NCBI RefSeq assembly: GCF_946480185.1
Contig: NZ_CAMLIG010000008.1
Coordinates: forward strand, 62,001-126,000
Source of the DNA: an uncultured Pedobacter sp.
Lineage (GTDB): Bacteria > Bacteroidota > Bacteroidia > Sphingobacteriales > Sphingobacteriaceae
Length of the DNA stretch: 64,000 bases
Reading direction: 5' to 3'
The notes beneath the pieces are model-generated. The model saw only the letters and a program-made list of their open reading frames with translations. It did not search any database and was not told the origin of the DNA. Every line of letters begins with the position of its first letter. The first letter of the stretch is position 1. Made by a program: the position numbers and the translations under genes. Shown here in pieces: positions 1 to 64,000 of the stretch.

Positions 1-1227
1 GCGGGCGCTAGTGCAGCTCCGGCAGGAGACGCAGCGGCTGGTGAAGCATTGTTTAAGGCTAATTGCGGTGCGTGTCACGCTTTAGACAAACGTGTTTTGG
101 GCCCAGCTTTGGCTGGTGTAACCGAAAAACAAAGTAAAGAATGGTTACACAAGTGGATTAAAAATTCTTCTGCATTTATTGCTACTGGCGATAAAGATGC
201 CGTAGCAATTTATAACGAATTTAACAAAGTTTCCATGCCGGCCTTCGCTCAGTTTAGCGATGGCGACATTGATAACATTTTAGCCTACATTAAGGAGGCG
301 GGCGCTAAAAAACCTGCTGCCGCTACGGGTGGTGCAACTGCTGGTGCGGCTGGTGCTGCTGCGGCAGATACTGGCGTAAGTAGCTTTATGATCATCGGCT
401 TAATTGCTGTAGTTTTAATCGCGTTTTTGGTAATTGTTGTTTTAAACAAGGTAATCGGAACTTTAGAGCGTTTATTGATCAAAAAGGAAGACGAAATTGT
501 TCCTGTTGGAGACGAAGATGCTGAAGTTGAAGAAAAAGAGAAATTTGTAGTTCTTAAGAAACTAATCAAAAACAAAAAATTCGTTTTCTTTGTGGTTTTC
601 GCACTTGCAATTGTGGTGAGCTCTTTTGGTTACATGGAATTATGGAATACTGGTGTTCAACAAGGTTACCAGCCAGTTCAGCCAATTAAATTCTCTCACC
701 AGTTACATGCAGGAACCAATCAGATTGAGTGTCAGTACTGTCACTCAGGTGCATGGAAATCTAAAAATGCAACTATTCCGTCTTTAAATATCTGTATGAA
801 CTGCCATAAATATGTACAGGCCACAGATAAATACAACGGTCAAATTTCTCCAGAAATCCAAAAAATTTATACTGCTTTGGATTACAATCCGGAAACTCAG
901 AAATACGGACCAAATACGCGTCCTATTCAGTGGGTTAGAATTCACAACCTTCCAGATTTGGCTTACTTTAATCACTCGCAACACGTAAAAGTTGCTGGTA
1001 TTAAATGTCAAAAATGTCACGGTCCAATTCAGGAAATGTCAGAAGTATACCAGTACTCTCCTTTAACCATGAAATGGTGTATCAACTGTCACAAAGCGAC
1101 AGAGGTAAATGCTAAAGGCAATGCTTATTATGATAAGGTAATTGCTGCGCATGATAAAATTAAAAAGGGAGAAAAAGTGACAGCTGCAGTGTTGGGCGGA
1201 ATTGAGTGTGGTAAATGTCATTATTAA
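1..1227 (+). CDS. actA: Alternative Complex III subunit A, multiheme cytochrome c (5' truncated)
   Basis: The reading frame is already open at base 1, so the gene starts outside the window. Six CxxCH heme motifs are visible: one (CGACH, bases 64-78) in an N-terminal monoheme cytochrome c domain, and five (CQYCH, CMNCH, CQKCH, CINCH, CGKCH) in the C-terminal part. The five match the pentaheme ActA module. An Ala/Gly-rich linker, a membrane helix (SFMIIGLIAVVLIAFLVI) and a second helix (FVFFVVFALAIVV) separate the two regions. ActA is the periplasmic electron-transfer subunit of the quinol:cytochrome c oxidoreductase ACIII. It is followed after 38 bases by actB. The extra monoheme domain on the same chain is visible directly; its role as an exit heme is inference. 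Confidence 0.93.
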   Translation, partial: AGASAAPAGDAAAGEALFKANCGACHALDKRVLGPALAGVTEKQSKEWLHKWIKNSSAFIATGDKDAVAIYNEFNKVSMPAFAQFSDGDIDNILAYIKEAGAKKPAAATGGATAGAAGAAAADTGVSSFMIIGLIAVVLIAFLVIVVLNKVIGTLERLLIKKEDEIVPVGDEDAEVEEKEKFVVLKKLIKNKKFVFFVVFALAIVVSSFGYMELWNTGVQQGYQPVQPIKFSHQLHAGTNQIECQYCHSGAWKSKNATIPSLNICMNCHKYVQATDKYNGQISPEIQKIYTALDYNPETQKYGPNTRPIQWVRIHNLPDLAYFNHSQHVKVAGIKCQKCHGPIQEMSEVYQYSPLTMKWCINCHKATEVNAKGNAYYDKVIAAHDKIKKGEKVTAAVLGGIECGKCHY

Positions 1228-1265
1228 TAATTAGCAATAAACAATTACAGTCTTATATAGCTTAA

Positions 1266-4200
1266 ATGGAAAGCACAAAGAAATATTGGAAAGGTTTAGA
1301 GGAAGTAAATAATACTCCTGAATTCGCTGAACACAGTAAAAACGAATTTGCCGAGCCGATTCCTGTAGAAGAACTATTAGAAGGAACAGCATTAACTGGT
1401 GTTACTCCTCGTAGAGATTTTTTAAAGGCCATGGGTTTTGGATTAGGAGCGGTAAGCTTGGCCGCATGTAACGTTGCCCCGGTTCAAAAATCTATTCCTT
1501 ACTTAATTAAACCAGAAGAAGTAACTCCTGGTGTTCCTAACTATTATGCATCCAGTTATAAAGGTGGAAGCATTTTAGTGAAAACAAGAGAAGGTCGCCC
1601 AATCAAAATAGAAGGAAATCCAACATGTTTAATTAACCAAGGAGGTTTAAATTCTCAAGCTCAGGCTTCAGTTTTAGATCTTTATGATATCTCAAAATTA
1701 AAGGGGCCTTTAAAAGGAGGTAACGATTCTTCTTGGGATGATATAGATACTTATGTTAAGCGTGAACTTGCTAAAGTACAAGCTTCTGGTAAAACTATTG
1801 CATTGGTTTCTTCAACCATCAACAGCCCTTCAACCAAAGCGGTTATTGCGGAGTTTACTGCGCAATACCCTACTACTAAACATGTAACACTTGATGCGAT
1901 TTCTTATTCGGGCATCATTAAAGCAAACGAAGCTACATTTGGCAAAGCTGTTTTACCTCAATATCGTTTTGATAAAGCAACCGTTATCGTAAGTTTTGGT
2001 GCAGATTTCTTAGGAAGCTGGATTTCGCCAGTTCAATTCACTAAGCAATATGTAGGCAATCGTAACATGGCATCCTTGAAACAAAAAAGAATGTCGAGAC
2101 ATATTCAATTCGAAACAGGATTGAGTATGACGGGTACTAACGCCGATTCAAGAGTTGCCATTAAGCCTTCTGAAGAAGGAGCTGCAATTTTGAGTTTATA
2201 TTCAGAATTAACAGGAACTCCAACAAGCGGAGCAAGTTTAAGCAATAACAAATCTGCAGATGCTGCAATTAAATTGGTAGCAAAAGAGTTGCTAGCTGCA
2301 AAAGGTTCAGCTCTAGTAATATCCGGTTCAAACAGTATCGCTACACAAACGGTAATTAATGCGATTAATAGTTTCTTAGGTAGCTACGGAACTACGATAG
2401 ATTTAGATAATCCTTCTTACCAGTTTGCTGGTAAAGACGAAGATTTCACTGCTCTTTTGGCTGATATGAATGCCGGAAAAGTTGGTGCTGTTTTGTTTTT
2501 AGATTCAAATCCTGCTTATAACCATCCTTTATCCAAAGATTTTGAAACGGCAATTAAGAAAGTAGATTTAACTATTTCTTTTGCTGATAGGCAAGATGAA
2601 ACTGCTTCTTTATGTAAGGTAGTTGTACCTAACCATAATTTTTTAGAGGCTTGGGGCGATGGAAACGCAGTTGAAGGTTATTATACTTTAGTACAACCAA
2701 CAATTAACCCAATTTACAACACACGTCAAGCGGAGTTGAGCTTGCTAATTTGGGCCAATTATCCAAATCAAGATTATTACGCTTTTGTTAGAAGCAACTG
2801 GGAGAAAACAGTTTTAGCAGCAACTGGCAAAAAGTGGGATGATGTTTTACAAGCTGGTTTTGTTTCATTACCCGCTAAAACAGGCGGAGTTTATGCTTTT
2901 AATGGTACCATAGATGCAAATGAAGTATTAAAGCAAGGAAAAGCTTTAGCAAAAGATATCGAATTACATATTTATCAATCTGTTGGAATAGGTTCCGGTG
3001 AGCAGGCTAATAATCCTTTATTACAAGAAACGCCAGATCCGGTATCAAAAGTAACTTGGGAAAACTATGCTGCCATTAACCCAAAATTTGCAGAGTCTTT
3101 AGGCTTAAAGCAATTTGATGTAGTTTCTATAAAAACAGATAAATACAGTGTTGAATTACCTGTTTTGCATCAGCCGGGACAAGCGCAAGGAACTATTTCA
3201 GTTGCGGTTGGATACGGTAGAACAAAGGCTGGTAAAGTAGCTGATGGCGTTGGACAAAACGTTTATCCATTCATCACTTATAATCAGGGTACTGCATATT
3301 TCGCAAATACGGTTACAGTAAGTAATACTGGCGGATATAATGAGTTAGCTTTAACGCAAACTCACCAAACTATTGAAGGAAGAAATATCATTCGTGAAGC
3401 TACTTTTGTAGAATACAAAAAAGACCCTGCCTTTGGTAGCGGTAACAATGACGAAAAACACGAGAAGTACGATTTATGGAATAAATTTGATAAGCCAGGA
3501 CACAACTGGGTAATGGCGATTGATTTGAACGCTTGTACTGGTTGTGGTGCTTGTATCGTTGCTTGTAGCACAGAGAATAACGTTCCTGTTGTAGGTAAAG
3601 ATGAAGTTCGCCGCCGTAGAGAAATGCATTGGATCCGTATCGATAGATATTATACTTTTAACGAAGACGGTCAAAAATTAACCAAAGAGGACGACATTGT
3701 TGAAATCCAAGGAACCATGGAAAATGTATCTGTTGTACATCAGCCAATGATGTGCCAACACTGTGACCATGCACCTTGTGAAACAGTTTGTCCGGTTTTA
3801 GCAACTGTACACTCTAGCGAAGGTATCAACCACATGGCTTACAACCGTTGTGTAGGTACAAGATATTGTGCAAATAACTGTCCATACAAAGTACGTCGTT
3901 TCAATTGGTTTAACTACTGGAATGATTCTCGTTTTGACAATTACTTAAATAATGAGTTTACACAATTGGTGTTAAATCCAGATGTTACCACACGTTTCCG
4001 TGGAGTAATGGAGAAATGCTCGATGTGTATCCAACGTATTCAAGCTGGTAAATTGCAGGCTAAGATCGAGAAAAGAGTTTTAAAAGATGGCGATGTTAAA
4101 GTTGCTTGCCAACAAACTTGTCCAGCTAACGCTATTGTATTTGGAGACGGAAATGATCCAGACTCAGAGGTGTCAAAAGCTTTGAAAAACGAAAGAACTT

Positions 4201-4283
4201 ACTACGTGTTAGAAGAGTTGAACGTACAACCAGGAGTTGGTTACATGACTAAAATTACTAACACAGGATCTCAAGAAGCTTAA
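1266..4283 (+). CDS. actB: Alternative Complex III subunit B, molybdopterin-oxidoreductase-like iron-sulfur protein
   Basis: A 1005-residue protein. Near residue 48 there is a Tat-like signal (TPRRDFLKAMGFG) followed by a hydrophobic stretch ending AAC. The N-terminal two thirds resemble the molybdopterin-binding chain of the CISM family, which in ActB carries no molybdenum cofactor (family knowledge). The C-terminal part holds four cysteine clusters: CTGCGACIVAC, CQHCDHAPCETVC, CVGTRYCANNC with CPYKVRRFNW, and CSMCIQ with CQQTCPANAIVFG. These fit three 4Fe-4S and one 3Fe-4S cluster. It lies in the act operon between the multiheme cytochrome and the NrfD-like subunit. The fused layout is typical of ActB, so the call is firm. 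Confidence 0.96.
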   Translation: MESTKKYWKGLEEVNNTPEFAEHSKNEFAEPIPVEELLEGTALTGVTPRRDFLKAMGFGLGAVSLAACNVAPVQKSIPYLIKPEEVTPGVPNYYASSYKGGSILVKTREGRPIKIEGNPTCLINQGGLNSQAQASVLDLYDISKLKGPLKGGNDSSWDDIDTYVKRELAKVQASGKTIALVSSTINSPSTKAVIAEFTAQYPTTKHVTLDAISYSGIIKANEATFGKAVLPQYRFDKATVIVSFGADFLGSWISPVQFTKQYVGNRNMASLKQKRMSRHIQFETGLSMTGTNADSRVAIKPSEEGAAILSLYSELTGTPTSGASLSNNKSADAAIKLVAKELLAAKGSALVISGSNSIATQTVINAINSFLGSYGTTIDLDNPSYQFAGKDEDFTALLADMNAGKVGAVLFLDSNPAYNHPLSKDFETAIKKVDLTISFADRQDETASLCKVVVPNHNFLEAWGDGNAVEGYYTLVQPTINPIYNTRQAELSLLIWANYPNQDYYAFVRSNWEKTVLAATGKKWDDVLQAGFVSLPAKTGGVYAFNGTIDANEVLKQGKALAKDIELHIYQSVGIGSGEQANNPLLQETPDPVSKVTWENYAAINPKFAESLGLKQFDVVSIKTDKYSVELPVLHQPGQAQGTISVAVGYGRTKAGKVADGVGQNVYPFITYNQGTAYFANTVTVSNTGGYNELALTQTHQTIEGRNIIREATFVEYKKDPAFGSGNNDEKHEKYDLWNKFDKPGHNWVMAIDLNACTGCGACIVACSTENNVPVVGKDEVRRRREMHWIRIDRYYTFNEDGQKLTKEDDIVEIQGTMENVSVVHQPMMCQHCDHAPCETVCPVLATVHSSEGINHMAYNRCVGTRYCANNCPYKVRRFNWFNYWNDSRFDNYLNNEFTQLVLNPDVTTRFRGVMEKCSMCIQRIQAGKLQAKIEKRVLKDGDVKVACQQTCPANAIVFGDGNDPDSEVSKALKNERTYYVLEELNVQPGVGYMTKITNTGSQEA

Positions 4284-4306
4284 TATTTAAAAATATAATT
4301 TAAGAT

Positions 4307-5779
4307 ATGTCATCACATCACGAATCAATATTAAGAGAACCCCTAATTACTGGTAAAAATATCACGTATACTAAAGTTACGGATGATGTTTTATGGCCAA
4401 TAGAAAACAAGCCTAACAAAGCTTGGTGGATCGGGTTTATCGTTGCATCTGCCGGAGCTTGTTTATGGTTATTTGCGGTTAGTTATACATTTTGGAATGG
4501 AATTGGAGCTTGGGGATTAAACAAGACAGTTGGCTGGGCTTGGGATATTACCGGTTTCGTTTGGTGGGTAGGTATTGGTCACGCCGGAACGTTGATTTCT
4601 GCTGTATTATTACTCTTCCGACAGAACTGGAGAAACTCCATTAACAGATCTGCGGAAGCGATGACCATCTTTGCCGTAATTTGTGCTGCAACTTATGTTG
4701 TCTCCCACATGGGGCGTCCTTGGTTAGCTTATTGGCCATTGCCACTTCCAAATCAATTTGGTTCTTTATGGGTTAACTTTAACTCTCCGTTAGTTTGGGA
4801 CGTTTTTGCAATCTCTACGTACTTCACAGTATCCTTAGTTTTTTGGTATGTTGGTTTGTTACCAGACATCGCGGCCATTAGAGATAGAGCAACGGGTTTA
4901 ACAAGAAGAATTTATTCTATCCTTTCTTTTGGATGGAATGGTTCCGTAAAAACTTGGCAACGTTTTGAAACTGTTTGTTTAATATTAGCAGGTATTGCAA
5001 CACCATTGGTACTTTCTGTACATACTATCGTATCTATGGACTTTGCAACCTCCTTAATTCCGGGATGGCATACAACTATTTTTCCTCCTTACTTTGTTGC
5101 TGGAGCAATTTTCTCTGGATTTGCCATGGTACAAACCTTATTATTGGTAACTAGAAAAGTATTAGGATTAGAGAATTACATTACAATGTTCCACATTGAG
5201 TCTATGAACAAAATCATTGTACTTACCGGTTCAATTGTAGGTGTAGCGTATTTATCAGAATTTTTTATCGCTTGGTATTCAGGTGTTGAATATGAGCAAT
5301 ACACTTTCTTAGGTCGTTTCATAGGTCCATATTGGTGGGCAGGCTGTATGATGTATGGCTGTAACGTACTGATGCCTCAGTTACTTTGGTTTAAAAAGGT
5401 TAGAACAAACATTGCAATATCTTGGTGCTTATCAATTGTGGTGAACATTGGTATGTGGTTCGAGCGTTTTGTAATTATCGTGAACTCTTTACACAGAGAT
5501 TATTTGCCATCAAGTTGGGCGATGTTTTACCCTACTTGGATAGATATATCTGTATTTGTTGGATCTATCGGATTATTCTTTACCCTTTTCCTATTGTTTA
5601 TCCGTGTATTGCCTTCAGTAGCAATGGCAGAGGTAAGATTACTAGTGAAAACTGCTTCAGAAGATTCGAAAAGGAAATTGATTGCAGAAGGAAAAGTGAA
5701 GCAAGAAGAAGCTGATTATTATATCGATTCTTTAGGTGCATACGATAGTGTTGAACAAGCTGACTACGTAAAAATTTAA
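4307..5779 (+). CDS. actC: Alternative Complex III subunit C, NrfD-like integral membrane quinol subunit
   Basis: A 490-residue polytopic membrane protein with about ten hydrophobic helices, e.g. WWIGFIVASAGACLWLFAVSY and GHAGTLISAVLLLF. The GxGHAGTLIS segment is typical of ACIII NrfD/PsrC-like subunits. ActC binds quinol and probably helps move protons. It sits 23 bases after actB and 2 bases before actD, in the canonical act order. The C-terminal tail after the last helix is charged and cytoplasmic-like. Confidence 0.95.
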   Translation: MSSHHESILREPLITGKNITYTKVTDDVLWPIENKPNKAWWIGFIVASAGACLWLFAVSYTFWNGIGAWGLNKTVGWAWDITGFVWWVGIGHAGTLISAVLLLFRQNWRNSINRSAEAMTIFAVICAATYVVSHMGRPWLAYWPLPLPNQFGSLWVNFNSPLVWDVFAISTYFTVSLVFWYVGLLPDIAAIRDRATGLTRRIYSILSFGWNGSVKTWQRFETVCLILAGIATPLVLSVHTIVSMDFATSLIPGWHTTIFPPYFVAGAIFSGFAMVQTLLLVTRKVLGLENYITMFHIESMNKIIVLTGSIVGVAYLSEFFIAWYSGVEYEQYTFLGRFIGPYWWAGCMMYGCNVLMPQLLWFKKVRTNIAISWCLSIVVNIGMWFERFVIIVNSLHRDYLPSSWAMFYPTWIDISVFVGSIGLFFTLFLLFIRVLPSVAMAEVRLLVKTASEDSKRKLIAEGKVKQEEADYYIDSLGAYDSVEQADYVKI

Positions 5780-5781
5780 AC

Positions 5782-6318
5782 ATGAGCAAAATAAAATATA
5801 TTTTAGGTCTATTTGACGATCCTGATCAGATGATGCATGGGATTGATAAGCTACAGGAGAACAAAATTGGTATTTACGATGTTTTTACTCCGATGCCTAT
5901 TCACGGGATTGAAGATAAACTAGGCATAAAAAGAAGCCGTTTAGGTATTGTAGCTTTCTGCTGTGGAATTACGGGAACGGCTACAGCTTTAGGTTTTATG
6001 TACTATACAATGGCTTATGATTGGCCAATGAACATTGGTGGTAAGCCAAACTTTGCATTGCCAAACTTTATACCAATTACCTTTGAGTTAACGGTTCTTT
6101 TTTGCGCATTAGGAATGGTAAACATTTTCTTTATGAGGAATCATTTATTCCCAGGAAGAGCACCACGAGTAATGGAATTTAGAGCAACCACCGATAGATT
6201 TGTAATTGCTATTGATGCAAGTACAATTACAGATAGCGCTCAGGTTGATAGTTTATTAAAAGAAGCTGGTGCAGTAGAAATTAAGCACAACGATAGAAAA
6301 TATCTAAGTTATGAATAA
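5782..6318 (+). CDS. actD: Alternative Complex III subunit D (DUF3341)
   Basis: A 178-residue protein with the ActD/DUF3341 layout: a soluble N-terminal part starting YILGLFDDPDQMMHGIDKL, two transmembrane helices (VAFCCGITGTATALGFMYYT and ITFELTVLFCALGMVNIFF), then a cytoplasmic tail. ActD is a structural membrane subunit of ACIII. It begins 2 bases after actC, and its last 8 bases overlap the start of actE, so translational coupling is likely. Confidence 0.93.
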   Translation: MSKIKYILGLFDDPDQMMHGIDKLQENKIGIYDVFTPMPIHGIEDKLGIKRSRLGIVAFCCGITGTATALGFMYYTMAYDWPMNIGGKPNFALPNFIPITFELTVLFCALGMVNIFFMRNHLFPGRAPRVMEFRATTDRFVIAIDASTITDSAQVDSLLKEAGAVEIKHNDRKYLSYE

Positions 6319-6895
6319 GACAAGTATTTTTGGATTAGCATTTTTAGCAGTTTCGGTTGCTACAATATTCAGCTCATGCCATGATAAAAGGAGTAGAGGC
6401 TTAGAGTATGCGCCTAATATGTATTACCCTATAGCTTACAATCCTGATCAAAAGAACAAAAATTTTGAGAACGGAATGACAGCTCAGGTACCACCTGCCG
6501 GAACAACTCCAATTGGCTTTACTAGGTTTGATGAATTTCCTAATACCACAGAAGGTTATGAAGCTGCAAGCTTAGCTGTAAAAAATCCTCTTCCGGTTAC
6601 TAAGGAAAACATGGTAGAAGGGAAACAACTTTATGTCGCAATGTGTGGACCATGCCATGGTGATGGTACAGGTAATGGGCATATTGTAGAGTTGGGTAAA
6701 TTTCCAGCTCCTCCATCTTACTCTACCGGTAACTCATCAAGAGGAGGCGCAATGAAAGACTTAACTGATGGGAAAATTTACCATACCATTCAGTACGGTT
6801 TAAACTTAATGGGGTCTTATGCATCACAACTTTCTCCAGAAGAGAGGTGGAAAGTTGTCATGTATGTTCACCAATTACAAAAAGGACAACAATAA
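6311..6895 (+). CDS. actE: Alternative Complex III subunit E, monoheme cytochrome c lipoprotein
   Basis: A 194-residue protein with an N-terminal signal ending in a lipobox-like FSSC, so it is probably a lipid-anchored periplasmic cytochrome. One heme c site is present (CGPCHGDGTGNG), and a C-terminal Met in LNLMGSYASQL is a plausible sixth ligand. ActE belongs to ACIII and passes electrons towards the terminal oxidase. The start overlaps actD by 8 bases. Confidence 0.93.
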   Translation: MNKTSIFGLAFLAVSVATIFSSCHDKRSRGLEYAPNMYYPIAYNPDQKNKNFENGMTAQVPPAGTTPIGFTRFDEFPNTTEGYEAASLAVKNPLPVTKENMVEGKQLYVAMCGPCHGDGTGNGHIVELGKFPAPPSYSTGNSSRGGAMKDLTDGKIYHTIQYGLNLMGSYASQLSPEERWKVVMYVHQLQKGQQ

Positions 6896-6911
6896 TCGAT
6901 TAAATAAAAAT

Positions 6912-8117
6912 ATGGGAGCTCATCATCATTCATATAATTTTTCAGAGCAATTTAGTTTTAGCGGAAAAGCCAAAACATTTAGCTTAATAGGTATCGTTAT
7001 AGGTATTTTGGCCATCGCTTATGGCTTTTTAACCGGACATGCAGAGCGTACTTTCCTTAACTTGTTGTTAATGAGTTATTACTTTGCATGTGTTTGTGCA
7101 GCTGGACTATTCTTTTGTGCCATACAATATGTTGCACAAGCCGGTTGGTCAGCAAGTTTATTACGTGTACCTCAAGCATTTTCTAAAGTGTTACCACTTG
7201 CCAGTATAATCTTGGTAATTGTTATAGCTGCGGGTTTGTTCTCACACAATCTTTATAACAGCTGGAATCATGTTGCAGAAGGTGGCGGAGAGCATTTTAG
7301 TTCTTCAAAGTCTTTTTACTTGAGTCCGTTATTCTTTTTAGCAAGAATAATTGTGTTTTTAGGTGCTTACAGTATCTTTGGATTGTTGCTTTCTAAGCTT
7401 TCTGTAAATGAAGATATCCATGGCGGATTAAAAAGCTATGATAAAAGCATCAAATATTCAGTTATATTTTTGGTGATTTTTGGTTTCACTACTCCAGTTT
7501 GGGCGTTTGATACCATCATGTCATTAGAAGCGCATTGGTTCTCAACCATGTTTGGATGGTATAACTTTGCCGCAATGTGGGTATCTGGTATGGCTACAAT
7601 TAGTGTTGTGGTTATTATGCTTAAAAAATCAGGTTACATGCCATGGATAAAAGATAGTCATTTACATAATTTAGGTCTGTTTGTTTTTGCATTCTCTATT
7701 TTCTGGACTTATGTTTGGTTTGCTCAATTTTTATTGATTTATTATGCAAACATTCCAGAAGAAACTGTGTATTTCTTTAAGAGATGGGAAGGTTTTTATT
7801 TACCATTATTTTGGTTAAACCTAATCATTAACTTTATGGCGCCAGTTTTAGTCTTAATGTCTAGGGATGCAAAAAGAAAAACTAATATCTTGTTAGGAGT
7901 TTGTATCGTATTAATACTTGGACACTGGTTAGATTATTATATGATGATTATGCCAGGCACAATCGGCGAAGCTGCTGGTTTTGGTATTATTGAGATAGGC
8001 GTATTTTTAGGATTTGTTGGATTGTTTACCTTTTCTATACTAACATCATTAAGTAAAGCACCATTGGCACCTAAAAATCACCCATTTTTAGAAGAAAGCT
8101 TAAACCACCAGATTTAA
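6912..8117 (+). CDS. actF: Alternative Complex III subunit F, NrfD-like integral membrane subunit
   Basis: A 401-residue protein with about ten transmembrane helices, similar in layout to ActC. I place the start at the ATG of MGAHHHSYNFSEQF, 16 bases after actE. The open frame continues upstream, but only through actE coding sequence. The His-rich N-terminus followed by FSGKAKTFSLIGIVIG is usual for Bacteroidota ActF. It is the second NrfD/PsrC-type membrane subunit of ACIII. It ends 16 bases before the oxidase subunit II gene, so ACIII and oxidase are probably co-transcribed as a supercomplex operon. Confidence 0.93.
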   Translation: MGAHHHSYNFSEQFSFSGKAKTFSLIGIVIGILAIAYGFLTGHAERTFLNLLLMSYYFACVCAAGLFFCAIQYVAQAGWSASLLRVPQAFSKVLPLASIILVIVIAAGLFSHNLYNSWNHVAEGGGEHFSSSKSFYLSPLFFLARIIVFLGAYSIFGLLLSKLSVNEDIHGGLKSYDKSIKYSVIFLVIFGFTTPVWAFDTIMSLEAHWFSTMFGWYNFAAMWVSGMATISVVVIMLKKSGYMPWIKDSHLHNLGLFVFAFSIFWTYVWFAQFLLIYYANIPEETVYFFKRWEGFYLPLFWLNLIINFMAPVLVLMSRDAKRKTNILLGVCIVLILGHWLDYYMMIMPGTIGEAAGFGIIEIGVFLGFVGLFTFSILTSLSKAPLAPKNHPFLEESLNHQI

Positions 8118-8133
8118 AAACAAGAATCAATTG

Positions 8134-9336
8134 ATGATAATGGATATTAAAAGATTTTTTAATTTAAAAACTTTACTTGCATTAGGAGTGGTTATATCGC
8201 TTTCCTTTTCGCAAGTAATGGCTGCAGAAGAAGTAGCGAAGACAGCGGATGCTGTTTCTAAAAACGACGGACTTGGTAAAACAGTTGGTTACTATGTGCT
8301 TTTGTTTTTATTGCTATGCATGTTTATCGGAATTGTTGGGAAAATATTGAGCGTTTACGATTTAACCCGTAAAATTCAGGGCAATAGAAACGGCGTTAGA
8401 TGGGATAGAATTAATGGAATCCTTTTCGGGGTTACTTTAATTGTTGGAATGTATGGCGCTTATTGGTGCTACACCGTTCAAGGTGCGCAAATTTTGCCAG
8501 AAGCTGCATCAGAACATGGAGCTAAAATTGACTCTATGTTGAACATCACGTTAATTCTTACAACTATAGTTTTTGTTTTAACACATATAGCTTTATTCTC
8601 TTTTGCTTACTTATACAATTCAAGTAAAAAAAGAAAAGCCTACTACTATCCTCATAACAATACATTAGAGAAATACTGGACAGTTATACCTGCTATTGTT
8701 TTAACAATTTTAGTATTGATGGGATTTTTTACTTGGAGAGGAATTACAAATATCTCCAAAAATGACATGAAAAATGCAATTCAAATAGATGTAACAGCGC
8801 ATCAATTTGCTTGGGAAGTTAGGTATGCAGGAAATGACAATGTAAACGGAAGAAAAAACTTTAAGCTAATTGGAAGCCTTAACGGCTTAAATAGCTTAGG
8901 ACTTGATTTGTCTGATAAAGCTAATTACGACGATTTAAAAGTAAATGAAATTGTTTTACCTGTTAACAAATCAGTTCGTTTCACCTTAGGTTCTCAGGAT
9001 GTTATCCACAGTTTTTATATGCCTCACTTTAGAGTACAGATGAATTGCGTTCCAGGTATGGCCACTTATTTTCAATTTACGCCTACCAAAACTACAAAAG
9101 AGATGCAACAGGATATTGATGATCCAAAGTTTGAGTATTATCTGCTTTGTAATAAAATTTGTGGAGGTTCTCACTATAATATGCAATTTAAAGTCCGTGT
9201 AGTTTCAAACAGAGAATACGAAGATTGGATTAAACAACAGAAGCCAATGGTTACTGAAGAAATGAAAAAAGCGTATCAGTTAGCGATGAAAGACAACGTA
9301 ACTGCTACTAGTAGCAAAATTGCTTTAAATAATTAA
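8134..9336 (+). CDS. coxB: Cytochrome c oxidase subunit II (CuA subunit)
   Basis: About 400 residues. A cleavable signal-like N-terminus (ends QVMAAEE) and three further hydrophobic segments precede a periplasmic cupredoxin domain. The CuA site is complete: the upstream His in DVIHSFYMP and the motif CNKICGGSHYNM. No cytochrome c domain is fused at the C-terminus, so this is an aa3-type rather than caa3-type subunit II. ActE or a soluble cytochrome c presumably donates electrons. The first ATG (8134) is chosen; a second in-frame ATG lies at 8140. Confidence 0.94.
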   Translation: MIMDIKRFFNLKTLLALGVVISLSFSQVMAAEEVAKTADAVSKNDGLGKTVGYYVLLFLLLCMFIGIVGKILSVYDLTRKIQGNRNGVRWDRINGILFGVTLIVGMYGAYWCYTVQGAQILPEAASEHGAKIDSMLNITLILTTIVFVLTHIALFSFAYLYNSSKKRKAYYYPHNNTLEKYWTVIPAIVLTILVLMGFFTWRGITNISKNDMKNAIQIDVTAHQFAWEVRYAGNDNVNGRKNFKLIGSLNGLNSLGLDLSDKANYDDLKVNEIVLPVNKSVRFTLGSQDVIHSFYMPHFRVQMNCVPGMATYFQFTPTKTTKEMQQDIDDPKFEYYLLCNKICGGSHYNMQFKVRVVSNREYEDWIKQQKPMVTEEMKKAYQLAMKDNVTATSSKIALNN

Positions 9337-9358
9337 GATTAAAATACAGAAGGAGATT

Positions 9359-11254
9359 ATGTCAACAATTGCAATTAATAACCCATCGGCAATTCATCAT
9401 GATGATCATGCACATGCTCACCATCATGAAACATTTTTGACTAAATATGTTTTTAGTCAGGATCACAAGATGATCGCAAAGCAATTCCTTATTACGGGTA
9501 TCATAATGGGAGTTGTTGCGATGTTATTATCTATCCTTTTCCGGATTCAGCTAGCTTATCCAGATCATAGCTTCCCATTATTGGAAGTTTTATTAGGAAA
9601 ATTTGCGCCTGAAGGTCGTTTAGATCCTAACTTCTATTTGTCTTTAGTGACAATACACGGAACAATCATGATTTTCTTCGTGTTAACAGCCGGGCTTAGT
9701 GGAACGTTTTCAAATTTATTGATCCCTTTGCAAATTGGTGCCCGTGATATGGCTTCACCATTCATGAATATGCTTTCTTACTGGTTCTTCTTTATGGCGT
9801 CGGTAATTATGTTGTCAACGTTTTTTATCGAATCAGGACCTGCTGGTGGCGGCTGGACAGTTTATCCACCTTTATCAGCTTTGCCAAAAGCAATGCCAGG
9901 CTCTGGCTTGGGTATGACCATGTGGTTAATTGCTATGATCCTATTCGTTGCTTCTTCATTAATGGGCGGTATAAATTATGTTTCTACCATCTTAAATATG
10001 CGTACCAAAGGAATGGATCTTTGGAAAATGCCTTTAACTATCTGGGCTTTCCTTTTGACTGCAATTACAGGTATCTTGTCTTTTCCAGTGTTGGTAGCAG
10101 GTGTTGTATTGTTGATTTTCGATAGAAGTTTTGGTACTTCATTTTACTTATCTGATATATTTATTGGCGGACAAGCTATAGCACACGAAGGTGGTAGCCC
10201 TATTTTATGGGAGCACTTATTCTGGTTCTTAGGTCACCCAGAGGTTTATATCGTAATTATGCCAGCGATGGGTATTGCTTCTGAAGTAATGTCTATCAAC
10301 TCAAGAAAACCAATTTTTGGTTACCATGCGATGGTGTATTCTTTAATTGGTATCACAACATTATCATTTATCGTTTGGGGTCACCACATGTTTGTCACGG
10401 GGATGAATCCGTTCTTAGGTGGAGTGTTTATGATAACGACCTTAATTATTGCCGTTCCTTCAGCTGTTAAAACGTTCAACTGGTTAGCTACATTATGGAG
10501 AGGAAATATACGCTTTACACCTGCAATGCTTTTTGCAATTGGGTTGGTTTCTTTCTTTATTTCTGGTGGTTTAACCGGTATTTGGTTAGGTAACGCTGCT
10601 TTGGATATCAACTTACATGATACTTATTTTGTAGTTGCTCACTTTCACTTGGTAATGGGGTCTGCCGCAATATTTGGTATGATAGCCGGTGTTTATCATT
10701 GGTTTCCAAAGATGTTTGGACGTATGATGAATGCTAAATTAGGATATCTACACTTCTGGATCACGTTTGCTGCTGCTTATATGGTTTTTTTTCCAATGCA
10801 CTTTATGGGATTAGACGGTGTTCCACGTAGATACTATGCTTTTACAGAGTTTGAATCTATGAGAAAATGGATGTCTGTAAACATCTTCATTACATGGTCA
10901 GCTATTATGGCGGCTGTTGCTCAGGTAGCATTCTTGTTTAATTTCTTTTATTCAATATTCTTCGGAGAAAAAGCTACTCAAAACCCTTGGCAAGCAAATA
11001 CTTTAGAGTGGACTACTCCAGTAGAGCGTATTCACGGAAACTGGCCGGGAGAAATTCCAACTGTTTACCGTTGGTCTTATGATTACAGCAAACCTGGACA
11101 TCATGCCGATTTTATTATGCAAACTACGCCACTTTCCGAAACAATGAGCTCTAATCTACCTCACGATTTCGAGGGTAACGAAGTTGCTGAAAAGATTCAG
11201 GAAAAATGGAATTTAGAACATAAGTCAGTAAATAATACTGAAGAAGTCAAATAA
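9359..11254 (+). CDS. coxA: Cytochrome c oxidase subunit I (heme a / heme a3-CuB catalytic subunit)
   Basis: A 631-residue protein with 12 or more helices. It reduces O2 to water and pumps protons. Diagnostic segments are all present: FWFLGHPEVYIVIMP (CuB His, the His-Tyr crosslink and the D-channel Glu of A1-type oxidases), WGHHMFVTGM (CuB His pair) and HDTYFVVAHFHLVMG (heme a3 and heme a ligands). The N-terminus is very His-rich (HHDDHAHAHHHE). An AGGAG lies just 3 bases before the ATG. A perfect hairpin terminator 25 bases after the stop closes this transcription unit. Confidence 0.97.
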   Translation: MSTIAINNPSAIHHDDHAHAHHHETFLTKYVFSQDHKMIAKQFLITGIIMGVVAMLLSILFRIQLAYPDHSFPLLEVLLGKFAPEGRLDPNFYLSLVTIHGTIMIFFVLTAGLSGTFSNLLIPLQIGARDMASPFMNMLSYWFFFMASVIMLSTFFIESGPAGGGWTVYPPLSALPKAMPGSGLGMTMWLIAMILFVASSLMGGINYVSTILNMRTKGMDLWKMPLTIWAFLLTAITGILSFPVLVAGVVLLIFDRSFGTSFYLSDIFIGGQAIAHEGGSPILWEHLFWFLGHPEVYIVIMPAMGIASEVMSINSRKPIFGYHAMVYSLIGITTLSFIVWGHHMFVTGMNPFLGGVFMITTLIIAVPSAVKTFNWLATLWRGNIRFTPAMLFAIGLVSFFISGGLTGIWLGNAALDINLHDTYFVVAHFHLVMGSAAIFGMIAGVYHWFPKMFGRMMNAKLGYLHFWITFAAAYMVFFPMHFMGLDGVPRRYYAFTEFESMRKWMSVNIFITWSAIMAAVAQVAFLFNFFYSIFFGEKATQNPWQANTLEWTTPVERIHGNWPGEIPTVYRWSYDYSKPGHHADFIMQTTPLSETMSSNLPHDFEGNEVAEKIQEKWNLEHKSVNNTEEVK

Positions 11255-11278
11255 CCTGATTATTTGAATAAATTATAA

Positions 11279-11316
11279 TTGGGGTATTCAGTATTAAGTA
11301 CGAATACCCCAATTTT
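11279..11316 (+). terminator. Rho-independent terminator after coxA
   Basis: Perfect 11-bp inverted repeat: TTGGGGTATTC at 11279-11289 and GAATACCCCAA at 11302-11312, with a 12-base loop that can pair further, followed by a short T-run. It separates the act-coxBA unit from the heme A synthase unit. Confidence 0.85.
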
Positions 11317-11327
11317 ATAAAATAGAA

Positions 11328-12389
11328 ATGTATTCAAAGGCTGAAAGTCGTTTTTTATCAGTGAATTTTATTTCGCTGATTGCTCTTTTCCTACTTATAC
11401 TTGCTGGTGGTGTTGTTAGAAGCTCAGGTTCTGGCATGGGTTGTCCTGATTGGCCTAAATGTTTTGATCAGTACATACCTCCAACAGACGTTTCTCAGTT
11501 GCCTGCTAATTATAAGGAAAGATACGTTCAAAAAAGACTTGAAAAGAATGAGCGTTTCGCTAAACTTTTAGATAAAACCGGTTATTCAGATTTAGCCATT
11601 AAAATTCGCCACGACGAAAGCATAAAGGTTCCTGAAGAATTTAATCCAACTAAAACTTACACTGAATATATAAATAGGCTTATCGGAGCCTTGACAGGTT
11701 TTTTACTTTTAATATGTTTTGCATTGGCAATTCCGTTATTTAAAACGAAACCGGTTGTTTTTTGGTTAAGCGGGGTCAATCTATTGTTGGTTGGCTTTCA
11801 AGGTTGGTTAGGATCTATCGTGGTTTCAACAAACCTTTTGGCATGGATGATAACGGTACACATGTTGGTTGCAGTTTTAATTCTCGCAATTTCTTTGTAC
11901 ACCTATTTTTCAGTAAAGTTGCCAAAGGTGGTTTTATCTATAAATATAAAAGAGCTGAGTTATTTAAGGCTAGTTTCTTTAATGGTGATGCTTGTTTCTT
12001 TGTGGCAGATTACAGTAGGGACGGAAGTAAGGGAAGGTGTTGACGCGGTTAAATCAAATTTTCAGGAACTGCATCGAACAGAATGGCTTACAGAAGTAGG
12101 TAGAATATTTGCAGACCACAAAGAATTGGTGTGGCTTTATTTGTCAATTAGTCTCTTTCTGTTTGTATTAGTAAAAAGGTTCAAGATTACGGGTTTAGTT
12201 TCAATTCTCGCATCATGGATGATCGTGATTTTTGTAAGCCAAGTGGTAACAGGATTAGCGTTGGCATATTTTGCTTTAGTGCCTTGGGCTCAATCTGCAC
12301 ATGTACTTTTGGCAACGGTTTTATTTGGGATACAAGCTTATCTCTTTTTTATTTTTTATACTAAGAAATCTAATTTAATCAGATTATAG
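11328..12389 (+). CDS. ctaA: Heme A synthase (COX15/CtaA family)
   Basis: A 353-residue protein with eight predicted helices in two four-helix halves. Signature segments are the N-terminal LAGGVVRSSGSGMGCPDWPKC, the YTEYINRLIGALTG helix and the C-terminal VVTGLALAYFALVPWAQSAHVLLA. The enzyme oxidises the C8 methyl of heme O to make heme A for the adjacent oxidase. The conserved Cys pair in the first loop is only partly present: GCPDWPKC is seen. Its stop overlaps the GTG of ctaB by one base. Confidence 0.94.
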   Translation: MYSKAESRFLSVNFISLIALFLLILAGGVVRSSGSGMGCPDWPKCFDQYIPPTDVSQLPANYKERYVQKRLEKNERFAKLLDKTGYSDLAIKIRHDESIKVPEEFNPTKTYTEYINRLIGALTGFLLLICFALAIPLFKTKPVVFWLSGVNLLLVGFQGWLGSIVVSTNLLAWMITVHMLVAVLILAISLYTYFSVKLPKVVLSINIKELSYLRLVSLMVMLVSLWQITVGTEVREGVDAVKSNFQELHRTEWLTEVGRIFADHKELVWLYLSISLFLFVLVKRFKITGLVSILASWMIVIFVSQVVTGLALAYFALVPWAQSAHVLLATVLFGIQAYLFFIFYTKKSNLIRL

Positions 12390-13246
12390 TGGGGGAGTTT
12401 ATCAAAGATTTTAAAAGTTTAGTAAAACTAAGATTAACACTTTTGGTGGTTCTTTCTGCTTCCATCTGTTTTTTAGTAGGCGAGCATTTCCAAGGCTCAA
12501 TTCATTGGATAAGCTGGATTAAGTTAATTGTTGGTGGCTTTTTGGTCACTTCCGCTGCAAACGGTTTTAATGAAATCATTGAAAAAGATTTAGATAAGCT
12601 GATGGCAAGAACTTCTGATAGGCCTTTGCCATCAGGAAGGATGACAACCGGGCAAGCCTTAGTTTTAAGCTTGATTATGGGTATCTTTGGCACCTATTTA
12701 CTGGGAAGTTTAAACCTGTTGACAGGTGTGTTGTCGGTTTTCTCCATTTTTTTGTACGCCTTTTTATATACACCAATGAAACGTAAATCGCCAATTGCTG
12801 TTTTTATTGGCGCAATACCAGGAGCTTTGCCACCATTAATTGGATATGTTGCTTCTCATGGGCAGATTGATACCATTGCATTAATTTTATTTGGTATTCA
12901 GTTCGTTTGGCAATTTCCACATTTTTGGGCTATCGCTTGGGTGCTTGACGATGATTATAAAAAAGCGGGATTTCGTTTGTTGCCGACTACCCGTAGAGAT
13001 AGAACAAGTGCCGTTATCACATTTGTATCTACACTCATTTTGATTCCCGTAAGTCTTTTGCCTACGTTTTTCGGATTTGGAGGATACTTAATTGGGATTG
13101 TATCATTAATAATGGGATTGATATTCGCTTATCAAGCTTTTGTTTTAGCTAAAACCTTAGATGTAAAATCAGCTCGGCAGTTAATGTTCGGAAGTTTTAT
13201 TTATTTGCCAGTAGTACAGCTGGTACTCTTGTTTAATTTAAATTGA
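12389..13246 (+). CDS. ctaB: Protoheme IX farnesyltransferase (heme O synthase)
   Basis: A 285-residue UbiA-type prenyltransferase with about nine helices. The first Asp-rich motif is visible as NGFNEIIEKDLDKLMARTSDRPLPSG, and YAFLYTPMKRKS follows. It converts heme B to heme O, the substrate of CtaA next door. A GTG start is used (GTG GGG GAG TTT), overlapping the last base of the ctaA stop. No ATG lies close by in frame. It is followed directly by the subunit III genes. Confidence 0.94.
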   Translation: MGEFIKDFKSLVKLRLTLLVVLSASICFLVGEHFQGSIHWISWIKLIVGGFLVTSAANGFNEIIEKDLDKLMARTSDRPLPSGRMTTGQALVLSLIMGIFGTYLLGSLNLLTGVLSVFSIFLYAFLYTPMKRKSPIAVFIGAIPGALPPLIGYVASHGQIDTIALILFGIQFVWQFPHFWAIAWVLDDDYKKAGFRLLPTTRRDRTSAVITFVSTLILIPVSLLPTFFGFGGYLIGIVSLIMGLIFAYQAFVLAKTLDVKSARQLMFGSFIYLPVVQLVLLFNLN

Positions 13247-13251
13247 AAAAT

Positions 13252-13827
13252 ATGGCTCTTAACACTGATTTAGATAGACATAATCTGCAACCTAAAAAGT
13301 TTATATTATGGCTTTTTATAGTTTCTTCGATCATTTTTTTTGCTGGTTTAACCAGTGGTTTTATTGTTTACGCAGGTAGCGGATCAGGTAAATCTTTGAA
13401 TGTTGATTTGCCAAAGGTTTTTATTTATAGTACAATAGTTATTGTTATAAGTAGTTTAACAATGCATAAAGCATTTTTAAGCGCTAAAAGCTTACAATTT
13501 GCAAAGCAGAAACTTTGGCTGTGGGTCACTTTTGTTTTAGGCTTGGTGTTTATAGGTTTACAAGTTTATGGCTGGATGGTGTGGACTAATTTAGGGCTGT
13601 TTTTTGTGAACTCAAACGCCTCAATTAGTTTCGTTTATGCATTTACTTTATTTCATATTATACATATCATAGCTGGGCTTGTGATGATTTTAACAGCGAT
13701 TAGAAGCAGTTACGGACCGGTGCCAAATGTTAAAAATACCTTTAGAATGGAAATCTCTTCTATTTTTTGGCATTTTGTAGATATTGTATGGATTTATTTA
13801 TACCTTTTCTTACTTTTGAATCATTAA
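13252..13827 (+). CDS. Cytochrome c oxidase subunit III-like protein (short form)
   Basis: A 191-residue, five-helix protein of the heme-copper oxidase subunit III family. The C-terminal signature FWHFVDIVWIYLY and the FHIIHIIAGLVM helix are clear. I start it at the ATG of MALNTDLDRHN; an in-frame TTG 9 bases upstream overlaps the ctaB stop. It is shorter than the usual subunit III, and a second, better conserved copy follows. Such tandem subunit III genes are known in Bacteroidota oxidase operons. How the two share a role is unknown to me. Confidence 0.85.
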   Translation: MALNTDLDRHNLQPKKFILWLFIVSSIIFFAGLTSGFIVYAGSGSGKSLNVDLPKVFIYSTIVIVISSLTMHKAFLSAKSLQFAKQKLWLWVTFVLGLVFIGLQVYGWMVWTNLGLFFVNSNASISFVYAFTLFHIIHIIAGLVMILTAIRSSYGPVPNVKNTFRMEISSIFWHFVDIVWIYLYLFLLLNH

Positions 13828-13860
13828 AATTTTACTCAAAAATTACAACTTAAATATTTG

Positions 13861-14562
13861 ATGGATACGACAGCACAATTAGACGAAATAAAAACCAGTC
13901 CGTGGAGCGGAGGTAGGTCACCATTCTCTGTAGAGTATGGTAAACTGATGATGTGGTTTTTTCTTTTATCAGATGCATTTACTTTTTCTGCATTCTTGGT
14001 TTATTACGGCGCACAGCGTTTTAGTAAAATAACATGGCCAAACCCCGAAATTGTTTTTAAATCTTTCCCAGGCGTTTCTGATAATGCACCGTTGGTTTTT
14101 GTGGGTTTAATGACTTTTATTTTGATTGCAAGTTCCGTAACAATGGTTTTAGCTGTAGAAGCAGGACATCGTAACAAAAAGAAAGAGGTTACCTGGTGGA
14201 TGGTTGCTACAATTATTGGAGGATTGATGTTCTTAGGTTGCCAAGCTCTAGAGTGGAGCCATTTGCATCATGAAGGATTTTGGTGGGGACATATTCCTAC
14301 ACTTGAAACAATGAAAGAAATGGGATTAACATCCGATGCTGTGAGTACACAGCAATTTGCTAACCTATTTTTCACCATCACCGGATTCCACGGGTTTCAC
14401 GTATTCACTGGAGTTATCATTAATATCATTATTTTAATAATGACAATGGCTGGAGTTTTTGAACGTCGAGGCCATTATCTGATGATCGAGAAAGTGGGCT
14501 TATACTGGCACTTTGTTGATTTAGTTTGGGTATTTGTATTTACCTTCTTTTATTTAGTTTAA
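13861..14562 (+). CDS. coxC: Cytochrome c oxidase subunit III
   Basis: A 233-residue integral membrane protein with about five helices. Family features are KLMMWFFLLSDAFTFSAFL near the N-terminus, FFTITGFHGFHVFTGVIINI, and the closing LYWHFVDLVWVFVFTFFYL. Subunit III stabilises the catalytic core and sustains proton uptake. It begins 33 bases after the shorter subunit III and ends 16 bases before the subunit IV gene. The first ATG (13861) is used. Confidence 0.93.
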   Translation: MDTTAQLDEIKTSPWSGGRSPFSVEYGKLMMWFFLLSDAFTFSAFLVYYGAQRFSKITWPNPEIVFKSFPGVSDNAPLVFVGLMTFILIASSVTMVLAVEAGHRNKKKEVTWWMVATIIGGLMFLGCQALEWSHLHHEGFWWGHIPTLETMKEMGLTSDAVSTQQFANLFFTITGFHGFHVFTGVIINIIILIMTMAGVFERRGHYLMIEKVGLYWHFVDLVWVFVFTFFYLV

Positions 14563-14578
14563 TCTTAATCTTTCTATA

Positions 14579-14920
14579 ATGTCAACTGAAAATTCTAATG
14601 TAGAACACGCTGAAGAGCATAATGTGATGACCAAAGGCAGAATTCTTGGAGTTTTGCTAATTCTTTCGGTAGTTACAGGTATCGAATTTATTTTAGCGCT
14701 AGCAGTTCCGCATTCTTTAATGCCTCAGCATGTTAAAAACATTATTTATGTACTTTTAACTCTAGTTAAAGCATACTATATAGTTGCTTTCTTTATGCAC
14801 TTAAAATTTGAGAAATACGCTCTTAAAGCGGCTATTCTTCTTTCCCTTATATTTATCATTTACTTTATTGTATTGTTACTTATCGAAGGAAATTATTTGA
14901 ATAGCCATTTAACGATATGA
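14579..14920 (+). CDS. Cytochrome c oxidase subunit IV (CyoD/CtaF-like)
   Basis: A 113-residue protein with three hydrophobic helices. The second, including YVLLTLVKAYYIVAFFMHLKFE, is the hallmark of the prokaryotic cytochrome c oxidase subunit IV family. It is a small accessory membrane subunit of the oxidase. The last 4 bases (ATGA) overlap the start of the SCO-like gene, which indicates translational coupling. Confidence 0.9.
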   Translation: MSTENSNVEHAEEHNVMTKGRILGVLLILSVVTGIEFILALAVPHSLMPQHVKNIIYVLLTLVKAYYIVAFFMHLKFEKYALKAAILLSLIFIIYFIVLLLIEGNYLNSHLTI

Positions 14921-15618
14921 GCGGGAATAAATTTCCTTTAGCAAAAATATTAATCCTGGTAACCATATTAGCGTTGCCAGGATTTTTGTATTATTTACTC
15001 AAAGAAAAGGGTAAAAACAGGTATAAGCTTTTGCCTGTTTTTGGGCCAAAAGTTGTTGGATCAACATTTCATACAAAACGTGGAGTTAAGATACCGGATA
15101 CACTTTATCATCACATTGTTTTTCCAGAATTAACGGATAAAGACGGAAAGACGGTAAAAATTTCTACAGAGGAGCAAATGCTGACTATTGTAAATTTTTT
15201 TTACACCAGCAATAAAGATGTAGTTCCTGCGCTTAATAGAGGGATTCAGGATTTACAAGAGCAATTTAAAGGCAATAAAATAATCAGGTTTATTTCCATT
15301 GATTTAGATCCAAAGAATGACAATGCGGAGAAACTGAAAGTTTATTCAGCTAGCGTTGGCGCAATCCCTAACAAATGGGAAGTCTTAACAGCAGACACAT
15401 CAGTTACGTATCCGTTTGCCCGTAATCAGTTATTTGTAAATGCGTTGCAAACATCTGATGGTAATTTTGTGTTTAGTGATAAGCTAATTCTTTTAGATGC
15501 TGATAATCGTATTCGAGGTTATTATACAGGAACTTCTGAAGACGAAATTAGGCGGATAAGTGACGAGATTAAGGTTTTAATTACAGAGGAACTTCGTAAA
15601 AAAACAGCAAGGTTCTAA
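14917..15618 (+). CDS. SCO1/SenC-family protein lacking copper ligands
   Basis: A 233-residue protein with one N-terminal membrane anchor (ILILVTILALPGFLYYLL) and a thioredoxin-like domain. Its position and fold segments (TIVNFFYTS, IIRFISIDLDPKNDN, ILLDADNRIRGYYTG) place it with the SCO copper chaperones. SCO proteins normally bind copper through CxxxC plus a distal His, to metallate CuA. Here the CxxxC region reads FYTSNKDVVPALN, and the protein contains no cysteine at all. The segment that usually carries the distal His reads FVFSDKLILLD. Copper binding in the canonical way is therefore impossible. The family assignment relies on context plus fold segments and is moderately sure. Confidence 0.78.
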   Translation: MSGNKFPLAKILILVTILALPGFLYYLLKEKGKNRYKLLPVFGPKVVGSTFHTKRGVKIPDTLYHHIVFPELTDKDGKTVKISTEEQMLTIVNFFYTSNKDVVPALNRGIQDLQEQFKGNKIIRFISIDLDPKNDNAEKLKVYSASVGAIPNKWEVLTADTSVTYPFARNQLFVNALQTSDGNFVFSDKLILLDADNRIRGYYTGTSEDEIRRISDEIKVLITEELRKKTARF

Positions 15619-15640
15619 TAATATTTTTGAGGTTTAGATT

Positions 15641-16213
15641 ATGAGCGATAAGGTGATTTTAAGAGTAATTACAGGTGTTTCTATAGCTGTTTTTGTTTTG
15701 GTCTTAATTTTAAATAGAAAGATAATTCCGGTCACTATACCAACTCCAAGTTTTGTGTTTTTTTTTCCAAAACTTAATGCAATTATAAATGGGACATGTA
15801 CTTTCCTATTGTTGCTTTCTCTGTATTTCATCAAACAAAAAAATATCAAGGCGCACAAAAGAATCAATATTTTAACGTTTTGTTTATCTGCTATTTTTTT
15901 GATTTCGTATGTGGTTTTTCACTATTTCGCTCCTGAAACAAAATTTGGAGATATTGATCATAACAATATTGTAAGTGACCATGAGAAGCTAATAGTGGGT
16001 AATCTTCGTTATATCTATTACTTTATTTTAGCAACTCATATTGTTCTTGCCGCGGCGGTTTTACCGTTAATTTTACTAAGTTTTTTTAGAGGACTTAAAA
16101 TGCAGGTAGAAAAGCATAAGAAGCTAGTGCGTTGGAGCTATCCGGTATGGTTATATGTTACAACTACCGGAGTAATTGTTTATTTAATGATAGCTCCTTA
16201 TTATAATTTTTAA
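15641..16213 (+). CDS. DUF420 family membrane protein, probable oxidase assembly factor
   Basis: A 190-residue protein with five hydrophobic helices and the DUF420-type segments HYFAPETKFGD and YYFILATHIVLAA, with a WSYPVWLYVTTTGVIVYLM C-terminal helix. DUF420 proteins travel with heme-copper oxidases; a Firmicutes relative (CtaM) is reported as needed for aa3 oxidase function. The His residues in HYF and THIVLA are candidates for heme or metal binding, which is inference. It starts 22 bases after the SCO-like gene. Confidence 0.82.
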   Translation: MSDKVILRVITGVSIAVFVLVLILNRKIIPVTIPTPSFVFFFPKLNAIINGTCTFLLLLSLYFIKQKNIKAHKRINILTFCLSAIFLISYVVFHYFAPETKFGDIDHNNIVSDHEKLIVGNLRYIYYFILATHIVLAAAVLPLILLSFFRGLKMQVEKHKKLVRWSYPVWLYVTTTGVIVYLMIAPYYNF

Positions 16214-16223
16214 ATTTGTATCC

Positions 16224-16499
16224 ATGAAGCGTTCAACAATTCTTTTATCAGTTCTTTTTGTAGTTGTTTTGGTTTTTGTTGCCAATTTTACATTTGCACA
16301 GTGTGCAATGTGCCAAGCTACGGTTGAGTCTAATCTAAAAGCCGGTGGTAAAACGGCGGCTGGGTTAAATGGAGGCATCATGTATTTATTGGCAGCGCCG
16401 TATTTGGTAGTTCTGGGTATTGGTGTATTGTGGTATAAGAAATATCGCAAAAAGGAAATTGCTATTGATATCAAAGCTGAAAAGATTAACCTAAATTAA
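16224..16499 (+). CDS. Small CxxC membrane protein in the oxidase operon
   Basis: A 91-residue protein with an N-terminal signal-like helix ending NFTFAQ, then the motif CAMC, a short Gly-rich segment, and a C-terminal helix (MYLLAAPYLVVLGIGVLWY) with a basic tail. The likely topology puts the CAMC motif on the periplasmic face next to a membrane anchor. I do not recognise a named function. The position, 10 bases after DUF420 and within the oxidase assembly genes, points to an assembly role. CAMC could be a thiol-redox or copper-binding pair, which is inference. Confidence 0.8.
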   Translation: MKRSTILLSVLFVVVLVFVANFTFAQCAMCQATVESNLKAGGKTAAGLNGGIMYLLAAPYLVVLGIGVLWYKKYRKKEIAIDIKAEKINLN

Positions 16500-16524
16500 A
16501 CTCTAATCGTAATAAACTTTTGTC

Positions 16525-16914
16525 ATGGCAGAAACCCCGAAATTACAGGCAATGATTAATGCTAAATGCCCTCGTTGCCGTAGAGGAGACATGTTCATAA
16601 ACTCTATGTATGGGTTTTCCTCTCAAAAAATGCATGAACATTGCCCAAAATGCAATGTTAGATATGAGCTAGAGCCGGGGTATTTTTATGCAGCCATGTA
16701 TATAAGCTATGGTTTAAATGTAGCATTAGCCGTAATAGTTGGAGTAACAACTTATTTAATATCTCACGAAACAGAGTCGCCATGGCTTTATGTGGGAGTT
16801 ATATTTGCAATCAGCGTTGCTTTAGCGCCATTAAACTTTAGGTATTCAAGGGTAATTCTGCTCCATTTAATGTCGCCGAAACTAAAATACCTTTCACATT
16901 ATGACCACGATTAA
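16525..16914 (+). CDS. DUF983 family protein
   Basis: A 129-residue protein with an N-terminal zinc-ribbon-like pair of CxxC motifs (CPRCRRGD and CPKCNVRYE), the DUF983 signature ELEPGYFYAAMYISYGLN, and two transmembrane helices. The biochemical role is unknown. Homologues commonly sit beside oxidase genes. The last 14 bases overlap the DUF2461 gene, so the two are probably co-translated. Confidence 0.88.
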   Translation: MAETPKLQAMINAKCPRCRRGDMFINSMYGFSSQKMHEHCPKCNVRYELEPGYFYAAMYISYGLNVALAVIVGVTTYLISHETESPWLYVGVIFAISVALAPLNFRYSRVILLHLMSPKLKYLSHYDHD

Positions 16915-17578
16915 GGCAGAAACTTTAGATTTTCTTAGGCAGCTAAAGCTTAACAATAACAGAGAATGGTTTCAAGACCATAAATCTATTTATATCGAAG
17001 CAAAAGAGAATGTTGAAGCTTTTGCAGAAGATATCATTGTGTCTTTTAGAAAAATGAACCCTAAGATTCCAACAGAATTAACGGGTAAAAAAAGTGTGAT
17101 GCGTATTTACAGAGACGTTAGATTTAGTAAAGACAAATTACCTTACAAAACAAATTTTGGAATTAGTATTTCCACCAGCCCCAAGGGAATACACGGTCCC
17201 GGTTATTTTATACAACTACAGCCAGATCAAAGTTTTGTTGCCGGAGGAATGTGGATGCCAGACTCTGGCCATGTGAAATTAATTAGGCAAGAAATTGATT
17301 ATAACGCCGACCGACTATTGTCGATTTTTAAGAACAAAAGTTTCGAAGATTTTTTTGGTAAGGGTTTACAACAAACGGATAAGTTAAAAACAACGCCTAA
17401 AAATTATGATGCAACGCATCCAAATATTGAACTGCTAAAGCTTAAAAGTTTTATAGTTAGTAGGTCTTTTACTGATCAGCAATTGCAAAATACGGATGCG
17501 GTGGGGCACATCGTAAATACTTTAAATGAAATTACGCCACTAAATGATTTTTTACAGGAGGCCATAACCACCTTATAG
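16901..17578 (+). CDS. DUF2461 family protein (TIGR02453)
   Basis: A 225-residue soluble protein. The opening TLDFLRQLKLNNNREWFQDHKSIY and the central segment MRIYRDVRFSKDKLPYKTNFG followed by GPGYFIQLQPDQSFVAGGMW are diagnostic of DUF2461. No enzymatic function is established for the family. It overlaps the DUF983 gene by 14 bases and ends the respiratory gene block. It may be an unrelated passenger of that operon. Confidence 0.88.
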   Translation: MTTIKAETLDFLRQLKLNNNREWFQDHKSIYIEAKENVEAFAEDIIVSFRKMNPKIPTELTGKKSVMRIYRDVRFSKDKLPYKTNFGISISTSPKGIHGPGYFIQLQPDQSFVAGGMWMPDSGHVKLIRQEIDYNADRLLSIFKNKSFEDFFGKGLQQTDKLKTTPKNYDATHPNIELLKLKSFIVSRSFTDQQLQNTDAVGHIVNTLNEITPLNDFLQEAITTL

Positions 17579-17621
17579 ATTTATAATTTTTATATTGAAA
17601 TTTTAAATAAATTATTTCCGC

Positions 17622-18458
17622 ATGAAGAAGCAACATATTTTAATCGCATTGTGTGCAGTTCTATTTTTAAGTTCTTGCGTGGTACTTTCCAAAAAGAAAT
17701 ACCAATCCTTGCTTTCGCAAAAGGACTCTTTAAACGTGGGTTGGGATAATGCGAATGTTAAAATCCAATCTTTGCAGGAAATGATCACAGGTTTAAAAGC
17801 CGATACTGCGACTTTAAATGCTAAAATTGCAGACATGAGCGCTCAGTTAGAAAACTTAAATACGAACTACACAGCTTTAAGCTCAAAGAGTTCTTCGGAA
17901 ATTAATAAGCTTTCCGCTGATTTGGAAAAAAGAGAAGCAAGGTTAAAAGAGGTTGAAGAAATTTTGAAAAAGCGTGACCAAGCTACCAATGCATTAAAAG
18001 AAAAACTACAAAAAGCTTTGTTAGGCTTTCAGGAGAAAGGCTTAAGCGTAGAAATTAGAGACGGAAAAGTATATGTTTCTTTAACGGATAAGCTGTTGTT
18101 TAGTACCGGATCAATTGTAATTGATGATAAAGGGAAACAAGCTTTACAGGAACTAGCGAAGGTTTTAAACACACAGCCAGAAATTAATATCGCCGTAGAA
18201 GGCCATACTGATAATCAGAAGGTTGGCAATTTAGGACAAATTAAAGACAATTGGGATTTAAGCGTATTACGAGCAACATCTGTTGTTCGGTATTTAACAG
18301 AACTGCAAAATATTTCGCCCGAGCGTTTAACAGCAACCGGTAAAGGACAGTTCCAACCTATCGCATTAGGCAATACCCCAGAGGATAGAAGTAAAAACCG
18401 TAGAATTGAAATTGTATTGTCTCCAAAATTGGATGAACTGTATAATTTAATCAAATAG
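17622..18458 (+). CDS. OmpA-family outer membrane lipoprotein
   Basis: A 278-residue protein with a lipoprotein signal (ALCAVLFLSSC, acylated Cys about residue 19). A long heptad-rich coiled coil follows (about residues 40-130), then a C-terminal OmpA/MotB peptidoglycan-binding domain. The latter shows IAVEGHTDNQ, NWDLSVLRATSVVRYL and RSKNRRIEIVL, i.e. the Asp and Arg that bind diaminopimelate. It probably ties the outer membrane to the cell wall. It is set apart from its neighbours by 43 and 175 bases. Confidence 0.9.
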   Translation: MKKQHILIALCAVLFLSSCVVLSKKKYQSLLSQKDSLNVGWDNANVKIQSLQEMITGLKADTATLNAKIADMSAQLENLNTNYTALSSKSSSEINKLSADLEKREARLKEVEEILKKRDQATNALKEKLQKALLGFQEKGLSVEIRDGKVYVSLTDKLLFSTGSIVIDDKGKQALQELAKVLNTQPEINIAVEGHTDNQKVGNLGQIKDNWDLSVLRATSVVRYLTELQNISPERLTATGKGQFQPIALGNTPEDRSKNRRIEIVLSPKLDELYNLIK

Positions 18459-18577
18459 GGGTTACTTCAGTAAGGGTGAAACAATGGCTTGCATAGCTGC
18501 AAATTGGGCTTAAAAAATGATTTAGGACATAAAAAAGCTATTTATATAGCTTCTAAATTGTTTCAATTGACAAATTG

Positions 18578-18611
18578 TTGACATAATGTATAGCCACCAA
18601 GAGTACTTTTG
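18578..18611 (+). promoter_or_regulatory. Bacteroidota-type promoter of hemA
   Basis: TACTTTTG at 18604-18611 matches the TAnnTTTG -7 box. TTG at 18578-18580 lies 23 bases upstream as a -33 element. The box ends 22 bases before the TTG start of hemA. Confidence 0.6.
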
Positions 18612-18633
18612 TAGCGGTTCAAAAATATCATAA

Positions 18634-19863
18634 TTGAAGGATTTAAAGGTTATAGCTTTTACACACAAACAAATTGATTTGAAAGAATTAGGTTGTTTGG
18701 TTTTGTGTAATGAAGCCACAGAGGAGAGACTTCAGTTTGTGAAATCTAAATTTGATATTCCAGAAATATTTTATTTGGCAACTTGCAATAGAGTCGAATT
18801 CATTTTTACTGCAAATCAAGAATTAAACAAAAACTTCGTTCGGTCTTTTTTACAAGCCTTACACGGCGATAAAATACTTACTACACAGATGGATTCTGTT
18901 GTAGATAATGCTTTGGTTTTCGAGCAAGAAGAGTCGCTTAACCATTTAATGCGTGTTGCCAGTTCTTTGGAGAGTTTGGTGGTGGGCGAAAAAGAGATTT
19001 TAGCACAGGTAAGAAAAAGCTACGAAGCCTGTAGGTTAAAAGGTCTTACCGGAGATTACCTTAGAATGGTGATGAACCGAGTGGTTAAAACTGCTAAAGA
19101 AGTTTATACTTTTACAAATATTGCTAAAAACCCAATCTCTGTAGTTTCTTTGGCTTACCGACGATTGAAAGAGCTAAATGTTTGCTCTAAATCGAGAATA
19201 CTAATTGTTGGTGCCGGCGAAACCAATCAAAATATTGCTAAATATCTAAAAAAACATACCTATACTAATTTCTCAATTTTCAACAGAACTTTAAGTAAGG
19301 CGCAAAGCCTAGCCGCTGAATTGGGCGGTGAAGCTTTTGAATTGGCGCAACTACAAGATTTTGACAAAGGTTTTGATGTAATTATTACCTGTACATCTGC
19401 AAAAGCACCCATCATTACTTCCGAACTTTACGCTAAACTCTTAAATGGCGATACAAGCTCTAAAGTGATTGTTGATTTGGCTGTTCCAAACGATGTTGAT
19501 CCACAGGTATTGATAGACCATAATGTGCAGTACATCGAGGTAGAATCATTAAAAGAGATAGCTGAAAAAAATCTGCAAGAGCGTTACCACGAATTGATTA
19601 ACGGTGAAGCAATTATAGAGCAGAACATTAAAGAATTTAAGCCAATTTTAAAGCAGCGCCGGGTAGAAATTGCCATGAGCGAAGTGCCTATTAAAATTAA
19701 AGAAATTAGAGAAAGAGCGTTAACTTCTGTTTTCGCTGATGAAATAAACGGTTTGGATGAAAATTCAAGAATGGTGTTGGAAAAAGTGATGAGCTATATG
19801 GAGAAAAAGTACATTAGCGTTCCAATGGTTATGGCTAAAAATATTTTAGTTAATAACGATTAG
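18634..19863 (+). CDS. hemA: Glutamyl-tRNA reductase
   Basis: A 409-residue enzyme that reduces Glu-tRNA(Glu) to glutamate-1-semialdehyde, the first step of C5 heme biosynthesis. The catalytic Cys is C51 in YLATCNRVEF. The Rossmann motif ILIVGAGETNQNIAKYL and the C-terminal dimerisation helix are present. The start is a TTG: an in-frame TAA immediately precedes it, and the next in-frame ATG would delete the catalytic domain. The N-terminus KVIAFTHKQIDLKELG then aligns with the family start. HemL, the next enzyme, lies about 3 kb downstream. Confidence 0.95.
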   Translation: MKDLKVIAFTHKQIDLKELGCLVLCNEATEERLQFVKSKFDIPEIFYLATCNRVEFIFTANQELNKNFVRSFLQALHGDKILTTQMDSVVDNALVFEQEESLNHLMRVASSLESLVVGEKEILAQVRKSYEACRLKGLTGDYLRMVMNRVVKTAKEVYTFTNIAKNPISVVSLAYRRLKELNVCSKSRILIVGAGETNQNIAKYLKKHTYTNFSIFNRTLSKAQSLAAELGGEAFELAQLQDFDKGFDVIITCTSAKAPIITSELYAKLLNGDTSSKVIVDLAVPNDVDPQVLIDHNVQYIEVESLKEIAEKNLQERYHELINGEAIIEQNIKEFKPILKQRRVEIAMSEVPIKIKEIRERALTSVFADEINGLDENSRMVLEKVMSYMEKKYISVPMVMAKNILVNND

Positions 19864-19925
19864 ATCATAATTACCATAAATCACTAATTTTCTGAAAATC
19901 AATGGGCAAAGCTCATTCTTAATTC

Positions 19926-19933
19926 TATTTTTG
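19926..19933 (+). promoter_or_regulatory. -7 box of hemCD promoter
   Basis: TATTTTTG matches TAnnTTTG and ends 17 bases before the TTG start of hemCD. No clear -33 TTG is seen at the expected distance, so this is a one-element prediction. Confidence 0.5.
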
Positions 19934-19950
19934 CAATATAATTATACATT

Positions 19951-21540
19951 TTGGACAGAATAATTACTATAGGAACTCGGGGTAGTGACCTAGCTTTATG
20001 GCAGGCAAACTACGTAAAAGACAGACTAGCGGCAATCCACATAAAATCTGAGTTAAAAATCATTAAAACTCAGGGAGATAACATCCTAAACCTTAGGTTG
20101 GATAAGTTAGAAGGCAAAGGTTTTTTTACCAAAGAGCTAGAAGAGCATTTGCTAGAGAAATCCGTTGATTTGGCTGTCCATTCTCATAAAGATTTACCTA
20201 CTTTAAATCCTACAGGTTTAATTATCGCGGCAGTTTCAGAAAGAGAAAATCCATCCGAAGTAATTTTGATTTTAAAAGATTGCGTAGATTCTTCTAAAAA
20301 GCTGTCTGTAAAGCACAACGGAACAGTAGGTACTTCATCTAATCGCAGGCAATCACAACTTTTGGCGGTTCGCCCGGATTTGGAATTTGAGAACCTAAGA
20401 GGAAACGTAAATACAAGAATCCAAAAACTAAGAGACGAAAAGTACGATGCCATTATCATGGCTAAAGCTGGAATCAGCCGTTTAAATTTAGATTTATCTG
20501 AATTTTATATCGAAGAAATTGAGCCAACAGCAGAATTGGTTCCTGCCCCGGCACAAGGTGTTTTGGCTATACAAATAAGGGAAGAAGACAAGGAACTTTT
20601 TGATATTTTACAAGAAATCCATGATAAAGATGTTGCAGAGCGCATTGGTGTAGAACGTAAAGTTTTAAATCTTTTTGATGGTGGTTGCCACATGCCTTTA
20701 GGATGCTATTGCGAGAAAGATGAAGATGGCTTGTTCCATGTTTGGACTACCAAGGCTTTAGATCAGGACGATTTTCCGGATCGTTTATACATTACCGCAA
20801 AAAGTACCGAAGGTTTAGCCGAAACTATATTGAAAAAATTTGATATCGAGAACCGCAAACTACCTAAAAAGGTCTTTATATCCAGAGAATTAAGCGATCA
20901 AAGTTACTTTGGTAAAGCCTTACGTAAACATAATATCGAGATTGAGGCCAAATCCTTGATCAGAACTGTACCCACAATCCATAAATTGGATTCTTATGTC
21001 TTTAAACAGATAGACTGGATTTTTTTTAGCAGTAAAAATGGAATTGAATACTTCTTTTCTTTAAATCCACTATTGCCAAAGGATATTAAGTTTGGCGTGG
21101 TTGGTCGTGGTTCTGAAGATGCTTTGCGGGCTTTAGGCAAAACGGTTTCTTTTGTTGGCGAAAGTAGTGATACTGCGGAAGTTTCTGAGGAATTTGCAAC
21201 TGTTGCAAATGGAACAACAGTATTGTTTCCGTTGGCGAAAGATTCATTACGTAGTATCCAAAAAAGCCTTTCGGCAGATACCAAGATTGTTGAAATGGTG
21301 ATTTACGAAACCATTTTGGAAGAAGAGGTTGAGCCAACCTATGCAGATGTACTGGTGTTTACCAGTCCGTCTAATGTGGACGCCTATTTTGCTGATAACC
21401 TATTGCAACCTGGACAAAAAGTAGTTGCCATCGGTAAATCAACGGGGCAAAAATTTGATGAAATGGGCGTGAAATATATTTTGCCGGCTTCGCCAGATGA
21501 AATTGGCTTGGCAGAAGTGGTTTTTGGAATTGATGTTTAG
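19951..21540 (+). CDS. hemCD: Fused porphobilinogen deaminase / uroporphyrinogen-III synthase
   Basis: A 529-residue fusion. Residues 1 to about 305 are HemC: ITIGTRGSDLALWQA, the catalytic Asp in HSHKDLP (D81), and Cys246 in FDGGCHMPLG, which carries the dipyrromethane cofactor. From about residue 310 (KKVFISRELSDQSYF) to the end is a HemD domain with WIFFSSKNGIEYFF and VLVFTSPSNVDAYF. The fusion makes hydroxymethylbilane and closes it to uroporphyrinogen III. A TTG start is used (TTG GAC AGA ATA ATT), with no ATG at a plausible position. Such fusions are known in some Bacteroidota. Confidence 0.93.
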   Translation: MDRIITIGTRGSDLALWQANYVKDRLAAIHIKSELKIIKTQGDNILNLRLDKLEGKGFFTKELEEHLLEKSVDLAVHSHKDLPTLNPTGLIIAAVSERENPSEVILILKDCVDSSKKLSVKHNGTVGTSSNRRQSQLLAVRPDLEFENLRGNVNTRIQKLRDEKYDAIIMAKAGISRLNLDLSEFYIEEIEPTAELVPAPAQGVLAIQIREEDKELFDILQEIHDKDVAERIGVERKVLNLFDGGCHMPLGCYCEKDEDGLFHVWTTKALDQDDFPDRLYITAKSTEGLAETILKKFDIENRKLPKKVFISRELSDQSYFGKALRKHNIEIEAKSLIRTVPTIHKLDSYVFKQIDWIFFSSKNGIEYFFSLNPLLPKDIKFGVVGRGSEDALRALGKTVSFVGESSDTAEVSEEFATVANGTTVLFPLAKDSLRSIQKSLSADTKIVEMVIYETILEEEVEPTYADVLVFTSPSNVDAYFADNLLQPGQKVVAIGKSTGQKFDEMGVKYILPASPDEIGLAEVVFGIDV

Positions 21541-21878
21541 GCAGATGCGAGATTTGAGACGTGAGATTTGCATGTGTAAATCTGCTTGTGTCAGGCTAAG
21601 CGGAGTCGAAGGCTAACCACAGAAATAATGATTTTTACACAGAGATTGGGGTTTTGTATGGCGAAACGCTATTCTCACGTCATGTTGAGGATACGAGACA
21701 TCTCACAAGTAGGTGATAGATTAGTAAATAGTTTTTTAACCACGGAGGAGGCAGAGCTCACAGAGCTGGGCATTAAAATACTTTACGTCATGTCGATCCG
21801 TCGGCTGGCGAAGAGATAGCTCACAAATAGGTAATAAACGATATAAGTAGATAACATATCGCATAAATAACAAATACA
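21541..21878. repeat. Intergenic region with three CGTCATG-type half elements
   Basis: 338 bases without a credible gene. There are three related segments: TGTCAGGCTAAGCGGAGTCG near 21587, CGTCATGTTGAGGATACGAG from 21678 running into GACATCTCACAAGTAGG, and CGTCATGTCGATCCGTCGGC from 21786 running into GAGATAGCTCACAAATAGG. The second and third are in direct orientation. The same words form a palindrome at 37723-37819. I see no TAnnTTTG box directly before hemB. Confidence 0.7.
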
Positions 21879-22850
21879 ATGTTAAACAGACCGAGAAGAA
21901 ATAGGAAATCGCAGGTGATTAGGGATATGGTGCAAGAAAACCACCTTCATGCGTCTAACTTTATTTTTCCATTGTTTATTGTCGATGGAACGCAGCAGAA
22001 AACTGAAGTGGCTTCCATGCCTGGGATTTTCAGATATTCTATCGACAACCTTTTACACGAGGTAGAAAGTTGCATGGAACTGGGTTTAAAATCTTTTGAT
22101 TTGTTCCCGAATATTGAAGAAGCTTTAAAAGATAAAACCGCCAGCGAGAGCGTAAATGAGAAAGGTTTATACCTCCGAGCGATCAAGGAAGTAAAATCCC
22201 GTTTCCCGGAAGCTTGTGTGGTTACAGATGTGGCAATGGATCCATACAGTAGCGATGGACACGATGGTTTGGTAGAAAATGGTGAGATTGTAAACGATAA
22301 AACTTTACAGATTCTTGCCGATATGGCCATCGCTCATGCAAGAGCCGGAGCAGACATTGTTGCACCTTCTGATATGATGGATGGAAGAGTACAATACATC
22401 CGAGAAGCGTTGGACGCTGAAGGTTTCAGCAACGTTTCGATTATGGCGTACACAGCAAAATATGCCAGCGCATTTTACGGTCCGTTTAGAGATGCATTAC
22501 AATCAGCACCAAAATTTGGTGATAAAAAAACTTACCAGATGAATCCGGCAAACCAGCGAGAAGCATTAATTGAAGCAACTTTGGACACGCAGGAAGGTGC
22601 AGATTTTTTAATGGTAAAACCAGCTATGGCTTATTTAGACGTGATTAAATTATTAAAAGATAATTTCGATTTGCCAATTGCCGCCTATAATGTGAGCGGA
22701 GAATACGCCATGATTAAAGCCGCTTCGCAAAGAGGGTGGTTAAACGAAGAAAAGGCCACGGTGGAAACCTTAATGTGTATAAAAAGGGCAGGTGCAGATG
22801 TGATTTTGACTTATCACGCTAAAGAAGTTTTAAAAAATAAGTGGATTTAA
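21879..22850 (+). CDS. hemB: Delta-aminolevulinic acid dehydratase (porphobilinogen synthase)
   Basis: A 323-residue TIM-barrel enzyme joining two 5-aminolevulinate molecules into porphobilinogen. Schiff-base lysines are K194 in YTAKYASAFYGPFRDA and K247 in FLMVKPAMAYLD. The metal region reads TDVAMDPYSSDGHDG, with Asp/Ala instead of the Cys triad of zinc enzymes. This places it in the magnesium-type class. It is separated from hemCD by repeat-rich DNA and from hemL by 40 bases. Confidence 0.96.
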   Translation: MLNRPRRNRKSQVIRDMVQENHLHASNFIFPLFIVDGTQQKTEVASMPGIFRYSIDNLLHEVESCMELGLKSFDLFPNIEEALKDKTASESVNEKGLYLRAIKEVKSRFPEACVVTDVAMDPYSSDGHDGLVENGEIVNDKTLQILADMAIAHARAGADIVAPSDMMDGRVQYIREALDAEGFSNVSIMAYTAKYASAFYGPFRDALQSAPKFGDKKTYQMNPANQREALIEATLDTQEGADFLMVKPAMAYLDVIKLLKDNFDLPIAAYNVSGEYAMIKAASQRGWLNEEKATVETLMCIKRAGADVILTYHAKEVLKNKWI

Positions 22851-22851
22851 A

Positions 22852-22887
22852 CAGCTTTCGGCTTTAAGCCATAAGCTTTATGCTTTA
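22852..22887. repeat. Low-complexity CTTT/AAGC spacer before hemL
   Basis: The spacer is made of overlapping words (AGCTTTCGGCTTTAAGCC, ATAAGCTTTATGCTTTA) and ends 3 bases before the hemL ATG. It is one of several degenerate tandem spacers in this window. Confidence 0.4.
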
Positions 22888-22890
22888 CAA

Positions 22891-24264
22891 ATGTTCGATT
22901 CGATTAAAAATATATTCAACAACAGTAACGAAGAAACACCTCTTTTGTACGGCGAAAAGCCGGATATCATTAGAGAAAAATCTGCCGAGCTTTACGAAAA
23001 AGCCAAACAGTATTTTCCGGGCGGCGTAAATTCGCCAGTAAGGGCTTTTAAATCTGTTTACGGAACGCCACTTTTTATCGAAAAAGGAGATGGTTGCCGT
23101 TTATGGGATGCTGATGGAAATGAATTTATTGATTTCTGTTGTTCCTGGGGACCGCTTATTTTAGGGCATAACCACCCAAAAGTGAGGGAAAAAGTAATTG
23201 AGGTGATGCAGAACGGAATGTCTTTTGGCGCACCAACATCGCTGGAAACAGAGCTTGCCGAACTCATTATTAAAAACAACAAATTTATTGAAAAAATAAG
23301 ATTTACCAGTTCCGGAACGGAAGCGGTAATGTCGGCCATTCGTTTGGCCAGAGGCGCAACTAAACGCGATAAAATCATCAAATTTGAAGGTTGTTACCAT
23401 GGCCATAGCGATTCACTTTTGGTAAAAGCAGGATCTGGTTTGGTTACTTTTGGTGAAACTTCATCAGCCGGAATCCCAAAAGCCTTTGCAGATGAAACCA
23501 TCGTGGTTTCCTTAAATGATAAAGAAGCATTAAAAGCAGCTTTCGAACAATTTAAAAATCAAATAGCTTGTGTAATTATTGAGCCTGTACCAGCTAATAA
23601 CGGTTTACTGCTACAAGACAAAGAATATCTGGAATACTTAAGAGAAATCTGTACCGAAAACGGCACTTTATTAATTTTTGACGAGGTAATTTCTGGCTTC
23701 CGTATAGGTTTTGAAGGCGCTGCAGGTTATTATAATATCCGGCCAGATATCATCACCTACGGAAAAATTATTGGTGGGGGTTTGCCAGTCGGTGCTTACG
23801 GTGCATCCGCAAGTTTGATGAGTAATATCTCTCCGGATGGCGCAGTTTACCAAGCTGGTACATTGTCTGGAAATCCGGTGGCAATGGCAGCGGGTATTGC
23901 ACAATTGAGTGAGTTGGCAAAATCAAATTTTTACAAAGAGCTAAATACCAAAACTGAGGAGTTTACCAACGCTATCCAGCGTTATGCAAGCTCTAAAAAC
24001 TACCAGTTTAAGGTTTTTCAAATTGGTTCTATATTTTGGTTTGCTTTTAGCGATGCCGAAAAAATACAGACTTCAGAAGCTATTGACCCGGCAAGTATGG
24101 ATAAATTTAAAATAATGCACCGTGAACTTTTAAACCGTGGAATGTATTTTGGTCCTTCTGGCTACGAAGTAGGCTTTATTTCTGCCGCACACAGTAAACT
24201 AGATTTAGAAAAAGCCAAAAGAGCTATATTTGAATGTTTAGATATCGTATTTAAAAATAAATAA
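22891..24264 (+). CDS. hemL: Glutamate-1-semialdehyde 2,1-aminomutase
   Basis: A 457-residue PLP enzyme converting glutamate-1-semialdehyde to 5-aminolevulinate. The PLP lysine is K292 in ITYGKIIGGGLPVGAYG. The cofactor Asp is in LIFDEVISGFR, and PGGVNSPVRAF plus SSGTEAVMSAIRLAR are family signatures. It has about 25 extra residues before the usual start. It lies between hemB and the two-component genes; only 2 bases separate it from the histidine kinase, so they are likely co-transcribed. Confidence 0.96.
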   Translation: MFDSIKNIFNNSNEETPLLYGEKPDIIREKSAELYEKAKQYFPGGVNSPVRAFKSVYGTPLFIEKGDGCRLWDADGNEFIDFCCSWGPLILGHNHPKVREKVIEVMQNGMSFGAPTSLETELAELIIKNNKFIEKIRFTSSGTEAVMSAIRLARGATKRDKIIKFEGCYHGHSDSLLVKAGSGLVTFGETSSAGIPKAFADETIVVSLNDKEALKAAFEQFKNQIACVIIEPVPANNGLLLQDKEYLEYLREICTENGTLLIFDEVISGFRIGFEGAAGYYNIRPDIITYGKIIGGGLPVGAYGASASLMSNISPDGAVYQAGTLSGNPVAMAAGIAQLSELAKSNFYKELNTKTEEFTNAIQRYASSKNYQFKVFQIGSIFWFAFSDAEKIQTSEAIDPASMDKFKIMHRELLNRGMYFGPSGYEVGFISAAHSKLDLEKAKRAIFECLDIVFKNK

Positions 24265-24266
24265 AC

Positions 24267-25136
24267 ATGCGGTTGAAACCTATTACCATATTTTACGCCA
24301 TTGTTTTTTACGTGTTCTCGCAACTGTTTTGGTGGGCTATTTTATTGGTAGAACTGCAACCGGCTCGTCGTGGAATGGTGATGGGGGAAGGTTTTGTGTT
24401 TATTACCATGATGGCGTTTGGGATTTATAAATTGCATCAAGCCATTAACAGAGAGAAAAAAATTACCGATCAACAAAAAAACTTTCTGCTTTCTGTTACT
24501 CACGAGCTTAAATCGCCCCTGGCATCCATAAAGCTTTATTTACAAACGATTAATAAACGCGAGTTAGATAAAGAGCAACAACGTAGTTTTATCTCGAAAT
24601 GTTTGTTAGATATTGAAAGATTAGATGATTTGGTGGAAAATATGTTGCTTGCTACTAAAATTGAAAATAAATCGTACAGCTTTCCTAAACAAGAGTTAAA
24701 TTTATCGGAACTGGTAGAAAAAATTGTTTCGCGTTTGCAGATTCATGTTTGTAGTAAAGAATCAATTATAACTTCGGTTGACCCAAATGTGTTCATCACT
24801 GGCGATCAGTTTGCAATGGCATCTGTGGTTACTAATTTGATTGAAAACGCGGTGAAATATTCGCCAGACTGTGTGCCGGTTCATGTGGATTTGCATCGTA
24901 AGGCAAACGGAACAGTTTGTTTTAGGGTTGCTGATTTAGGAATTGGAATTTCAGATGAAGAAAAGGCAAAGGTGTTTGATAAGTTTTACCGGGTGGGGAG
25001 CGAAGCAACTCGTAAAACAAAAGGTACCGGTTTAGGATTGTTTATTGTAAAGCAGGTTTTAGATCATCATCAAGCACAAATAAAAGTAATGAATAACCAA
25101 CCAAAAGGAACGGTTTTTGAAGTTTCTTTTAATTAA
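24267..25136 (+). CDS. Sensor histidine kinase embedded in the heme gene cluster
   Basis: A 289-residue kinase. Two N-terminal helices (FYAIVFYVFSQLFWWAILLV and GEGFVFITMMAFGIY) are joined by a very short loop, so there is almost no periplasmic sensing domain. The H-box is SVTHELKSPLASIK (H79). The N-box NLIENAVKYSPD, G1 DLGIGIS and G2 KGTGLGLFIVKQ complete a HATPase domain. It pairs with the response regulator 12 bases downstream. It starts 2 bases after hemL. The signal is unknown. An intramembrane signal tied to heme or respiration is inference from context. Confidence 0.93.
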   Translation: MRLKPITIFYAIVFYVFSQLFWWAILLVELQPARRGMVMGEGFVFITMMAFGIYKLHQAINREKKITDQQKNFLLSVTHELKSPLASIKLYLQTINKRELDKEQQRSFISKCLLDIERLDDLVENMLLATKIENKSYSFPKQELNLSELVEKIVSRLQIHVCSKESIITSVDPNVFITGDQFAMASVVTNLIENAVKYSPDCVPVHVDLHRKANGTVCFRVADLGIGISDEEKAKVFDKFYRVGSEATRKTKGTGLGLFIVKQVLDHHQAQIKVMNNQPKGTVFEVSFN

Positions 25137-25148
25137 ATAGAAAAGAAC

Positions 25149-25856
25149 ATGTCTGTAAAACAAAGAATTTTATTGATGGAAGATGAAGAACATCTTTTGG
25201 AAGCCATCAAACTGAATCTAGAAATGGAAGGCTTTTTTGTAAGAGCCGTAAATGATGGTAAAAAAGCACTTAAAGTGTACAAGGAGGAGAAATTCAACTT
25301 GATTATTTTAGATGTAATGGTGCCCGAAATTGATGGTTTCCAAGTTGCGGAAACTATTCGGTTAGAAAATAGCGAAGTACCCATTATGTTTTTAACTGCC
25401 AAAAATACATCGGAAGACAGAATTACCGGTTTAAAAAAAGGTGCAGATGATTATTTAACTAAGCCTTTTAATTTAGAGGAATTGATTTTGAGAGTCAACA
25501 ACCTGATTAAAAGAAGTATGAAAGGCGATGATTTAAAAGAAATCAACTCTTATAAAATTGGCGATAAAACCATTTATTTTAATTCTTTTGAGCTGAAGAA
25601 TGACGATGGAACCATAACTGCCTTAACCAAAAAAGAAACCATGTTGCTCAAGCTTTTAATTGAGCGTAAAGACGAAGCAGTTTCGCGTGAGCAAATTTTG
25701 GAAACGGTTTGGAATTATGATGTTTATCCATCAACCCGCACCATTGATAATTTCATTTTAACGTTCAGAAAATACTTCGAGCCTGATCAAAAAAATCCAA
25801 TTTATTTTCACTCTATCCGGGGGGTAGGCTATAAATTTACCGACGGACATTCGTAA
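25149..25856 (+). CDS. OmpR/PhoB-family response regulator
   Basis: A 235-residue protein with a receiver domain (acidic pocket E11-D12, phospho-acceptor D55 in LIILDVMVPEIDG, conserved Lys in MFLTAKN) and a C-terminal winged helix ending STRTIDNFILTFRKYFEPD and IRGVGYKF. It is the evident partner of the kinase upstream. Its targets cannot be read from the sequence. Given its place between hemL and hemE, control of heme genes is a reasonable but untested idea. Confidence 0.95.
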   Translation: MSVKQRILLMEDEEHLLEAIKLNLEMEGFFVRAVNDGKKALKVYKEEKFNLIILDVMVPEIDGFQVAETIRLENSEVPIMFLTAKNTSEDRITGLKKGADDYLTKPFNLEELILRVNNLIKRSMKGDDLKEINSYKIGDKTIYFNSFELKNDDGTITALTKKETMLLKLLIERKDEAVSREQILETVWNYDVYPSTRTIDNFILTFRKYFEPDQKNPIYFHSIRGVGYKFTDGHS

Positions 25857-25858
25857 TA

Positions 25859-26374
25859 ATGTTTACCAACAAAGCGAGGGTTTTAGTTTGCGTTTTGCTG
25901 GCTTTGGTTGCTGGTTTAGCTGCATGGCTAAAAGTTTATGAAATTTCCGTTTTAAGCGGGATGTTTATTGCTTTGGTAGTGTGGGGTTTTTTTAAAGAAG
26001 GGACAGTTATTTTAGCGGCAAAACAGTTTAAGCTAAAAAACTATACCACTGCCAAAGCTTTATTACACAGCATAAAAAACCCAGAACTTTTAAACAAACG
26101 CAGAAAACCTTATTACTATTTTATGTTGGGCAGTATTGCCGTACAAGAAATGGATTATGCCGATGCAGAATTTCATTTAGGAAAGTCGGCTGTTTTAGGT
26201 TTGCAAGCAGGCGATTTGGGTGTAGCTTTAATGCACTTGGCAAACATCAGCCTCAGAAATAACGACAAAGAAAAGGGTTTGCTGTGGATTAAGCAGTCAG
26301 AAAAATTGCCTTTATCCGCGAAGTATAAAAGCATATTAAGTAATATCGAAAAAGAAATACAAAAGATTAAATGA
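25859..26374 (+). CDS. TPR-like membrane protein of unknown function
   Basis: A 171-residue protein with two N-terminal hydrophobic helices (VLVCVLLALVAGLAAWL and VLSGMFIALVVWGFF). A cytoplasmic helical part follows whose repeats (KNYTTAKALLHSI, MDYADAEFHLGKSAVLG, NDKEKGLLWIKQSEKL) resemble tetratricopeptide units. I do not recognise a named family. It begins 2 bases after the response regulator, and its last 4 bases overlap hemE, so it is co-translated with a heme enzyme. A scaffold role for membrane-associated heme synthesis is only a guess. Confidence 0.78.
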   Translation: MFTNKARVLVCVLLALVAGLAAWLKVYEISVLSGMFIALVVWGFFKEGTVILAAKQFKLKNYTTAKALLHSIKNPELLNKRRKPYYYFMLGSIAVQEMDYADAEFHLGKSAVLGLQAGDLGVALMHLANISLRNNDKEKGLLWIKQSEKLPLSAKYKSILSNIEKEIQKIK

Positions 26375-27396
26375 AGAATTCCTTATTTATAGATGCAGCG
26401 TTTTCCAAACAAACAGAGCGCCCACCCGTGTGGATGATGCGCCAAGCAGGTCGTTTTATGCCCGAGTATTGGGAAATCAAAAACAAATACTCGTTTTTGG
26501 AAATGTGTAAAACACCCGAAATTGCTGCGGATGTAACCATGTTGCCTGTTGATCTATTAGGAATTGATGCCGCTATTTTGTTTTGCGATATTTTAGTAAC
26601 TGGCGAAGCTATGGGTGGCGATTTAAGCTTCACGCAAGGTGTAGGTCCAAAGTTTGCAAACCCAATAAAAAACGAAAAAGACATCGACAATTTAAATGTT
26701 GATGTAATGGATAATTTGCAATACGTTGCTGATGCTATTAAAGTTATTCAAGAGCGGTTAAACGGATCTATCCCGTTAATCGGTTTTGCTGGTGCACCTT
26801 TTACGGTGATGAGCTATTTGGTTGAAGGCGGTTCTTCTAAAGATTTTAAGCTGACCAAACTTTTTATACATAACCATCCAGAACTGGCTCATAAATTATT
26901 GAGTAAAATTGCCTTGGTAACTGCTGATTATTTGAATCTCCAAATCGCAGCAGGTGTAAATACAGTGCAGTTGTTTGATAGTTGGGCACTTTCTTTATGT
27001 TGGGATGACTATAAAGAGTTTTCGCACCAATATAATGTGGATATCATCTCTAAACTGAACAGAAAAGATATCCCGGTTATATCTTTTTGTAAAGGAAGTT
27101 CTGTTTTTGCGCCTTTAATGGCAGAAGCAAAACCCGATGTGGTTTCAATAGATTGGAATGCAGATTTGCGAAATATCAAAAATATGTTGCCTTCAAATAT
27201 TGCTGTTCAAGGAAATTTAGATCCTCACATTTTGTATGCTGATAAGCATGTGATTAAAGAACGTATCCACCGTTTATTTGAGCGTATGCGTGGCCAAGAT
27301 GGTTTCATCTTTAATTTAGGTCATGGTATTATGCCAGATATCCCTTTCGATCATGTAAAATATGCAGTTGAAGTGGTGAAGGAGTTTAGATACTAA
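26371..27396 (+). CDS. hemE: Uroporphyrinogen decarboxylase
   Basis: A 341-residue TIM-barrel enzyme converting uroporphyrinogen III to coproporphyrinogen III. The N-terminal signature RPPVWMMRQAGRFMPEY with the substrate-binding Arg is present. So are the catalytic Asp segment FCDILVTGEAMGG and the C-terminal NLGHGIMPDIPFDH. ATGA overlap with the preceding TPR-like gene shows translational coupling. A repeat-rich hairpin region separates it from hemJ. Confidence 0.96.
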   Translation: MKNSLFIDAAFSKQTERPPVWMMRQAGRFMPEYWEIKNKYSFLEMCKTPEIAADVTMLPVDLLGIDAAILFCDILVTGEAMGGDLSFTQGVGPKFANPIKNEKDIDNLNVDVMDNLQYVADAIKVIQERLNGSIPLIGFAGAPFTVMSYLVEGGSSKDFKLTKLFIHNHPELAHKLLSKIALVTADYLNLQIAAGVNTVQLFDSWALSLCWDDYKEFSHQYNVDIISKLNRKDIPVISFCKGSSVFAPLMAEAKPDVVSIDWNADLRNIKNMLPSNIAVQGNLDPHILYADKHVIKERIHRLFERMRGQDGFIFNLGHGIMPDIPFDHVKYAVEVVKEFRY

Positions 27397-27531
27397 TTAG
27401 GTTGTTAGGGGTTAGGTGGTTAGTTTTTTAGGCATATAGAATGGTAAGCTAAGTTAATATTGCCAAATCCTAATCACCGAACAAACCAACAACCTAACCA
27501 ACCAACCACCTAACCAACCAACAACCTAAAA
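27397..27531. repeat. Hairpin of GGTTAG/CTAACC repeats between hemE and hemJ
   Basis: The left arm (27397-27423, TTAGGTTGTTAGGGGTTAGG and on) starts right after the hemE stop. The right arm (27503-27529, CCAACCACCTAACCAACCAA and on) is its imperfect reverse complement and ends 2 bases before the hemJ ATG. A further CCAACAACCTAACCA copy sits at 27486-27500. The arms could form a stem of about 27 bp around an 80-base loop. Confidence 0.65.
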
Positions 27532-28071
27532 ATGTACAGATACATACTTGCCATTCATATCATTTTTGTAGTCAGCTGGATGGCAGGCTTGTTTTATATT
27601 GTGCGCTTATTTATTTACCATACAGAAGCTAACGATAAGCCTGAACAGGAACGCATCATTCTGCAAAAGCAGTTTCAAGTGATGGAAAGCAAGCTTTGGA
27701 ATATCATCACCACACCAGCTATGTTTTTAGCAGTAGCTGCTGGCTTAACCATGATTTATCTTAATCCTGGGTTGCTCCATACCGATTGGATGTGGGTGAA
27801 ATTAGCCTTCGTTTCGGGATTGCTCATTTATCATTTTATGTGCGCTGGAATTATCAAGCAATTGAAAGCCGGTAGGTTTTGGATGACCAGCACTCAGCTT
27901 CGTTTATGGAATGAAGTGGCTACCATATTTTTAGTTGCAATTGTATTCACAGTCATCCTTAAAAATGCAGTTGACTGGATTTATGGTTTAGTGGGTTTAG
28001 TTATTTTTGCCGTGGTAATTATGATGGCGGTAAAGCTTTATAAAAAGTCGAGAGAGAAGAATAAGCGCTAG
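27532..28071 (+). CDS. hemJ: Protoporphyrinogen IX oxidase, HemJ type
   Basis: A 179-residue protein with four or five helices, matching the HemJ/UPF0093 family: YILAIHIIFVVSWMAGLFYIVRLFIYH at the N-terminus and a central WVKLAFVSGLLIYH. The conserved His (H9) and Lys (K90) thought to be needed for activity are both present. It oxidises protoporphyrinogen IX to protoporphyrin IX in the membrane. Its place after hemE supports the role. HemN/HemF and ferrochelatase are not in this window, so the pathway is completed elsewhere. Confidence 0.9.
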   Translation: MYRYILAIHIIFVVSWMAGLFYIVRLFIYHTEANDKPEQERIILQKQFQVMESKLWNIITTPAMFLAVAAGLTMIYLNPGLLHTDWMWVKLAFVSGLLIYHFMCAGIIKQLKAGRFWMTSTQLRLWNEVATIFLVAIVFTVILKNAVDWIYGLVGLVIFAVVIMMAVKLYKKSREKNKR

Positions 28072-28089
28072 CTTTTAAATTCCCCGAGC

Positions 28090-28174
28090 TATCTTTGTAC
28101 TGCATTTACAGAAATATCCGCTGAATTTCCCTTGCCGAATAGGGACGATTCCTCATCAAAAAAACCTATTTTTG
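28090..28174 (+). promoter_or_regulatory. Candidate promoter region of purL
   Basis: Two boxes match TAnnTTTG: TATCTTTG at 28090-28097 and TATTTTTG at 28167-28174, the latter 20 bases before the purL ATG. Neither has a clear -33 TTG at the standard distance. Between them is a small stem (TCCCT 28128-28132 / AGGGA 28141-28145). I recognise no known riboswitch. Confidence 0.45.
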
Positions 28175-28194
28175 CGTTTTCAAAAAAAACAAGC

Positions 28195-31100
28195 ATGATT
28201 TATTTCTTCAGCAATCAATCGCAAGCCATTTTTGTTTTACAAATTGACCAGGCGCTTGCTCCGTCCGATATTCCTAAACTCGAATGGCTTTTTGGCGATG
28301 CTAAAATTTCATCTGAAAAAACTTTAGCCGGTTTTTTCATCGGTCCAAGAGCGGCTATGATTACACCCTGGAGTACCAATGCCGTAGAAATTACGCAGAA
28401 CATGGATATCCATGGTATCATCAGAATTGAAGAATTTAAAAAAGTTGATTCAGATTTCGCTGATTTTGACCCCATGCTTTCTCAAAAATACAGCGATATA
28501 GGTCAGGATGTGTTTACCATCAACATTAAGCCCGAGCCAATTTTATCCATAACAGATATTGCCGCTTATAACATTCAAGAAGGATTATCTTTAAGCACCG
28601 AAGAAGTGGAGTATTTGGGTTCACTTGCGGAAAAACTGGGAAGACCTTTAACAGATTCTGAAGTTTTCGGATTCTCTCAGGTAAACTCAGAACATTGCCG
28701 CCATAAAATTTTTAACGGGAAATTTGTGATTGATGGCGAAGAGCAACCAACGTCGCTTTTCAAGTTAATCAGAAAAACATCAGAGGAGAATCCTAACGAT
28801 ATTGTTTCGGCTTATAAAGATAACGTAGCGTTTATAAAAGGCCCACGAGTGCAACAATTTGCACCTAAAAGGGCCGATGTTCCGGCATATTACACCACCA
28901 GCGATTTTGATTCGGTAATTTCCATCAAGGCAGAAACGCATAATTTCCCAACAACTGTAGAACCATTTAATGGAGCCGCAACAGGGTCTGGTGGCGAAAT
29001 TAGAGACAGGTTAGCGGGCGGACAAGGTTCTTTACCTTTGGCAGGAACTGCGGTGTATATGACTGCACTTTCTCGTTTGGCAACCGATTGTCCCTGGGAA
29101 AAAGGAGTGAAAGAAAGAACTTGGCTATATCAAACGCCAATGGACATCCTCATCAAAGCATCAAACGGTGCAACCGATTTTGGAAATAAATTTGGTCAGC
29201 CCTTAATTACGGGTTCTGTTTTAACTTTTGAACATGAGGAAGCAAATAGAACATTAGGTTTTGACAAAGTAATTATGTTGGCCGGCGGTATCGGCTACGG
29301 AAAAGCCAATCAGTCGCAAAAGCAAAAACCAAAAAAAGGCGATAATATTGTTGTTTTAGGCGGAGAAAACTACAGAATTGGGATGGGCGGCGCAGCGGTT
29401 TCGTCTGCAGACACTGGTCAACATGGTAGCGGTATCGAATTAAACGCGATACAGCGTTCGAACCCTGAAATGCAAAAAAGAGCGGCCAATGCGGTTCGTG
29501 GAATGGTAGAAAGTGATACGAATACCATCATCTCTATACATGATCATGGTGCAGGCGGACATTTAAACTGCCTTTCTGAATTGGTGGAAGAAACAGGCGG
29601 TTTAATTAACTTGGATAAATTGCCAGTTGGCGACCCAACCTTATCTGCAAAGGAAATCATCGGAAACGAATCTCAGGAACGTTTGGGATTGGTGATTAGC
29701 GATGAGCATATTGAAACTTTACAAAAAATTGCAGATAGAGAGCGTTCTCCGATGTACACAGTGGGTAAAGTTACCGGCGATCACCGATTTACCTTTAAAT
29801 CAGAAAAAACAGGTGCCAAACCAATGGATTTAGAATTGGCTGCTATGTTTGGCAGTTCACCAAAAATCGTGATGGATGATGTTACCGTTGATTATAAATA
29901 CGAAAGCATTGCTTACGATAAATCTAAACTGAATACTTATTTAGAGCAGGTTTTAACTTTGGAAGCTGTTGCCTGTAAAGATTGGTTGACAAATAAGGTT
30001 GACCGTTGCGTAGGTGGCCGGGTTGCCAAACAACAAAATGCCGGTCCGTTGCAGTTGCCATTAAACAACTGTGGTGTAATGGCTTTGGATTTCCAAGGTA
30101 AGGAGGGAATTGCAACTTCAATTGGTCATTCGCCTTTAACAGCGTTGATTGACCCTGCGGCAGGAAGCAGAAATGCCATTGCAGAATCTTTATCCAATTT
30201 GGTTTGGGCGCCGCTTAAAGATGGTTTAAAAAGCGTGTCCCTTTCGGCAAACTGGATGTGGGCTTGTAAAAATCAAGGAGAGGATGCCCGTTTATATGCA
30301 GCGGTAAAAGCTTGTTCAGATTTTGCGATTGATTTAGGAATCAACATCCCCACCGGGAAAGATTCTTTATCGATGAAGCAGAAATATAAGGATGGCGATG
30401 TAATTGCCCCAGGAACAGTTATTATTTCTGCCGGTGGTAATTGTAACGATGTTACTCAAGTGGTGGAACCAGTTTTGCAAAAAAACGGCGGTGCTATTTA
30501 CTACATTAACTTATCTAACGACAGCTATAAATTAGGAGGTTCTTCTTTCGCTCAGATTTTAAATAAAATTGGCAACGAAGCGCCCGATGTAAAAGATGCT
30601 GGTCAACTAAAAAATACTTTTAACACCATCCAAACTTTAGTTAAAGCTGGCAAAATTGAAGCAGGTCATGATATTGGCAGTGGTGGTTTAATTACCACTT
30701 TATTGGAGATGTGTTTTGCTGATGTTGATTTAGGCGCAAAAATAGATTTATCTGCACTTGCAGAAAGCGATAGCATCAAATTATTGTTCTCAGAAAATAT
30801 TGGGCTGGTTTTCCAGGCCGATAGCTCAGTAGAACAAAGTTTAAAGAATGCTGGTGTAGCGTTTCACAAGATTGGTGAAGTGACCTCATCAGCGACTTTA
30901 GAAATTACTAATGCCAATGAAAACTTTAGCTTCGATATTGCGCACTTACGTGATGTTTGGTTTAAAACTTCGTATTTATTAGATAGCAGGCAAACTGGAA
31001 ACGGCTTGGCCAAAGATCGTTACGAAAACTATAAAAATCAGCCTTTAGCTTACAAATTCCCTACGCATTTCAATGGCAAAAAGCCGGTGATTGATGAAGC

Positions 31101-31860
31101 TAAACCTCGCCCTAAGGCCGCAATTATCCGTGAAAAAGGTAGTAACTCTGAGCGTGAAGTTGCCAACGCCATGTATTTGGCAGGTTTTGATGTGAAAGAT
31201 GTGCACATGACGGATTTAATCTCCGGAAGAGAAACACTGGAAGACATCCAGTTTATTGGAGCTGTTGGGGGTTTCTCAAATTCTGACGTATTAGGTTCGG
31301 CAAAAGGTTGGGCAGGTGCTTTTATGTATAACGAAAAAGCAAGAGTGGCATTAGAAAAATTCTTTGCTCGTGAAGATACACTTTCCGTGGGTATTTGTAA
31401 TGGCTGCCAGTTGTTTGTAGAGTTAGGTTTAATCAACAAAAATCATGAAGAAAAACCTAAAATGCTGCATAACAAAAGTGGTAAACACGAAAGTATTTTC
31501 ACTTCTTTAACACTCCAAGAAAACAACTCGGTAATGCTTTCTAGCTTAGCTGGAAGTACATTAGGCGTTTGGGTTTCTCACGGAGAGGGCAGATTTTCGT
31601 TTCCTTACTCAGAAGATAAATATCAAATTGTAGCTAAATATGGTTATGATCAATATCCTGCAAGCCCTAATGGTTCTGATTATAACACGGCAATGCTATG
31701 TGATGAAACAGGACGCCATTTAGTAATGATGCCACATATCGAACGTTCCTTGTTTCAATGGAACTGGGCGAATTATCCAAAAGGGCGTAAAGACGAGGTT
31801 TCTCCTTGGATGGAAGCTTTTGTAAACGCCAGAAAATGGGTTGAAGAAAAGCAGAGATAA
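28195..31860 (+). CDS. purL: Phosphoribosylformylglycinamidine synthase (large single-chain type)
   Basis: A 1221-residue enzyme of purine synthesis that converts FGAR and glutamine to FGAM. The N-terminal PurS-like region, two ATPase-fold repeats (AETHNFPTTVEPFNGAATGSGGEIRD; PTGKDSLSMKQKY) and a C-terminal class I glutaminase are present. The glutaminase nucleophile is Cys1068 in VGICNGCQLF, with His/Glu in PHIERSLFQW. I start at the ATG of MIYFFSNQSQ; the frame extends 21 codons upstream to a TTG, but that part is non-conserved and overlaps a promoter box. A terminator follows. Confidence 0.96.
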   Translation: MIYFFSNQSQAIFVLQIDQALAPSDIPKLEWLFGDAKISSEKTLAGFFIGPRAAMITPWSTNAVEITQNMDIHGIIRIEEFKKVDSDFADFDPMLSQKYSDIGQDVFTINIKPEPILSITDIAAYNIQEGLSLSTEEVEYLGSLAEKLGRPLTDSEVFGFSQVNSEHCRHKIFNGKFVIDGEEQPTSLFKLIRKTSEENPNDIVSAYKDNVAFIKGPRVQQFAPKRADVPAYYTTSDFDSVISIKAETHNFPTTVEPFNGAATGSGGEIRDRLAGGQGSLPLAGTAVYMTALSRLATDCPWEKGVKERTWLYQTPMDILIKASNGATDFGNKFGQPLITGSVLTFEHEEANRTLGFDKVIMLAGGIGYGKANQSQKQKPKKGDNIVVLGGENYRIGMGGAAVSSADTGQHGSGIELNAIQRSNPEMQKRAANAVRGMVESDTNTIISIHDHGAGGHLNCLSELVEETGGLINLDKLPVGDPTLSAKEIIGNESQERLGLVISDEHIETLQKIADRERSPMYTVGKVTGDHRFTFKSEKTGAKPMDLELAAMFGSSPKIVMDDVTVDYKYESIAYDKSKLNTYLEQVLTLEAVACKDWLTNKVDRCVGGRVAKQQNAGPLQLPLNNCGVMALDFQGKEGIATSIGHSPLTALIDPAAGSRNAIAESLSNLVWAPLKDGLKSVSLSANWMWACKNQGEDARLYAAVKACSDFAIDLGINIPTGKDSLSMKQKYKDGDVIAPGTVIISAGGNCNDVTQVVEPVLQKNGGAIYYINLSNDSYKLGGSSFAQILNKIGNEAPDVKDAGQLKNTFNTIQTLVKAGKIEAGHDIGSGGLITTLLEMCFADVDLGAKIDLSALAESDSIKLLFSENIGLVFQADSSVEQSLKNAGVAFHKIGEVTSSATLEITNANENFSFDIAHLRDVWFKTSYLLDSRQTGNGLAKDRYENYKNQPLAYKFPTHFNGKKPVIDEAKPRPKAAIIREKGSNSEREVANAMYLAGFDVKDVHMTDLISGRETLEDIQFIGAVGGFSNSDVLGSAKGWAGAFMYNEKARVALEKFFAREDTLSVGICNGCQLFVELGLINKNHEEKPKMLHNKSGKHESIFTSLTLQENNSVMLSSLAGSTLGVWVSHGEGRFSFPYSEDKYQIVAKYGYDQYPASPNGSDYNTAMLCDETGRHLVMMPHIERSLFQWNWANYPKGRKDEVSPWMEAFVNARKWVEEKQR

Positions 31861-31881
31861 ATGGTATTTGAAATACATAAG

Positions 31882-31914
31882 AGTCCTAAAGAATTAATTT
31901 TTAGGACTTTTTTT
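31882..31914 (+). terminator. Rho-independent terminator after purL
   Basis: Inverted repeat AGTCCTAAA (31882-31890) / TTTAGGACT (31900-31908) with a 9-base loop and a run of seven T. It lies 21 bases after the purL stop. Confidence 0.85.
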
Positions 31915-31956
31915 CTGCACTAAGTCTTAGATTTCTTAGAAGTCGAGGGATTTAAA

Positions 31957-32532
31957 TTACAGTGCGGCCTTCACTAAATAAGGTAAAATTTCTTTCTGGA
32001 AAGAGATAAAATTCTTACGTACATCACCGTCACTTACAGAAGTAAAGGCAAAAGAAAAGATGATACTTTTGCTGGCCTTAATCAAAAATCTTAACCTTTC
32101 TGGATAGGTTTCATCGCTGTTTAACTCTTCAATTCCCAAAAACTCCTGATAAAGCAAACGTTCCAATTCATCAGAAAGATTTTTTAAAAATTCCTGAGCA
32201 TTGGTAGATTCTCTGATGAAATCCCAGCCTATAAATTCATTGCAAATGGTATAAGAAAGCTTGCTAACCCGTAAAATCAGCAAAGTTAAATGTTCTTCTT
32301 TGTTGATGTTTTTACTATCCTGATGAACAATGTCGTTAATGCTCACCTTTAAATAATCCATCAAAATGGCATGTAATACCAGTTCTTTGCTTTCAAAGTA
32401 TTTGTAAATGGTAGCTTTAGCTATTTTGGCTTTCTTGGCAATTTCGTTGACGCTGGTTTTGTGATAACCATATTTACGGAAAAGGTCCTGAGCGGCTTTT
32501 TTTATACTTTCTTTAATTTTATCGACCTCCAT
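31957..32532 (-). CDS. TetR-family transcriptional regulator
   Basis: A 191-residue protein with an N-terminal TetR helix-turn-helix (TSVNEIAKKAKIAKATIYKYFESKELVLHAIL) and an all-helical C-terminal ligand domain of no recognisable subtype. It is the third gene of the minus-strand unit after pheS and the Rieske-like lipoprotein, 3 bases after the latter. The regulated genes are not evident; self-regulation is common in the family. Its tie to pheS is unusual. Confidence 0.9.
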   Translation of the reverse strand: MEVDKIKESIKKAAQDLFRKYGYHKTSVNEIAKKAKIAKATIYKYFESKELVLHAILMDYLKVSINDIVHQDSKNINKEEHLTLLILRVSKLSYTICNEFIGWDFIRESTNAQEFLKNLSDELERLLYQEFLGIEELNSDETYPERLRFLIKASKSIIFSFAFTSVSDGDVRKNFISFQKEILPYLVKAAL

Positions 32533-32535
32533 AAA

Positions 32536-32952
32536 TTAATTGAAAATGCTGATTTGTGAACTGGTTACGGTAACCTGATATTGCTTTAACGGTCTGGTAG
32601 CAGGCGCTTTTAATGAAGATCCATCCTCAAGTGAAAACAGCGAACCCGAACAAGGATCTGTTGCCGTAATACTCGGCTCGTTTACATTTACAGCGCATTT
32701 ACCTTCGGGATTATAGCTGCTACACCTGTCATAAGCTACAATTTGACCAGTGGTTTTTTTGTACAAAATAATTCCGGCTACACCTCCTGCAATGGTTACG
32801 TACCCACCAACTCCGGTTAGTTTAGAGTAACTAGGGCTACTTGGATAAATCTTTATATCGATAGGAACATCGGCAATATAATCGCTTTCTTTACCACAAG
32901 ACTGTATCAACAAAATTGTAAATAAGGAAAGATGGAGTACCAGCTTTTTCAT
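32536..32952 (-). CDS. Rieske-fold-like lipoprotein with degenerate cluster motifs
   Basis: A 138-residue protein with a lipoprotein-type signal (LLIQSCGKESD). The C-terminal half has the layout of a Rieske domain: IVAYDRCSSY in place of the first Cys-x-His box, then DPCSGSLFSLEDGS in place of CxxHGSxF, then LKAPATRPLKQYQV, the typical Rieske tail. Both Cys positions are kept but both His ligands are replaced, so a normal 2Fe-2S cluster cannot form. Two further Cys flank the site. It lies between pheS (2 bases) and tetR (3 bases). The family call is by pattern and moderately sure. Confidence 0.72.
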   Translation of the reverse strand: MKKLVLHLSLFTILLIQSCGKESDYIADVPIDIKIYPSSPSYSKLTGVGGYVTIAGGVAGIILYKKTTGQIVAYDRCSSYNPEGKCAVNVNEPSITATDPCSGSLFSLEDGSSLKAPATRPLKQYQVTVTSSQISIFN

Positions 32953-32954
32953 TT

Positions 32955-34010
32955 TTAAATGACCTCAGTTTGAAATTGTTTTAGGAAACGAACATCGTTT
33001 TCAGAAAACAAACGCAAATCTTTAATCTGATATTTTAAATTGGTAATTCTTTCTATTCCCATCCCGAAAGCAAAACCGGTATATTTTTTTGAATCGATAT
33101 TCACGTTATCCAAAACGTTAGGATCAATCATACCGCAACCTAAAATTTCAACCCAACCACTGTATTTGCACATTTGGCATCCGGCACCTTTACAAATGGT
33201 ACAAGAAATATCCATTTCTGCAGAGGGTTCTGTAAAAGGGAAATAAGACGGACGGAAACGGACTTTTGTGCCTTCGCCGTATAATTCTTGCACAAAGTAA
33301 TATAAGGTTTGTTTTAAGTCTGCGAAAGAAACGTTTTCATCTACATACAAACCTTCAACTTGGTGAAAAAAGCAATGTGCCCTTGCAGAAATCGCTTCGT
33401 TACGGTAAACTCTTCCGGGCATTAATGCTCTAAACGGTGGTTTCCCGGCTTCCATTAAGCGGACTTGTACTGATGAAGTATGAGTGCGAAGAGCATAAGC
33501 ACTTTTTCCTTCTTGCGGTTTTTCTGATGCTGTTGCCGGTTGTTGAACAAAGAAAGTATCCTGCATATCTCTTGCCGGATGTTCTTCGGGGAAATTCAAT
33601 GCAGAGAAGTTATGCCAATCGTCCTCAATCTCTGGTCCTTCGGCTAAAACAAAACCTAGGCGTTTAAAGATTTCTACAATTTCTTTACGTACTAAGGATA
33701 GTGGGTGCCGACCGCCAATCTCAAAGCCTTCACCTGGCAAGGTTAAGTCTTCTTTGTTGGTTTGTACCGCATTTGCAGCAAAATTATCCTTATTATCATT
33801 AAACTTCGCTTCTGCTAATTGTTTAAACTCATTCAGTACTTTTCCTAATACGCGTTTTTCTTCGGGCGATACTGCTTTAAATTCGTCAAACAAATCTTTA
33901 ATAATACCTTTTGTCCCTAGAAATTTGATGCGAAAGTGCTCTAATTCTTCTGCTGTTTTGGGTTCAAAAGCGTTGATTTCGGTAGTGTATTGAGTGATTT
34001 TAGACTGCAT
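32955..34010 (-). CDS. pheS: Phenylalanyl-tRNA synthetase alpha subunit
   Basis: A 351-residue class II synthetase catalytic subunit. It has the N-terminal coiled-coil arm, motif 2 region (RALMPGRVYRNEAISARAHCFFHQVEGLYVD), the FTEPSAEMDISC segment and motif 3 (GFAFGMGIERI). A cysteine knuckle CTICKGAGCQMC is visible, as in many bacterial PheS. It charges tRNA(Phe) with PheT, which is not in the window. It leads a minus-strand unit with a Rieske-like lipoprotein and a TetR regulator. Confidence 0.97.
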   Translation of the reverse strand: MQSKITQYTTEINAFEPKTAEELEHFRIKFLGTKGIIKDLFDEFKAVSPEEKRVLGKVLNEFKQLAEAKFNDNKDNFAANAVQTNKEDLTLPGEGFEIGGRHPLSLVRKEIVEIFKRLGFVLAEGPEIEDDWHNFSALNFPEEHPARDMQDTFFVQQPATASEKPQEGKSAYALRTHTSSVQVRLMEAGKPPFRALMPGRVYRNEAISARAHCFFHQVEGLYVDENVSFADLKQTLYYFVQELYGEGTKVRFRPSYFPFTEPSAEMDISCTICKGAGCQMCKYSGWVEILGCGMIDPNVLDNVNIDSKKYTGFAFGMGIERITNLKYQIKDLRLFSENDVRFLKQFQTEVI

Positions 34011-34016
34011 AGACTA

Positions 34017-34024
34017 CAAATTTA
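34017..34024 (-). promoter_or_regulatory. -7 box of pheS, nearly leaderless
   Basis: On the minus strand TAAATTTG matches TAnnTTTG and ends only 6 bases before the pheS ATG. The mRNA would have a leader of a few bases or none. No clear -33 element. Confidence 0.45.
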
Positions 34025-34157
34025 AGAAAAAAAGTGTCTTTAATTTTAGAATTAATTTTGTGGGCTAATTTGAGTGTGAATTTTAGGAATTATAAATTAA
34101 TTTAAATTAAGATTTGGTAGTATAAAATTTGAAATAGCAATTTTTTAATATCTTCGT

Positions 34158-34460
34158 ATGATGACGGTTGTTGAAAAACATATAGAGACCTTAAACAAAC
34201 TTTGCAGGACTTTTCATGTAGAAAAGTTGTATTTATTTGGTTCTGCACTTGGTTCAAAATTCAACAAAAAAAGCGATCTGGATTTCTTGGTTAGGTTTAA
34301 AACCGTCGAGCCGTCAGAGTATTTTGACAATTATATTCAGTTTAAAGAAGAGCTAGAATCACTGTTTACTAGAAAAGTTGATCTACTAGAAGAACAGGCG
34401 TTGAAAAATCCTATTCTTATAAATGCTATTAATAATTCAAAAAAAGTAGTTTATGGATGA
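34158..34460 (+). CDS. mntA: MNT-type nucleotidyltransferase antitoxin
   Basis: A 100-residue minimal nucleotidyltransferase. The signature is LYLFGSALGSKFNKKSDLDFLVRF, i.e. GS followed by DxD, with a third acidic residue in VDLLEE. It is the antitoxin of HEPN/MNT systems, which inactivates the HEPN toxin by adding AMP to a tyrosine near its active site. Its 3' end overlaps the HEPN gene by 8 bases. Two adjacent ATGs (34158, 34161) are possible. A near-consensus box TATCTTCG lies immediately upstream. Confidence 0.9.
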   Translation: MMTVVEKHIETLNKLCRTFHVEKLYLFGSALGSKFNKKSDLDFLVRFKTVEPSEYFDNYIQFKEELESLFTRKVDLLEEQALKNPILINAINNSKKVVYG

Positions 34461-34812
34461 GCGTATTCTTAAATGGATTTTTGATATTAAGATAGCAATA
34501 GATGAAATAGATTCATTTATTGAAAGTAACGCAAAGGACTTTTTAAAATATAAGAACAATCTGATGCTGAAACGGGCGTTGGAGAGAAATTTGGAAATAG
34601 TAGGAGAAGCGCTTAATCGAATTTTAAAACAAGACGCGAACTACCAAAATAAAATAACTAACTCAAAAGCAATAATTAGTCTAAGAAATCAGGTAATTCA
34701 CTCCTACGATAATATCTCAGACGAAAACATTTGGGCAATTCTTACAAAACATCTTCCGTTACTAAAAAGTGAGATTATTGTTATCATAAATGATGCAAAG
34801 CGAGACGAGTAA
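34453..34812 (+). CDS. hepT: HEPN-domain ribonuclease toxin (DUF86)
   Basis: A 119-residue all-helical protein. The catalytic RNase motif Rx4HxY is intact as RNQVIHSY, and the tyrosine is the AMPylation target known for the family. ERNLEIVGEALNRIL is the DUF86 helix. It forms a type VII toxin-antitoxin pair with the overlapping MNT gene. It converges on the GH63-like gene with a single base between stops. Confidence 0.9.
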   Translation: MDERILKWIFDIKIAIDEIDSFIESNAKDFLKYKNNLMLKRALERNLEIVGEALNRILKQDANYQNKITNSKAIISLRNQVIHSYDNISDENIWAILTKHLPLLKSEIIVIINDAKRDE

Positions 34813-34813
34813 C

Positions 34814-37408
34814 TCAAATCAACATTGCTACCAGCCCTGTCCATCCGGTTTGGTGGCTGGCACCTAAACCTTTACCGTTATCTCCATTAAAATATTCATG
34901 GAATAAAATATAATCCTTAAAATGCGGGTCTTCTTGTAATTTTTTATGCTCACCAAAAACTGCTCTTTTACCGTCTTTGTCTTTTAAAAAGATAGCAGTC
35001 AATCTTTTAGAAACATTATTTGCCGCGTCTTTTATAGTGGTATAATTTCCGGAACCTGTTGGCATTTCTATTTTAAAATCGTCACCATAATAATCATGGA
35101 AACGGTTCATGGATTCTATCAATAAATAATTTACAGGCATCCAAATCGGGCCACGCCAATTGCTATTTCCGCCAAACATTCCGGTATCGCTTTCGGCGGG
35201 TGTGTATTTTACTTTAAAAGTTTCTCCACCTAATTCAAAAATAAATGGGTTTTCTTCATAAACTTTGGAAACCGAACGAACGCCAAAAGCAGATAAAAAC
35301 TCGTTTTCGTCCAACATTCTACGTAACAAACATTTCATTCGGTGTCCGCGTAGTAAACTCAATAACTGAAGATTTCCCTCGTCATTTTTTCCTTCCCAGT
35401 TACTTACCAATTTGGCTAAATCCGGTCGTTGGTTTGTAAACCATTTAATATGAGAAACCAATGCAGGGAGTTTATTCCAGCTTTTTTCTTCAATCACTTC
35501 TACCGCAATCAATGGCAGTAACCCCACCAATGTTCGTAGCCTTAAACGTTTCCAATCGCCATTATTACTGTGCAACATATCGTAGTAAAAGCCGTCTTCT
35601 TCGTCCCAAAGTCCAGCGCCTTCTACATTGTTCATATTGGCCATTGCTCCCGCGATGTAAAAGAAATGTTCGGAGAATTTTACAGCCATATCTTGATAAA
35701 CCAGATTGTTGTAAGAGAGTTCCATTGCAATCCGCATCATATTTAAAGCATACATGGCCATCCAGCTGGTGCCGTCAGACTGTTCTAAAACTCCGCCGCC
35801 AGGCAAAGGCTTGCTACGGTCAAAAACTCCAATATTATCTAAACCCAAAAAGCCGCCTTCAAAAATATTGTTGCCCTCGGTATCTTTTCGGTTTACCCAC
35901 CAATTAAAATTGAGCATCATTTTATGGAACATTTTCTCCAGAAAAACCAAGTCGCCTTTGCCGGTACTTTCTTTTTCCATTTGATAAATTTTCCAGGCAG
36001 CCCAAGAATGTACAGGCGGATTTACATCGCTAAAGTTCCATTCGTAAGCTGGAAATTGTCCGTTTGGATGCATATAACGCTCCATAATCAGCAACAGGAT
36101 TTGATCTTTTGCAAACTGAATATCAATAGTGGCCAAAGGAATGCAATGGAAAGCCAAATCCCAGGCAGCAAACCAAGGGTATTCCCAATTATCAGGCATC
36201 GAAATAATATCTGCAGCCATTAAATGTTCCCAATCCTCATTTCTTCCAATTTGGTGGCTGATTGGCGGTTTCGGCTCATTTTTATCTCCTTCGAGCCAAT
36301 CTCTAACGAAGTAGTAATAAAACTGTTTGCTCCAAAGCATCCCGGCCCAAGCCTGCCTTTGTACCAGTTTTTCATCCTCAGTTTTACCCTTTTGTTTTTC
36401 GGCATAAAAATCATCAGCTAAAGATATTTGAGTTTTAAAAACTTCATCGAAATCTTTGAAAGGAGCAATATTTTTTTTGTCCGTTAAGCGCAATTTAATG
36501 GTTATACTACTTTTTGCAGGGATTTGTTTTTGGTAATAAATGGCGACTTTTGTGCCATTCGGTTGTGGGTTCACAGCTTCACTTTTGCCATTAACTACAT
36601 AATCATTAATGCCATCTTTTACGTGTTGTGTTGCATTAGCTGCATTATAAAGCTTTTGGTTGTTTGTTTCATTTTCGGTAAATAAAAACGGAGCTTTTTC
36701 CTCTAAATAGCAATAATAATCACCCATTTTTTTAGTTTGCAACAGCAAAATTTTACTATCTAAAGGCGAGATAACGGGTCTGTTTGTCTCCGTCCAATTT
36801 AACGGATTTCTGTACCAAAGGGTTGGCAAAAAGTGAAGTGGGGCATCTTCGTTGCCACGGTTATGTATGGTATATCGTATCAGAATGTCGTTTTCTGTGT
36901 TTTTTGCATATTCTGTAAAAACATCAAAATATTTATCGTCGTCAAATAAACCGGTATCAATCAGTTCAAATTCCGGATCCAGCTTTCCTCTTTTTTGGTT
37001 TTCGGTCAAAAGTTGCTGGTATGGAAATTCGCCTTGCGGATATTTGTACAGAAATTTCATATAACTGTGCGAGGGGACATTGTCTAAATAATAATAAAGT
37101 TCCTTTACATCCTCGCCGTGGTTACCTTCTGGGTTGGTTAACCCAAAAAGTCGCTCTTTTAAAATCGGATCCTTCCCGTTCCAATATGAAGTTGCCAAAC
37201 ATAAAATCTGCTGATCATCGCTTAAACCACCGATACCTTCCTCGCCCCAACGGTAAGCTTTACTACGGGCCATGTCATGCGTTACATAATTCCAAGCATC
37301 GCCGTTGGCACTATAATCTTCCCTCACCGTTCCCCATTGCCTTTCAGATAGGTAAGGTCCCCATTTTCTCCAGGTTTGCGGTTTTTTTAGTTTAGCAACT
37401 TCTTTCAT
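34814..37408 (-). CDS. GH63-like glucosidase (MGH1-type (alpha/alpha)6 barrel)
   Basis: An 864-residue cytoplasmic-type protein without signal peptide. The opening KKPQTWRKWGPYLSERQWGTVREDYSANGDAWNYVTHDMARSKAYRWGEEGIGG region (key residues W, E, D, R) and later WPWAAWDLAFHC-like and NWRGPIWMPVNYLLIES segments are typical of bacterial GH63-related enzymes. The exact substrate is unknown; glucosylated sugars or glucosylglycerate-like solutes are possible. I start at the ATG of MKEVAKLKK. The open frame extends 67 codons upstream, but that stretch runs through a dispersed repeat and a promoter box. Confidence 0.85.
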   Translation of the reverse strand: MKEVAKLKKPQTWRKWGPYLSERQWGTVREDYSANGDAWNYVTHDMARSKAYRWGEEGIGGLSDDQQILCLATSYWNGKDPILKERLFGLTNPEGNHGEDVKELYYYLDNVPSHSYMKFLYKYPQGEFPYQQLLTENQKRGKLDPEFELIDTGLFDDDKYFDVFTEYAKNTENDILIRYTIHNRGNEDAPLHFLPTLWYRNPLNWTETNRPVISPLDSKILLLQTKKMGDYYCYLEEKAPFLFTENETNNQKLYNAANATQHVKDGINDYVVNGKSEAVNPQPNGTKVAIYYQKQIPAKSSITIKLRLTDKKNIAPFKDFDEVFKTQISLADDFYAEKQKGKTEDEKLVQRQAWAGMLWSKQFYYYFVRDWLEGDKNEPKPPISHQIGRNEDWEHLMAADIISMPDNWEYPWFAAWDLAFHCIPLATIDIQFAKDQILLLIMERYMHPNGQFPAYEWNFSDVNPPVHSWAAWKIYQMEKESTGKGDLVFLEKMFHKMMLNFNWWVNRKDTEGNNIFEGGFLGLDNIGVFDRSKPLPGGGVLEQSDGTSWMAMYALNMMRIAMELSYNNLVYQDMAVKFSEHFFYIAGAMANMNNVEGAGLWDEEDGFYYDMLHSNNGDWKRLRLRTLVGLLPLIAVEVIEEKSWNKLPALVSHIKWFTNQRPDLAKLVSNWEGKNDEGNLQLLSLLRGHRMKCLLRRMLDENEFLSAFGVRSVSKVYEENPFIFELGGETFKVKYTPAESDTGMFGGNSNWRGPIWMPVNYLLIESMNRFHDYYGDDFKIEMPTGSGNYTTIKDAANNVSKRLTAIFLKDKDGKRAVFGEHKKLQEDPHFKDYILFHEYFNGDNGKGLGASHQTGWTGLVAMLI

Positions 37409-37441
37409 GTTTTTTAATTGAGAATAGGATTGAACGTTTAG

Positions 37442-37449
37442 CAAAACTA
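37442..37449 (-). promoter_or_regulatory. -7 box of the GH63-like gene
   Basis: TAGTTTTG on the minus strand matches TAnnTTTG. It ends 33 bases before the chosen ATG and supports that start over the longer frame. Confidence 0.45.
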
Positions 37450-37503
37450 TGCAATAATTATTCCTGTAATTCGCGGATTCTGTTTTAAAGAAAATATTTA
37501 TTA

Positions 37504-37620
37504 GGGCGTTCCAGTCCCGATGAAAAATCGGGGCTGTCAGGCTTTCCACTAAATCTTTTTTTGCCAACCCTTCGCAGTGGCTAGAAGCAAAAAAAGGATA
37601 CCGTTTCAATCCCTAACGCA
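37504..37620. repeat. GGGCGTTCC...TAACGCA dispersed element, copy A
   Basis: A 117-base element starting GGGCGTTCCAGTCCCGATG and ending GGATACCG then CAATCCCTAACGCA. A second copy at 53929-54041 shares both ends and the CAGGCTGT core. Short internal complementary runs (CCCGAT / ATCGGGG) suggest a folded structure. Confidence 0.65.
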
Positions 37621-37722
37621 AAATTCAGGCGTAAAACATTTTAGTTTTGGTCAGATTTTTTCCATCAGCATGAACTTTAGAATTTATATTAAAATTTGAA
37701 TTTTCTTATTTTCTCTTCAACA

Positions 37723-37819
37723 CGTCATGTCGAGGATACGAGACATCACACAAGCAAGGTCTGCATGTAGCGTGTAATACCTATTTGTGAGCTGTCTCTC
37801 ACTACCGTTCGACATGACG
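37723..37819. repeat. Palindromic CGTCATGTCGA element
   Basis: Perfect terminal inverted repeat CGTCATGTCGA (37723-37733) / TCGACATGACG (37809-37819), with more complementary words inside (GAGACATC / GAGCTGTCTC). Its left half matches the segment at 21678, and its right half is the reverse complement of the segment at 21786. The whole 37409-37924 stretch has no other gene. Confidence 0.65.
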
Positions 37820-37924
37820 AACGCTTTAAATAATGACATTGGGCGGACGGGGTGGGTGGTTTCTCACTCAAAAACACTGCTACAATTGCAGTTGAGCACA
37901 ATTTGACTGGTTACCTTTTTAACT

Positions 37925-38533
37925 TTAAATCAACCTATCCTTTACCACCAACGTTTCCGCCAGTTTATCATGTAAAGTTTGTTGCTTTTTATTTAGGAAT
38001 AAATAAAAGTAACCGCCAAAAAATGGTAAAGTACTTAATATCTTAGCTAAATTTCTGCCGATAATTTGCTTTAAGCCGGGTTGCAAACCTCGCATATCCG
38101 TAACTTTTATAGAAAGTAACCTTTTGCCAATAGTTGCCTGCTGGTAGTTTTCCATGTAAATATTATAGAACATTTTTAGAAAAGGAAGCAATAATATGCC
38201 GCTTAAAATATTTTGTTGAGTGGTACTTTGGTCTGCCACATATAAAGCTATCAAAAGCTCAAAAAAAGCAAATATTCCAAAAACGATAAACCAGTCAATG
38301 GCAGTTGCTAATAATCTCAAATCGAAACCTGCTTGATATTGTGGAGAGGTAAACTGTTCCGAGAAACCTAGTAAGGCTCTTAGTTCCGTAATTTCATGCG
38401 CTTCTTTATAATCGTCCATCTCTGCAGTTTTCAGAAACGAATCCGGCTTAACCGACTTATTTTTTAATTCTTCAAGTGTGTATGGACCAGTGGGTTTTCC
38501 GGCTACGACTAAATAATAAAGGTTTTCGCTCAT
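37925..38533 (-). CDS. RDD-family membrane protein with N-terminal GYF-like domain
   Basis: A 202-residue protein. The first 50 residues (YYLVVAGKPTGPYTLEELKN) match the GYF_2-type domain. The rest is an RDD domain with DLRLLATAIDWFIVFGIFAFFELLIALYV, GKRLLSIKVTDMRGLQP and two or three helices. The role is unknown; RDD proteins are linked with transport or envelope functions. It is last in a minus-strand operon after the LiaF-like gene (2-base gap). Confidence 0.86.
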   Translation of the reverse strand: MSENLYYLVVAGKPTGPYTLEELKNKSVKPDSFLKTAEMDDYKEAHEITELRALLGFSEQFTSPQYQAGFDLRLLATAIDWFIVFGIFAFFELLIALYVADQSTTQQNILSGILLLPFLKMFYNIYMENYQQATIGKRLLSIKVTDMRGLQPGLKQIIGRNLAKILSTLPFFGGYFYLFLNKKQQTLHDKLAETLVVKDRLI

Positions 38534-38535
38534 TC

Positions 38536-39480
38536 TTAATAACGTTTCACTTCAAAATCGCTTAAGCCACCTTTTAAGTGAATCATGATTTTATTGGTAG
38601 ATGAGTTGTAGTTTGGTGAAGTAAAAGTTCCGTCTGCAGCTTTTGTAAAACCTGGGAAATCTTTTGCAGATAAACCTGTTTTGGTGTTTATTTTACAGCC
38701 CGAGCTTGAGGGAATAAAAATGCTCACTTTTGCAATTCCGGTTTCTGCGGATAGATTGACATCGTTATAAAGTGAGCCTAACTTTATCTTAAAATCCGCG
38801 GCACCACCTTTTATATTGATCTGTTTCACACGGTTTTTACTTAAATCGAAATCTGCTTTTCCGGCGCCCATATTTAAGTTAATATCCCACAAAGGCATCG
38901 GATGAATTTTCATTTCAACCTTACTCAAATCGGTATCGTCAAAATCAAAACTGTTCTTTTTATTTTTCGAGTTGAAATTTAAAACCACAGTACTGTCTGT
39001 TTCGGTTTTGAGCAAATAATATCTATCCTGATTTTTTTGTGCCCATGACTCAAAAAGGGTGCTTTCACCATTTTTAAGGGTAAATTTACTTGCTCCGCCG
39101 TTGATGTTTAAGGTTGCCGTTTTAAATTTAGCATCGTAATCTTCTTGGTAAAAAGATTTTATGCTCGGGTTATCGCTTTCATCAGTATCTTCATCATCAT
39201 CAAAATTGTACGACCAATGTTTAATTACCGTTTTTGGGGCATTTGAATTGGCGTAAACCAATAAAGAAAGTGCAAAAACGGTGGTTAAAATCACTAACCA
39301 TTTGCCAGTATTAGATTCTGATCTGGAGAAAATAATATTTATACCCATTACAATGAGTATGATTGGCCAAAACTTCCAGATGTAACCCCAGCTAAAATCA
39401 ATGATGCCGTAGTTCTCTAGTAAAAAAACACTTCCAATAAAAATGAAAATGATACCCCAAGATATTTTACTCGCTCTCAT
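38536..39480 (-). CDS. LiaF-like membrane protein
   Basis: A 314-residue protein. Four N-terminal helices of the LiaI/LiaF type (ISWGIIFIFIGSVFLLENYG, WPIILIVMGINIIF, KWLVILTTVFALSLLVY) precede an extracytoplasmic beta-rich domain with repeated LNINGGASKFTL, LNMGAGKADFDL, INIKGGAADFKI and HLKGGLSDFEV units. This resembles the LiaF C-terminal/DUF2154 beta-solenoid. It overlaps pspC by 14 bases. An envelope-stress role is suggested by the PspC partner, by inference. Confidence 0.82.
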   Translation of the reverse strand: MRASKISWGIIFIFIGSVFLLENYGIIDFSWGYIWKFWPIILIVMGINIIFSRSESNTGKWLVILTTVFALSLLVYANSNAPKTVIKHWSYNFDDDEDTDESDNPSIKSFYQEDYDAKFKTATLNINGGASKFTLKNGESTLFESWAQKNQDRYYLLKTETDSTVVLNFNSKNKKNSFDFDDTDLSKVEMKIHPMPLWDINLNMGAGKADFDLSKNRVKQINIKGGAADFKIKLGSLYNDVNLSAETGIAKVSIFIPSSSGCKINTKTGLSAKDFPGFTKAADGTFTSPNYNSSTNKIMIHLKGGLSDFEVKRY

Positions 39481-39985
39481 GTTGCTCTTGATTAGGGTTC
39501 TCTTGATTAGGAACGTTTATCGTTTCTTCTTTTGGTGTTTTGTCTTCGGGTTGTTGCAATGGCGTTTTGTTCTTTTTTGCTTTTGATAAAATCATTAAAC
39601 CAAAAATCACTAAAACCAGGGGCCAAAGTTTTCTAATGCTAAACCAGTAAGGCAGCAGATCAAACTCGCCCAATAAAAAATAGGCGCCCATTACAATTAA
39701 CATAAAACCTAAAAGCAAACTCAGGTTGTGGTTTTTTTGTTCGTTAATTGGTTTTATAGGTCCTTCGTCCATTCTATAATCTGTATAAGTGTACAAAGGT
39801 TTACGGTCTTCGGGTACTGCTATCCATAAAATAATATAAATCCACAGTCCGCTTCCCCCAAAAAAAGCCGCCAGAGCAAATGCAATTCTCACCCACGTTA
39901 CTTCTAACTGAAAATAGTTGGCTATGCCCGCTGCAACTCCCGCAATCATTTTTTCTTGCGGGTCTCTTGTTAATTTCTTATCCAT
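39467..39985 (-). CDS. PspC-domain membrane protein
   Basis: A 172-residue protein with a PspC domain at the N-terminus (KLTRDPQEKMIAGVAAGIANYF, then VTWVRIAFALAAFFGGSGLWIYIILWIAVPED). Two further helices and a charged tail follow. PspC proteins act in phage-shock/envelope stress responses. It lies 16 bases after the SDR gene and overlaps the LiaF-like gene by 14 bases, so the four genes from 40703 down to 37925 are probably one operon. Confidence 0.9.
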   Translation of the reverse strand: MDKKLTRDPQEKMIAGVAAGIANYFQLEVTWVRIAFALAAFFGGSGLWIYIILWIAVPEDRKPLYTYTDYRMDEGPIKPINEQKNHNLSLLLGFMLIVMGAYFLLGEFDLLPYWFSIRKLWPLVLVIFGLMILSKAKKNKTPLQQPEDKTPKEETINVPNQENPNQEQHESE

Positions 39986-40001
39986 CGCTCTATATATATT
40001 T

Positions 40002-40703
40002 TTAAACCTGCCCGTTTTGTGGGGTAATCATTAATTGATCAACATTTGCACCTTTACTCAATTGCATAATATGATGAATTGATGTTGCCACATCGCTGGG
40101 TAATACAAATTTATCAGGAGCAACAGAAGTGCCATCCCAAGATGAAGTAAGTGTTGAACCGGGTATAATAGCGGTTACTTTTACTCCAAAAGGTTTGGTT
40201 TCTTCTCTCATGATATTGTTGAGACTAAGTAAGGCGGCTTTTGTTACACAGTAAGAACCGGCAGTTACAATTGTTTGTAAACTGGCTACAGAACAGATGT
40301 TGAAAATATGTCCAGTCCCCTTTTTGATCATTAACGGCGCTATTTTTTTGTAGAGTACATAAGGAGCAATTACGTTGATGTTGAAATGAGCATCTAGCAT
40401 TTCATCTTTTTCTTCGAGGATTTTAGCGGGAGAAAACAGACCGGCATTGTTCACTAAAACATCGATGTTTTTAAAATGTGCAATTGCTTGGTCCGCAAAA
40501 GCGTTAACTTCTTGCTTAATACCACAATCTGTTTTTACCGTTAATATGTTGATTTTTGGATTAATATTGATGAGTTCTTCTTTTAAAACATCAAGTTCTT
40601 TTTGGTTTCTGGCACATAAAGCTAGCGAGTGATTGTTTTTAGCCATTTCTAAAGCCACCGCTTTTCCCATTCCTTTTGTTGCGCCTGTTATTAAAATATT
40701 CAT
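40002..40703 (-). CDS. Short-chain dehydrogenase/reductase
   Basis: A 233-residue classical SDR. The NAD(P)-binding TGATKGMG, the NNAG motif (VLVNNAGLF), and the catalytic Ser and YxxxK (CSVASLQTIVTAGSYCVTK) are intact. The substrate cannot be predicted. It is first in the minus-strand unit before pspC and divergent from the MlaE-type permease. Confidence 0.9.
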   Translation of the reverse strand: MNILITGATKGMGKAVALEMAKNNHSLALCARNQKELDVLKEELININPKINILTVKTDCGIKQEVNAFADQAIAHFKNIDVLVNNAGLFSPAKILEEKDEMLDAHFNINVIAPYVLYKKIAPLMIKKGTGHIFNICSVASLQTIVTAGSYCVTKAALLSLNNIMREETKPFGVKVTAIIPGSTLTSSWDGTSVAPDKFVLPSDVATSIHHIMQLSKGANVDQLMITPQNGQV

Positions 40704-40738
40704 ATTTTTTTAATTTTTGAGCAATTTAGGTTTAATAA

Positions 40739-40766
40739 TTGCAATTGATAAAAAAGCTTATTTTTA
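40739..40766 (+). promoter_or_regulatory. Candidate promoter of the mlaE-mlaF pair
   Basis: TTG at 40739-40741, a 17-base spacer, then TATTTTTA at 40759-40766 (one mismatch to TAnnTTTG), 15 bases before the ATG. Confidence 0.4.
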
Positions 40767-40781
40767 CACAAATTTAATTAT

Positions 40782-41516
40782 ATGGTATTTTATCATTTCG
40801 GGAAATATATTTTAATGCTAAGGGCAGTTTTTAGGCGGCCAGAAAAAATGAGCATTTACAAAAATGAGATTTTCAGAGAAATGGTAGATATAGGCTTAGG
40901 TTCTTTAGGAATCATCAGCATCATTTCCATTTTTATTGGTGCTGTAACTACTGTACAAACTGCTTTTCAGTTAACTAGCGATTTAATTCCGAAATCAATT
41001 ATTGGAGGCATTACCCGGGATTCAACCATTTTGGAGCTGAGCCCAACCATTTGTTCCTTAGTTTTGGCCGGAAAAGTTGGGAGTAGCATTGCCTCGCAAA
41101 TTGGAACCATGCGTGTTACCGAGCAGATTGATGCTTTGGAAATAATGGGAATAAATGCGCCGGGTTATTTGATATTGCCAAAATTATTGGGTGGTGTAAT
41201 TATGATTCCACTTTTGGTAATTGTAGCTATTACTTTAAGTATAACAGGCGGTTATTTAGCCGGCGTAGCTTCTGGCGCAGTAACAGCAGCTGAATTTGTT
41301 CAAGGTTTAACAACAGATTTTATCCCGTTCACCTTGGTGGTGGCAATGGTTAAAGCGCTAATTTTTGCCTTTATTATTACAACAGTTTCTGCATATCAGG
41401 GGTTTTTTACTAAAGGTGGCGCAATAGAAGTGGGTAATTCAAGTACCAAAGCTGTTGTGATTAGTTGTATCGCTATTTTAATTTCCGATTACGTTATTGC
41501 ACAGCTTTTATTATGA
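40782..41516 (+). CDS. mlaE: MlaE-family ABC transporter permease
   Basis: A 244-residue integral membrane protein of the MlaE/TrbD-like permease family. Signature segments are IISIFIGAVTTVQTAFQL, SPTICSLVLAGKVGSSIASQIGTMRVTEQIDALEIMGI and the final helices. MlaE proteins, with MlaF ATPase and an MCE-domain protein, move phospholipids between inner and outer membranes. The MCE protein is not next to it here. It overlaps the ATPase gene by 4 bases. Confidence 0.92.
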   Translation: MVFYHFGKYILMLRAVFRRPEKMSIYKNEIFREMVDIGLGSLGIISIISIFIGAVTTVQTAFQLTSDLIPKSIIGGITRDSTILELSPTICSLVLAGKVGSSIASQIGTMRVTEQIDALEIMGINAPGYLILPKLLGGVIMIPLLVIVAITLSITGGYLAGVASGAVTAAEFVQGLTTDFIPFTLVVAMVKALIFAFIITTVSAYQGFFTKGGAIEVGNSSTKAVVISCIAILISDYVIAQLLL

Positions 41517-42265
41517 TTGAGGTTAAAGATATTTTCAAGAGTTTTGGTGATAACGAGGTTCTAAAAGGAATTACCGCCGATTTTAAACCCGGTGTAACTT
41601 CGTTAATTATTGGAAGCTCTGGCTCGGGCAAAACAACATTGATGAAAAATATGGTTGGTTTACATGAACCAAACAGCGGTAGAGTAATTTACGATGGCCG
41701 GGATTTTACGCAAATGGATACGCAAGAACGTATTGAAATTCGTAAAGAGATTGGAATGCTTTTCCAAGGTTCTGCTCTTTTTGATTCCATGACCGTAGAA
41801 AAAAACATACGCTTTCCGCTGGATATGTTTACCGATCAATCTAAAGGAGAAAAATTAGACCGAGTTAATTTTGTTTTGGAACGTGTAAATCTGGCGGGTA
41901 AAAATAAATTGTATCCGGCTGAACTTTCTGGAGGAATGATGAAAAGAGTTGGGATTGCCAGAGCTATCGCGATGCGTCCGAAATATCTTTTTTGTGATGA
42001 GCCAAACTCGGGCCTCGACCCAAAAAGTTCCATCATGATTGATGAATTGGTTTCAGAAATTACCAAAGAATATGAAATCACAACGGTTATCGTTACACAC
42101 GATATGAATTCGGTAATGGGAATTGGCGAACATATTCTATTTTTGCACCAAGGAGAAAAATGGTGGGAAGGTTCAAAAGATGAAATCACCTCAACAGATA
42201 ATAAAGAACTCAACGAATTTGTTTTTGCTACTAAACTGATGGAAACCTTGTTGAAGAAGAAGTAG
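41513..42265 (+). CDS. mlaF: MlaF-type ABC transporter ATP-binding protein
   Basis: A 250-residue ATPase. Walker A is GSSGSGKTTLMK, the signature is LSGGMMKRVGIARAI, and Walker B is YLFCDEPNSGLDP. The closing H-loop is VTHDMNSVMGIG. The ATG at 41513 (ATGA overlap with the permease stop) begins MIEVKDIFKSFG and fits the family. It powers lipid transport with the upstream permease. The next 130 bases are repeat-rich. Confidence 0.93.
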   Translation: MIEVKDIFKSFGDNEVLKGITADFKPGVTSLIIGSSGSGKTTLMKNMVGLHEPNSGRVIYDGRDFTQMDTQERIEIRKEIGMLFQGSALFDSMTVEKNIRFPLDMFTDQSKGEKLDRVNFVLERVNLAGKNKLYPAELSGGMMKRVGIARAIAMRPKYLFCDEPNSGLDPKSSIMIDELVSEITKEYEITTVIVTHDMNSVMGIGEHILFLHQGEKWWEGSKDEITSTDNKELNEFVFATKLMETLLKKK

Positions 42266-42391
42266 ATGGTTAGTTTGTTAGGTGGTTAGGGAAAAGTTCA
42301 TTAGTCATTGGTTCATTAGTAGTAATTTTAGTGTTAACTGAGTTATAACTATTCATTCTATCATTCAAAATTCACTCATTCAAAATTAAAT
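42266..42391. repeat. Composite low-complexity spacer before the methyltransferase gene
   Basis: Three word families follow each other: TGGTTAGTTTGTTAGGTGG (as between hemE and hemJ), GTTCATTAGTCATTGGTTCA, and ATTCACTCATTCAAAATT runs. The last run ends a few bases before the ATG at 42396. Confidence 0.5.
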
Positions 42392-42395
42392 AAGC

Positions 42396-43292
42396 ATGCA
42401 ACCAAATATACAAGCACTTACGCCACAACACTGGAAAGATTACGAATTGATAGATTGTGGAGATTTTGAAAAACTGGAGCGATTTGGTGAGCTGATTTTA
42501 ATACGCCCAGAGCCACAGGCGGTTTGGAGCAAGTTGATGCCTGAAAGCGAATGGACAAAATTGCATCATATTAAATTCAAAGGGAGATCTGCCACAAGTG
42601 GCGAGTGGATTAAAAAAAATCCAAAAACGCCGGATCGTTGGCATATCGAATATAAAAATGATGATGTTAAGATAAAGTTTCGTTTAGCGTTAACCTCATT
42701 TAAACACGTGGGGATTTTCCCGGAGCAATCTGTAAACTGGGATTTTATTTCATCGTGTATCAAAAAATTTAAAACTCCAGACCCTAAGGTGTTAAATTTA
42801 TTTGCTTATACCGGCGGCGCATCTTTAATTGCAAAAGCCGCTGGCTCAGATACAACCCATGTTGACTCTATTAAGCAAGTGGTTTCTTGGGCAAACGAAA
42901 ACCAGGAAGTTTCTAATTTAAAAGATATCCGTTGGGTGGTAGAGGACGCTTTGAAATTTGTACAACGCGAACTTAAAAGAGGCAAAAAATACAACGGAAT
43001 TATTTTAGACCCACCGGCTTATGGTCACGGACCAAAAGGGGAGAAGTGGAAGTTAGAGGATTTGATCAAAGAAATGATGCGTGATGTGGTGCAGTTACTG
43101 GATCCACAAGAACATTTTTTGATTTTAAATACCTATTCATTAGGCTTTTCATCCATTATTGTGGAGAATTTAATTAGAGGTGCTTACCCGGAAGTGCAGA
43201 ATTTGAACATCGGCGAACTGTATTTAAAGGCTCGTAGTGGTGTTAACTTGCCTTTAGGCGTTTTTGGTAAATTTAGTTTGTTCAATTGTTGA
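42396..43292 (+). CDS. RlmI-like class I SAM-dependent methyltransferase
   Basis: A 298-residue protein of the COG1092-type rRNA cytosine-C5 methyltransferase group. The SAM-binding motif is VLNLFAYTGGASLIAKAAG. DPPAYGHGPKGEKWKLEDL is the substrate/catalytic motif IV, and HFLILNTYSLGFS follows. It lacks the N-terminal PUA domain of E. coli RlmI, so the exact target is uncertain; a 23S rRNA base is likely by family. Confidence 0.85.
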   Translation: MQPNIQALTPQHWKDYELIDCGDFEKLERFGELILIRPEPQAVWSKLMPESEWTKLHHIKFKGRSATSGEWIKKNPKTPDRWHIEYKNDDVKIKFRLALTSFKHVGIFPEQSVNWDFISSCIKKFKTPDPKVLNLFAYTGGASLIAKAAGSDTTHVDSIKQVVSWANENQEVSNLKDIRWVVEDALKFVQRELKRGKKYNGIILDPPAYGHGPKGEKWKLEDLIKEMMRDVVQLLDPQEHFLILNTYSLGFSSIIVENLIRGAYPEVQNLNIGELYLKARSGVNLPLGVFGKFSLFNC

Positions 43293-43350
43293 AATCTTTT
43301 TTAGAAAACGCCAAACCTTAGACCTAATTTTCCATTTAATTATAATTAGA

Positions 43351-44403
43351 ATGTTATCTCAGAAAAACTATTTCCTTTTGCCGCAACTACTTGTTGCCGT
43401 AGCGCTATTTTGTTCTTGCTCTGGCAGTGCAGGTAGTAAAGGTTCAAAAACCGGAGCCAACCAAACACAAGATTCAGCAAAAGTTGAAGCTAGCGTAGTA
43501 AAGGAAAATCCATATACACCGGTAGATTCTGCAAAATATTATCAATTGCAAAAATATCTGGCAAATGGCGATACCACAGGAAGGTGGCCGGTAAAAAATG
43601 ATCCTTTACCAATTAATGGTGCTATTTTACCTTTTCACAGGATTATAGCTTATTACGGCAACTTATATTCCAAAAAAATGGGAGCTTTGGGCGAGTATGC
43701 TCCTAAAGAAATGTGGAAACACTTAAACGCAGAGGTTGCAAAATGGAATAAGGTAGATACGGTAATTAAATCTGTTCCGGCGGTGCATTATATAGCCACA
43801 GTAGCAAGCGGAACTCCAGGGAAAGATAATTACTATATTAACCGCATGCCAGATAGCCAGATAGATTCGGCTATAGCAATTGCGAAAATGCATAACGCCA
43901 TTGTGTTTTTAGATGTACAAGTTGCATTGAGTAACCTGCACAACGAGTTGCCTCGTTTAGAGAAATACCTAAAAATGCCAAATGTACATTTAGGTATCGA
44001 TCCAGAGTTTTCTATGAAAACAGGCGCTAAACCAGGTACAAAGATTGGAACTTATGATGCTGCAGATATTAATTATGCATCGGCCTTTTTGACTAAATTG
44101 GTTAAAGAAAACAACTTGCCGTGTAAGATTTTAATAGTTCACCGTTTTACACAAGGTATGGTGACAAATTATAAGAACATCAAAAAGCAAAAAGAAGTAC
44201 AAATGGTGATGCACATGGACGGATGGGGAGAGCCTGAATTGAAAAAAGGAACTTACCGCCATTACTTATATAGCGAACCTGTACAGTTTGTTGGCTTTAA
44301 GTTGTTCTATAAAAATGATTTAAAGAAAGCACCCAACCGTATGATGACCCCAGAAGAATTGATGAAATTAACCCCAAAACCTATTTACATCCAGTACCAA
44401 TAG
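43351..44403 (+). CDS. Lipoprotein of unknown function
   Basis: A 350-residue protein with a lipoprotein signal (LLVAVALFCSCSGS) and a low-complexity Ser/Gly/Lys linker. The folded part includes HLGIDPEFSMKTGAKPG, ILIVHRFTQGMV and VQMVMHMDGWGEPELKKGTYRHYLY. The alternating strands and the ordered Asp/Glu/His residues suggest a TIM-barrel-like, perhaps hydrolase-like, fold; I cannot assign a family. The start is the ATG at 43351, after a gap of 58 bases. A terminator follows. Confidence 0.8.
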   Translation: MLSQKNYFLLPQLLVAVALFCSCSGSAGSKGSKTGANQTQDSAKVEASVVKENPYTPVDSAKYYQLQKYLANGDTTGRWPVKNDPLPINGAILPFHRIIAYYGNLYSKKMGALGEYAPKEMWKHLNAEVAKWNKVDTVIKSVPAVHYIATVASGTPGKDNYYINRMPDSQIDSAIAIAKMHNAIVFLDVQVALSNLHNELPRLEKYLKMPNVHLGIDPEFSMKTGAKPGTKIGTYDAADINYASAFLTKLVKENNLPCKILIVHRFTQGMVTNYKNIKKQKEVQMVMHMDGWGEPELKKGTYRHYLYSEPVQFVGFKLFYKNDLKKAPNRMMTPEELMKLTPKPIYIQYQ

Positions 44404-44426
44404 TTTTTTGGATTATAAAATGAAAG

Positions 44427-44457
44427 ATCCTCGGTTAATTTAACCGGGGATTTTTTT
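44427..44457 (+). terminator. Rho-independent terminator
   Basis: Stem ATCCTCGGTTA (44427-44437) / TAACCGGGGAT (44441-44451) with one wobble pair, a 3-base loop, and seven T. It lies after the unknown lipoprotein gene and before the convergent aat gene. Confidence 0.85.
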
Positions 44458-44472
44458 GTTAAAAGCGATATA

Positions 44473-45099
44473 TTAAACCAGAAAATCCAGAAAATCTTCT
44501 CTACTTATCATTCTTGCCCCCATACTTTCTAAATGTTTGGTATAAACTTGGCAGTCAATTAATTTAATATCTGCATTTTCACAAAGCCATATTAGCGCAG
44601 TTTTTGAGGCGTTGCTCTTTTTAGCAAACATTGATTCTCCACAGAAAACCTTGTTTATCAAAACGCCATACAATCCACCAACGAGTTCATTGCCTTCCCA
44701 AACTTCAATAGAGTGTGCAAAACCTTTTTTGTGCAAATTGGCATACGCTAAAAGCATTTGACTGTTAATCCAAGTGCCATCTTGGCCTTCTCTTTTACTG
44801 TTTGCGCAGTTGCGGATAACAGCATCAAAATTATGATTATGGGTTACTCTGAATTTTTTTGAACGCAAAAGCTGATGCATGCTTTTACTGATTTTTACCT
44901 CATCCGGAAACAGCACAAACCTTTTTGGCGGGCTGTACCATAAAATAGGATCATCCTCATTAAACCAAGGGAATATCCCGTTTTGGTAGGCTAAAACCAA
45001 TCTCTCCAAAGATAAATCTCCACCAATTGCTAATAGTCCGTCTTCTTCAGCAAGTGCTGGGTCTGGAAAAATAAGTTCATCAATGAGTTGAAATATCAT
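44473..45099 (-). CDS. aat: Leucyl/phenylalanyl-tRNA--protein transferase
   Basis: A 208-residue protein of the Aat family, which adds Leu or Phe to N-terminal Arg/Lys of proteins for the N-end rule. FPDPALAEEDGLLAIGGDLSLERLVLAYQNGIFPWFNEDDPILWYSPPKRFVLFPD is the diagnostic N-terminal region (key residues G, P, W, P, R), and EVWEGNELVGGLYGVLINKVFCGESMFAK the core. It stands alone on the minus strand. Confidence 0.95.
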   Translation of the reverse strand: MIFQLIDELIFPDPALAEEDGLLAIGGDLSLERLVLAYQNGIFPWFNEDDPILWYSPPKRFVLFPDEVKISKSMHQLLRSKKFRVTHNHNFDAVIRNCANSKREGQDGTWINSQMLLAYANLHKKGFAHSIEVWEGNELVGGLYGVLINKVFCGESMFAKKSNASKTALIWLCENADIKLIDCQVYTKHLESMGARMISREDFLDFLV

Positions 45100-45203
45100 T
45101 TAATTTAAACATAAGGATTAAACCTTTTAAAACTTTGCAAGTCACAAATACACAATTAAGCTGTAGAGCTATTTGTTTTTTAAAGAGTTAGTTTTTGATA
45201 GAA

Positions 45204-45232
45204 AAGTCACCTGTGCGAGGTGGCTTTTTTTT
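45204..45232 (+). terminator. Orphan plus-strand terminator, possible end of a small RNA
   Basis: Stem AAGTCACCT (45204-45212) / AGGTGGCTT (45218-45226), loop GTGCG, followed by T's. No plus-strand gene ends near it: the last one ends at 44403 and has its own terminator. The 100 bases upstream, behind the aat start, may hold a small RNA. No convincing TAnnTTTG promoter is seen for it. Confidence 0.6.
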
Positions 45233-45464
45233 ATGGGGTAAAGATAAACTTTTTGAACCTTTGGTTTTGTTGTAAATTTTGCAATCTGCTAAACCAAAAT
45301 TAAGTTTAATCATCCTGCTTTGGAATTTACGCAGTTTTAGAGCTTCATGTTTAAAAATCACATGTTCAGAATTTATTCAATATTAAAATTGATATTTATG
45401 CGTTATCCATTAGATTTTTAATAGGGTTACAATTACTTTAAATCGGATTAATAATAGTTTTATT
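45233..45464. other. Leader region before the Rieske cassette
   Basis: An AT-rich stretch without a gene. GTAAATTTTGC near 45271 resembles a -7 box with one extra base, and TTGG/TTTTG words lie upstream. I see no clear hairpin or repeat. Confidence 0.3.
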
Positions 45465-45887
45465 ATGGACAGAAAGGAATTTTTAGCTTCAATAGGACTT
45501 GGTGTGGCAACAGTGGCAGTTTTTAACTGCTTAGGCTGTTCCAAATCATTTACTGGAGATCCATCAACACCTGGCCCAACCAATGTTGACCTTACTTTAG
45601 ATTTATCAGCGTCGGCAAACTCGGTATTAAAAAATAACGGAGGTTATATTTATACGAACGGAATTATTGTAGCCCGTAACATGGCAGGCGAATACATTGC
45701 AGTGTCAGAAACTTGCCGACATGAAAGCACAAGAGTGATTTATTTGGCAAATTATCACGAGTTTTATTGTCAAAGGCATGGTGCTACTTATTCAGAAACG
45801 GGGGTTTCTGCCGGTATCCAGACCAACTTGCCTTTAACCAAATACAACACACAACTTACAGGTACAAGTCTTCGCATCTTTTCTTAA
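45465..45887 (+). CDS. Rieske [2Fe-2S] lipoprotein
   Basis: A 140-residue protein. The N-terminus DRKEFLASIGLG is Tat-like, although it has RK rather than RR. A hydrophobic stretch and the lipobox-like CLGC follow. The Rieske motifs are complete: ETCRHES (Cys-x-His) and FYCQRHGATYSETG (Cys-x-x-His-Gly). The domain is small and ends LPLTKYNTQLTGTSLRIFS. It is probably an extracytoplasmic electron carrier. It leads a five-gene cassette with thioredoxin, ApbE, DUF4266 and DUF3570 genes. Compare the degenerate relative at 32536-32952. Confidence 0.88.
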   Translation: MDRKEFLASIGLGVATVAVFNCLGCSKSFTGDPSTPGPTNVDLTLDLSASANSVLKNNGGYIYTNGIIVARNMAGEYIAVSETCRHESTRVIYLANYHEFYCQRHGATYSETGVSAGIQTNLPLTKYNTQLTGTSLRIFS

Positions 45888-45905
45888 AACATAAATATTT
45901 ACATT

Positions 45906-46334
45906 ATGAAACTATTAAGCATTTTCTTATTATCCTTCTTATTCTCGGGAAGTCCCTGGGTTTTAGATTTTAAACAAGCACAAACAGAGGCTAAACAAAA
46001 TCACAAACATATTCTGATCAGTTTTTCAGGTTCAGATTGGTGTGGTCCTTGTATCCGTACCCATAAAGAGATTTTAGACAAAGAAGCTTTTGGGGATTAT
46101 GCCGATAAAAATTTGGTTTTGGTAAGAGCTGATTTCCCACGATTAAAAAAGAATCAGCTTCCGGCAGAGCAAATGAAAAAAAATAACGATTTAGCAGTAA
46201 AGTATAATCCAGAAGGAGATTTTCCTTTAACTGTTTTAACCGATGAAACTGGGAAGGTTATTAAAGAATGGAAAGGATTTCCAAATTGTTCTTCGGAAGA
46301 GTTTGTGAAACAAGTAGAAAATGCAATTAACTGA
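45906..46334 (+). CDS. Secreted thioredoxin-fold protein
   Basis: A 142-residue protein with a signal peptide (LLSIFLLSFLFSGSPW) and a thioredoxin-7-like domain. The redox motif is SDWCGPCIRTHKEIL, and the cis-Pro segment is DFPLTVLTDETGKV. It probably handles disulfides or thiols of partner proteins in the periplasm. It begins 18 bases after the Rieske gene, and its last 14 bases overlap apbE. Natural clients are the Cys-rich DUF4266 lipoprotein downstream or the Rieske protein (inference). Confidence 0.9.
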   Translation: MKLLSIFLLSFLFSGSPWVLDFKQAQTEAKQNHKHILISFSGSDWCGPCIRTHKEILDKEAFGDYADKNLVLVRADFPRLKKNQLPAEQMKKNNDLAVKYNPEGDFPLTVLTDETGKVIKEWKGFPNCSSEEFVKQVENAIN

Positions 46335-47280
46335 TTCGGGAAAATTTCAGGTATTTAAGCAGTCTATGAAATTGATGGGAAATCAATTCGAGATTTCTGT
46401 GGTTGCTGATGATGAAGCTTTTGCTAATGAAAAAATAAGCGATGCTGTTGCCGAAATTAAAAGGATAGAGCAATTACTCACTACTTTTAAGCCCGATAGC
46501 CAAACCAATCAAATCAACGGAAATGCAGGTATTGCACCGGTTAAAGTTGATGCGGAAGTTTTTTATCTCATTCAGCGCTCCATCCGTATTTCTGAAATTA
46601 GCCAAGGTGCATTTGATATTACCTACGGTTCTTTAGATAAACGTTTCTGGAATTTTGATACAGAAATGGACAGTTTGCCTGATAAGGAAACTGCGAAAAA
46701 ATCTGTTGAATTGATTAATTATAAAAATATAATTCTTAATGCTGATGACCATACGGTTTTCTTAAAAAAGAAAGGTATGCGAATTGGCTTTGGGGGAATT
46801 GGTAAAGGTTACGCAGCCGATAGCGCAAAAAGACTTTTACAGGAAGCAGGTGTAGCAAACGGAATTGTAAATGCATCGGGAGATTTAACAACTTGGGGAA
46901 TGCAACCAACAGGCCAACCCTGGACAGTAGGAATAGCAGATCCTGAACATAAATTAAAGCCATTCTCATATATGAACATCAGCAATATGGCCATTGCTAC
47001 ATCAGGTAATTATGAGAAGTTTGCAGTAATTAATGGTAAAAAATATTCCCATACGATTGATCCGCATACAGGTTTCCCGGTAGCGGGAATAAAGAGCGTT
47101 AGTATTATTTGCCCTCAGGCCGAGCTGGCAGATGCGTTAGCAACTCCGGTTACTGTAATGGGCGTAGAAGTTGGTTTAAACCTCATTAACCAGTTAAATA
47201 ATATAGCCTGTATTATTATTGATGATGATAATAAATTATACACATCAAAAAATATAAATATCAAAAAAACAATAGCCTAA
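46321..47280 (+). CDS. apbE: ApbE-family FAD:protein FMN transferase
   Basis: A 319-residue ApbE protein. Signature parts are QGAFDITYGSLD, the FGGIGKGYAADSAKRLL motif, NASGDLTTWG and KYSHTIDPHTGFPV with the C-terminal DALATPVTVMG. ApbE attaches FMN to Ser/Thr of target proteins, normally outside the cytoplasm. No signal peptide is visible with the start at 46321, an ATG inside the thioredoxin gene; a later ATG at 46366 would not add one. No FMN-binding (NqrC/RnfG-like) target is encoded in the window, so its substrate is open. Confidence 0.92.
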   Translation: MQLTDSGKFQVFKQSMKLMGNQFEISVVADDEAFANEKISDAVAEIKRIEQLLTTFKPDSQTNQINGNAGIAPVKVDAEVFYLIQRSIRISEISQGAFDITYGSLDKRFWNFDTEMDSLPDKETAKKSVELINYKNIILNADDHTVFLKKKGMRIGFGGIGKGYAADSAKRLLQEAGVANGIVNASGDLTTWGMQPTGQPWTVGIADPEHKLKPFSYMNISNMAIATSGNYEKFAVINGKKYSHTIDPHTGFPVAGIKSVSIICPQAELADALATPVTVMGVEVGLNLINQLNNIACIIIDDDNKLYTSKNINIKKTIA

Positions 47281-47299
47281 TGTCTAAAGCCCACACAAT

Positions 47300-47518
47300 A
47301 TGAAAAAACTAACACCCTATGCAATTTTAGCATTTTCGCTAGTTGCATTTAGCTCTTGCGGAAATGTAAAGGCTTATGAGAAAATGAAATTAAGAGATGC
47401 TGAAATGGAGCTTGGCGCAAGAAGAGCAGAGAAATTTGAGCAAAACTTTCAGCTTTACCGCGAGGGTTCCTCAGGTGCTAACGGTGGTAAAAGTGGTGGT
47501 GGTTGTGGTTGTAACTAA
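47300..47518 (+). CDS. DUF4266 small Cys-tailed lipoprotein
   Basis: A 72-residue protein with a lipoprotein signal (LVAFSSCGNVKAYEK, lipid Cys at residue 20). A short charged helix follows, and the tail YREGSSGANGG..GGGCGCN. The invariant-looking Gly-rich CGCN end and the preceding MKLRDAEMEL segment match DUF4266. No function is established. The two Cys could bind a metal or carry a modification (inference). It lies between apbE and DUF3570. Confidence 0.88.
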   Translation: MKKLTPYAILAFSLVAFSSCGNVKAYEKMKLRDAEMELGARRAEKFEQNFQLYREGSSGANGGKSGGGCGCN

Positions 47519-47535
47519 ATCTTTTAATTGTTAAT

Positions 47536-48738
47536 ATGAAATACATTTCATTAACTGTAGTTGCACTTTATTTAGGTATTGTTGCAAGCTTTGCTCAAAC
47601 CGTAAAAAGAGACACACTACCTTACCAAAAGCAAAAATTAAAATTTGAACAGGCTGATTTGGTGAACAGCTATTACCATCAGGATGGTAATAATTCGGCA
47701 GTGACTGGCGGTGTTGGGACAGAAAAATTAACTGATTTTTCAAATACGTTTGATTTACAGCTTTCGCGTTACGGCAAAACAGGATTAAAGCATACCTATA
47801 ATTTTGAATTAGGTTTTGATACTTACACCTCTGCCTCATCGGATAATATAGACCCGAGCACTCACAGTGGTCCATCACATATTGATGTGAGAGTATATCC
47901 TTCCATTAGTTGGGATATTGCCAACGAGCAAAAGGGACATAGTTTTGGGTTTGATGTTTCCACTTCGCATGAGTTTGATTACACTTCTTTTGGTGGCGGA
48001 TTACATTATTCTAAATCATCAAAGGATAAAAATACCGAGCTGGAAGTAAAATTAAAAGCCTTTTTTGATACTTGGCATGTGATTTTGCCCTACGAGTTAC
48101 GCCCGGATAATGCGGGTGGACCGGGATATCAGCAGGGTGATCATGCGCCACGAAATTCTTTTAGCGCTGCGATAAGCTTGTCGCAAGTATTTACCAAAAA
48201 TTTCCAAGCATTATTAATGATAGAACCGGCTTACCAAGCTGGTTTATTGGCCACGCGGTATCAAAGAGTTTATTTTACAGATTTGTCTCTCAGATCAGAA
48301 TATTTACCGGATAACCGCTTAAAACTGCCTATTGGAGCCCGGTTAAATTATTTTTTAGGCGATAACATTGTCTTCCGCTCTTTCTTTAGGTATTATGCGG
48401 ATAACTGGGGCATTAAATCAGAAACTGCAGAATTAGAAACAGCAATAAAACTAAATCCTTTTGCTTCTATTAGTCCGTTTTACAGATATTACCAACAAAC
48501 TGCCGCCGATTATTTTAACAGTTATGGGCAACATCAGATAAGCGAACAATTTTATAGCAGCGATTATGATTTGTCCAAGTTTCATAGCAGTTACTTTGGC
48601 GCAGGAATTAGGCTTGCCCCACCAGCAGGTGTTTTAGGAATTGCAAAACTTTCTATGTTAGAATTAAGATACGGACATTATGTAAGAAGCAATGGCTTAA
48701 ATTCTAATATCGTCAGCATGAACCTTAGGTTTAGATAA
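47536..48738 (+). CDS. DUF3570 outer-membrane beta-barrel protein
   Basis: A 400-residue protein with a signal peptide (ALYLGIVASFAQ). The body is rich in alternating amphipathic strands with aromatic girdles (RVYPSISWDIANEQ, FRSFFRYYADNW, LELRYGHYVRSN) and ends with a C-terminal strand closing in FRF-like R-F-R. The segments KFEQADLVNSYYHQDGNNSAVTGGVGTEKL and LRPDNAGGPGYQ fit DUF3570. It is probably an outer-membrane barrel. The partnership with DUF4266 and ApbE is recurrent in bacteria to my knowledge. A bidirectional terminator follows. Confidence 0.88.
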   Translation: MKYISLTVVALYLGIVASFAQTVKRDTLPYQKQKLKFEQADLVNSYYHQDGNNSAVTGGVGTEKLTDFSNTFDLQLSRYGKTGLKHTYNFELGFDTYTSASSDNIDPSTHSGPSHIDVRVYPSISWDIANEQKGHSFGFDVSTSHEFDYTSFGGGLHYSKSSKDKNTELEVKLKAFFDTWHVILPYELRPDNAGGPGYQQGDHAPRNSFSAAISLSQVFTKNFQALLMIEPAYQAGLLATRYQRVYFTDLSLRSEYLPDNRLKLPIGARLNYFLGDNIVFRSFFRYYADNWGIKSETAELETAIKLNPFASISPFYRYYQQTAADYFNSYGQHQISEQFYSSDYDLSKFHSSYFGAGIRLAPPAGVLGIAKLSMLELRYGHYVRSNGLNSNIVSMNLRFR

Positions 48739-48762
48739 ATTAAGCTTAAAAGTGTTAAAAAT

Positions 48763-48799
48763 AAAAAGCCCACCTTCGCGGATGCAAGGTGGGCTTTTT
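48763..48799. terminator. Bidirectional rho-independent terminator
   Basis: Perfect 14-bp stem AAAAAGCCCACCTT (48763-48776) / AAGGTGGGCTTTTT (48786-48799) with a 9-base loop. It has T-runs on both strands and serves the DUF3570 gene and the convergent minus-strand gene. Confidence 0.9.
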
Positions 48800-48832
48800 A
48801 TTTACAGAAACTGTAAATTATAGTCCCAAAAC

Positions 48833-49399
48833 TTAACCTAGTCTTTTAGTTAACAATTCTTCAACTTTTTTAAAGAATTGCAAAGGCTTTAACTGTCGCC
48901 AGTTTAAATCGTCTAAATGACCACCAAAGTTGATGTAATAATCAATGTTGTTGGTTTTAAACTCGTCAATTACGTGTTCCCTAAAATTAACTCCCGCAAT
49001 CCAACCGTTTTCAACTTCCTGGAACCATTCCTCATAATAACAATCATCTGAAGAATGAAAGTTCAATACGTTTTCTCCGATAAGGATAAATTTGTCAATT
49101 CCTTCACCAATAATAGATTCTAAAATCTCTCTTTTTAACAACATAATATCATTGTCTATCGCATCGTTCCATTCGCCAATAAACTCAATAATTGCATAGT
49201 GGCGGTCATAATCAACAAAGAGAACTTTTAGGTATAGCGTGTTTGACCCAAAGAAATCCCACTGCGGATGCAATAAATAATTATAAATCTGTTTGTCGTA
49301 TTCAAACTCACTGTATTGTGTTTCGTAAAATGGGGAGCGCTCATCTTCTGCTGCTATATAATCATCCCTCCATTTGTAATAAGGTTCTATTTCATGCAT
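48833..49399 (-). CDS. Conserved protein of unknown function
   Basis: A 188-residue soluble acidic protein rich in Tyr, Trp, Asp and Glu (PYYKWRDDYIAAEDERSPFY, HPQWDFFGSNTLYLKVLFVDYDRHYAIIEFIGEW). No signal peptide or helix. I do not recognise a characterised family; it looks like a lineage-restricted Bacteroidota protein. It is 11 bases downstream of murQ on the same strand and so probably in its operon. Confidence 0.75.
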   Translation of the reverse strand: MHEIEPYYKWRDDYIAAEDERSPFYETQYSEFEYDKQIYNYLLHPQWDFFGSNTLYLKVLFVDYDRHYAIIEFIGEWNDAIDNDIMLLKREILESIIGEGIDKFILIGENVLNFHSSDDCYYEEWFQEVENGWIAGVNFREHVIDEFKTNNIDYYINFGGHLDDLNWRQLKPLQFFKKVEELLTKRLG

Positions 49400-49410
49400 A
49401 TTTTATTTAA

Positions 49411-50229
49411 TTATTGGAGGCTTGCCAAGTATGCTTCCACCGCTTTTCTAACACTTCCGTGGCTATTTAGTAATTGCGCAGCCATTTCTTTGTTTACGCC
49501 GGTTTCCGCAATTATCATATTGATTCCGCGGTTCACCAGTTTATTATTGGTTAACTGCATATCCACCATTTTATTACCTTTTACCTTGCCTAATTTTATC
49601 ATTAAGGAGGTACTTATCATATTTAAAACCAGCTTCTGTGCAGTTCCGGCTTTCATACGGGTAGAGCCGGTTAAATATTCTGGACCAACAATTACTTCAA
49701 TTGGGTGTTTTGCATTTGCGGCCACTGCGCTATCGGCATTGCAAACAATGCAGGCAGTTAGTAAACCCATTTCGTTGGCTTTTTTTAAACCGCCAATTAC
49801 GTAAGGCGTTCTTCCCGAGGCGGCAATACCCACCAAAACATCATTTTTACCGATATTGAATTGCTGCAGATCTTTCCAAGCCTGTTCTACATCATCTTCT
49901 GCATTTTCAACGGCTTTTCTAATTGCGGTATCTCCGCCGGCAATAATACCAACTACTAAATCAAACGGAACGCCAAAGGTTGGAGGACATTCAGACGCAT
50001 CTACAACGCCCAATCTTCCACTAGTGCCGGCACCAATATAAAATAAACGTCCGCCAGCTTTCATTTCTTCAACGGCTTTATTCACAAAAGCTTCTATCCG
50101 AGGAATCACTTTTTCAACAGCCAAGGGCACAGTTTTATCTTCTTGGTTGATGTTTGTTAAAATCTCTAATGTAGATTTATGCTCCAAATTATCATAAAGC
50201 GAATCTTGTTCTGTTACTTCAATAGCCAT
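49411..50229 (-). CDS. murQ: N-acetylmuramic acid 6-phosphate etherase
   Basis: A 272-residue SIS-domain protein cleaving the lactyl ether of MurNAc-6-P in cell-wall recycling. Family segments are GGRLFYIGAGTSGRLGVVDASECPPTFG, ENAEDDVEQAW, VGIAASGRTPYVIGGLKKA, PEYLTGSTRMKAGTAQKLVLNMIST and the Glu general-base region. An operon with the unknown gene downstream is likely. Confidence 0.95.
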   Translation of the reverse strand: MAIEVTEQDSLYDNLEHKSTLEILTNINQEDKTVPLAVEKVIPRIEAFVNKAVEEMKAGGRLFYIGAGTSGRLGVVDASECPPTFGVPFDLVVGIIAGGDTAIRKAVENAEDDVEQAWKDLQQFNIGKNDVLVGIAASGRTPYVIGGLKKANEMGLLTACIVCNADSAVAANAKHPIEVIVGPEYLTGSTRMKAGTAQKLVLNMISTSLMIKLGKVKGNKMVDMQLTNNKLVNRGINMIIAETGVNKEMAAQLLNSHGSVRKAVEAYLASLQ

Positions 50230-50515
50230 GACGTTTTTTTAACGAAAGTCGGAAAAATATAACTGAAAAGGAATTGTTAAAATTGTTTTGACACAGGGTT
50301 TTTTATTTCCAAAGTTGATTGTTGGTTTTTAAAAGGGAGATTTTGTTTTGGCAATAATGCACCACAACTTCGGTTAAGATACTTATATATAGGTTGACTA
50401 AAATTCTTTCTCCATAAAACCCGTCTTTATGTTTTTAAAATAGCACTTAAATTTTTATGATATATTTTGTTGAATTATAGTAATTAGCACATTAATTATT
50501 AGTTATTTTGCGGTA
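50230..50515. other. Divergent intergenic region between murQ and ctpA
   Basis: 286 AT-rich bases without a gene. A weak -7-like GTTATTTTGC lies 6 bases before the ctpA ATG. No repeats or hairpins stand out. Confidence 0.3.
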
Positions 50516-52144
50516 ATGATTCCCGATAGAAAAAGTGCCTTTAGTTACTTCATTATAGCCTTAATAGCAGTGTTTTTTGGTGTTATTTTGGGGGCTACTT
50601 ATGAGGAAAACAGAGCGACCAGCAGTTCGGGATTTCCATCTTTCGCGATCAACAATAATCAAAAATTAGACAAGATTTTAAGTGTTATTAAAAGCAATTA
50701 TGTGGATTCTGTAAACACGGATTCGTTACAGAAACTTGCGATAGATGATATATTAGGCGGTTTAGATCCGCACACAGTTTATTTGCCACCAATGGCAGCC
50801 AAATCTCAGAACGAAAATTTAGAAGGTAATTTTGACGGGATTGGAATAGAGTATTATGTGTTAAACGATACGTTATTGGTTACATCCGTAAGAGAAAAAG
50901 GCCCATCAGAAAAAGCAGGAGTACATAAAGGCGACAAGATTATTGCGGTTAATGGCGAAAGCGTAATTGTAAAAAATGATGCCGATAAGATGGTGGATAA
51001 GCTCCGTGGAAAAAGTGGCAGTACCGTTAACATTGCGGTTTTAAGAAACGGATTTGAAAAACCTATTTCTTTAGCCATTGAACGCGGGAAAATTGTAGTC
51101 AGCAGTATAGATGTGGCTTACATGATTAAACCCGAAATTGGTTTTATAAAAATCACCCGGTTTGGCGCCAATACCGCAGAAGATTTTATCAGCGATTTAA
51201 CTGCTTTACAAAAGAAAGGTATGAAAAGCCTGATTTTGGATTTGAGAGGAAATGGCGGGGGCTATTTGAATGCGGCCACTTCTTTAGCCGATCAGTTTTT
51301 AGGAGACAAACAACTTATTGTTTACACAAAAGGATTGCATGAGCCTCGTACAGATTATAAAGCCACCGCAGATGGGCTTTTTGAGAAAGGGAAATTGGTT
51401 ATTTTGATTGATGAAGGTACAGCATCGGCCAGTGAAATTTTATCAGGAGCAATTCAGGATTTAGATAGAGGTCTGATAATTGGTCGTCGTTCCTTTGGAA
51501 AAGGCTTGGTACAAGAACAATTTAGCTTTGGCGATGGTTCTGCCATGAATTTGACCATTGCCCGGTATTACACACCAAGTGGAAGATCCATTCAAAAATC
51601 ATATAGCAAAGGAATAAAAGCGTACAGAGGAGAAATCAACCATCGTTTTGAGCATGGCGATTATACATCTTTAGACAGCGCTTTAACCGACAGTACTTTT
51701 ATGAGCAAGCAGAAAAAGTACAAAACGCTAAAGGGCAGAACTGTTTATGCCGGTGGCGGTATTTTACCCGATGTTTTTGTGCCTTTAGATACATCGAGGT
51801 TTACAAAGGTTTATCAGGAAATTAACGCTAGAGGTTTAGTATCTGAATTTGTATATGACAAATTAACCAATAGCATAAAAACCGGCCAGTTTAAAACCTT
51901 AGCCAATTTTAAAAATAACTACCAGTTTACCGATAATGATTACAATAGTTTTTTAAACTATTGTACTGCCAAAAAAGTAGAGGTTGATAAAGCGCAGGCG
52001 CAAATCTCAAAACCTTTGCTTATTAACCAAATTAAGGCAATGCTTGCAAGGTATTATTTTGGCGAAGAGGGTTTTTATGCCATTTATTCTATTGATGATG
52101 CTTTTATAAATGTGGCACTTGATAAACTAAAAAACCCGGCCTAA
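50516..52144 (+). CDS. ctpA: C-terminal processing peptidase (S41 family)
   Basis: A 542-residue protease with an N-terminal membrane anchor (FSYFIIALIAVFFGVILGATY). A PDZ domain follows (GIGIEYYVLNDTLLVTSVREKGPSEKAGVHKGDKI), then the S41 domain. The catalytic Ser is in LIDEGTASASEILSGA and the Lys in GRRSFGKGLVQEQFSF. It degrades or trims periplasmic proteins at their C-terminus. The TAA stop lies in the loop of its own terminator. Confidence 0.94.
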   Translation: MIPDRKSAFSYFIIALIAVFFGVILGATYEENRATSSSGFPSFAINNNQKLDKILSVIKSNYVDSVNTDSLQKLAIDDILGGLDPHTVYLPPMAAKSQNENLEGNFDGIGIEYYVLNDTLLVTSVREKGPSEKAGVHKGDKIIAVNGESVIVKNDADKMVDKLRGKSGSTVNIAVLRNGFEKPISLAIERGKIVVSSIDVAYMIKPEIGFIKITRFGANTAEDFISDLTALQKKGMKSLILDLRGNGGGYLNAATSLADQFLGDKQLIVYTKGLHEPRTDYKATADGLFEKGKLVILIDEGTASASEILSGAIQDLDRGLIIGRRSFGKGLVQEQFSFGDGSAMNLTIARYYTPSGRSIQKSYSKGIKAYRGEINHRFEHGDYTSLDSALTDSTFMSKQKKYKTLKGRTVYAGGGILPDVFVPLDTSRFTKVYQEINARGLVSEFVYDKLTNSIKTGQFKTLANFKNNYQFTDNDYNSFLNYCTAKKVEVDKAQAQISKPLLINQIKAMLARYYFGEEGFYAIYSIDDAFINVALDKLKNPA

Positions 52145-52156
52145 GCCAGGTTTTTC
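52130..52156. terminator. Bidirectional terminator whose loop holds the ctpA stop codon
   Basis: AAAAACC (52130-52136) pairs with GGTTTTT (52149-52155), and GGC (52138-52140) with GCC (52145-52147). The loop CTAA (52141-52144) contains the ctpA stop. The reverse strand also ends in T's and can serve the convergent lipoprotein gene. Confidence 0.7.
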
Positions 52157-52174
52157 TATTCTTCTTCATCAAAT

Positions 52175-52390
52175 TTATTTCTTTTGATTTTTTATAGCTA
52201 AGCTATCAGTAGCAACACTATCTACAGCTAAGTTATCTTTTGCGGTAGTATCGGCTAAAGCCGAGTTTAGTAAAGAATCTGCAGCAGTTTGATTTGCAGC
52301 ATCTATTTGTTCTTCTGTTTTTTGCTGGTTATGACAAGCTGCAAGTGATAAAGAAGCTGCTACTGCAAAAAGGACGATAAATTTTCTCAT
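52175..52390 (-). CDS. Small lipoprotein
   Basis: A 71-residue protein with a lipoprotein signal (AAASLSLAACHNQQ) and a low-complexity Ala/Asp/Ser/Thr-rich tail (SALADTTAKDNLAVDSVATDSLA). No known domain. Proteins of this type are frequent in Bacteroidota. It converges on ctpA and lies downstream of der on the same strand, separated by a palindromic repeat. Confidence 0.75.
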   Translation of the reverse strand: MRKFIVLFAVAASLSLAACHNQQKTEEQIDAANQTAADSLLNSALADTTAKDNLAVDSVATDSLAIKNQKK

Positions 52391-52426
52391 GTTGTTTTTT
52401 TTAATAGTTAATGGATTAGGGTCGGC

Positions 52427-52500
52427 AGTCTAAAGTCGGTTGTCCGTAGCCTGTGTCACCACTCAAACTGCGGACAACGGACTTCTTTTAACTTCAGACT
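52427..52500. repeat. Imperfect palindrome of AGTC/GACT words
   Basis: AGTCTAAAGTCGGTTGTCCG (52427-52446) faces CGGACAACGGACTTC (52471-52485) and ACTTCAGACT (52491-52500). The spacer lies between der and the small lipoprotein gene. There is no T-run, so a terminator is unlikely. Confidence 0.5.
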
Positions 52501-52505
52501 TCCTT

Positions 52506-53807
52506 TTACTTTTGTCTAAAAAATATTTGAATCGGAACACCTTCAAAATCAAAGTGCTCTCTTAGTTTGTTTTCTATAAAACGTTTGTACGGATCTTTAA
52601 TATATTGCGGTAAATTACAGAAAAGGGCAAACATGGGCGATGTAGCGTTGATTTGGGTAATATATTTAATTTTAATGTGCTTTCCTTTGATTGCCGGTGG
52701 CGGTGTTTTCTCAATAATCGGCAATAAAATATCATTCAGTTTTGAAGTCTGAATTTTCTTCACCTTATTGGTATAAACCTTTGCTGCAGCTTCAATGGTT
52801 TTAAATATTCTTTGTTTCTCTGTAACTGATGTAAAAACGATAGGAATATCTGTAAACGGCGCAAGTTTCTGTTTTATTTTGTCTGTAAACTCTAAAATAG
52901 TTTTATGGTCTTTCTCTACCAAATCCCATTTGTTTACCACAATCACTACACCTTTTTTGTTTTTCTCTGCAAGGTGAAAAATATTTACATCCTGAGATTC
53001 AATTCCATCTACAGCATCAATCATAATAATGATCACGTCAGCTTCTTCCAAGGCCTTAATGGTACGCATTACACTGTAAAACTCAATGTTTTCATGCACC
53101 TTGGTTTTCTTGCGTAAACCTGCGGTATCAATCAGCATAAACTCGTGTCCAAACTGGTTGTAGTGGATGTGTATAGAATCTCTGGTGGTGCCGGCAATAT
53201 CTGTTACAATGTTTCTATCATTACCGATCAAAGCGTTAATCATCGATGATTTTCCAACATTCGGGCGGCCAACAATTGCATAAACAGGCAGTTTGCTTTC
53301 TTCTACTTTGTCCTCATCAAAATTGGTGATGATCTCATCCAATAAATCACCCGTCCCAGAACCGCTCATAGAAGAAATACAATAAATCTCCCCCAATCCT
53401 AAACTGTAAAATTCAGTAGCGTCAGACTGTAACTGGTAATTGTCAACCTTGTTTACGGCAACGTAAACTGGTTTTTTGCTCTTTCTTAAAATTTGGGCAA
53501 TATCTGCATCTAAATCTGTAATTCCGGTGGTTACATCCACTACAAAAACCACAACATTGGCTTCTTCAATGGCAATATGCACCTGCTCTCTGATTGCCGC
53601 TTCAAAAACATCTTCAGAATTGGCTACGTATCCGCCAGTATCAATTACAGTAAAATTTTTGTGTGTCCACTCGGCAATACCGTAATGTCTGTCGCGGGTT
53701 ACGCCGCTATAATCATCAACAATGGCTTTTCTGGTTTCTGTTAAACGGTTATATAGGGTAGATTTCCCTACGTTCGGTCTCCCGACGATCGCTAATATGT
53801 TACTCAT
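52506..53807 (-). CDS. der: Ribosome biogenesis GTPase Der (EngA)
   Basis: A 433-residue protein with two tandem GTPase domains and a KH-like C-terminus. G1 motifs are [14 protein letters not shown] and [14 protein letters not shown], the G3 motifs DTGGYV and [11 protein letters not shown], and the G4 motifs NKVDNYQ and NKWDLVEKD. It acts in 50S subunit assembly. The start is the ATG of [12 protein letters not shown]; the frame runs 16 codons upstream, but those would precede the promoter box at 53853-53860. Confidence 0.96.
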
Positions 53808-53852
53808 AATGTGTGGGTTTCCCGGTCTTATCTTACCGGCATAATTTTTTTG

Positions 53853-53860
53853 CAAAGGTA
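53853..53860 (-). promoter_or_regulatory. -7 box of der
   Basis: TACCTTTG on the minus strand matches TAnnTTTG, 45 bases before the ATG. No clear -33 element is seen. Confidence 0.45.
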
Positions 53861-53928
53861 AGTTAAAAAATCGGCTTCTGTGCAGATGCTTTAAAAATCA
53901 GCAAATTAGGGTTTTAGGTTGATGATTT

Positions 53929-54041
53929 GGGCGTTCCCTTTTTGCCCAATCACAACGCCCGAACACAAAAAGGGCAGGCTGTTCGTTCATACGCCACAAG
54001 GCATTATGCGCAGGCCGGTATCCACTGCCATCCTTAACGCA
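53929..54041. repeat. GGGCGTTCC...TAACGCA dispersed element, copy B
   Basis: 113 bases beginning GGGCGTTCCCTTTTTGCCC and ending CATCCTTAACGCA. It shares ends and the CAGGCTGT core with copy A (37504-37620). CTTTTTGCCC (53938-53947) and its complement near CAAAAAGGGCAGG (53968-53980) can pair. It fills most of the 311-base gap behind der. Confidence 0.65.
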
Positions 54042-54118
54042 AGAAAATTTCTAAAATGAAGTTTAGGTTGATAATGATTTGTGAGACGATTGAGTAATAA
54101 AAAGGCTATTAATCTTTG

Positions 54119-54358
54119 CTAGTCCTTAACAATCAAACTATCAATAGACAAATCTTCGTCGATTAAAGGCCAATGGATACCGTAGCCCGAAGGAGAAATT
54201 TTAAAAAAGTTTCTTTCTATTTCATTTGCATGGAGAAGTTTTTTAGAGATTTCATTCAGGTTGAATTCATATCTTTTTCCGTTAACTTCTAAAATGAATA
54301 GGTTTGCCGAAAACTGGATGTTATCTATTTTATGAGTTGCAATCATATTTTTACGCAT
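54119..54358 (-). CDS. DUF2442 family protein
   Basis: A 79-residue protein with the DUF2442 pattern: a first strand IDNIQFSANLFILEVNGKRYEFNLNEIS, then NFFKISPSGYGIHWPLIDEDLSIDSL. DUF2442 is usually paired with DUF4160, as here, and may be a toxin-antitoxin-like module or a small regulator; no function is proven. I use the ATG at 54358, which overlaps the DUF4160 stop by 8 bases. Confidence 0.8.
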   Translation of the reverse strand: MRKNMIATHKIDNIQFSANLFILEVNGKRYEFNLNEISKKLLHANEIERNFFKISPSGYGIHWPLIDEDLSIDSLIVKD

Positions 54359-54599
54359 TAAAATATTTGTCCCAAGAATCAACGATCAAATCAAAATGCT
54401 GATAAATTATTTTTTTAATTTCTCGATTCGCAGCTGCGGTTAAGTTGAAACCATATTCTTGTTTTATTTCAACCTCGTCAACCAATATCCAAAATTTACA
54501 TTCCATGTCACCTTTTTGAGCATGTACATGAATAGGCTCAGTTCCTTCGTTAGAATAGAAAAAAAGTCTCCATCCATAAATGAATAATATTGTTGGCAT
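54351..54599 (-). CDS. DUF4160 family protein
   Basis: An 82-residue protein with the DUF4160 pattern PTILFIYGWRLFFYSNEGTEPIHVHAQKGDMECKFWI followed by NREIKKIIYQHFDLIVDSWDKYF. The HVHA segment is family-conserved. It is the upstream partner of DUF2442 and co-translated with it. The ATG is 7 bases after a -7 box. Confidence 0.85.
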   Translation of the reverse strand: MPTILFIYGWRLFFYSNEGTEPIHVHAQKGDMECKFWILVDEVEIKQEYGFNLTAAANREIKKIIYQHFDLIVDSWDKYFNA

Positions 54600-54606
54600 T
54601 GTATCC

Positions 54607-54614
54607 CAAATTTA
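54607..54614 (-). promoter_or_regulatory. -7 box of the DUF4160/DUF2442 pair, nearly leaderless
   Basis: TAAATTTG on the minus strand matches TAnnTTTG and ends 7 bases before the ATG, so the transcript may have almost no leader. Confidence 0.4.
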
Positions 54615-54712
54615 ATAAATTAATATCACAAAAATTAGGACGATGTTTTTTGTTTCGGAAATATAGAAACAGGAGGTTTAATTAAGACAAAACTCCCAAA
54701 TTATAAAACGTT

Positions 54713-55252
54713 TTACAACTCATCCGGCTTAAACCCAATCCGCTTTCTTTTTGGAGGATTAGTTTTTTGCTGTATCAATTCATCTACATATTTAAAAATA
54801 GTAGTGATGCTATTGTCATGGCTAATTAAGCGTTCGCGTATATCGCGTATTTCTAATTTTAAATCAGAATTTTCGGACAATAAGGTTCTTAATCTCGAGA
54901 AAACTCTTACAATCTGAATATTAATCTGGATTGCTTGAGCGCTATTTAAAACGCTGGATAGCATTAAAACGCCATGTTCTGTGAATACATTGGGCAGTTT
55001 CCGTCTTCCTCCCCAACTTGATATCACAAATTGTGACTTCAAGATTGACCATTCATCATCAATTAGTTGAAACATGAAATCTTTTGGAAATCTATCTATG
55101 TTCCTTTGGACAGCTTGATTTAAAACTCTTGTCTCAACACCGTAAAGTACTGCTAAATCGCTGTCTAACATTACTTTAAGACCTCTTATTTCGTAAATTT
55201 TATTAATTACGATTTCATCAGAAATAATAGATAAGTTTTGTTTCTCATTCAT
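54713..55252 (-). CDS. ORF6N-domain DNA-binding protein
   Basis: A 179-residue protein with an N-terminal ORF6N domain (KIYEIRGLKVMLDSDLAVLYGVETRVLNQAVQRNIDRFPKDFMFQL). A conserved SQFVISSWGGRRKLPNVFTEHGVLMLSSVLNS segment and a C-terminal coiled coil follow. ORF6N belongs to the KilA-N group of phage/plasmid-type DNA-binding domains. A palindromic operator-like site lies just upstream at the promoter, and a very similar palindrome is encoded by residues 70-77. Autoregulation is therefore plausible. Confidence 0.88.
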   Translation of the reverse strand: MNEKQNLSIISDEIVINKIYEIRGLKVMLDSDLAVLYGVETRVLNQAVQRNIDRFPKDFMFQLIDDEWSILKSQFVISSWGGRRKLPNVFTEHGVLMLSSVLNSAQAIQINIQIVRVFSRLRTLLSENSDLKLEIRDIRERLISHDNSITTIFKYVDELIQQKTNPPKRKRIGFKPDEL

Positions 55253-55270
55253 AGATTGAACTCTTTAAAT

Positions 55271-55278
55271 CAAATATA
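55271..55278 (-). promoter_or_regulatory. -7 box of the ORF6N gene
   Basis: TATATTTG on the minus strand matches TAnnTTTG, 18 bases before the ATG. The palindrome at 55296-55320 covers the -33 region. Confidence 0.5.
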
Positions 55279-55295
55279 TAAATATCCGCCTAAAC

Positions 55296-55320
55296 TTGAA
55301 GTCACAATTTGTGACCTCAA
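55296..55320. promoter_or_regulatory. Operator-like 25-bp palindrome upstream of the ORF6N gene
   Basis: TTGAAGTCACAA and TTGTGACCTCAA flank a central T; only one position breaks the symmetry. It covers the -33 region of the ORF6N promoter. CTTGAAGTCACAATTTGTGA (55295-55314) recurs exactly, in inverse orientation, at 55024-55043 inside the ORF6N coding sequence. Confidence 0.65.
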
Positions 55321-55425
55321 AGATTTCCCACTATTAATATCCAAAACTTGCGCTATAAATTTCTCCTGATTTTAATTATATTTGAATATAAGCCATTCAA
55401 CCTAAATGTTTTAATAATACTGCTC

Positions 55426-56178
55426 ATGTTTACAAAGCTCCAATTTGTAGCTCCGTTAACGTACAACATCATATCTGCCAAAGCTTTTTCGGGCCAAGCA
55501 ATCCTACCTGAAGATGTGCAAACAAGTTTCGAATTTGCCTTTGATATGAGCTTTGGAAAGGCAGGCCATCACCGTAACCACAGAACCGGCGGAGATTTAA
55601 AACGGAAGAACGGGGAAATTTTTATCAATGCTTTTCAAGGTAAGCTTGCCGAATTTGCATTTTACAATTGGCTCAAAAATAACGGAATAGCTACAGCATC
55701 GCCCGATGTGCGTTTAATGGGCGAAGGTATGTGGGACGATTCTGATTTTACAGTTAATGGTAAAAAAATCAGTATTAAATCTGCGGCCCATTTTTCTAAT
55801 CTAATGCTTTTAGAAACTCAAGATTGGGACATTCACGGAAATTACATCCCAAATATTGAAACCAGAAACGCAAGCTATGATTATTTTGTTTTGGTGAGGA
55901 TAAAACCCGATGGTAAACATCTAATGAAAGAAAATAGATTGTGTTACGCCACGGAAGTTGAGAAAGAGTTCTTAAAACAGGTGATTTTTAAAGAGAAATG
56001 GTTGGCAGATCTTGTCGGTTTCGCTACAAAAAGTGATCTCCAATTTATTATTGCTAATCAACATATAATCCCAAAATGTGGATTACTAAATGGGAAAACA
56101 TCAATGGATGCCAATAATTATTATCTGCAAAGTGGCGATATGGCACCGATAGAAAATCTGCTGTGCTTACTAACTTAA
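55426..56178 (+). CDS. Putative PD-(D/E)XK nuclease-like protein
   Basis: A 250-residue soluble protein of no family I can name. A candidate restriction-type catalytic site can be read: E76 in FQGKLAEFAFYNWL, then D107 in WDDSDFTV, and S116-I117-K118 in KKISIKSA, matching D...[E/S]xK, followed by YDYFVLVRI as a core strand. The N-terminal GHHRNHRTGGDLKRKNGE stretch is unusually rich in basic residues. The frame extends 26 codons upstream, but the ATG at 55426 looks better. It neighbours an ORF6N regulator. The nuclease call is a prediction from pattern only. Confidence 0.55.
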   Translation: MFTKLQFVAPLTYNIISAKAFSGQAILPEDVQTSFEFAFDMSFGKAGHHRNHRTGGDLKRKNGEIFINAFQGKLAEFAFYNWLKNNGIATASPDVRLMGEGMWDDSDFTVNGKKISIKSAAHFSNLMLLETQDWDIHGNYIPNIETRNASYDYFVLVRIKPDGKHLMKENRLCYATEVEKEFLKQVIFKEKWLADLVGFATKSDLQFIIANQHIIPKCGLLNGKTSMDANNYYLQSGDMAPIENLLCLLT

Positions 56179-56210
56179 CTTTTCTGGATCTTCATCAGTA
56201 ATCTGTTCCC

Positions 56211-56226
56211 GGCAACGTTTGCGCAA
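56211..56226. promoter_or_regulatory. Possible LacI-type operator upstream of the GH43 gene
   Basis: GGCAACGTTTGCGCAA contains a near-palindrome around ACGT (GCAA-CG-TTTGC). This resembles LacI/GalR-family sites. It lies 105 bases before the GH43 ATG. Confidence 0.35.
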
Positions 56227-56295
56227 ATTAAACCTGCCGTTCCTTTCATAATATTTAACTTAATGGCTAAAATTGTATTAAAGGAAAGCCAATTG

Positions 56296-56311
56296 TTCTC
56301 TTAAAAGAGAA
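56296..56311. promoter_or_regulatory. Inverted repeat just upstream of the GH43 gene
   Basis: TTCTCTT (56296-56302) and AAGAGAA (56305-56311) form a perfect 7-bp inverted repeat with a 2-base centre, 20 bases before the GH43 start. It is a possible regulator site; there is no T-run. Confidence 0.35.
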
Positions 56312-56331
56312 TATCCAATTTAAATCATGAT

Positions 56332-57972
56332 ATGAAAAATTACTTCTTAGTTCCCGCTTTATTATTTAGTCTATCGATTGCACAAGCTCAGGAAAGCAAA
56401 AATCCCAAAGATAACTATGTGTCAAAAGTTTGGGTTTCAGACTTGGGAAATGGCAAATATAAAAATCCGATATTAAACGCAGATTACTCTGATCCGGATG
56501 CGATTAGAGTGGGTGACGATTTTTATATGGTGTCATCAAGTTTTAATCATACTCCGGGCTTGCCCGTTATGCATTCTAAAGATTTGGTGAACTGGACGAT
56601 ACTTACCCATGCTTTACAAAAGCAAATTCCGGATGATGTTTTTAATAAAGTGCAACATGGAAATGGTGTTTGGGCACCGTCTATCCGCTATCATAACAAT
56701 GAGTTTTATATCTATTATCCAGATCCTGATTTTGGGATTTATGTGATAAAAGCAAAAGAAGCAGTTGGTCCATGGTCTGCGCCCGAATTAATTTATGCCG
56801 GTAAAGGATTGATAGACCCTTGTCCTTTGTGGGATGAAGACGGAAAAACCTATTTGGTACATGCTTATGCGGGTAGCAGGGCAGGTATCAAAAGTGTGAT
56901 TGCGATTGCACCTATGAACCAAGAAGGAACAAAAGTAACAGGAGAAAGTGTAATTGTTTATGACGGACATGAAACCGACCCTACTATTGAGGGACCAAAA
57001 TTTTACAAAAGAAACGGTTATTATTACATTTTCGCCCCTGCGGGCGGAGTGCCTACTGGATGGCAGTTAGTATTGAGATCTAAAAATATTTACGGTCCTT
57101 ATGAGCGTAAAGTGGTAATGGATCAGGGGAAATCTCCTGTAAACGGTCCCCACCAAGGTGCTTGGGTTGATACTCAAACTGGCGAGGATTGGTTTCTCCA
57201 TTTTCAGGACAAGGAAGCTTATGGAAGGGTTGTGCATTTGCAGCCTATGAAATGGGTGAAAGACTGGCCTGTAATAGGTTTGGATAAAAACGGCGACGGA
57301 AAAGGAGAGCCTGTTATGGAATATAAAAAGCCAAACGTTGGTAAAACTTGGCCAATAGTTACGCCGGCAGAATCTGATGAGTTTGAATCCCCGATATTAG
57401 GCAATCAATGGCAATGGCAGGCAAATCCAAATGGAACTTGGGCAATGCCAAGCAATCACGGTAGTTTGAGGTTATATACCAAACAAATCCCTCAAGACAC
57501 TAAAAGTTTATGGGATGTACCTAATATTTTAGGACAGAAATTTCCGGCAGACCGTTTTATGGTTACCACCAAACTTACCTTTATCCCTAATGAAAAATTA
57601 GAGAACGAAAGGGTTGGTTTAATTATTTTGGGTCAAGATTACAGTACGCTTTCTGTAAAAAGTAAAACCGATGGTTTGTACCTGAATTATGGAGTTTGCG
57701 AAGGTGCAGTAAAAGGAAAAGCAGAAAAGGAAACGCCTTTAATCAAATTAAAAACCAATGCCATTTATTTGCGTGTAAAAGTAAGTGACGGGGCAAAATG
57801 TAATTGGTCTTACAGTTTTGATAATAAAAACTTTGTTGATGCGGGAACTACTTTTACCGCAACTCCCGGAAAGTGGGTTGGTGCAAAAGTGGGTCTTTAT
57901 GCTGTAAGGGACACTCAAATAAATGATTCTGGCTATGTGGATGTGGACTGGTTTAGGGTAGAACCATTATGA
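56332..57972 (+). CDS. Glycoside hydrolase family 43 enzyme
   Basis: A 546-residue secreted enzyme with a signal peptide (LLFSLSIAQAQ). The GH43 five-bladed propeller shows the catalytic base D54 (NADYSDPDAIRVGDDFYM), the pKa-modulating D162 (GLIDPCPLWDEDG) and the acid E220 (PTIEGPKFYKRNGYYYIF). A C-terminal concanavalin-like beta-sandwich follows from about residue 345. GH43 enzymes act on xylan- or arabinan-type side chains. The substrate cannot be fixed here, but the CE12 neighbour points to pectin. ATGA overlap with the next gene couples them. Confidence 0.93.
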   Translation: MKNYFLVPALLFSLSIAQAQESKNPKDNYVSKVWVSDLGNGKYKNPILNADYSDPDAIRVGDDFYMVSSSFNHTPGLPVMHSKDLVNWTILTHALQKQIPDDVFNKVQHGNGVWAPSIRYHNNEFYIYYPDPDFGIYVIKAKEAVGPWSAPELIYAGKGLIDPCPLWDEDGKTYLVHAYAGSRAGIKSVIAIAPMNQEGTKVTGESVIVYDGHETDPTIEGPKFYKRNGYYYIFAPAGGVPTGWQLVLRSKNIYGPYERKVVMDQGKSPVNGPHQGAWVDTQTGEDWFLHFQDKEAYGRVVHLQPMKWVKDWPVIGLDKNGDGKGEPVMEYKKPNVGKTWPIVTPAESDEFESPILGNQWQWQANPNGTWAMPSNHGSLRLYTKQIPQDTKSLWDVPNILGQKFPADRFMVTTKLTFIPNEKLENERVGLIILGQDYSTLSVKSKTDGLYLNYGVCEGAVKGKAEKETPLIKLKTNAIYLRVKVSDGAKCNWSYSFDNKNFVDAGTTFTATPGKWVGAKVGLYAVRDTQINDSGYVDVDWFRVEPL

Positions 57973-58751
57973 ACTTTAAAAAAACAATTCTTTTAACTTT
58001 TCCAGTTTTTGTAATACTTACTTCGTTTACTTTATTTGAAAATAAGATTGCCACGGTATATCTCATTGGAGATTCAACCGTGGCAGATTATTCGCTCGAA
58101 AGAGATTACGCTACTAAAAGGTTTCCATTAGTAGGTTGGGGACAGGCTTTTCAAAAGTTTCTGGTAAAAGATAGCCTGTATAATATTCGCAATATCACTA
58201 AAGCAGATAGCTTAAAAGTTGATGACCGGGCGAAAGGAGGCAGAAGCACCCGTACCTTTTTTCAGGAGGGGCGCTGGGCCGAAGTTTATAAAGATTTAAA
58301 ACCGGGAGACATTGTGATGATCCAATTTGGTCATAACGATGAGTCAAAAGATAAACCCGAACGCTATGTAGATATTCCCGGTTATAAGGATTTTTTAAAA
58401 TTATATGTAAACCAAACCAGAGAAAAAGGAGCAATACCCATTTTGATTACGCCGGTTGCGAGGAATTATCCTTGGAAAAACGGCCATCTTAGCAATGTAC
58501 ACGGCGATTATCCGCAAGCAGTAAAAGATGTTGCCAAAGAACTAAATGTGAAATTTATTGATTTGAACGAGCTTTCGATGAAGTTTTTTTCGTCTAAAGG
58601 CCAGGAATATGTAACTGAAAAATATTTCATGAACCTCGACTCGGGTAAATACGAAGCTTATCCGAAAGGACAGCATGATAATACACATTTCCAGGGAGAG
58701 GGGGCTACTGAAGTTGCCCGCTTGGTGTTCAATACCATGAAAAAGCTGTAA
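57969..58751 (+). CDS. Rhamnogalacturonan acetylesterase-like SGNH hydrolase (CE12)
   Basis: A 260-residue protein with an N-terminal signal and an SGNH fold. Catalytic S36 is in YLIGDSTVADYS, the oxyanion Gly in AKGGRSTRTF, Asn in VMIQFGHNDESKD, and D237/H240 in HDNTHFQGEG. This matches CE12 rhamnogalacturonan acetylesterases, which remove acetyl groups from pectin. It starts inside the GH43 stop (4-base overlap). Confidence 0.92.
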   Translation: MNFKKTILLTFPVFVILTSFTLFENKIATVYLIGDSTVADYSLERDYATKRFPLVGWGQAFQKFLVKDSLYNIRNITKADSLKVDDRAKGGRSTRTFFQEGRWAEVYKDLKPGDIVMIQFGHNDESKDKPERYVDIPGYKDFLKLYVNQTREKGAIPILITPVARNYPWKNGHLSNVHGDYPQAVKDVAKELNVKFIDLNELSMKFFSSKGQEYVTEKYFMNLDSGKYEAYPKGQHDNTHFQGEGATEVARLVFNTMKKL

Positions 58752-58828
58752 ATTATTTCCGCCAAAAAGAGGAGGTTTTAGCTATATCTTGTAAAATAAG
58801 TTATTAGGAAAAATAAAAATATTAAGTG

Positions 58829-59782
58829 ATGAAGTACTTTTCAGTTTTAATTGCGGTTTTGTTATTTTTTGGAACCAGTGTTTCTGCACAGGTAAATGTC
58901 CCTCGCGATACATCATTTACATTACACAGTGCTTATTTAAAAGAAAAAAAGTACCGTCCTTACATAGAAATTGCCAATCCTGATTTGCAAAAGAATGTCA
59001 CGGTAAAAAAGAATATCGTTTACAGTAATCTTAACGGAAGAGAATTGCTTTTAGATGTTTATTATCCTTCAAAAACCGAAAACCGTAAAAATTTCCCCGG
59101 TGTTTTATTGATTTATGGTGGCGGATGGCGCTCTGGAGACAAATCGCAAATGGAAGCAATGGCTAAAGTACTTGCAGCAAATGGATATGTTGCCGTTGCG
59201 CCGGAGTATCGTTTGTCATTAGAAGCAGTTTATCCGGCCGCGGTGTATGATTTAAAAGCATCACTAAGGTGGATGCGTGAGCATGCAAAAGCTATTAATC
59301 TGGATAAATCAAAAATTGCTTCTTTGGGTACTTCTGCCGGTGGGCAATTGGCAGCCTTTTTAGGAACAACCAATTTCAACACCAAATACGATGGAGATTT
59401 AAAAGGTGCTAAACAGTCAAGTGCGGTACAGGCTGTTGTTGATATTGATGGTACTTTAGCATTTCATCATCCAGAATCTTCTGAGGGAACCGCGGCTGCA
59501 CTTTGGTTAGGCGGAACTTATCAAGAAAAACCAGAAGTGTGGGAAGACGCTGCGCCGTTAAACCACGTGGATAAAAACACGGTTCCAATTATATTTATCA
59601 ACAGCTCAAATCCAAGGTTTCATGCCGGAAGGAGCGATATGATTAAAAAACTCGACAGCCTAAAGATTTATTCAGAAATTAAAGAATTTCCAGATACGCC
59701 ACATCCTTTTTGGTTTTTTAATCCATGGTTTAACCCAATGATGGAAACTACGATTAAGTTTTTAAATAAAGTATTCTATTAA
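58829..59782 (+). CDS. Secreted alpha/beta-hydrolase (carbohydrate esterase-like)
   Basis: A 317-residue protein with a signal peptide (ending TSVSAQ). The oxyanion motif is YGGGWRSGD (97-100), the nucleophile S169 in SLGTSAGGQLAAF, and the His H292 in PDTPHPFWFFNPWF. This fits the BD-FAE/HSL-like esterases common in polysaccharide loci. It may deacetylate plant polysaccharides. The first ATG is used; a GTG sits one codon upstream. Confidence 0.9.
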   Translation: MKYFSVLIAVLLFFGTSVSAQVNVPRDTSFTLHSAYLKEKKYRPYIEIANPDLQKNVTVKKNIVYSNLNGRELLLDVYYPSKTENRKNFPGVLLIYGGGWRSGDKSQMEAMAKVLAANGYVAVAPEYRLSLEAVYPAAVYDLKASLRWMREHAKAINLDKSKIASLGTSAGGQLAAFLGTTNFNTKYDGDLKGAKQSSAVQAVVDIDGTLAFHHPESSEGTAAALWLGGTYQEKPEVWEDAAPLNHVDKNTVPIIFINSSNPRFHAGRSDMIKKLDSLKIYSEIKEFPDTPHPFWFFNPWFNPMMETTIKFLNKVFY

Positions 59783-59895
59783 CAATCTAATAAGAGCTAT
59801 TTTTAGATGGAGTTGTTGCAGTAATACCACGAAAGGCATTTTGATCAACTACTTTTAACCACGCCAAATAAACTAAAAGCAAAGGACTCTTTTTA

Positions 59896-62800
59896 ATGGT
59901 ATTACGTATCAAGTTTAATTTTAGTCTGATTTTATTTCTTTGTGTGCTACAAAGTAATGGGCAAAATTTGGTCAATATCAAACATTATTCTACCGTAGAT
60001 GGGCTTTCTGATAATAAAATCACCACTGTTATCAAAGATAGAGACGGGTTTATGTGGTTCGGCTCTTGGGCAGGCATAAGCCGATTTGATGGGCATAATT
60101 TTGTGAATTTCAAATCTTACCCCGGAGATAACTCTAGCTTAAAAAGTAACCGGGTTGATGTAATTGTGGAAGACAAGGAAACCGGATTTTTATGGGTAAA
60201 AGCCTACGATAATCAGGTTTACAGATTTGATAAAAGAACGGGCTTATTTACCTCACTACCCAATCTGTTAAATGATGAATCACTAAAAGAAGTGGCTTTT
60301 ACCAGAATTTTTTCTGTAAGCAATCACCAAGTCTGGTTATTATCATCAGATAATGGGCTCTTTTTAATACAAGATGCTTCGAGCAACCACCCGAATTACA
60401 AAAAATTTGATATTAAGGAAGCTCCAAACCATAGGATTCCGTCAAGAAAAATATCTTTCTTTTATACTGATAAATCCCAAAACATTTGGTTGGCAACTTC
60501 CAAAGGTGTTTGTATATTAAAGAAAGTAGGTAATCGTAATTATAAGGTAAGTAGCGTTAAAAACGTAATAGGGCAAACGATAGGGCAGATGGACGATGGT
60601 AAAGATATGATTTGGTACACCAGCGGGTCCAAGCTTTTTTCTGTCACATACAACCAAAATTCATCCAATTGTTATCAATTAACAGAGGGAATAATAACCT
60701 CAATAAAATCTTCCAAAAACGGTGATAGAGTTTTTTGCACTACAGATAAAGGTGAGCTAATAGTAGTTACAGAGCGTGGCGAAGTAAAATTATTGGCCAA
60801 AACTAATGACCAATCTCCATTATATTCGATTTTTGAAGATACAGATGAAAATTTATGGATAGAATCTGAAGGGTACGGCGCAGTTTTATTTGATCAAAAA
60901 AGCAAACAGTTATTAACGTTATTTCCAAAAGATAAATATCCGTTTAGAACCGGGAATTCCATTAATTACTCAATTTACGAAGACGTAAACAAAGTGGTAT
61001 GGATTGCCTTCAGCCATTTTGGATTAGGTTTTTATGATAAGAAAGATCAAAAGATTCAGAAAATATCATCTGCTGATGAGCTTAGTGGTAAAAAGTTAAG
61101 CGATGTTATTTTTCATACTTACTATTTTTCGCCTGGTTTGACATGGATAACCGGAGATAAGGGAGGCTTCGACAAGGTTGTGTTTAAACCTTACGATTTT
61201 TTGCAAACCGTAGTCAAGCCTAAATCCAATATCATGATAGATAATGAGGTGCGTGGTATTTTCTCTGATCAGCAAAATAGGTTGTGGGTAGGTACTAAAG
61301 GCGAAGATGTGATGGTGTTTAAGAACGGTAAGCGATTACCTAATCTGTTTAATACACCTATAGCTTTTAAATCGGGGGTTTATTCCATTTTTAAAGATAA
61401 AAATGGCGCCATGTGGTTTGGCACTAAAAGTAATGGATTGTTTAAAGCCCTACCTACTGATGTGAACCAGCAGCAATACAGGCTTAGCAATCAATATTTT
61501 GAGGATAAAATTATTAAAAACGGCGACAATGCCATCTATTCCATCATACAAGACAGTAAAGGCCGGCTATGGGTTGGTTCTTATGGAGGCGGACTTATTT
61601 TGTTTCAAAACAAAGGAACCGAGACAAATATATTAACACTGGAGAACTCATTTAAAAATTACCCTAAAGGCAATTACAAGCGTATAAGAAATTTAAAGGA
61701 GGATGCACAGGGTAAAATATGGATTGCCACTACTGATGGATTATTGATTTTTGATCCTAATTCTGCATCACCAAATCATGTAAAGTTTAAAGTTTATAGA
61801 AAACAGCCTGGCAATATCCACAGTTTGGGCGGTAACGATGTACAGTTTATTTATAAAGACACACAAGACCAAATGTGGGTACTTACCTCTTCCGGAGGAT
61901 TAAATTTGGCAATGGGAAAAAATCCGCTTGATACCTTATGTTTCCAAAATTTCTCTACTAAAACCGGATTGCCCAGCGATTTTTTATTAAGCTGTACAGA
62001 AGACAATCATAAGAACCTGTGGATTGCTACCCAAAATGGGATTTCAAAATTCTCTATAGCCAGTAAAAAGTTTCAAAATTTTAATTACTACGATGGGCTT
62101 CCGGCCGAAGCTACTTTTTCTGAAAGTTCGGGGGTAAGAATGCCTGATGGGAATATCATATTTGGCAATACTCAAGGTTTCCTAACGTTCAATCCATCAA
62201 AAATTCATGCTATAAAGACATCGGCAAACATGGTGTTTACTAAAGTTGAGGTAAATGGAAAGGATGTTAGAGAAATAGATTCAGCTTTCTTTAAAAAAGA
62301 CATTAGCTATTTAAACAAACTTGATTTAGCATATAACCAAAATATTATTACCATAGAGTTTGCCGTTCTTGACTTTAATTCGAGCGATAAACAAAACTAC
62401 GATTATCGGATTTTAGGCTTTGATAATGTGTGGCGGAGTAACGACGGGCAAAGTAAAATAACCTATACCAATTTGCCACCGGGCAAATATACATTTCAGG
62501 TAAAAAGCGCAAATGATGAGCTGTTTAGTCCAATTCCCTTTCGGTCGTTAAAAATAATTATAAATCCACCGTTTTGGAAAACCTGGTGGGCTTATACGTT
62601 GTATGTTATTTTTACCATTGTTGTGCTTATCTTAATTCAGCGTACAATTTATACCATGCTTAAACTTCGCCACGGTATTGCGCTGGAGAAAAAAATGGTA
62701 GATTTAAAATTGGATTTTTTTACTCAAATATCGCATGAGCTGCGCACCCCATTAACTTTAATTGTTAATCCAATTGCTGAGGTTTTGCAAAACGAGAACT

Positions 62801-64000
62801 TATCTGGAAAGGGCAAAAAATACGTGAAATTAGTCCTGAAAAATGCTGAACGGATGAGTCGTTTGGTAAACCAGATATTGGATTTAAGAAAAGTACAAAG
62901 CGGTAAAGCAACGCTTAAGCTACAGGACATTGAGATTGTATCGTTCCTTAAAAATTTGATCAGTTATTTTGAAGAAACAATTGACAAAAGAAACCTGAAT
63001 GTACAATTTGTTGCTACGAATGACGTAATACATGCACACTGGGATACAGAAAAAATCGAAATTGTGTTGTATAATATTTTAGCAAATGCAATTAAGTTTT
63101 CGCCAGACGGTGGAACCATCGGGATAAATATTGATGAGTGCGGAGGTGATAACTTGTGCAAAATAGAAATTGTTGACCAAGGCCCTGGCGTTTTGGAGGA
63201 AGAACTGGACAAGATTTTTAATATCTATTATGAAGGAGAACATAAAGCCATGGTTAAAAGCTCAGGGATTGGTTTAGCGCTTGCAAAGGAGTTGGTTGTT
63301 TTGCATAAAGGGAGTATTTTAGCTGAAAACAATCCCGCCGGTGGTTTAAAAATTACTGTGGAGTTGGAGCGATTTTTAGAAATCCCAACTTTAGAAAATA
63401 TAATAGTGTTTAAACCTTCATATCCAGACCTGGAAAATATTGATACCAAAGTTGCGTTGTCTGTTGAAATTGAACAAACAGCCGAAACCAACAATTTGTT
63501 AACGGTTTTAATTGTAGAAGACAACCATGAGTTGAGAACTTTTTTAGCCGATAAATTTAGTGATAATTATAAAGTAGAAACAGCAGAAAATGGAGAAAAA
63601 GGTCTTCAAAAAGCATTAGAGTGTTATCCAGATCTAATTTTGTCTGATGTGATGATGCCCAAAATGGATGGCATGGAAATGCTGACCAAGCTGAAAACTA
63701 ATTCCTTAACCAGCCACATCCCCGTAATATTACTAACCGCTAAAAACTCAACCGAGAGCCATATTATGGGCTTAAAATTCGGCGCCGATTATTACTTGCC
63801 AAAGCCTTTTGACATGAAATTGCTGAGCGTTGCAATGAACAGCATTTTGACACAAAGGAAGAGGTTTTTCAAGTCGATGGTAAATGCCGAGGAATTTCCG
63901 AACGATGAAGCTGTTGTTGATAGTACACTAATTACCAAAGAGGATAAAGAGTTTCTGGAGAAAACCATTAGTGTGGTAAAAGAACGTTTAGAGGATAAAG
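59896..64000 (+). CDS. Hybrid two-component sensor (HTCS), 3' truncated
   Basis: The frame stays open from the ATG at 59896 to the right edge (1368 residues visible). A signal-like N-terminus is followed by Reg_prop repeats forming two propellers (MWFGSWAGISRFDG, IWLATSKGVCIL, LWVGTKGEDVM, MWFGTKSNGLF, LWVGSYGGGLI, IWIATTDGLL, LWIATQNGISKF). Then come a Y_Y_Y domain (GFDNVWRSNDGQSK), a helix near residue 900, HisKA (H947 in QISHELRTPLTL), HATPase (NAIKFSPDGG, GIGLALAKEL) and a receiver with D1251 in LSDVMMPKMDG. An AraC-type DNA-binding domain is expected beyond the edge. Such proteins sense oligosaccharides and switch on their utilisation genes. Confidence 0.95.
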   Translation, partial: MVLRIKFNFSLILFLCVLQSNGQNLVNIKHYSTVDGLSDNKITTVIKDRDGFMWFGSWAGISRFDGHNFVNFKSYPGDNSSLKSNRVDVIVEDKETGFLWVKAYDNQVYRFDKRTGLFTSLPNLLNDESLKEVAFTRIFSVSNHQVWLLSSDNGLFLIQDASSNHPNYKKFDIKEAPNHRIPSRKISFFYTDKSQNIWLATSKGVCILKKVGNRNYKVSSVKNVIGQTIGQMDDGKDMIWYTSGSKLFSVTYNQNSSNCYQLTEGIITSIKSSKNGDRVFCTTDKGELIVVTERGEVKLLAKTNDQSPLYSIFEDTDENLWIESEGYGAVLFDQKSKQLLTLFPKDKYPFRTGNSINYSIYEDVNKVVWIAFSHFGLGFYDKKDQKIQKISSADELSGKKLSDVIFHTYYFSPGLTWITGDKGGFDKVVFKPYDFLQTVVKPKSNIMIDNEVRGIFSDQQNRLWVGTKGEDVMVFKNGKRLPNLFNTPIAFKSGVYSIFKDKNGAMWFGTKSNGLFKALPTDVNQQQYRLSNQYFEDKIIKNGDNAIYSIIQDSKGRLWVGSYGGGLILFQNKGTETNILTLENSFKNYPKGNYKRIRNLKEDAQGKIWIATTDGLLIFDPNSASPNHVKFKVYRKQPGNIHSLGGNDVQFIYKDTQDQMWVLTSSGGLNLAMGKNPLDTLCFQNFSTKTGLPSDFLLSCTEDNHKNLWIATQNGISKFSIASKKFQNFNYYDGLPAEATFSESSGVRMPDGNIIFGNTQGFLTFNPSKIHAIKTSANMVFTKVEVNGKDVREIDSAFFKKDISYLNKLDLAYNQNIITIEFAVLDFNSSDKQNYDYRILGFDNVWRSNDGQSKITYTNLPPGKYTFQVKSANDELFSPIPFRSLKIIINPPFWKTWWAYTLYVIFTIVVLILIQRTIYTMLKLRHGIALEKKMVDLKLDFFTQISHELRTPLTLIVNPIAEVLQNENLSGKGKKYVKLVLKNAERMSRLVNQILDLRKVQSGKATLKLQDIEIVSFLKNLISYFEETIDKRNLNVQFVATNDVIHAHWDTEKIEIVLYNILANAIKFSPDGGTIGINIDECGGDNLCKIEIVDQGPGVLEEELDKIFNIYYEGEHKAMVKSSGIGLALAKELVVLHKGSILAENNPAGGLKITVELERFLEIPTLENIIVFKPSYPDLENIDTKVALSVEIEQTAETNNLLTVLIVEDNHELRTFLADKFSDNYKVETAENGEKGLQKALECYPDLILSDVMMPKMDGMEMLTKLKTNSLTSHIPVILLTAKNSTESHIMGLKFGADYYLPKPFDMKLLSVAMNSILTQRKRFFKSMVNAEEFPNDEAVVDSTLITKEDKEFLEKTISVVKERLEDK

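Follow-up and report, generated by a model that had tools for sequence, protein, structure and literature searches.

The four-gene core of thioredoxin, ApbE, DUF4266 and DUF3570 is already published. The DsbD/DUF3570 clusters described by Meheust 2021 (PMC8238504) likewise combine ApbE, DUF3570, a PF13899 thioredoxin and a DUF4266 protein with a C-terminal CXC, with DsbD as the donor. Passages of that paper further report that DsbD is absent from 316 clusters, hence not required, and that ApbE of Chlorobium luteolum flavinylates the DUF3570 protein of this species, the one case in which covalent FMN on DUF3570 has been demonstrated.

In the present analysis, a related cassette was examined in a 64,000-nucleotide stretch of an uncultured Pedobacter sp. 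genome (hereafter, the window). All four families occur there in one operon, each scoring over its Pfam cut-off. Compared with the published clusters (PMC8238504), the window has an additional Rieske gene at the head, no adjoining DsbD, and TSAS and SGPS in place of [S/T]GA[S/T]. As the published motif pair is absent, the cassette is classed only as a variant of the Meheust cluster. The main-text passages of that paper discuss neither a signal-less ApbE nor an outer-membrane barrel.

Organization of the cassette

Five intact ORFs lie on the forward strand with spacings of 18, -14, 19 and 17 bases (5' to 3'), and their assignment in a preliminary description of this DNA holds. They encode a Rieske [2Fe-2S] lipoprotein of 140 aa as an optional head gene (45465..45887; PF00355, 29.7 bits, cut-off 20.3), a secreted thioredoxin-like protein (45906..46334; PF13899, 40.4 bits, cut-off 27), an ApbE FAD:protein FMN transferase that lacks an export signal (46321..47280; PF02424, 283.6 bits, cut-off 25.6), a small DUF4266 lipoprotein (47300..47518; PF14086, 67.9 bits, cut-off 27), and a DUF3570 outer-membrane barrel, the proposed flavin carrier (47536..48738; PF12094, 92.6 bits, cut-off 25). 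The strong terminator noted earlier was recovered as a hairpin within 48755-48803 (-27.9 kcal/mol, z -7.6, 0 of 200 shuffles as low); its symmetrical stem with A and T runs (48759..48803, + strand) is likely a bidirectional terminator, judged by folding energy against shuffles. A simple terminator scan returned only a weaker part of this hairpin, on the opposite strand.

Distribution of the core genes and the Rieske gene

In a sample of 247 genomes from the phylum, DUF3570 was detected in 71 and DUF4266 in 69, all 69 being among the 71 (hypergeometric P 1e-59, with genomes treated as independent). Some of these genomes are drafts or MAGs, so gene absence among them is not certain. Across 58 DUF3570 loci, a set collected by means of the window's DUF3570 and biased to its clade, DUF4266 was present in 58, ApbE in 55, thioredoxin in 55 and Rieske in 28. 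No ApbE was found within the fetched stretch of L028, L029 and L036, and the sole ApbE of genome G063 lies on a different contig from DUF3570. Twenty further stretches were hand-picked from phylum-wide genome matches and another 20 from Rieske-family matches. The cassette unit consists of the four core genes for thioredoxin, ApbE, DUF4266 and DUF3570, with Rieske as an optional addition. In a plasmid search, two records, both from Hymenobacter, carried a DUF3570 relative.

The Rieske domain itself is intact, in agreement with the preliminary description: the C-x-H and C-x2-H ligands (C84, H86, C102, H105) and C25 are invariant in 30 aligned rows, the lipobox being recognised by eye. In the Rieske subunit of bc1/b6f complexes, a second Cys pair forms a disulfide, and the gene adjoins that of cytochrome b. 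Such a pair is absent from the 30-row alignment, and no cytochrome b gene lies beside the Rieske gene in the window.

The gene sits directly at the head, on the same strand, in 28 of the 58 loci and in 4 of 20 further cassettes. Its distribution among the 59 rows scored requires 12 or more gains or losses; left out of this scoring were five loci whose upstream sequence is cut or partial, as well as tree cassettes under other locus names, including the Rieske-bearing L126, L127 and L131. The family is also found in genomes without DUF3570. Rieske was accordingly rejected both as a constant fifth member, on its share of the loci and the label changes, and as a cassette-specific protein, on its presence without DUF3570. 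The gains or losses and the occurrence without DUF3570 would suit a passenger landing repeatedly at the operon head and standing outside the electron route. We regard this reading as rather doubtful, given the recurrent same-strand head position and the joint retention of Rieske and ApbE at L151 and L152, in genomes without DUF3570.

DUF3570 as a predicted flavinylated barrel

DUF3570 models as a closed, full-length outer-membrane beta-barrel (pLDDT 87.2, pTM 0.81), with full-length structural matches to barrels and the FMN motif lying on the long-loop side, within a disordered loop; a PDB profile search with the sequence gave no significant relative. The N-terminus is a hydrophobic leader, modelled as a helix at residues 6-21, and has the character of an export signal by these features rather than by SignalP. 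The flavin loop is probably on the outer face of the barrel, its side being deduced from strand parity in the predicted fold.

Alignment places the likely first FMN site, Ser101, in D95-T-Y-T-S-A-S101 (47818..47838, + strand) and a degenerate second site in S111-G-P-S114 (47866..47877, + strand). The window protein therefore carries D-x-x-T-S-A-S and SGPS rather than the two published [S/T]GA[S/T] motifs, with the acceptor serines retained. S99, A100 and S101 are invariant in 65 aligned rows, D-x-[YF]-[TS]-S-A-S is found in 59/59 DUF3570 rows, and Ser114 likewise in 59/59, within SSAS in 51 and [ST]GPS in 5. For a Klebsiella protein, Gly or Ala changes in the flavinylation motif halve flavinylation, according to a passage of a review (PMC12052999), and the departure from the published motif counts against flavinylation of the window protein.

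The preliminary description had named DUF3570 as a possible ApbE client, which was right in kind, though already shown for the C. luteolum relative (PMC8238504); its remark that no usual ApbE target is present is outdated for the same reason. FMN_bind, NqrB/RnfD and DUF2271 were found in none of the ten genomes whose single ApbE is that of the cassette. The other candidate client then proposed, DUF4266, was rejected on sequence alone, as its tail lacks the acceptor motif D-x-x-[S/T]-x-A-[S/T].

Export signal and compartment of ApbE

The window ApbE aligns to the solved ApbEs 7esa and 1vrm through the TSG, HxxDPxTG and DAL/DGL regions, in keeping with an intact family active site. Only 17 residues precede its core, an in-frame TAG stands at 46315-46317, and no export signal or lipidation site was found, a point not remarked on in the preliminary description. 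By our own hydropathy threshold for export, used in place of SignalP, a hydrophobic N-terminus is absent from 80 of 94 distinct cassette ApbEs and present in 10/10 non-cassette ApbEs, one control (L089) being labelled exported by eye. The ApbE gene of L161 resembles that of L057.

Absence of a signal is a fixed trait of two separate clades, one of 61 Bacteroidia rows (99/99) and one of 18 rows. In five of five two-ApbE genomes (G029, G065, G146, G182, G214), the signal is missing from the cassette ApbE and present on the DUF2271-linked ApbE; these five were taken from 24 multi-ApbE genomes because their second ApbE was known beforehand to have a signal. Searches for clients and DsbD covered 15 of 35 genomes, namely these 5 of 24 and 10 of 11 single-ApbE genomes (G063 was excluded, its ApbE not adjoining DUF3570). 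Among the ten, the cassette ApbE is signal-less in seven and signal-bearing in three (G150, G174, G226).

From these N-termini, the cassette ApbE seems to work inside the cell, ahead of barrel export. Alternatively, the electron system could be the same with ApbE brought to the periplasm in some way not yet recognised, or with the lack of a signal having no mechanistic meaning, and flavinylation following export. A signal-like N-terminus does occur on the remaining 14 of the 94, so that ApbE export is compatible with the system and periplasmic flavinylation of DUF3570 seems workable; ApbE is also typically periplasmic, as a review puts it in part of its text (PMC12052999). Fixation of the signal-less state in two clades, and retention of the signal by the other ApbE in 5/5 genomes, argue against flavinylation after export, which we hold to be somewhat unlikely. 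A search of open-access papers gave none on ApbE flavinylation ahead of export through the Sec translocon.

Thioredoxin, DsbD and the DUF4266 tail

The DsbH-like thioredoxin carries WCGPC and scores 86.8 bits with NCBIfam DsbH, under the cut-off of 190, with PDB 2ju5 matching at E 5e-17. No DsbD gene was seen by eye beside the window's cassette; DsbD_TM was found in 15/15 genomes searched, the four nearest included, and a full DsbD adjoins the cassette in L010 and L021. DUF4266 ends in GGGCGCN (47495..47515, + strand; G67-N72 invariant in 33 rows), a C-terminal CXC and the proposed dithiol arm. Its AlphaFold model is of low confidence (pLDDT 59.5, pTM 0.23), with a disordered tail. The E0' of CGC is -167 mV (PMC4316792). 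The earlier idea of a CGC tail kept reduced by thioredoxin closely resembles a proposal in passages of Meheust 2021 (PMC8238504) and is still plausible.

Neighbouring genes

Up to three genes away on the same strand, the 58 loci showed VIT1 in 17, P-type ATPases in 11 and RND pumps in 5. Downstream of the cassette, RND and regulator genes are seen in L123, L124, L127 and L131 (one RND protein scanned, the rest by eye), cytochrome b561 genes recur near cassettes, and the published count, in a passage of PMC8238504, is 25 clusters with VIT1. Such VIT1, ATPase and RND neighbours could indicate a metal-handling module in which the CGC tail serves as a soft-metal ligand and the barrel as a metal channel, with flavin or Rieske only setting the metal's redox state. 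This appears quite improbable: no metal gene was recognised around the cassette of the window, few loci have RND on the strict count, and a dedicated flavin transferase and thioredoxin point to electron turnover. RND/copper as the main context was weak on that count (5/58) and was set aside.

Proposed electron route

The cassette content fits the envelope electron-transfer route suggested by the preliminary description, and the probable function of the operon is to deliver electrons through the envelope to flavins anchored on the outer-membrane barrel. As a whole, we lean slightly towards placing the cassette with the hybrid thioredoxin/flavinylation system as a variant, with flavinylation before export, a path from DsbD through thioredoxin and the CGC arm to the barrel flavins, and an optional Rieske. 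ApbE would attach FMN to Ser101, and perhaps Ser114, of the cytosolic DUF3570 precursor before Sec export; the barrel would then insert in the outer membrane with its flavin loop on the long-loop, probably outer, face. DsbD encoded elsewhere would reduce the secreted thioredoxin, which in turn may reduce the CGC dithiol ending the flexible DUF4266 tail, a putative swinging arm handing electrons to the flavin. The Rieske lipoprotein may be an optional one-electron carrier feeding or draining the same flavins, and the final acceptor could most likely be an oxidised metal such as Fe(III). A bolder version, which we think unlikely, would have the cytosolic ApbE flavinylate the unfolded barrel and the flavin pass Sec and BAM to the cell surface, with the CGC arm in the lumen and Rieske feeding the barrel as a haem-free dithiol/flavin conduit.

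If ApbE acts before export, the covalently bound flavin has to come intact through Sec and outer-membrane assembly, of which we know no demonstration. The coexistence within single genomes of a signal-less ApbE alongside DUF3570 and an exported one alongside DUF2271 makes pre-export flavinylation directly testable, and the Rieske partner offers a handle on the redox range of the route. A flavin/dithiol route across the outer membrane, if true, would give Bacteroidota another option besides multihaem conduits.

Comparison with known systems

In MtrCAB-type porin-cytochrome conduits, a barrel helps to carry electrons across the outer membrane; in contrast, the five window genes include no multihaem cytochrome. 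The ApbE/periplasmic DUF2271 system likewise pairs a flavin transferase with a dedicated non-FMN_bind client, but its ApbE has an export signal and the client is a second, different one. The SoxY swinging arm (PMC6067878) offers a functional likeness, a Gly-flanked Cys at a mobile C-terminus, without a claim of kinship; SoxY uses one Cys carrying sulfur intermediates, whereas DUF4266 has a CGC dithiol. The cytosolic Klebsiella ApbE acting with a soluble fumarate reductase, as outlined in part of PMC12052999, also lacks a signal peptide; its client remains cytosolic, whereas that of the window would be an exported barrel.

Gene content and linkage of the cassette

The window's cassette consists of five complete genes on the + strand at 45465-48738, spaced by 18, -14, 19 and 17 bases. 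Their products match, in order, the Rieske, Thioredoxin_7, ApbE, DUF4266 and DUF3570 families, all over the Pfam cut-off, and a symmetrical hairpin follows the last gene, confirming the preliminary description of five same-strand genes. The closest DUF3570 relatives (82-85% identity) belong to a Pseudopedobacter MAG, a Bacteroidetes MAG, Pedobacter psychrophilus and P. segetis, which makes the window Sphingobacteriaceae-like. Elsewhere in the window, 49-14562 carries an alternative complex III-like cluster (multihaem c, iron-sulfur/molybdopterin-like and NrfD-like subunits), then cytochrome oxidase genes, as judged by eye.

With the window's DUF3570 as query, 58 loci were collected, some on contigs that stop within the cassette. 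DUF4266 was present in 58/58 and ApbE and thioredoxin in 55/58 each, usually in the order thioredoxin–ApbE–DUF4266–DUF3570; ApbE follows DUF3570 in L005 and L025, and none was found within the stretch fetched for L028, L029 and L036. The four core families are linked; Rieske, present in 28 loci, is an optional member. In the phylum sample of 247 genomes, DUF3570 occurred in 71 and DUF4266 in 69, all within those 71; in one genome (G063), the sole ApbE and DUF3570 lie on different contigs.

In three divergent cassettes (L119, L120, L134), DUF3570 and ApbE are separated by a gene for a NusG_II protein whose cysteine motif is SCRHKTC-like or CGHKTC-like. The genomes of L059-L088, probably Chlorobia, carry several DUF3570 genes, some in tandem, including one 832-aa open frame with two copies. 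The second flavin motif of the window's DUF3570 (47866-47877) is changed to [ST]GPS only in its own small clade, which perhaps reflects loss of one flavin site.

The Rieske gene

The 28 loci with a same-strand Rieske gene at the cassette head include a fragment at a contig start (L030) and a gene spread over two frames (L057), while L006, with only a weak distant match, was left out. A Rieske head gene was also found in 4 of 20 further cassettes. Two Rieske genes occur in L018, L019, L022 and L026; the upstream, second one has diverged, and in L022 it is broken over frames. On the ApbE tree, Rieske presence requires 12 changes over 59 scored rows, and the family also occurs in genomes without DUF3570. 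We read the Rieske protein as an optional carrier; the main rival is that it is a passenger, outside the electron route.

In six stretches from genomes without DUF3570 (L141, L143, L144, L153, L155, L158), a Rieske relative stands beside YceI (by Pfam in 4/4 scanned, by similarity in two more) and DUF5777 or an unnamed barrel-like gene (DUF5777 in 3/5 scanned), which is, judged from gene content, a second pairing of the Rieske family with a barrel. The L126 cassette (Rieske–thioredoxin–ApbE–DUF4266–DUF3570) stands after a purM-like gene; in L151 and L152, from genomes without a DUF3570 match, such a gene is followed by Rieske–ApbE and then by prfA- and pyrF-like genes (names assigned by eye). 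This purM–Rieske–(thioredoxin)–ApbE locus, also seen in L154, has the DUF4266–DUF3570 part present or absent, as if that part had gone while Rieske and ApbE remained.

Probable client and location of ApbE

ApbE was found in 35/35 DUF3570 genomes searched, 11 of them with a single copy. Searches of 10 of these single-ApbE genomes for FMN_bind, NqrB/RnfD and DUF2271, each matching in at least one control genome, gave 0/10, so DUF3570 is, by sequence matching, the only known client class found in those tested. FMN_bind and NqrB were not found in the 5 multi-ApbE genomes tested (of 24). The second ApbE lies ~2.3-2.4 kb from DUF2271 in 5/5 multi-ApbE genomes tested; it is predicted to be exported in all five looked at (L095, L108, L116, L117, L118).

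The window's ApbE has only 17 residues before its conserved core, and a TAG lies two codons upstream of its start. Among 104 distinct ApbEs, top hydropathy before the core was <=1.48 or >=2.06, except in L089, whose class was assigned by eye. The low class comprises 80/94 cassette ApbEs; the signal-bearing class holds 14/94 cassette and 10/10 non-cassette ApbEs. Three label changes suffice on the ApbE tree. Members of the low class fall into a Bacteroidia clade of 61 rows (support 99/99), a clade of 18 rows, taken to be Chlorobia on its tandem DUF3570 copies and SGAS motifs, and a single row on a long branch. In each of G029, G065, G146, G182 and G214 (5/5), a hydrophobic N-terminus is missing from the cassette ApbE and present on the DUF2271-linked one.

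Action of a cytosolic ApbE on an exported barrel agrees with published work in E. coli, where C. luteolum DUF3570, cloned by a strategy that truncates the signal, became flavinylated and was recovered mainly with the cell pellet (PMC8238504). Flavinylation before export is the most interesting testable claim.

Proposed electron donor and acceptor

Residues G67 to N72 of DUF4266 are invariant over 33 rows. For a CGC triad, E0' is reported as -167 mV (PMC4316792), and the Gly-flanked C-terminal Cys of SoxY bears substrate (PMC6067878); by this likeness, we propose that the DUF4266 CGC tail could be a swinging dithiol arm between thioredoxin and flavin. The window's thioredoxin resembles DsbH, below the family cut-off, and PDB 2ju5; the reductase role of DsbH is taken from its family name. 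DsbD_TM was present in 15/15 genomes tested.

Within three genes of the cassette, 17 of the 58 loci have VIT1, in every case on the same strand, and 15 have cytochrome b561, on either strand; 11 have P-type ATPases and 5 have RND pumps. None of these was recognised by eye beside the window's cassette. VIT1 is reported in 25 published clusters (PMC8238504). Metal reduction or uptake is our best guess for the acceptor route, at low confidence.

Comparison with known systems

The core of the window's cassette is of a known kind, since Meheust et al. 2021 (PMC8238504) already describe DUF3570/ApbE/thioredoxin/DUF4266 clusters and flavinylation, and suggest a hybrid thioredoxin/flavin system; the preliminary interpretation was partly right. 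They report 285 flavinylation clusters that include DsbD, of which 227 have DUF3570, 183 thioredoxin and 221 DUF4266, and 316 that lack DsbD and combine ApbE, DUF3570, thioredoxin and DUF4266. Their main text uses 'Rieske' 0 times and 'outer membrane' once, on siderophore transporters. We found no mention of DUF3570 or DUF4266 elsewhere in the open-access papers searched; Huang et al. 2024 (PMC11334425) present models of other substrates.

Three features set the window's cassette apart from the published core as a variant: a Rieske gene at the head, a T-S-A-S motif and an ApbE that lacks an export signal. In C. luteolum, two [S/T]GA[S/T] motifs of DUF3570 are the sites at which its cognate ApbE attaches flavin (PMC8238504), whereas the window's DUF3570 carries T-S-A-S. 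In the passages of a review (PMC12052999), cytosolic ApbEs are named only from trypanosomatids and for a fumarate reductase of Klebsiella; that Klebsiella client is a soluble enzyme, whereas the probable client here is an exported barrel.
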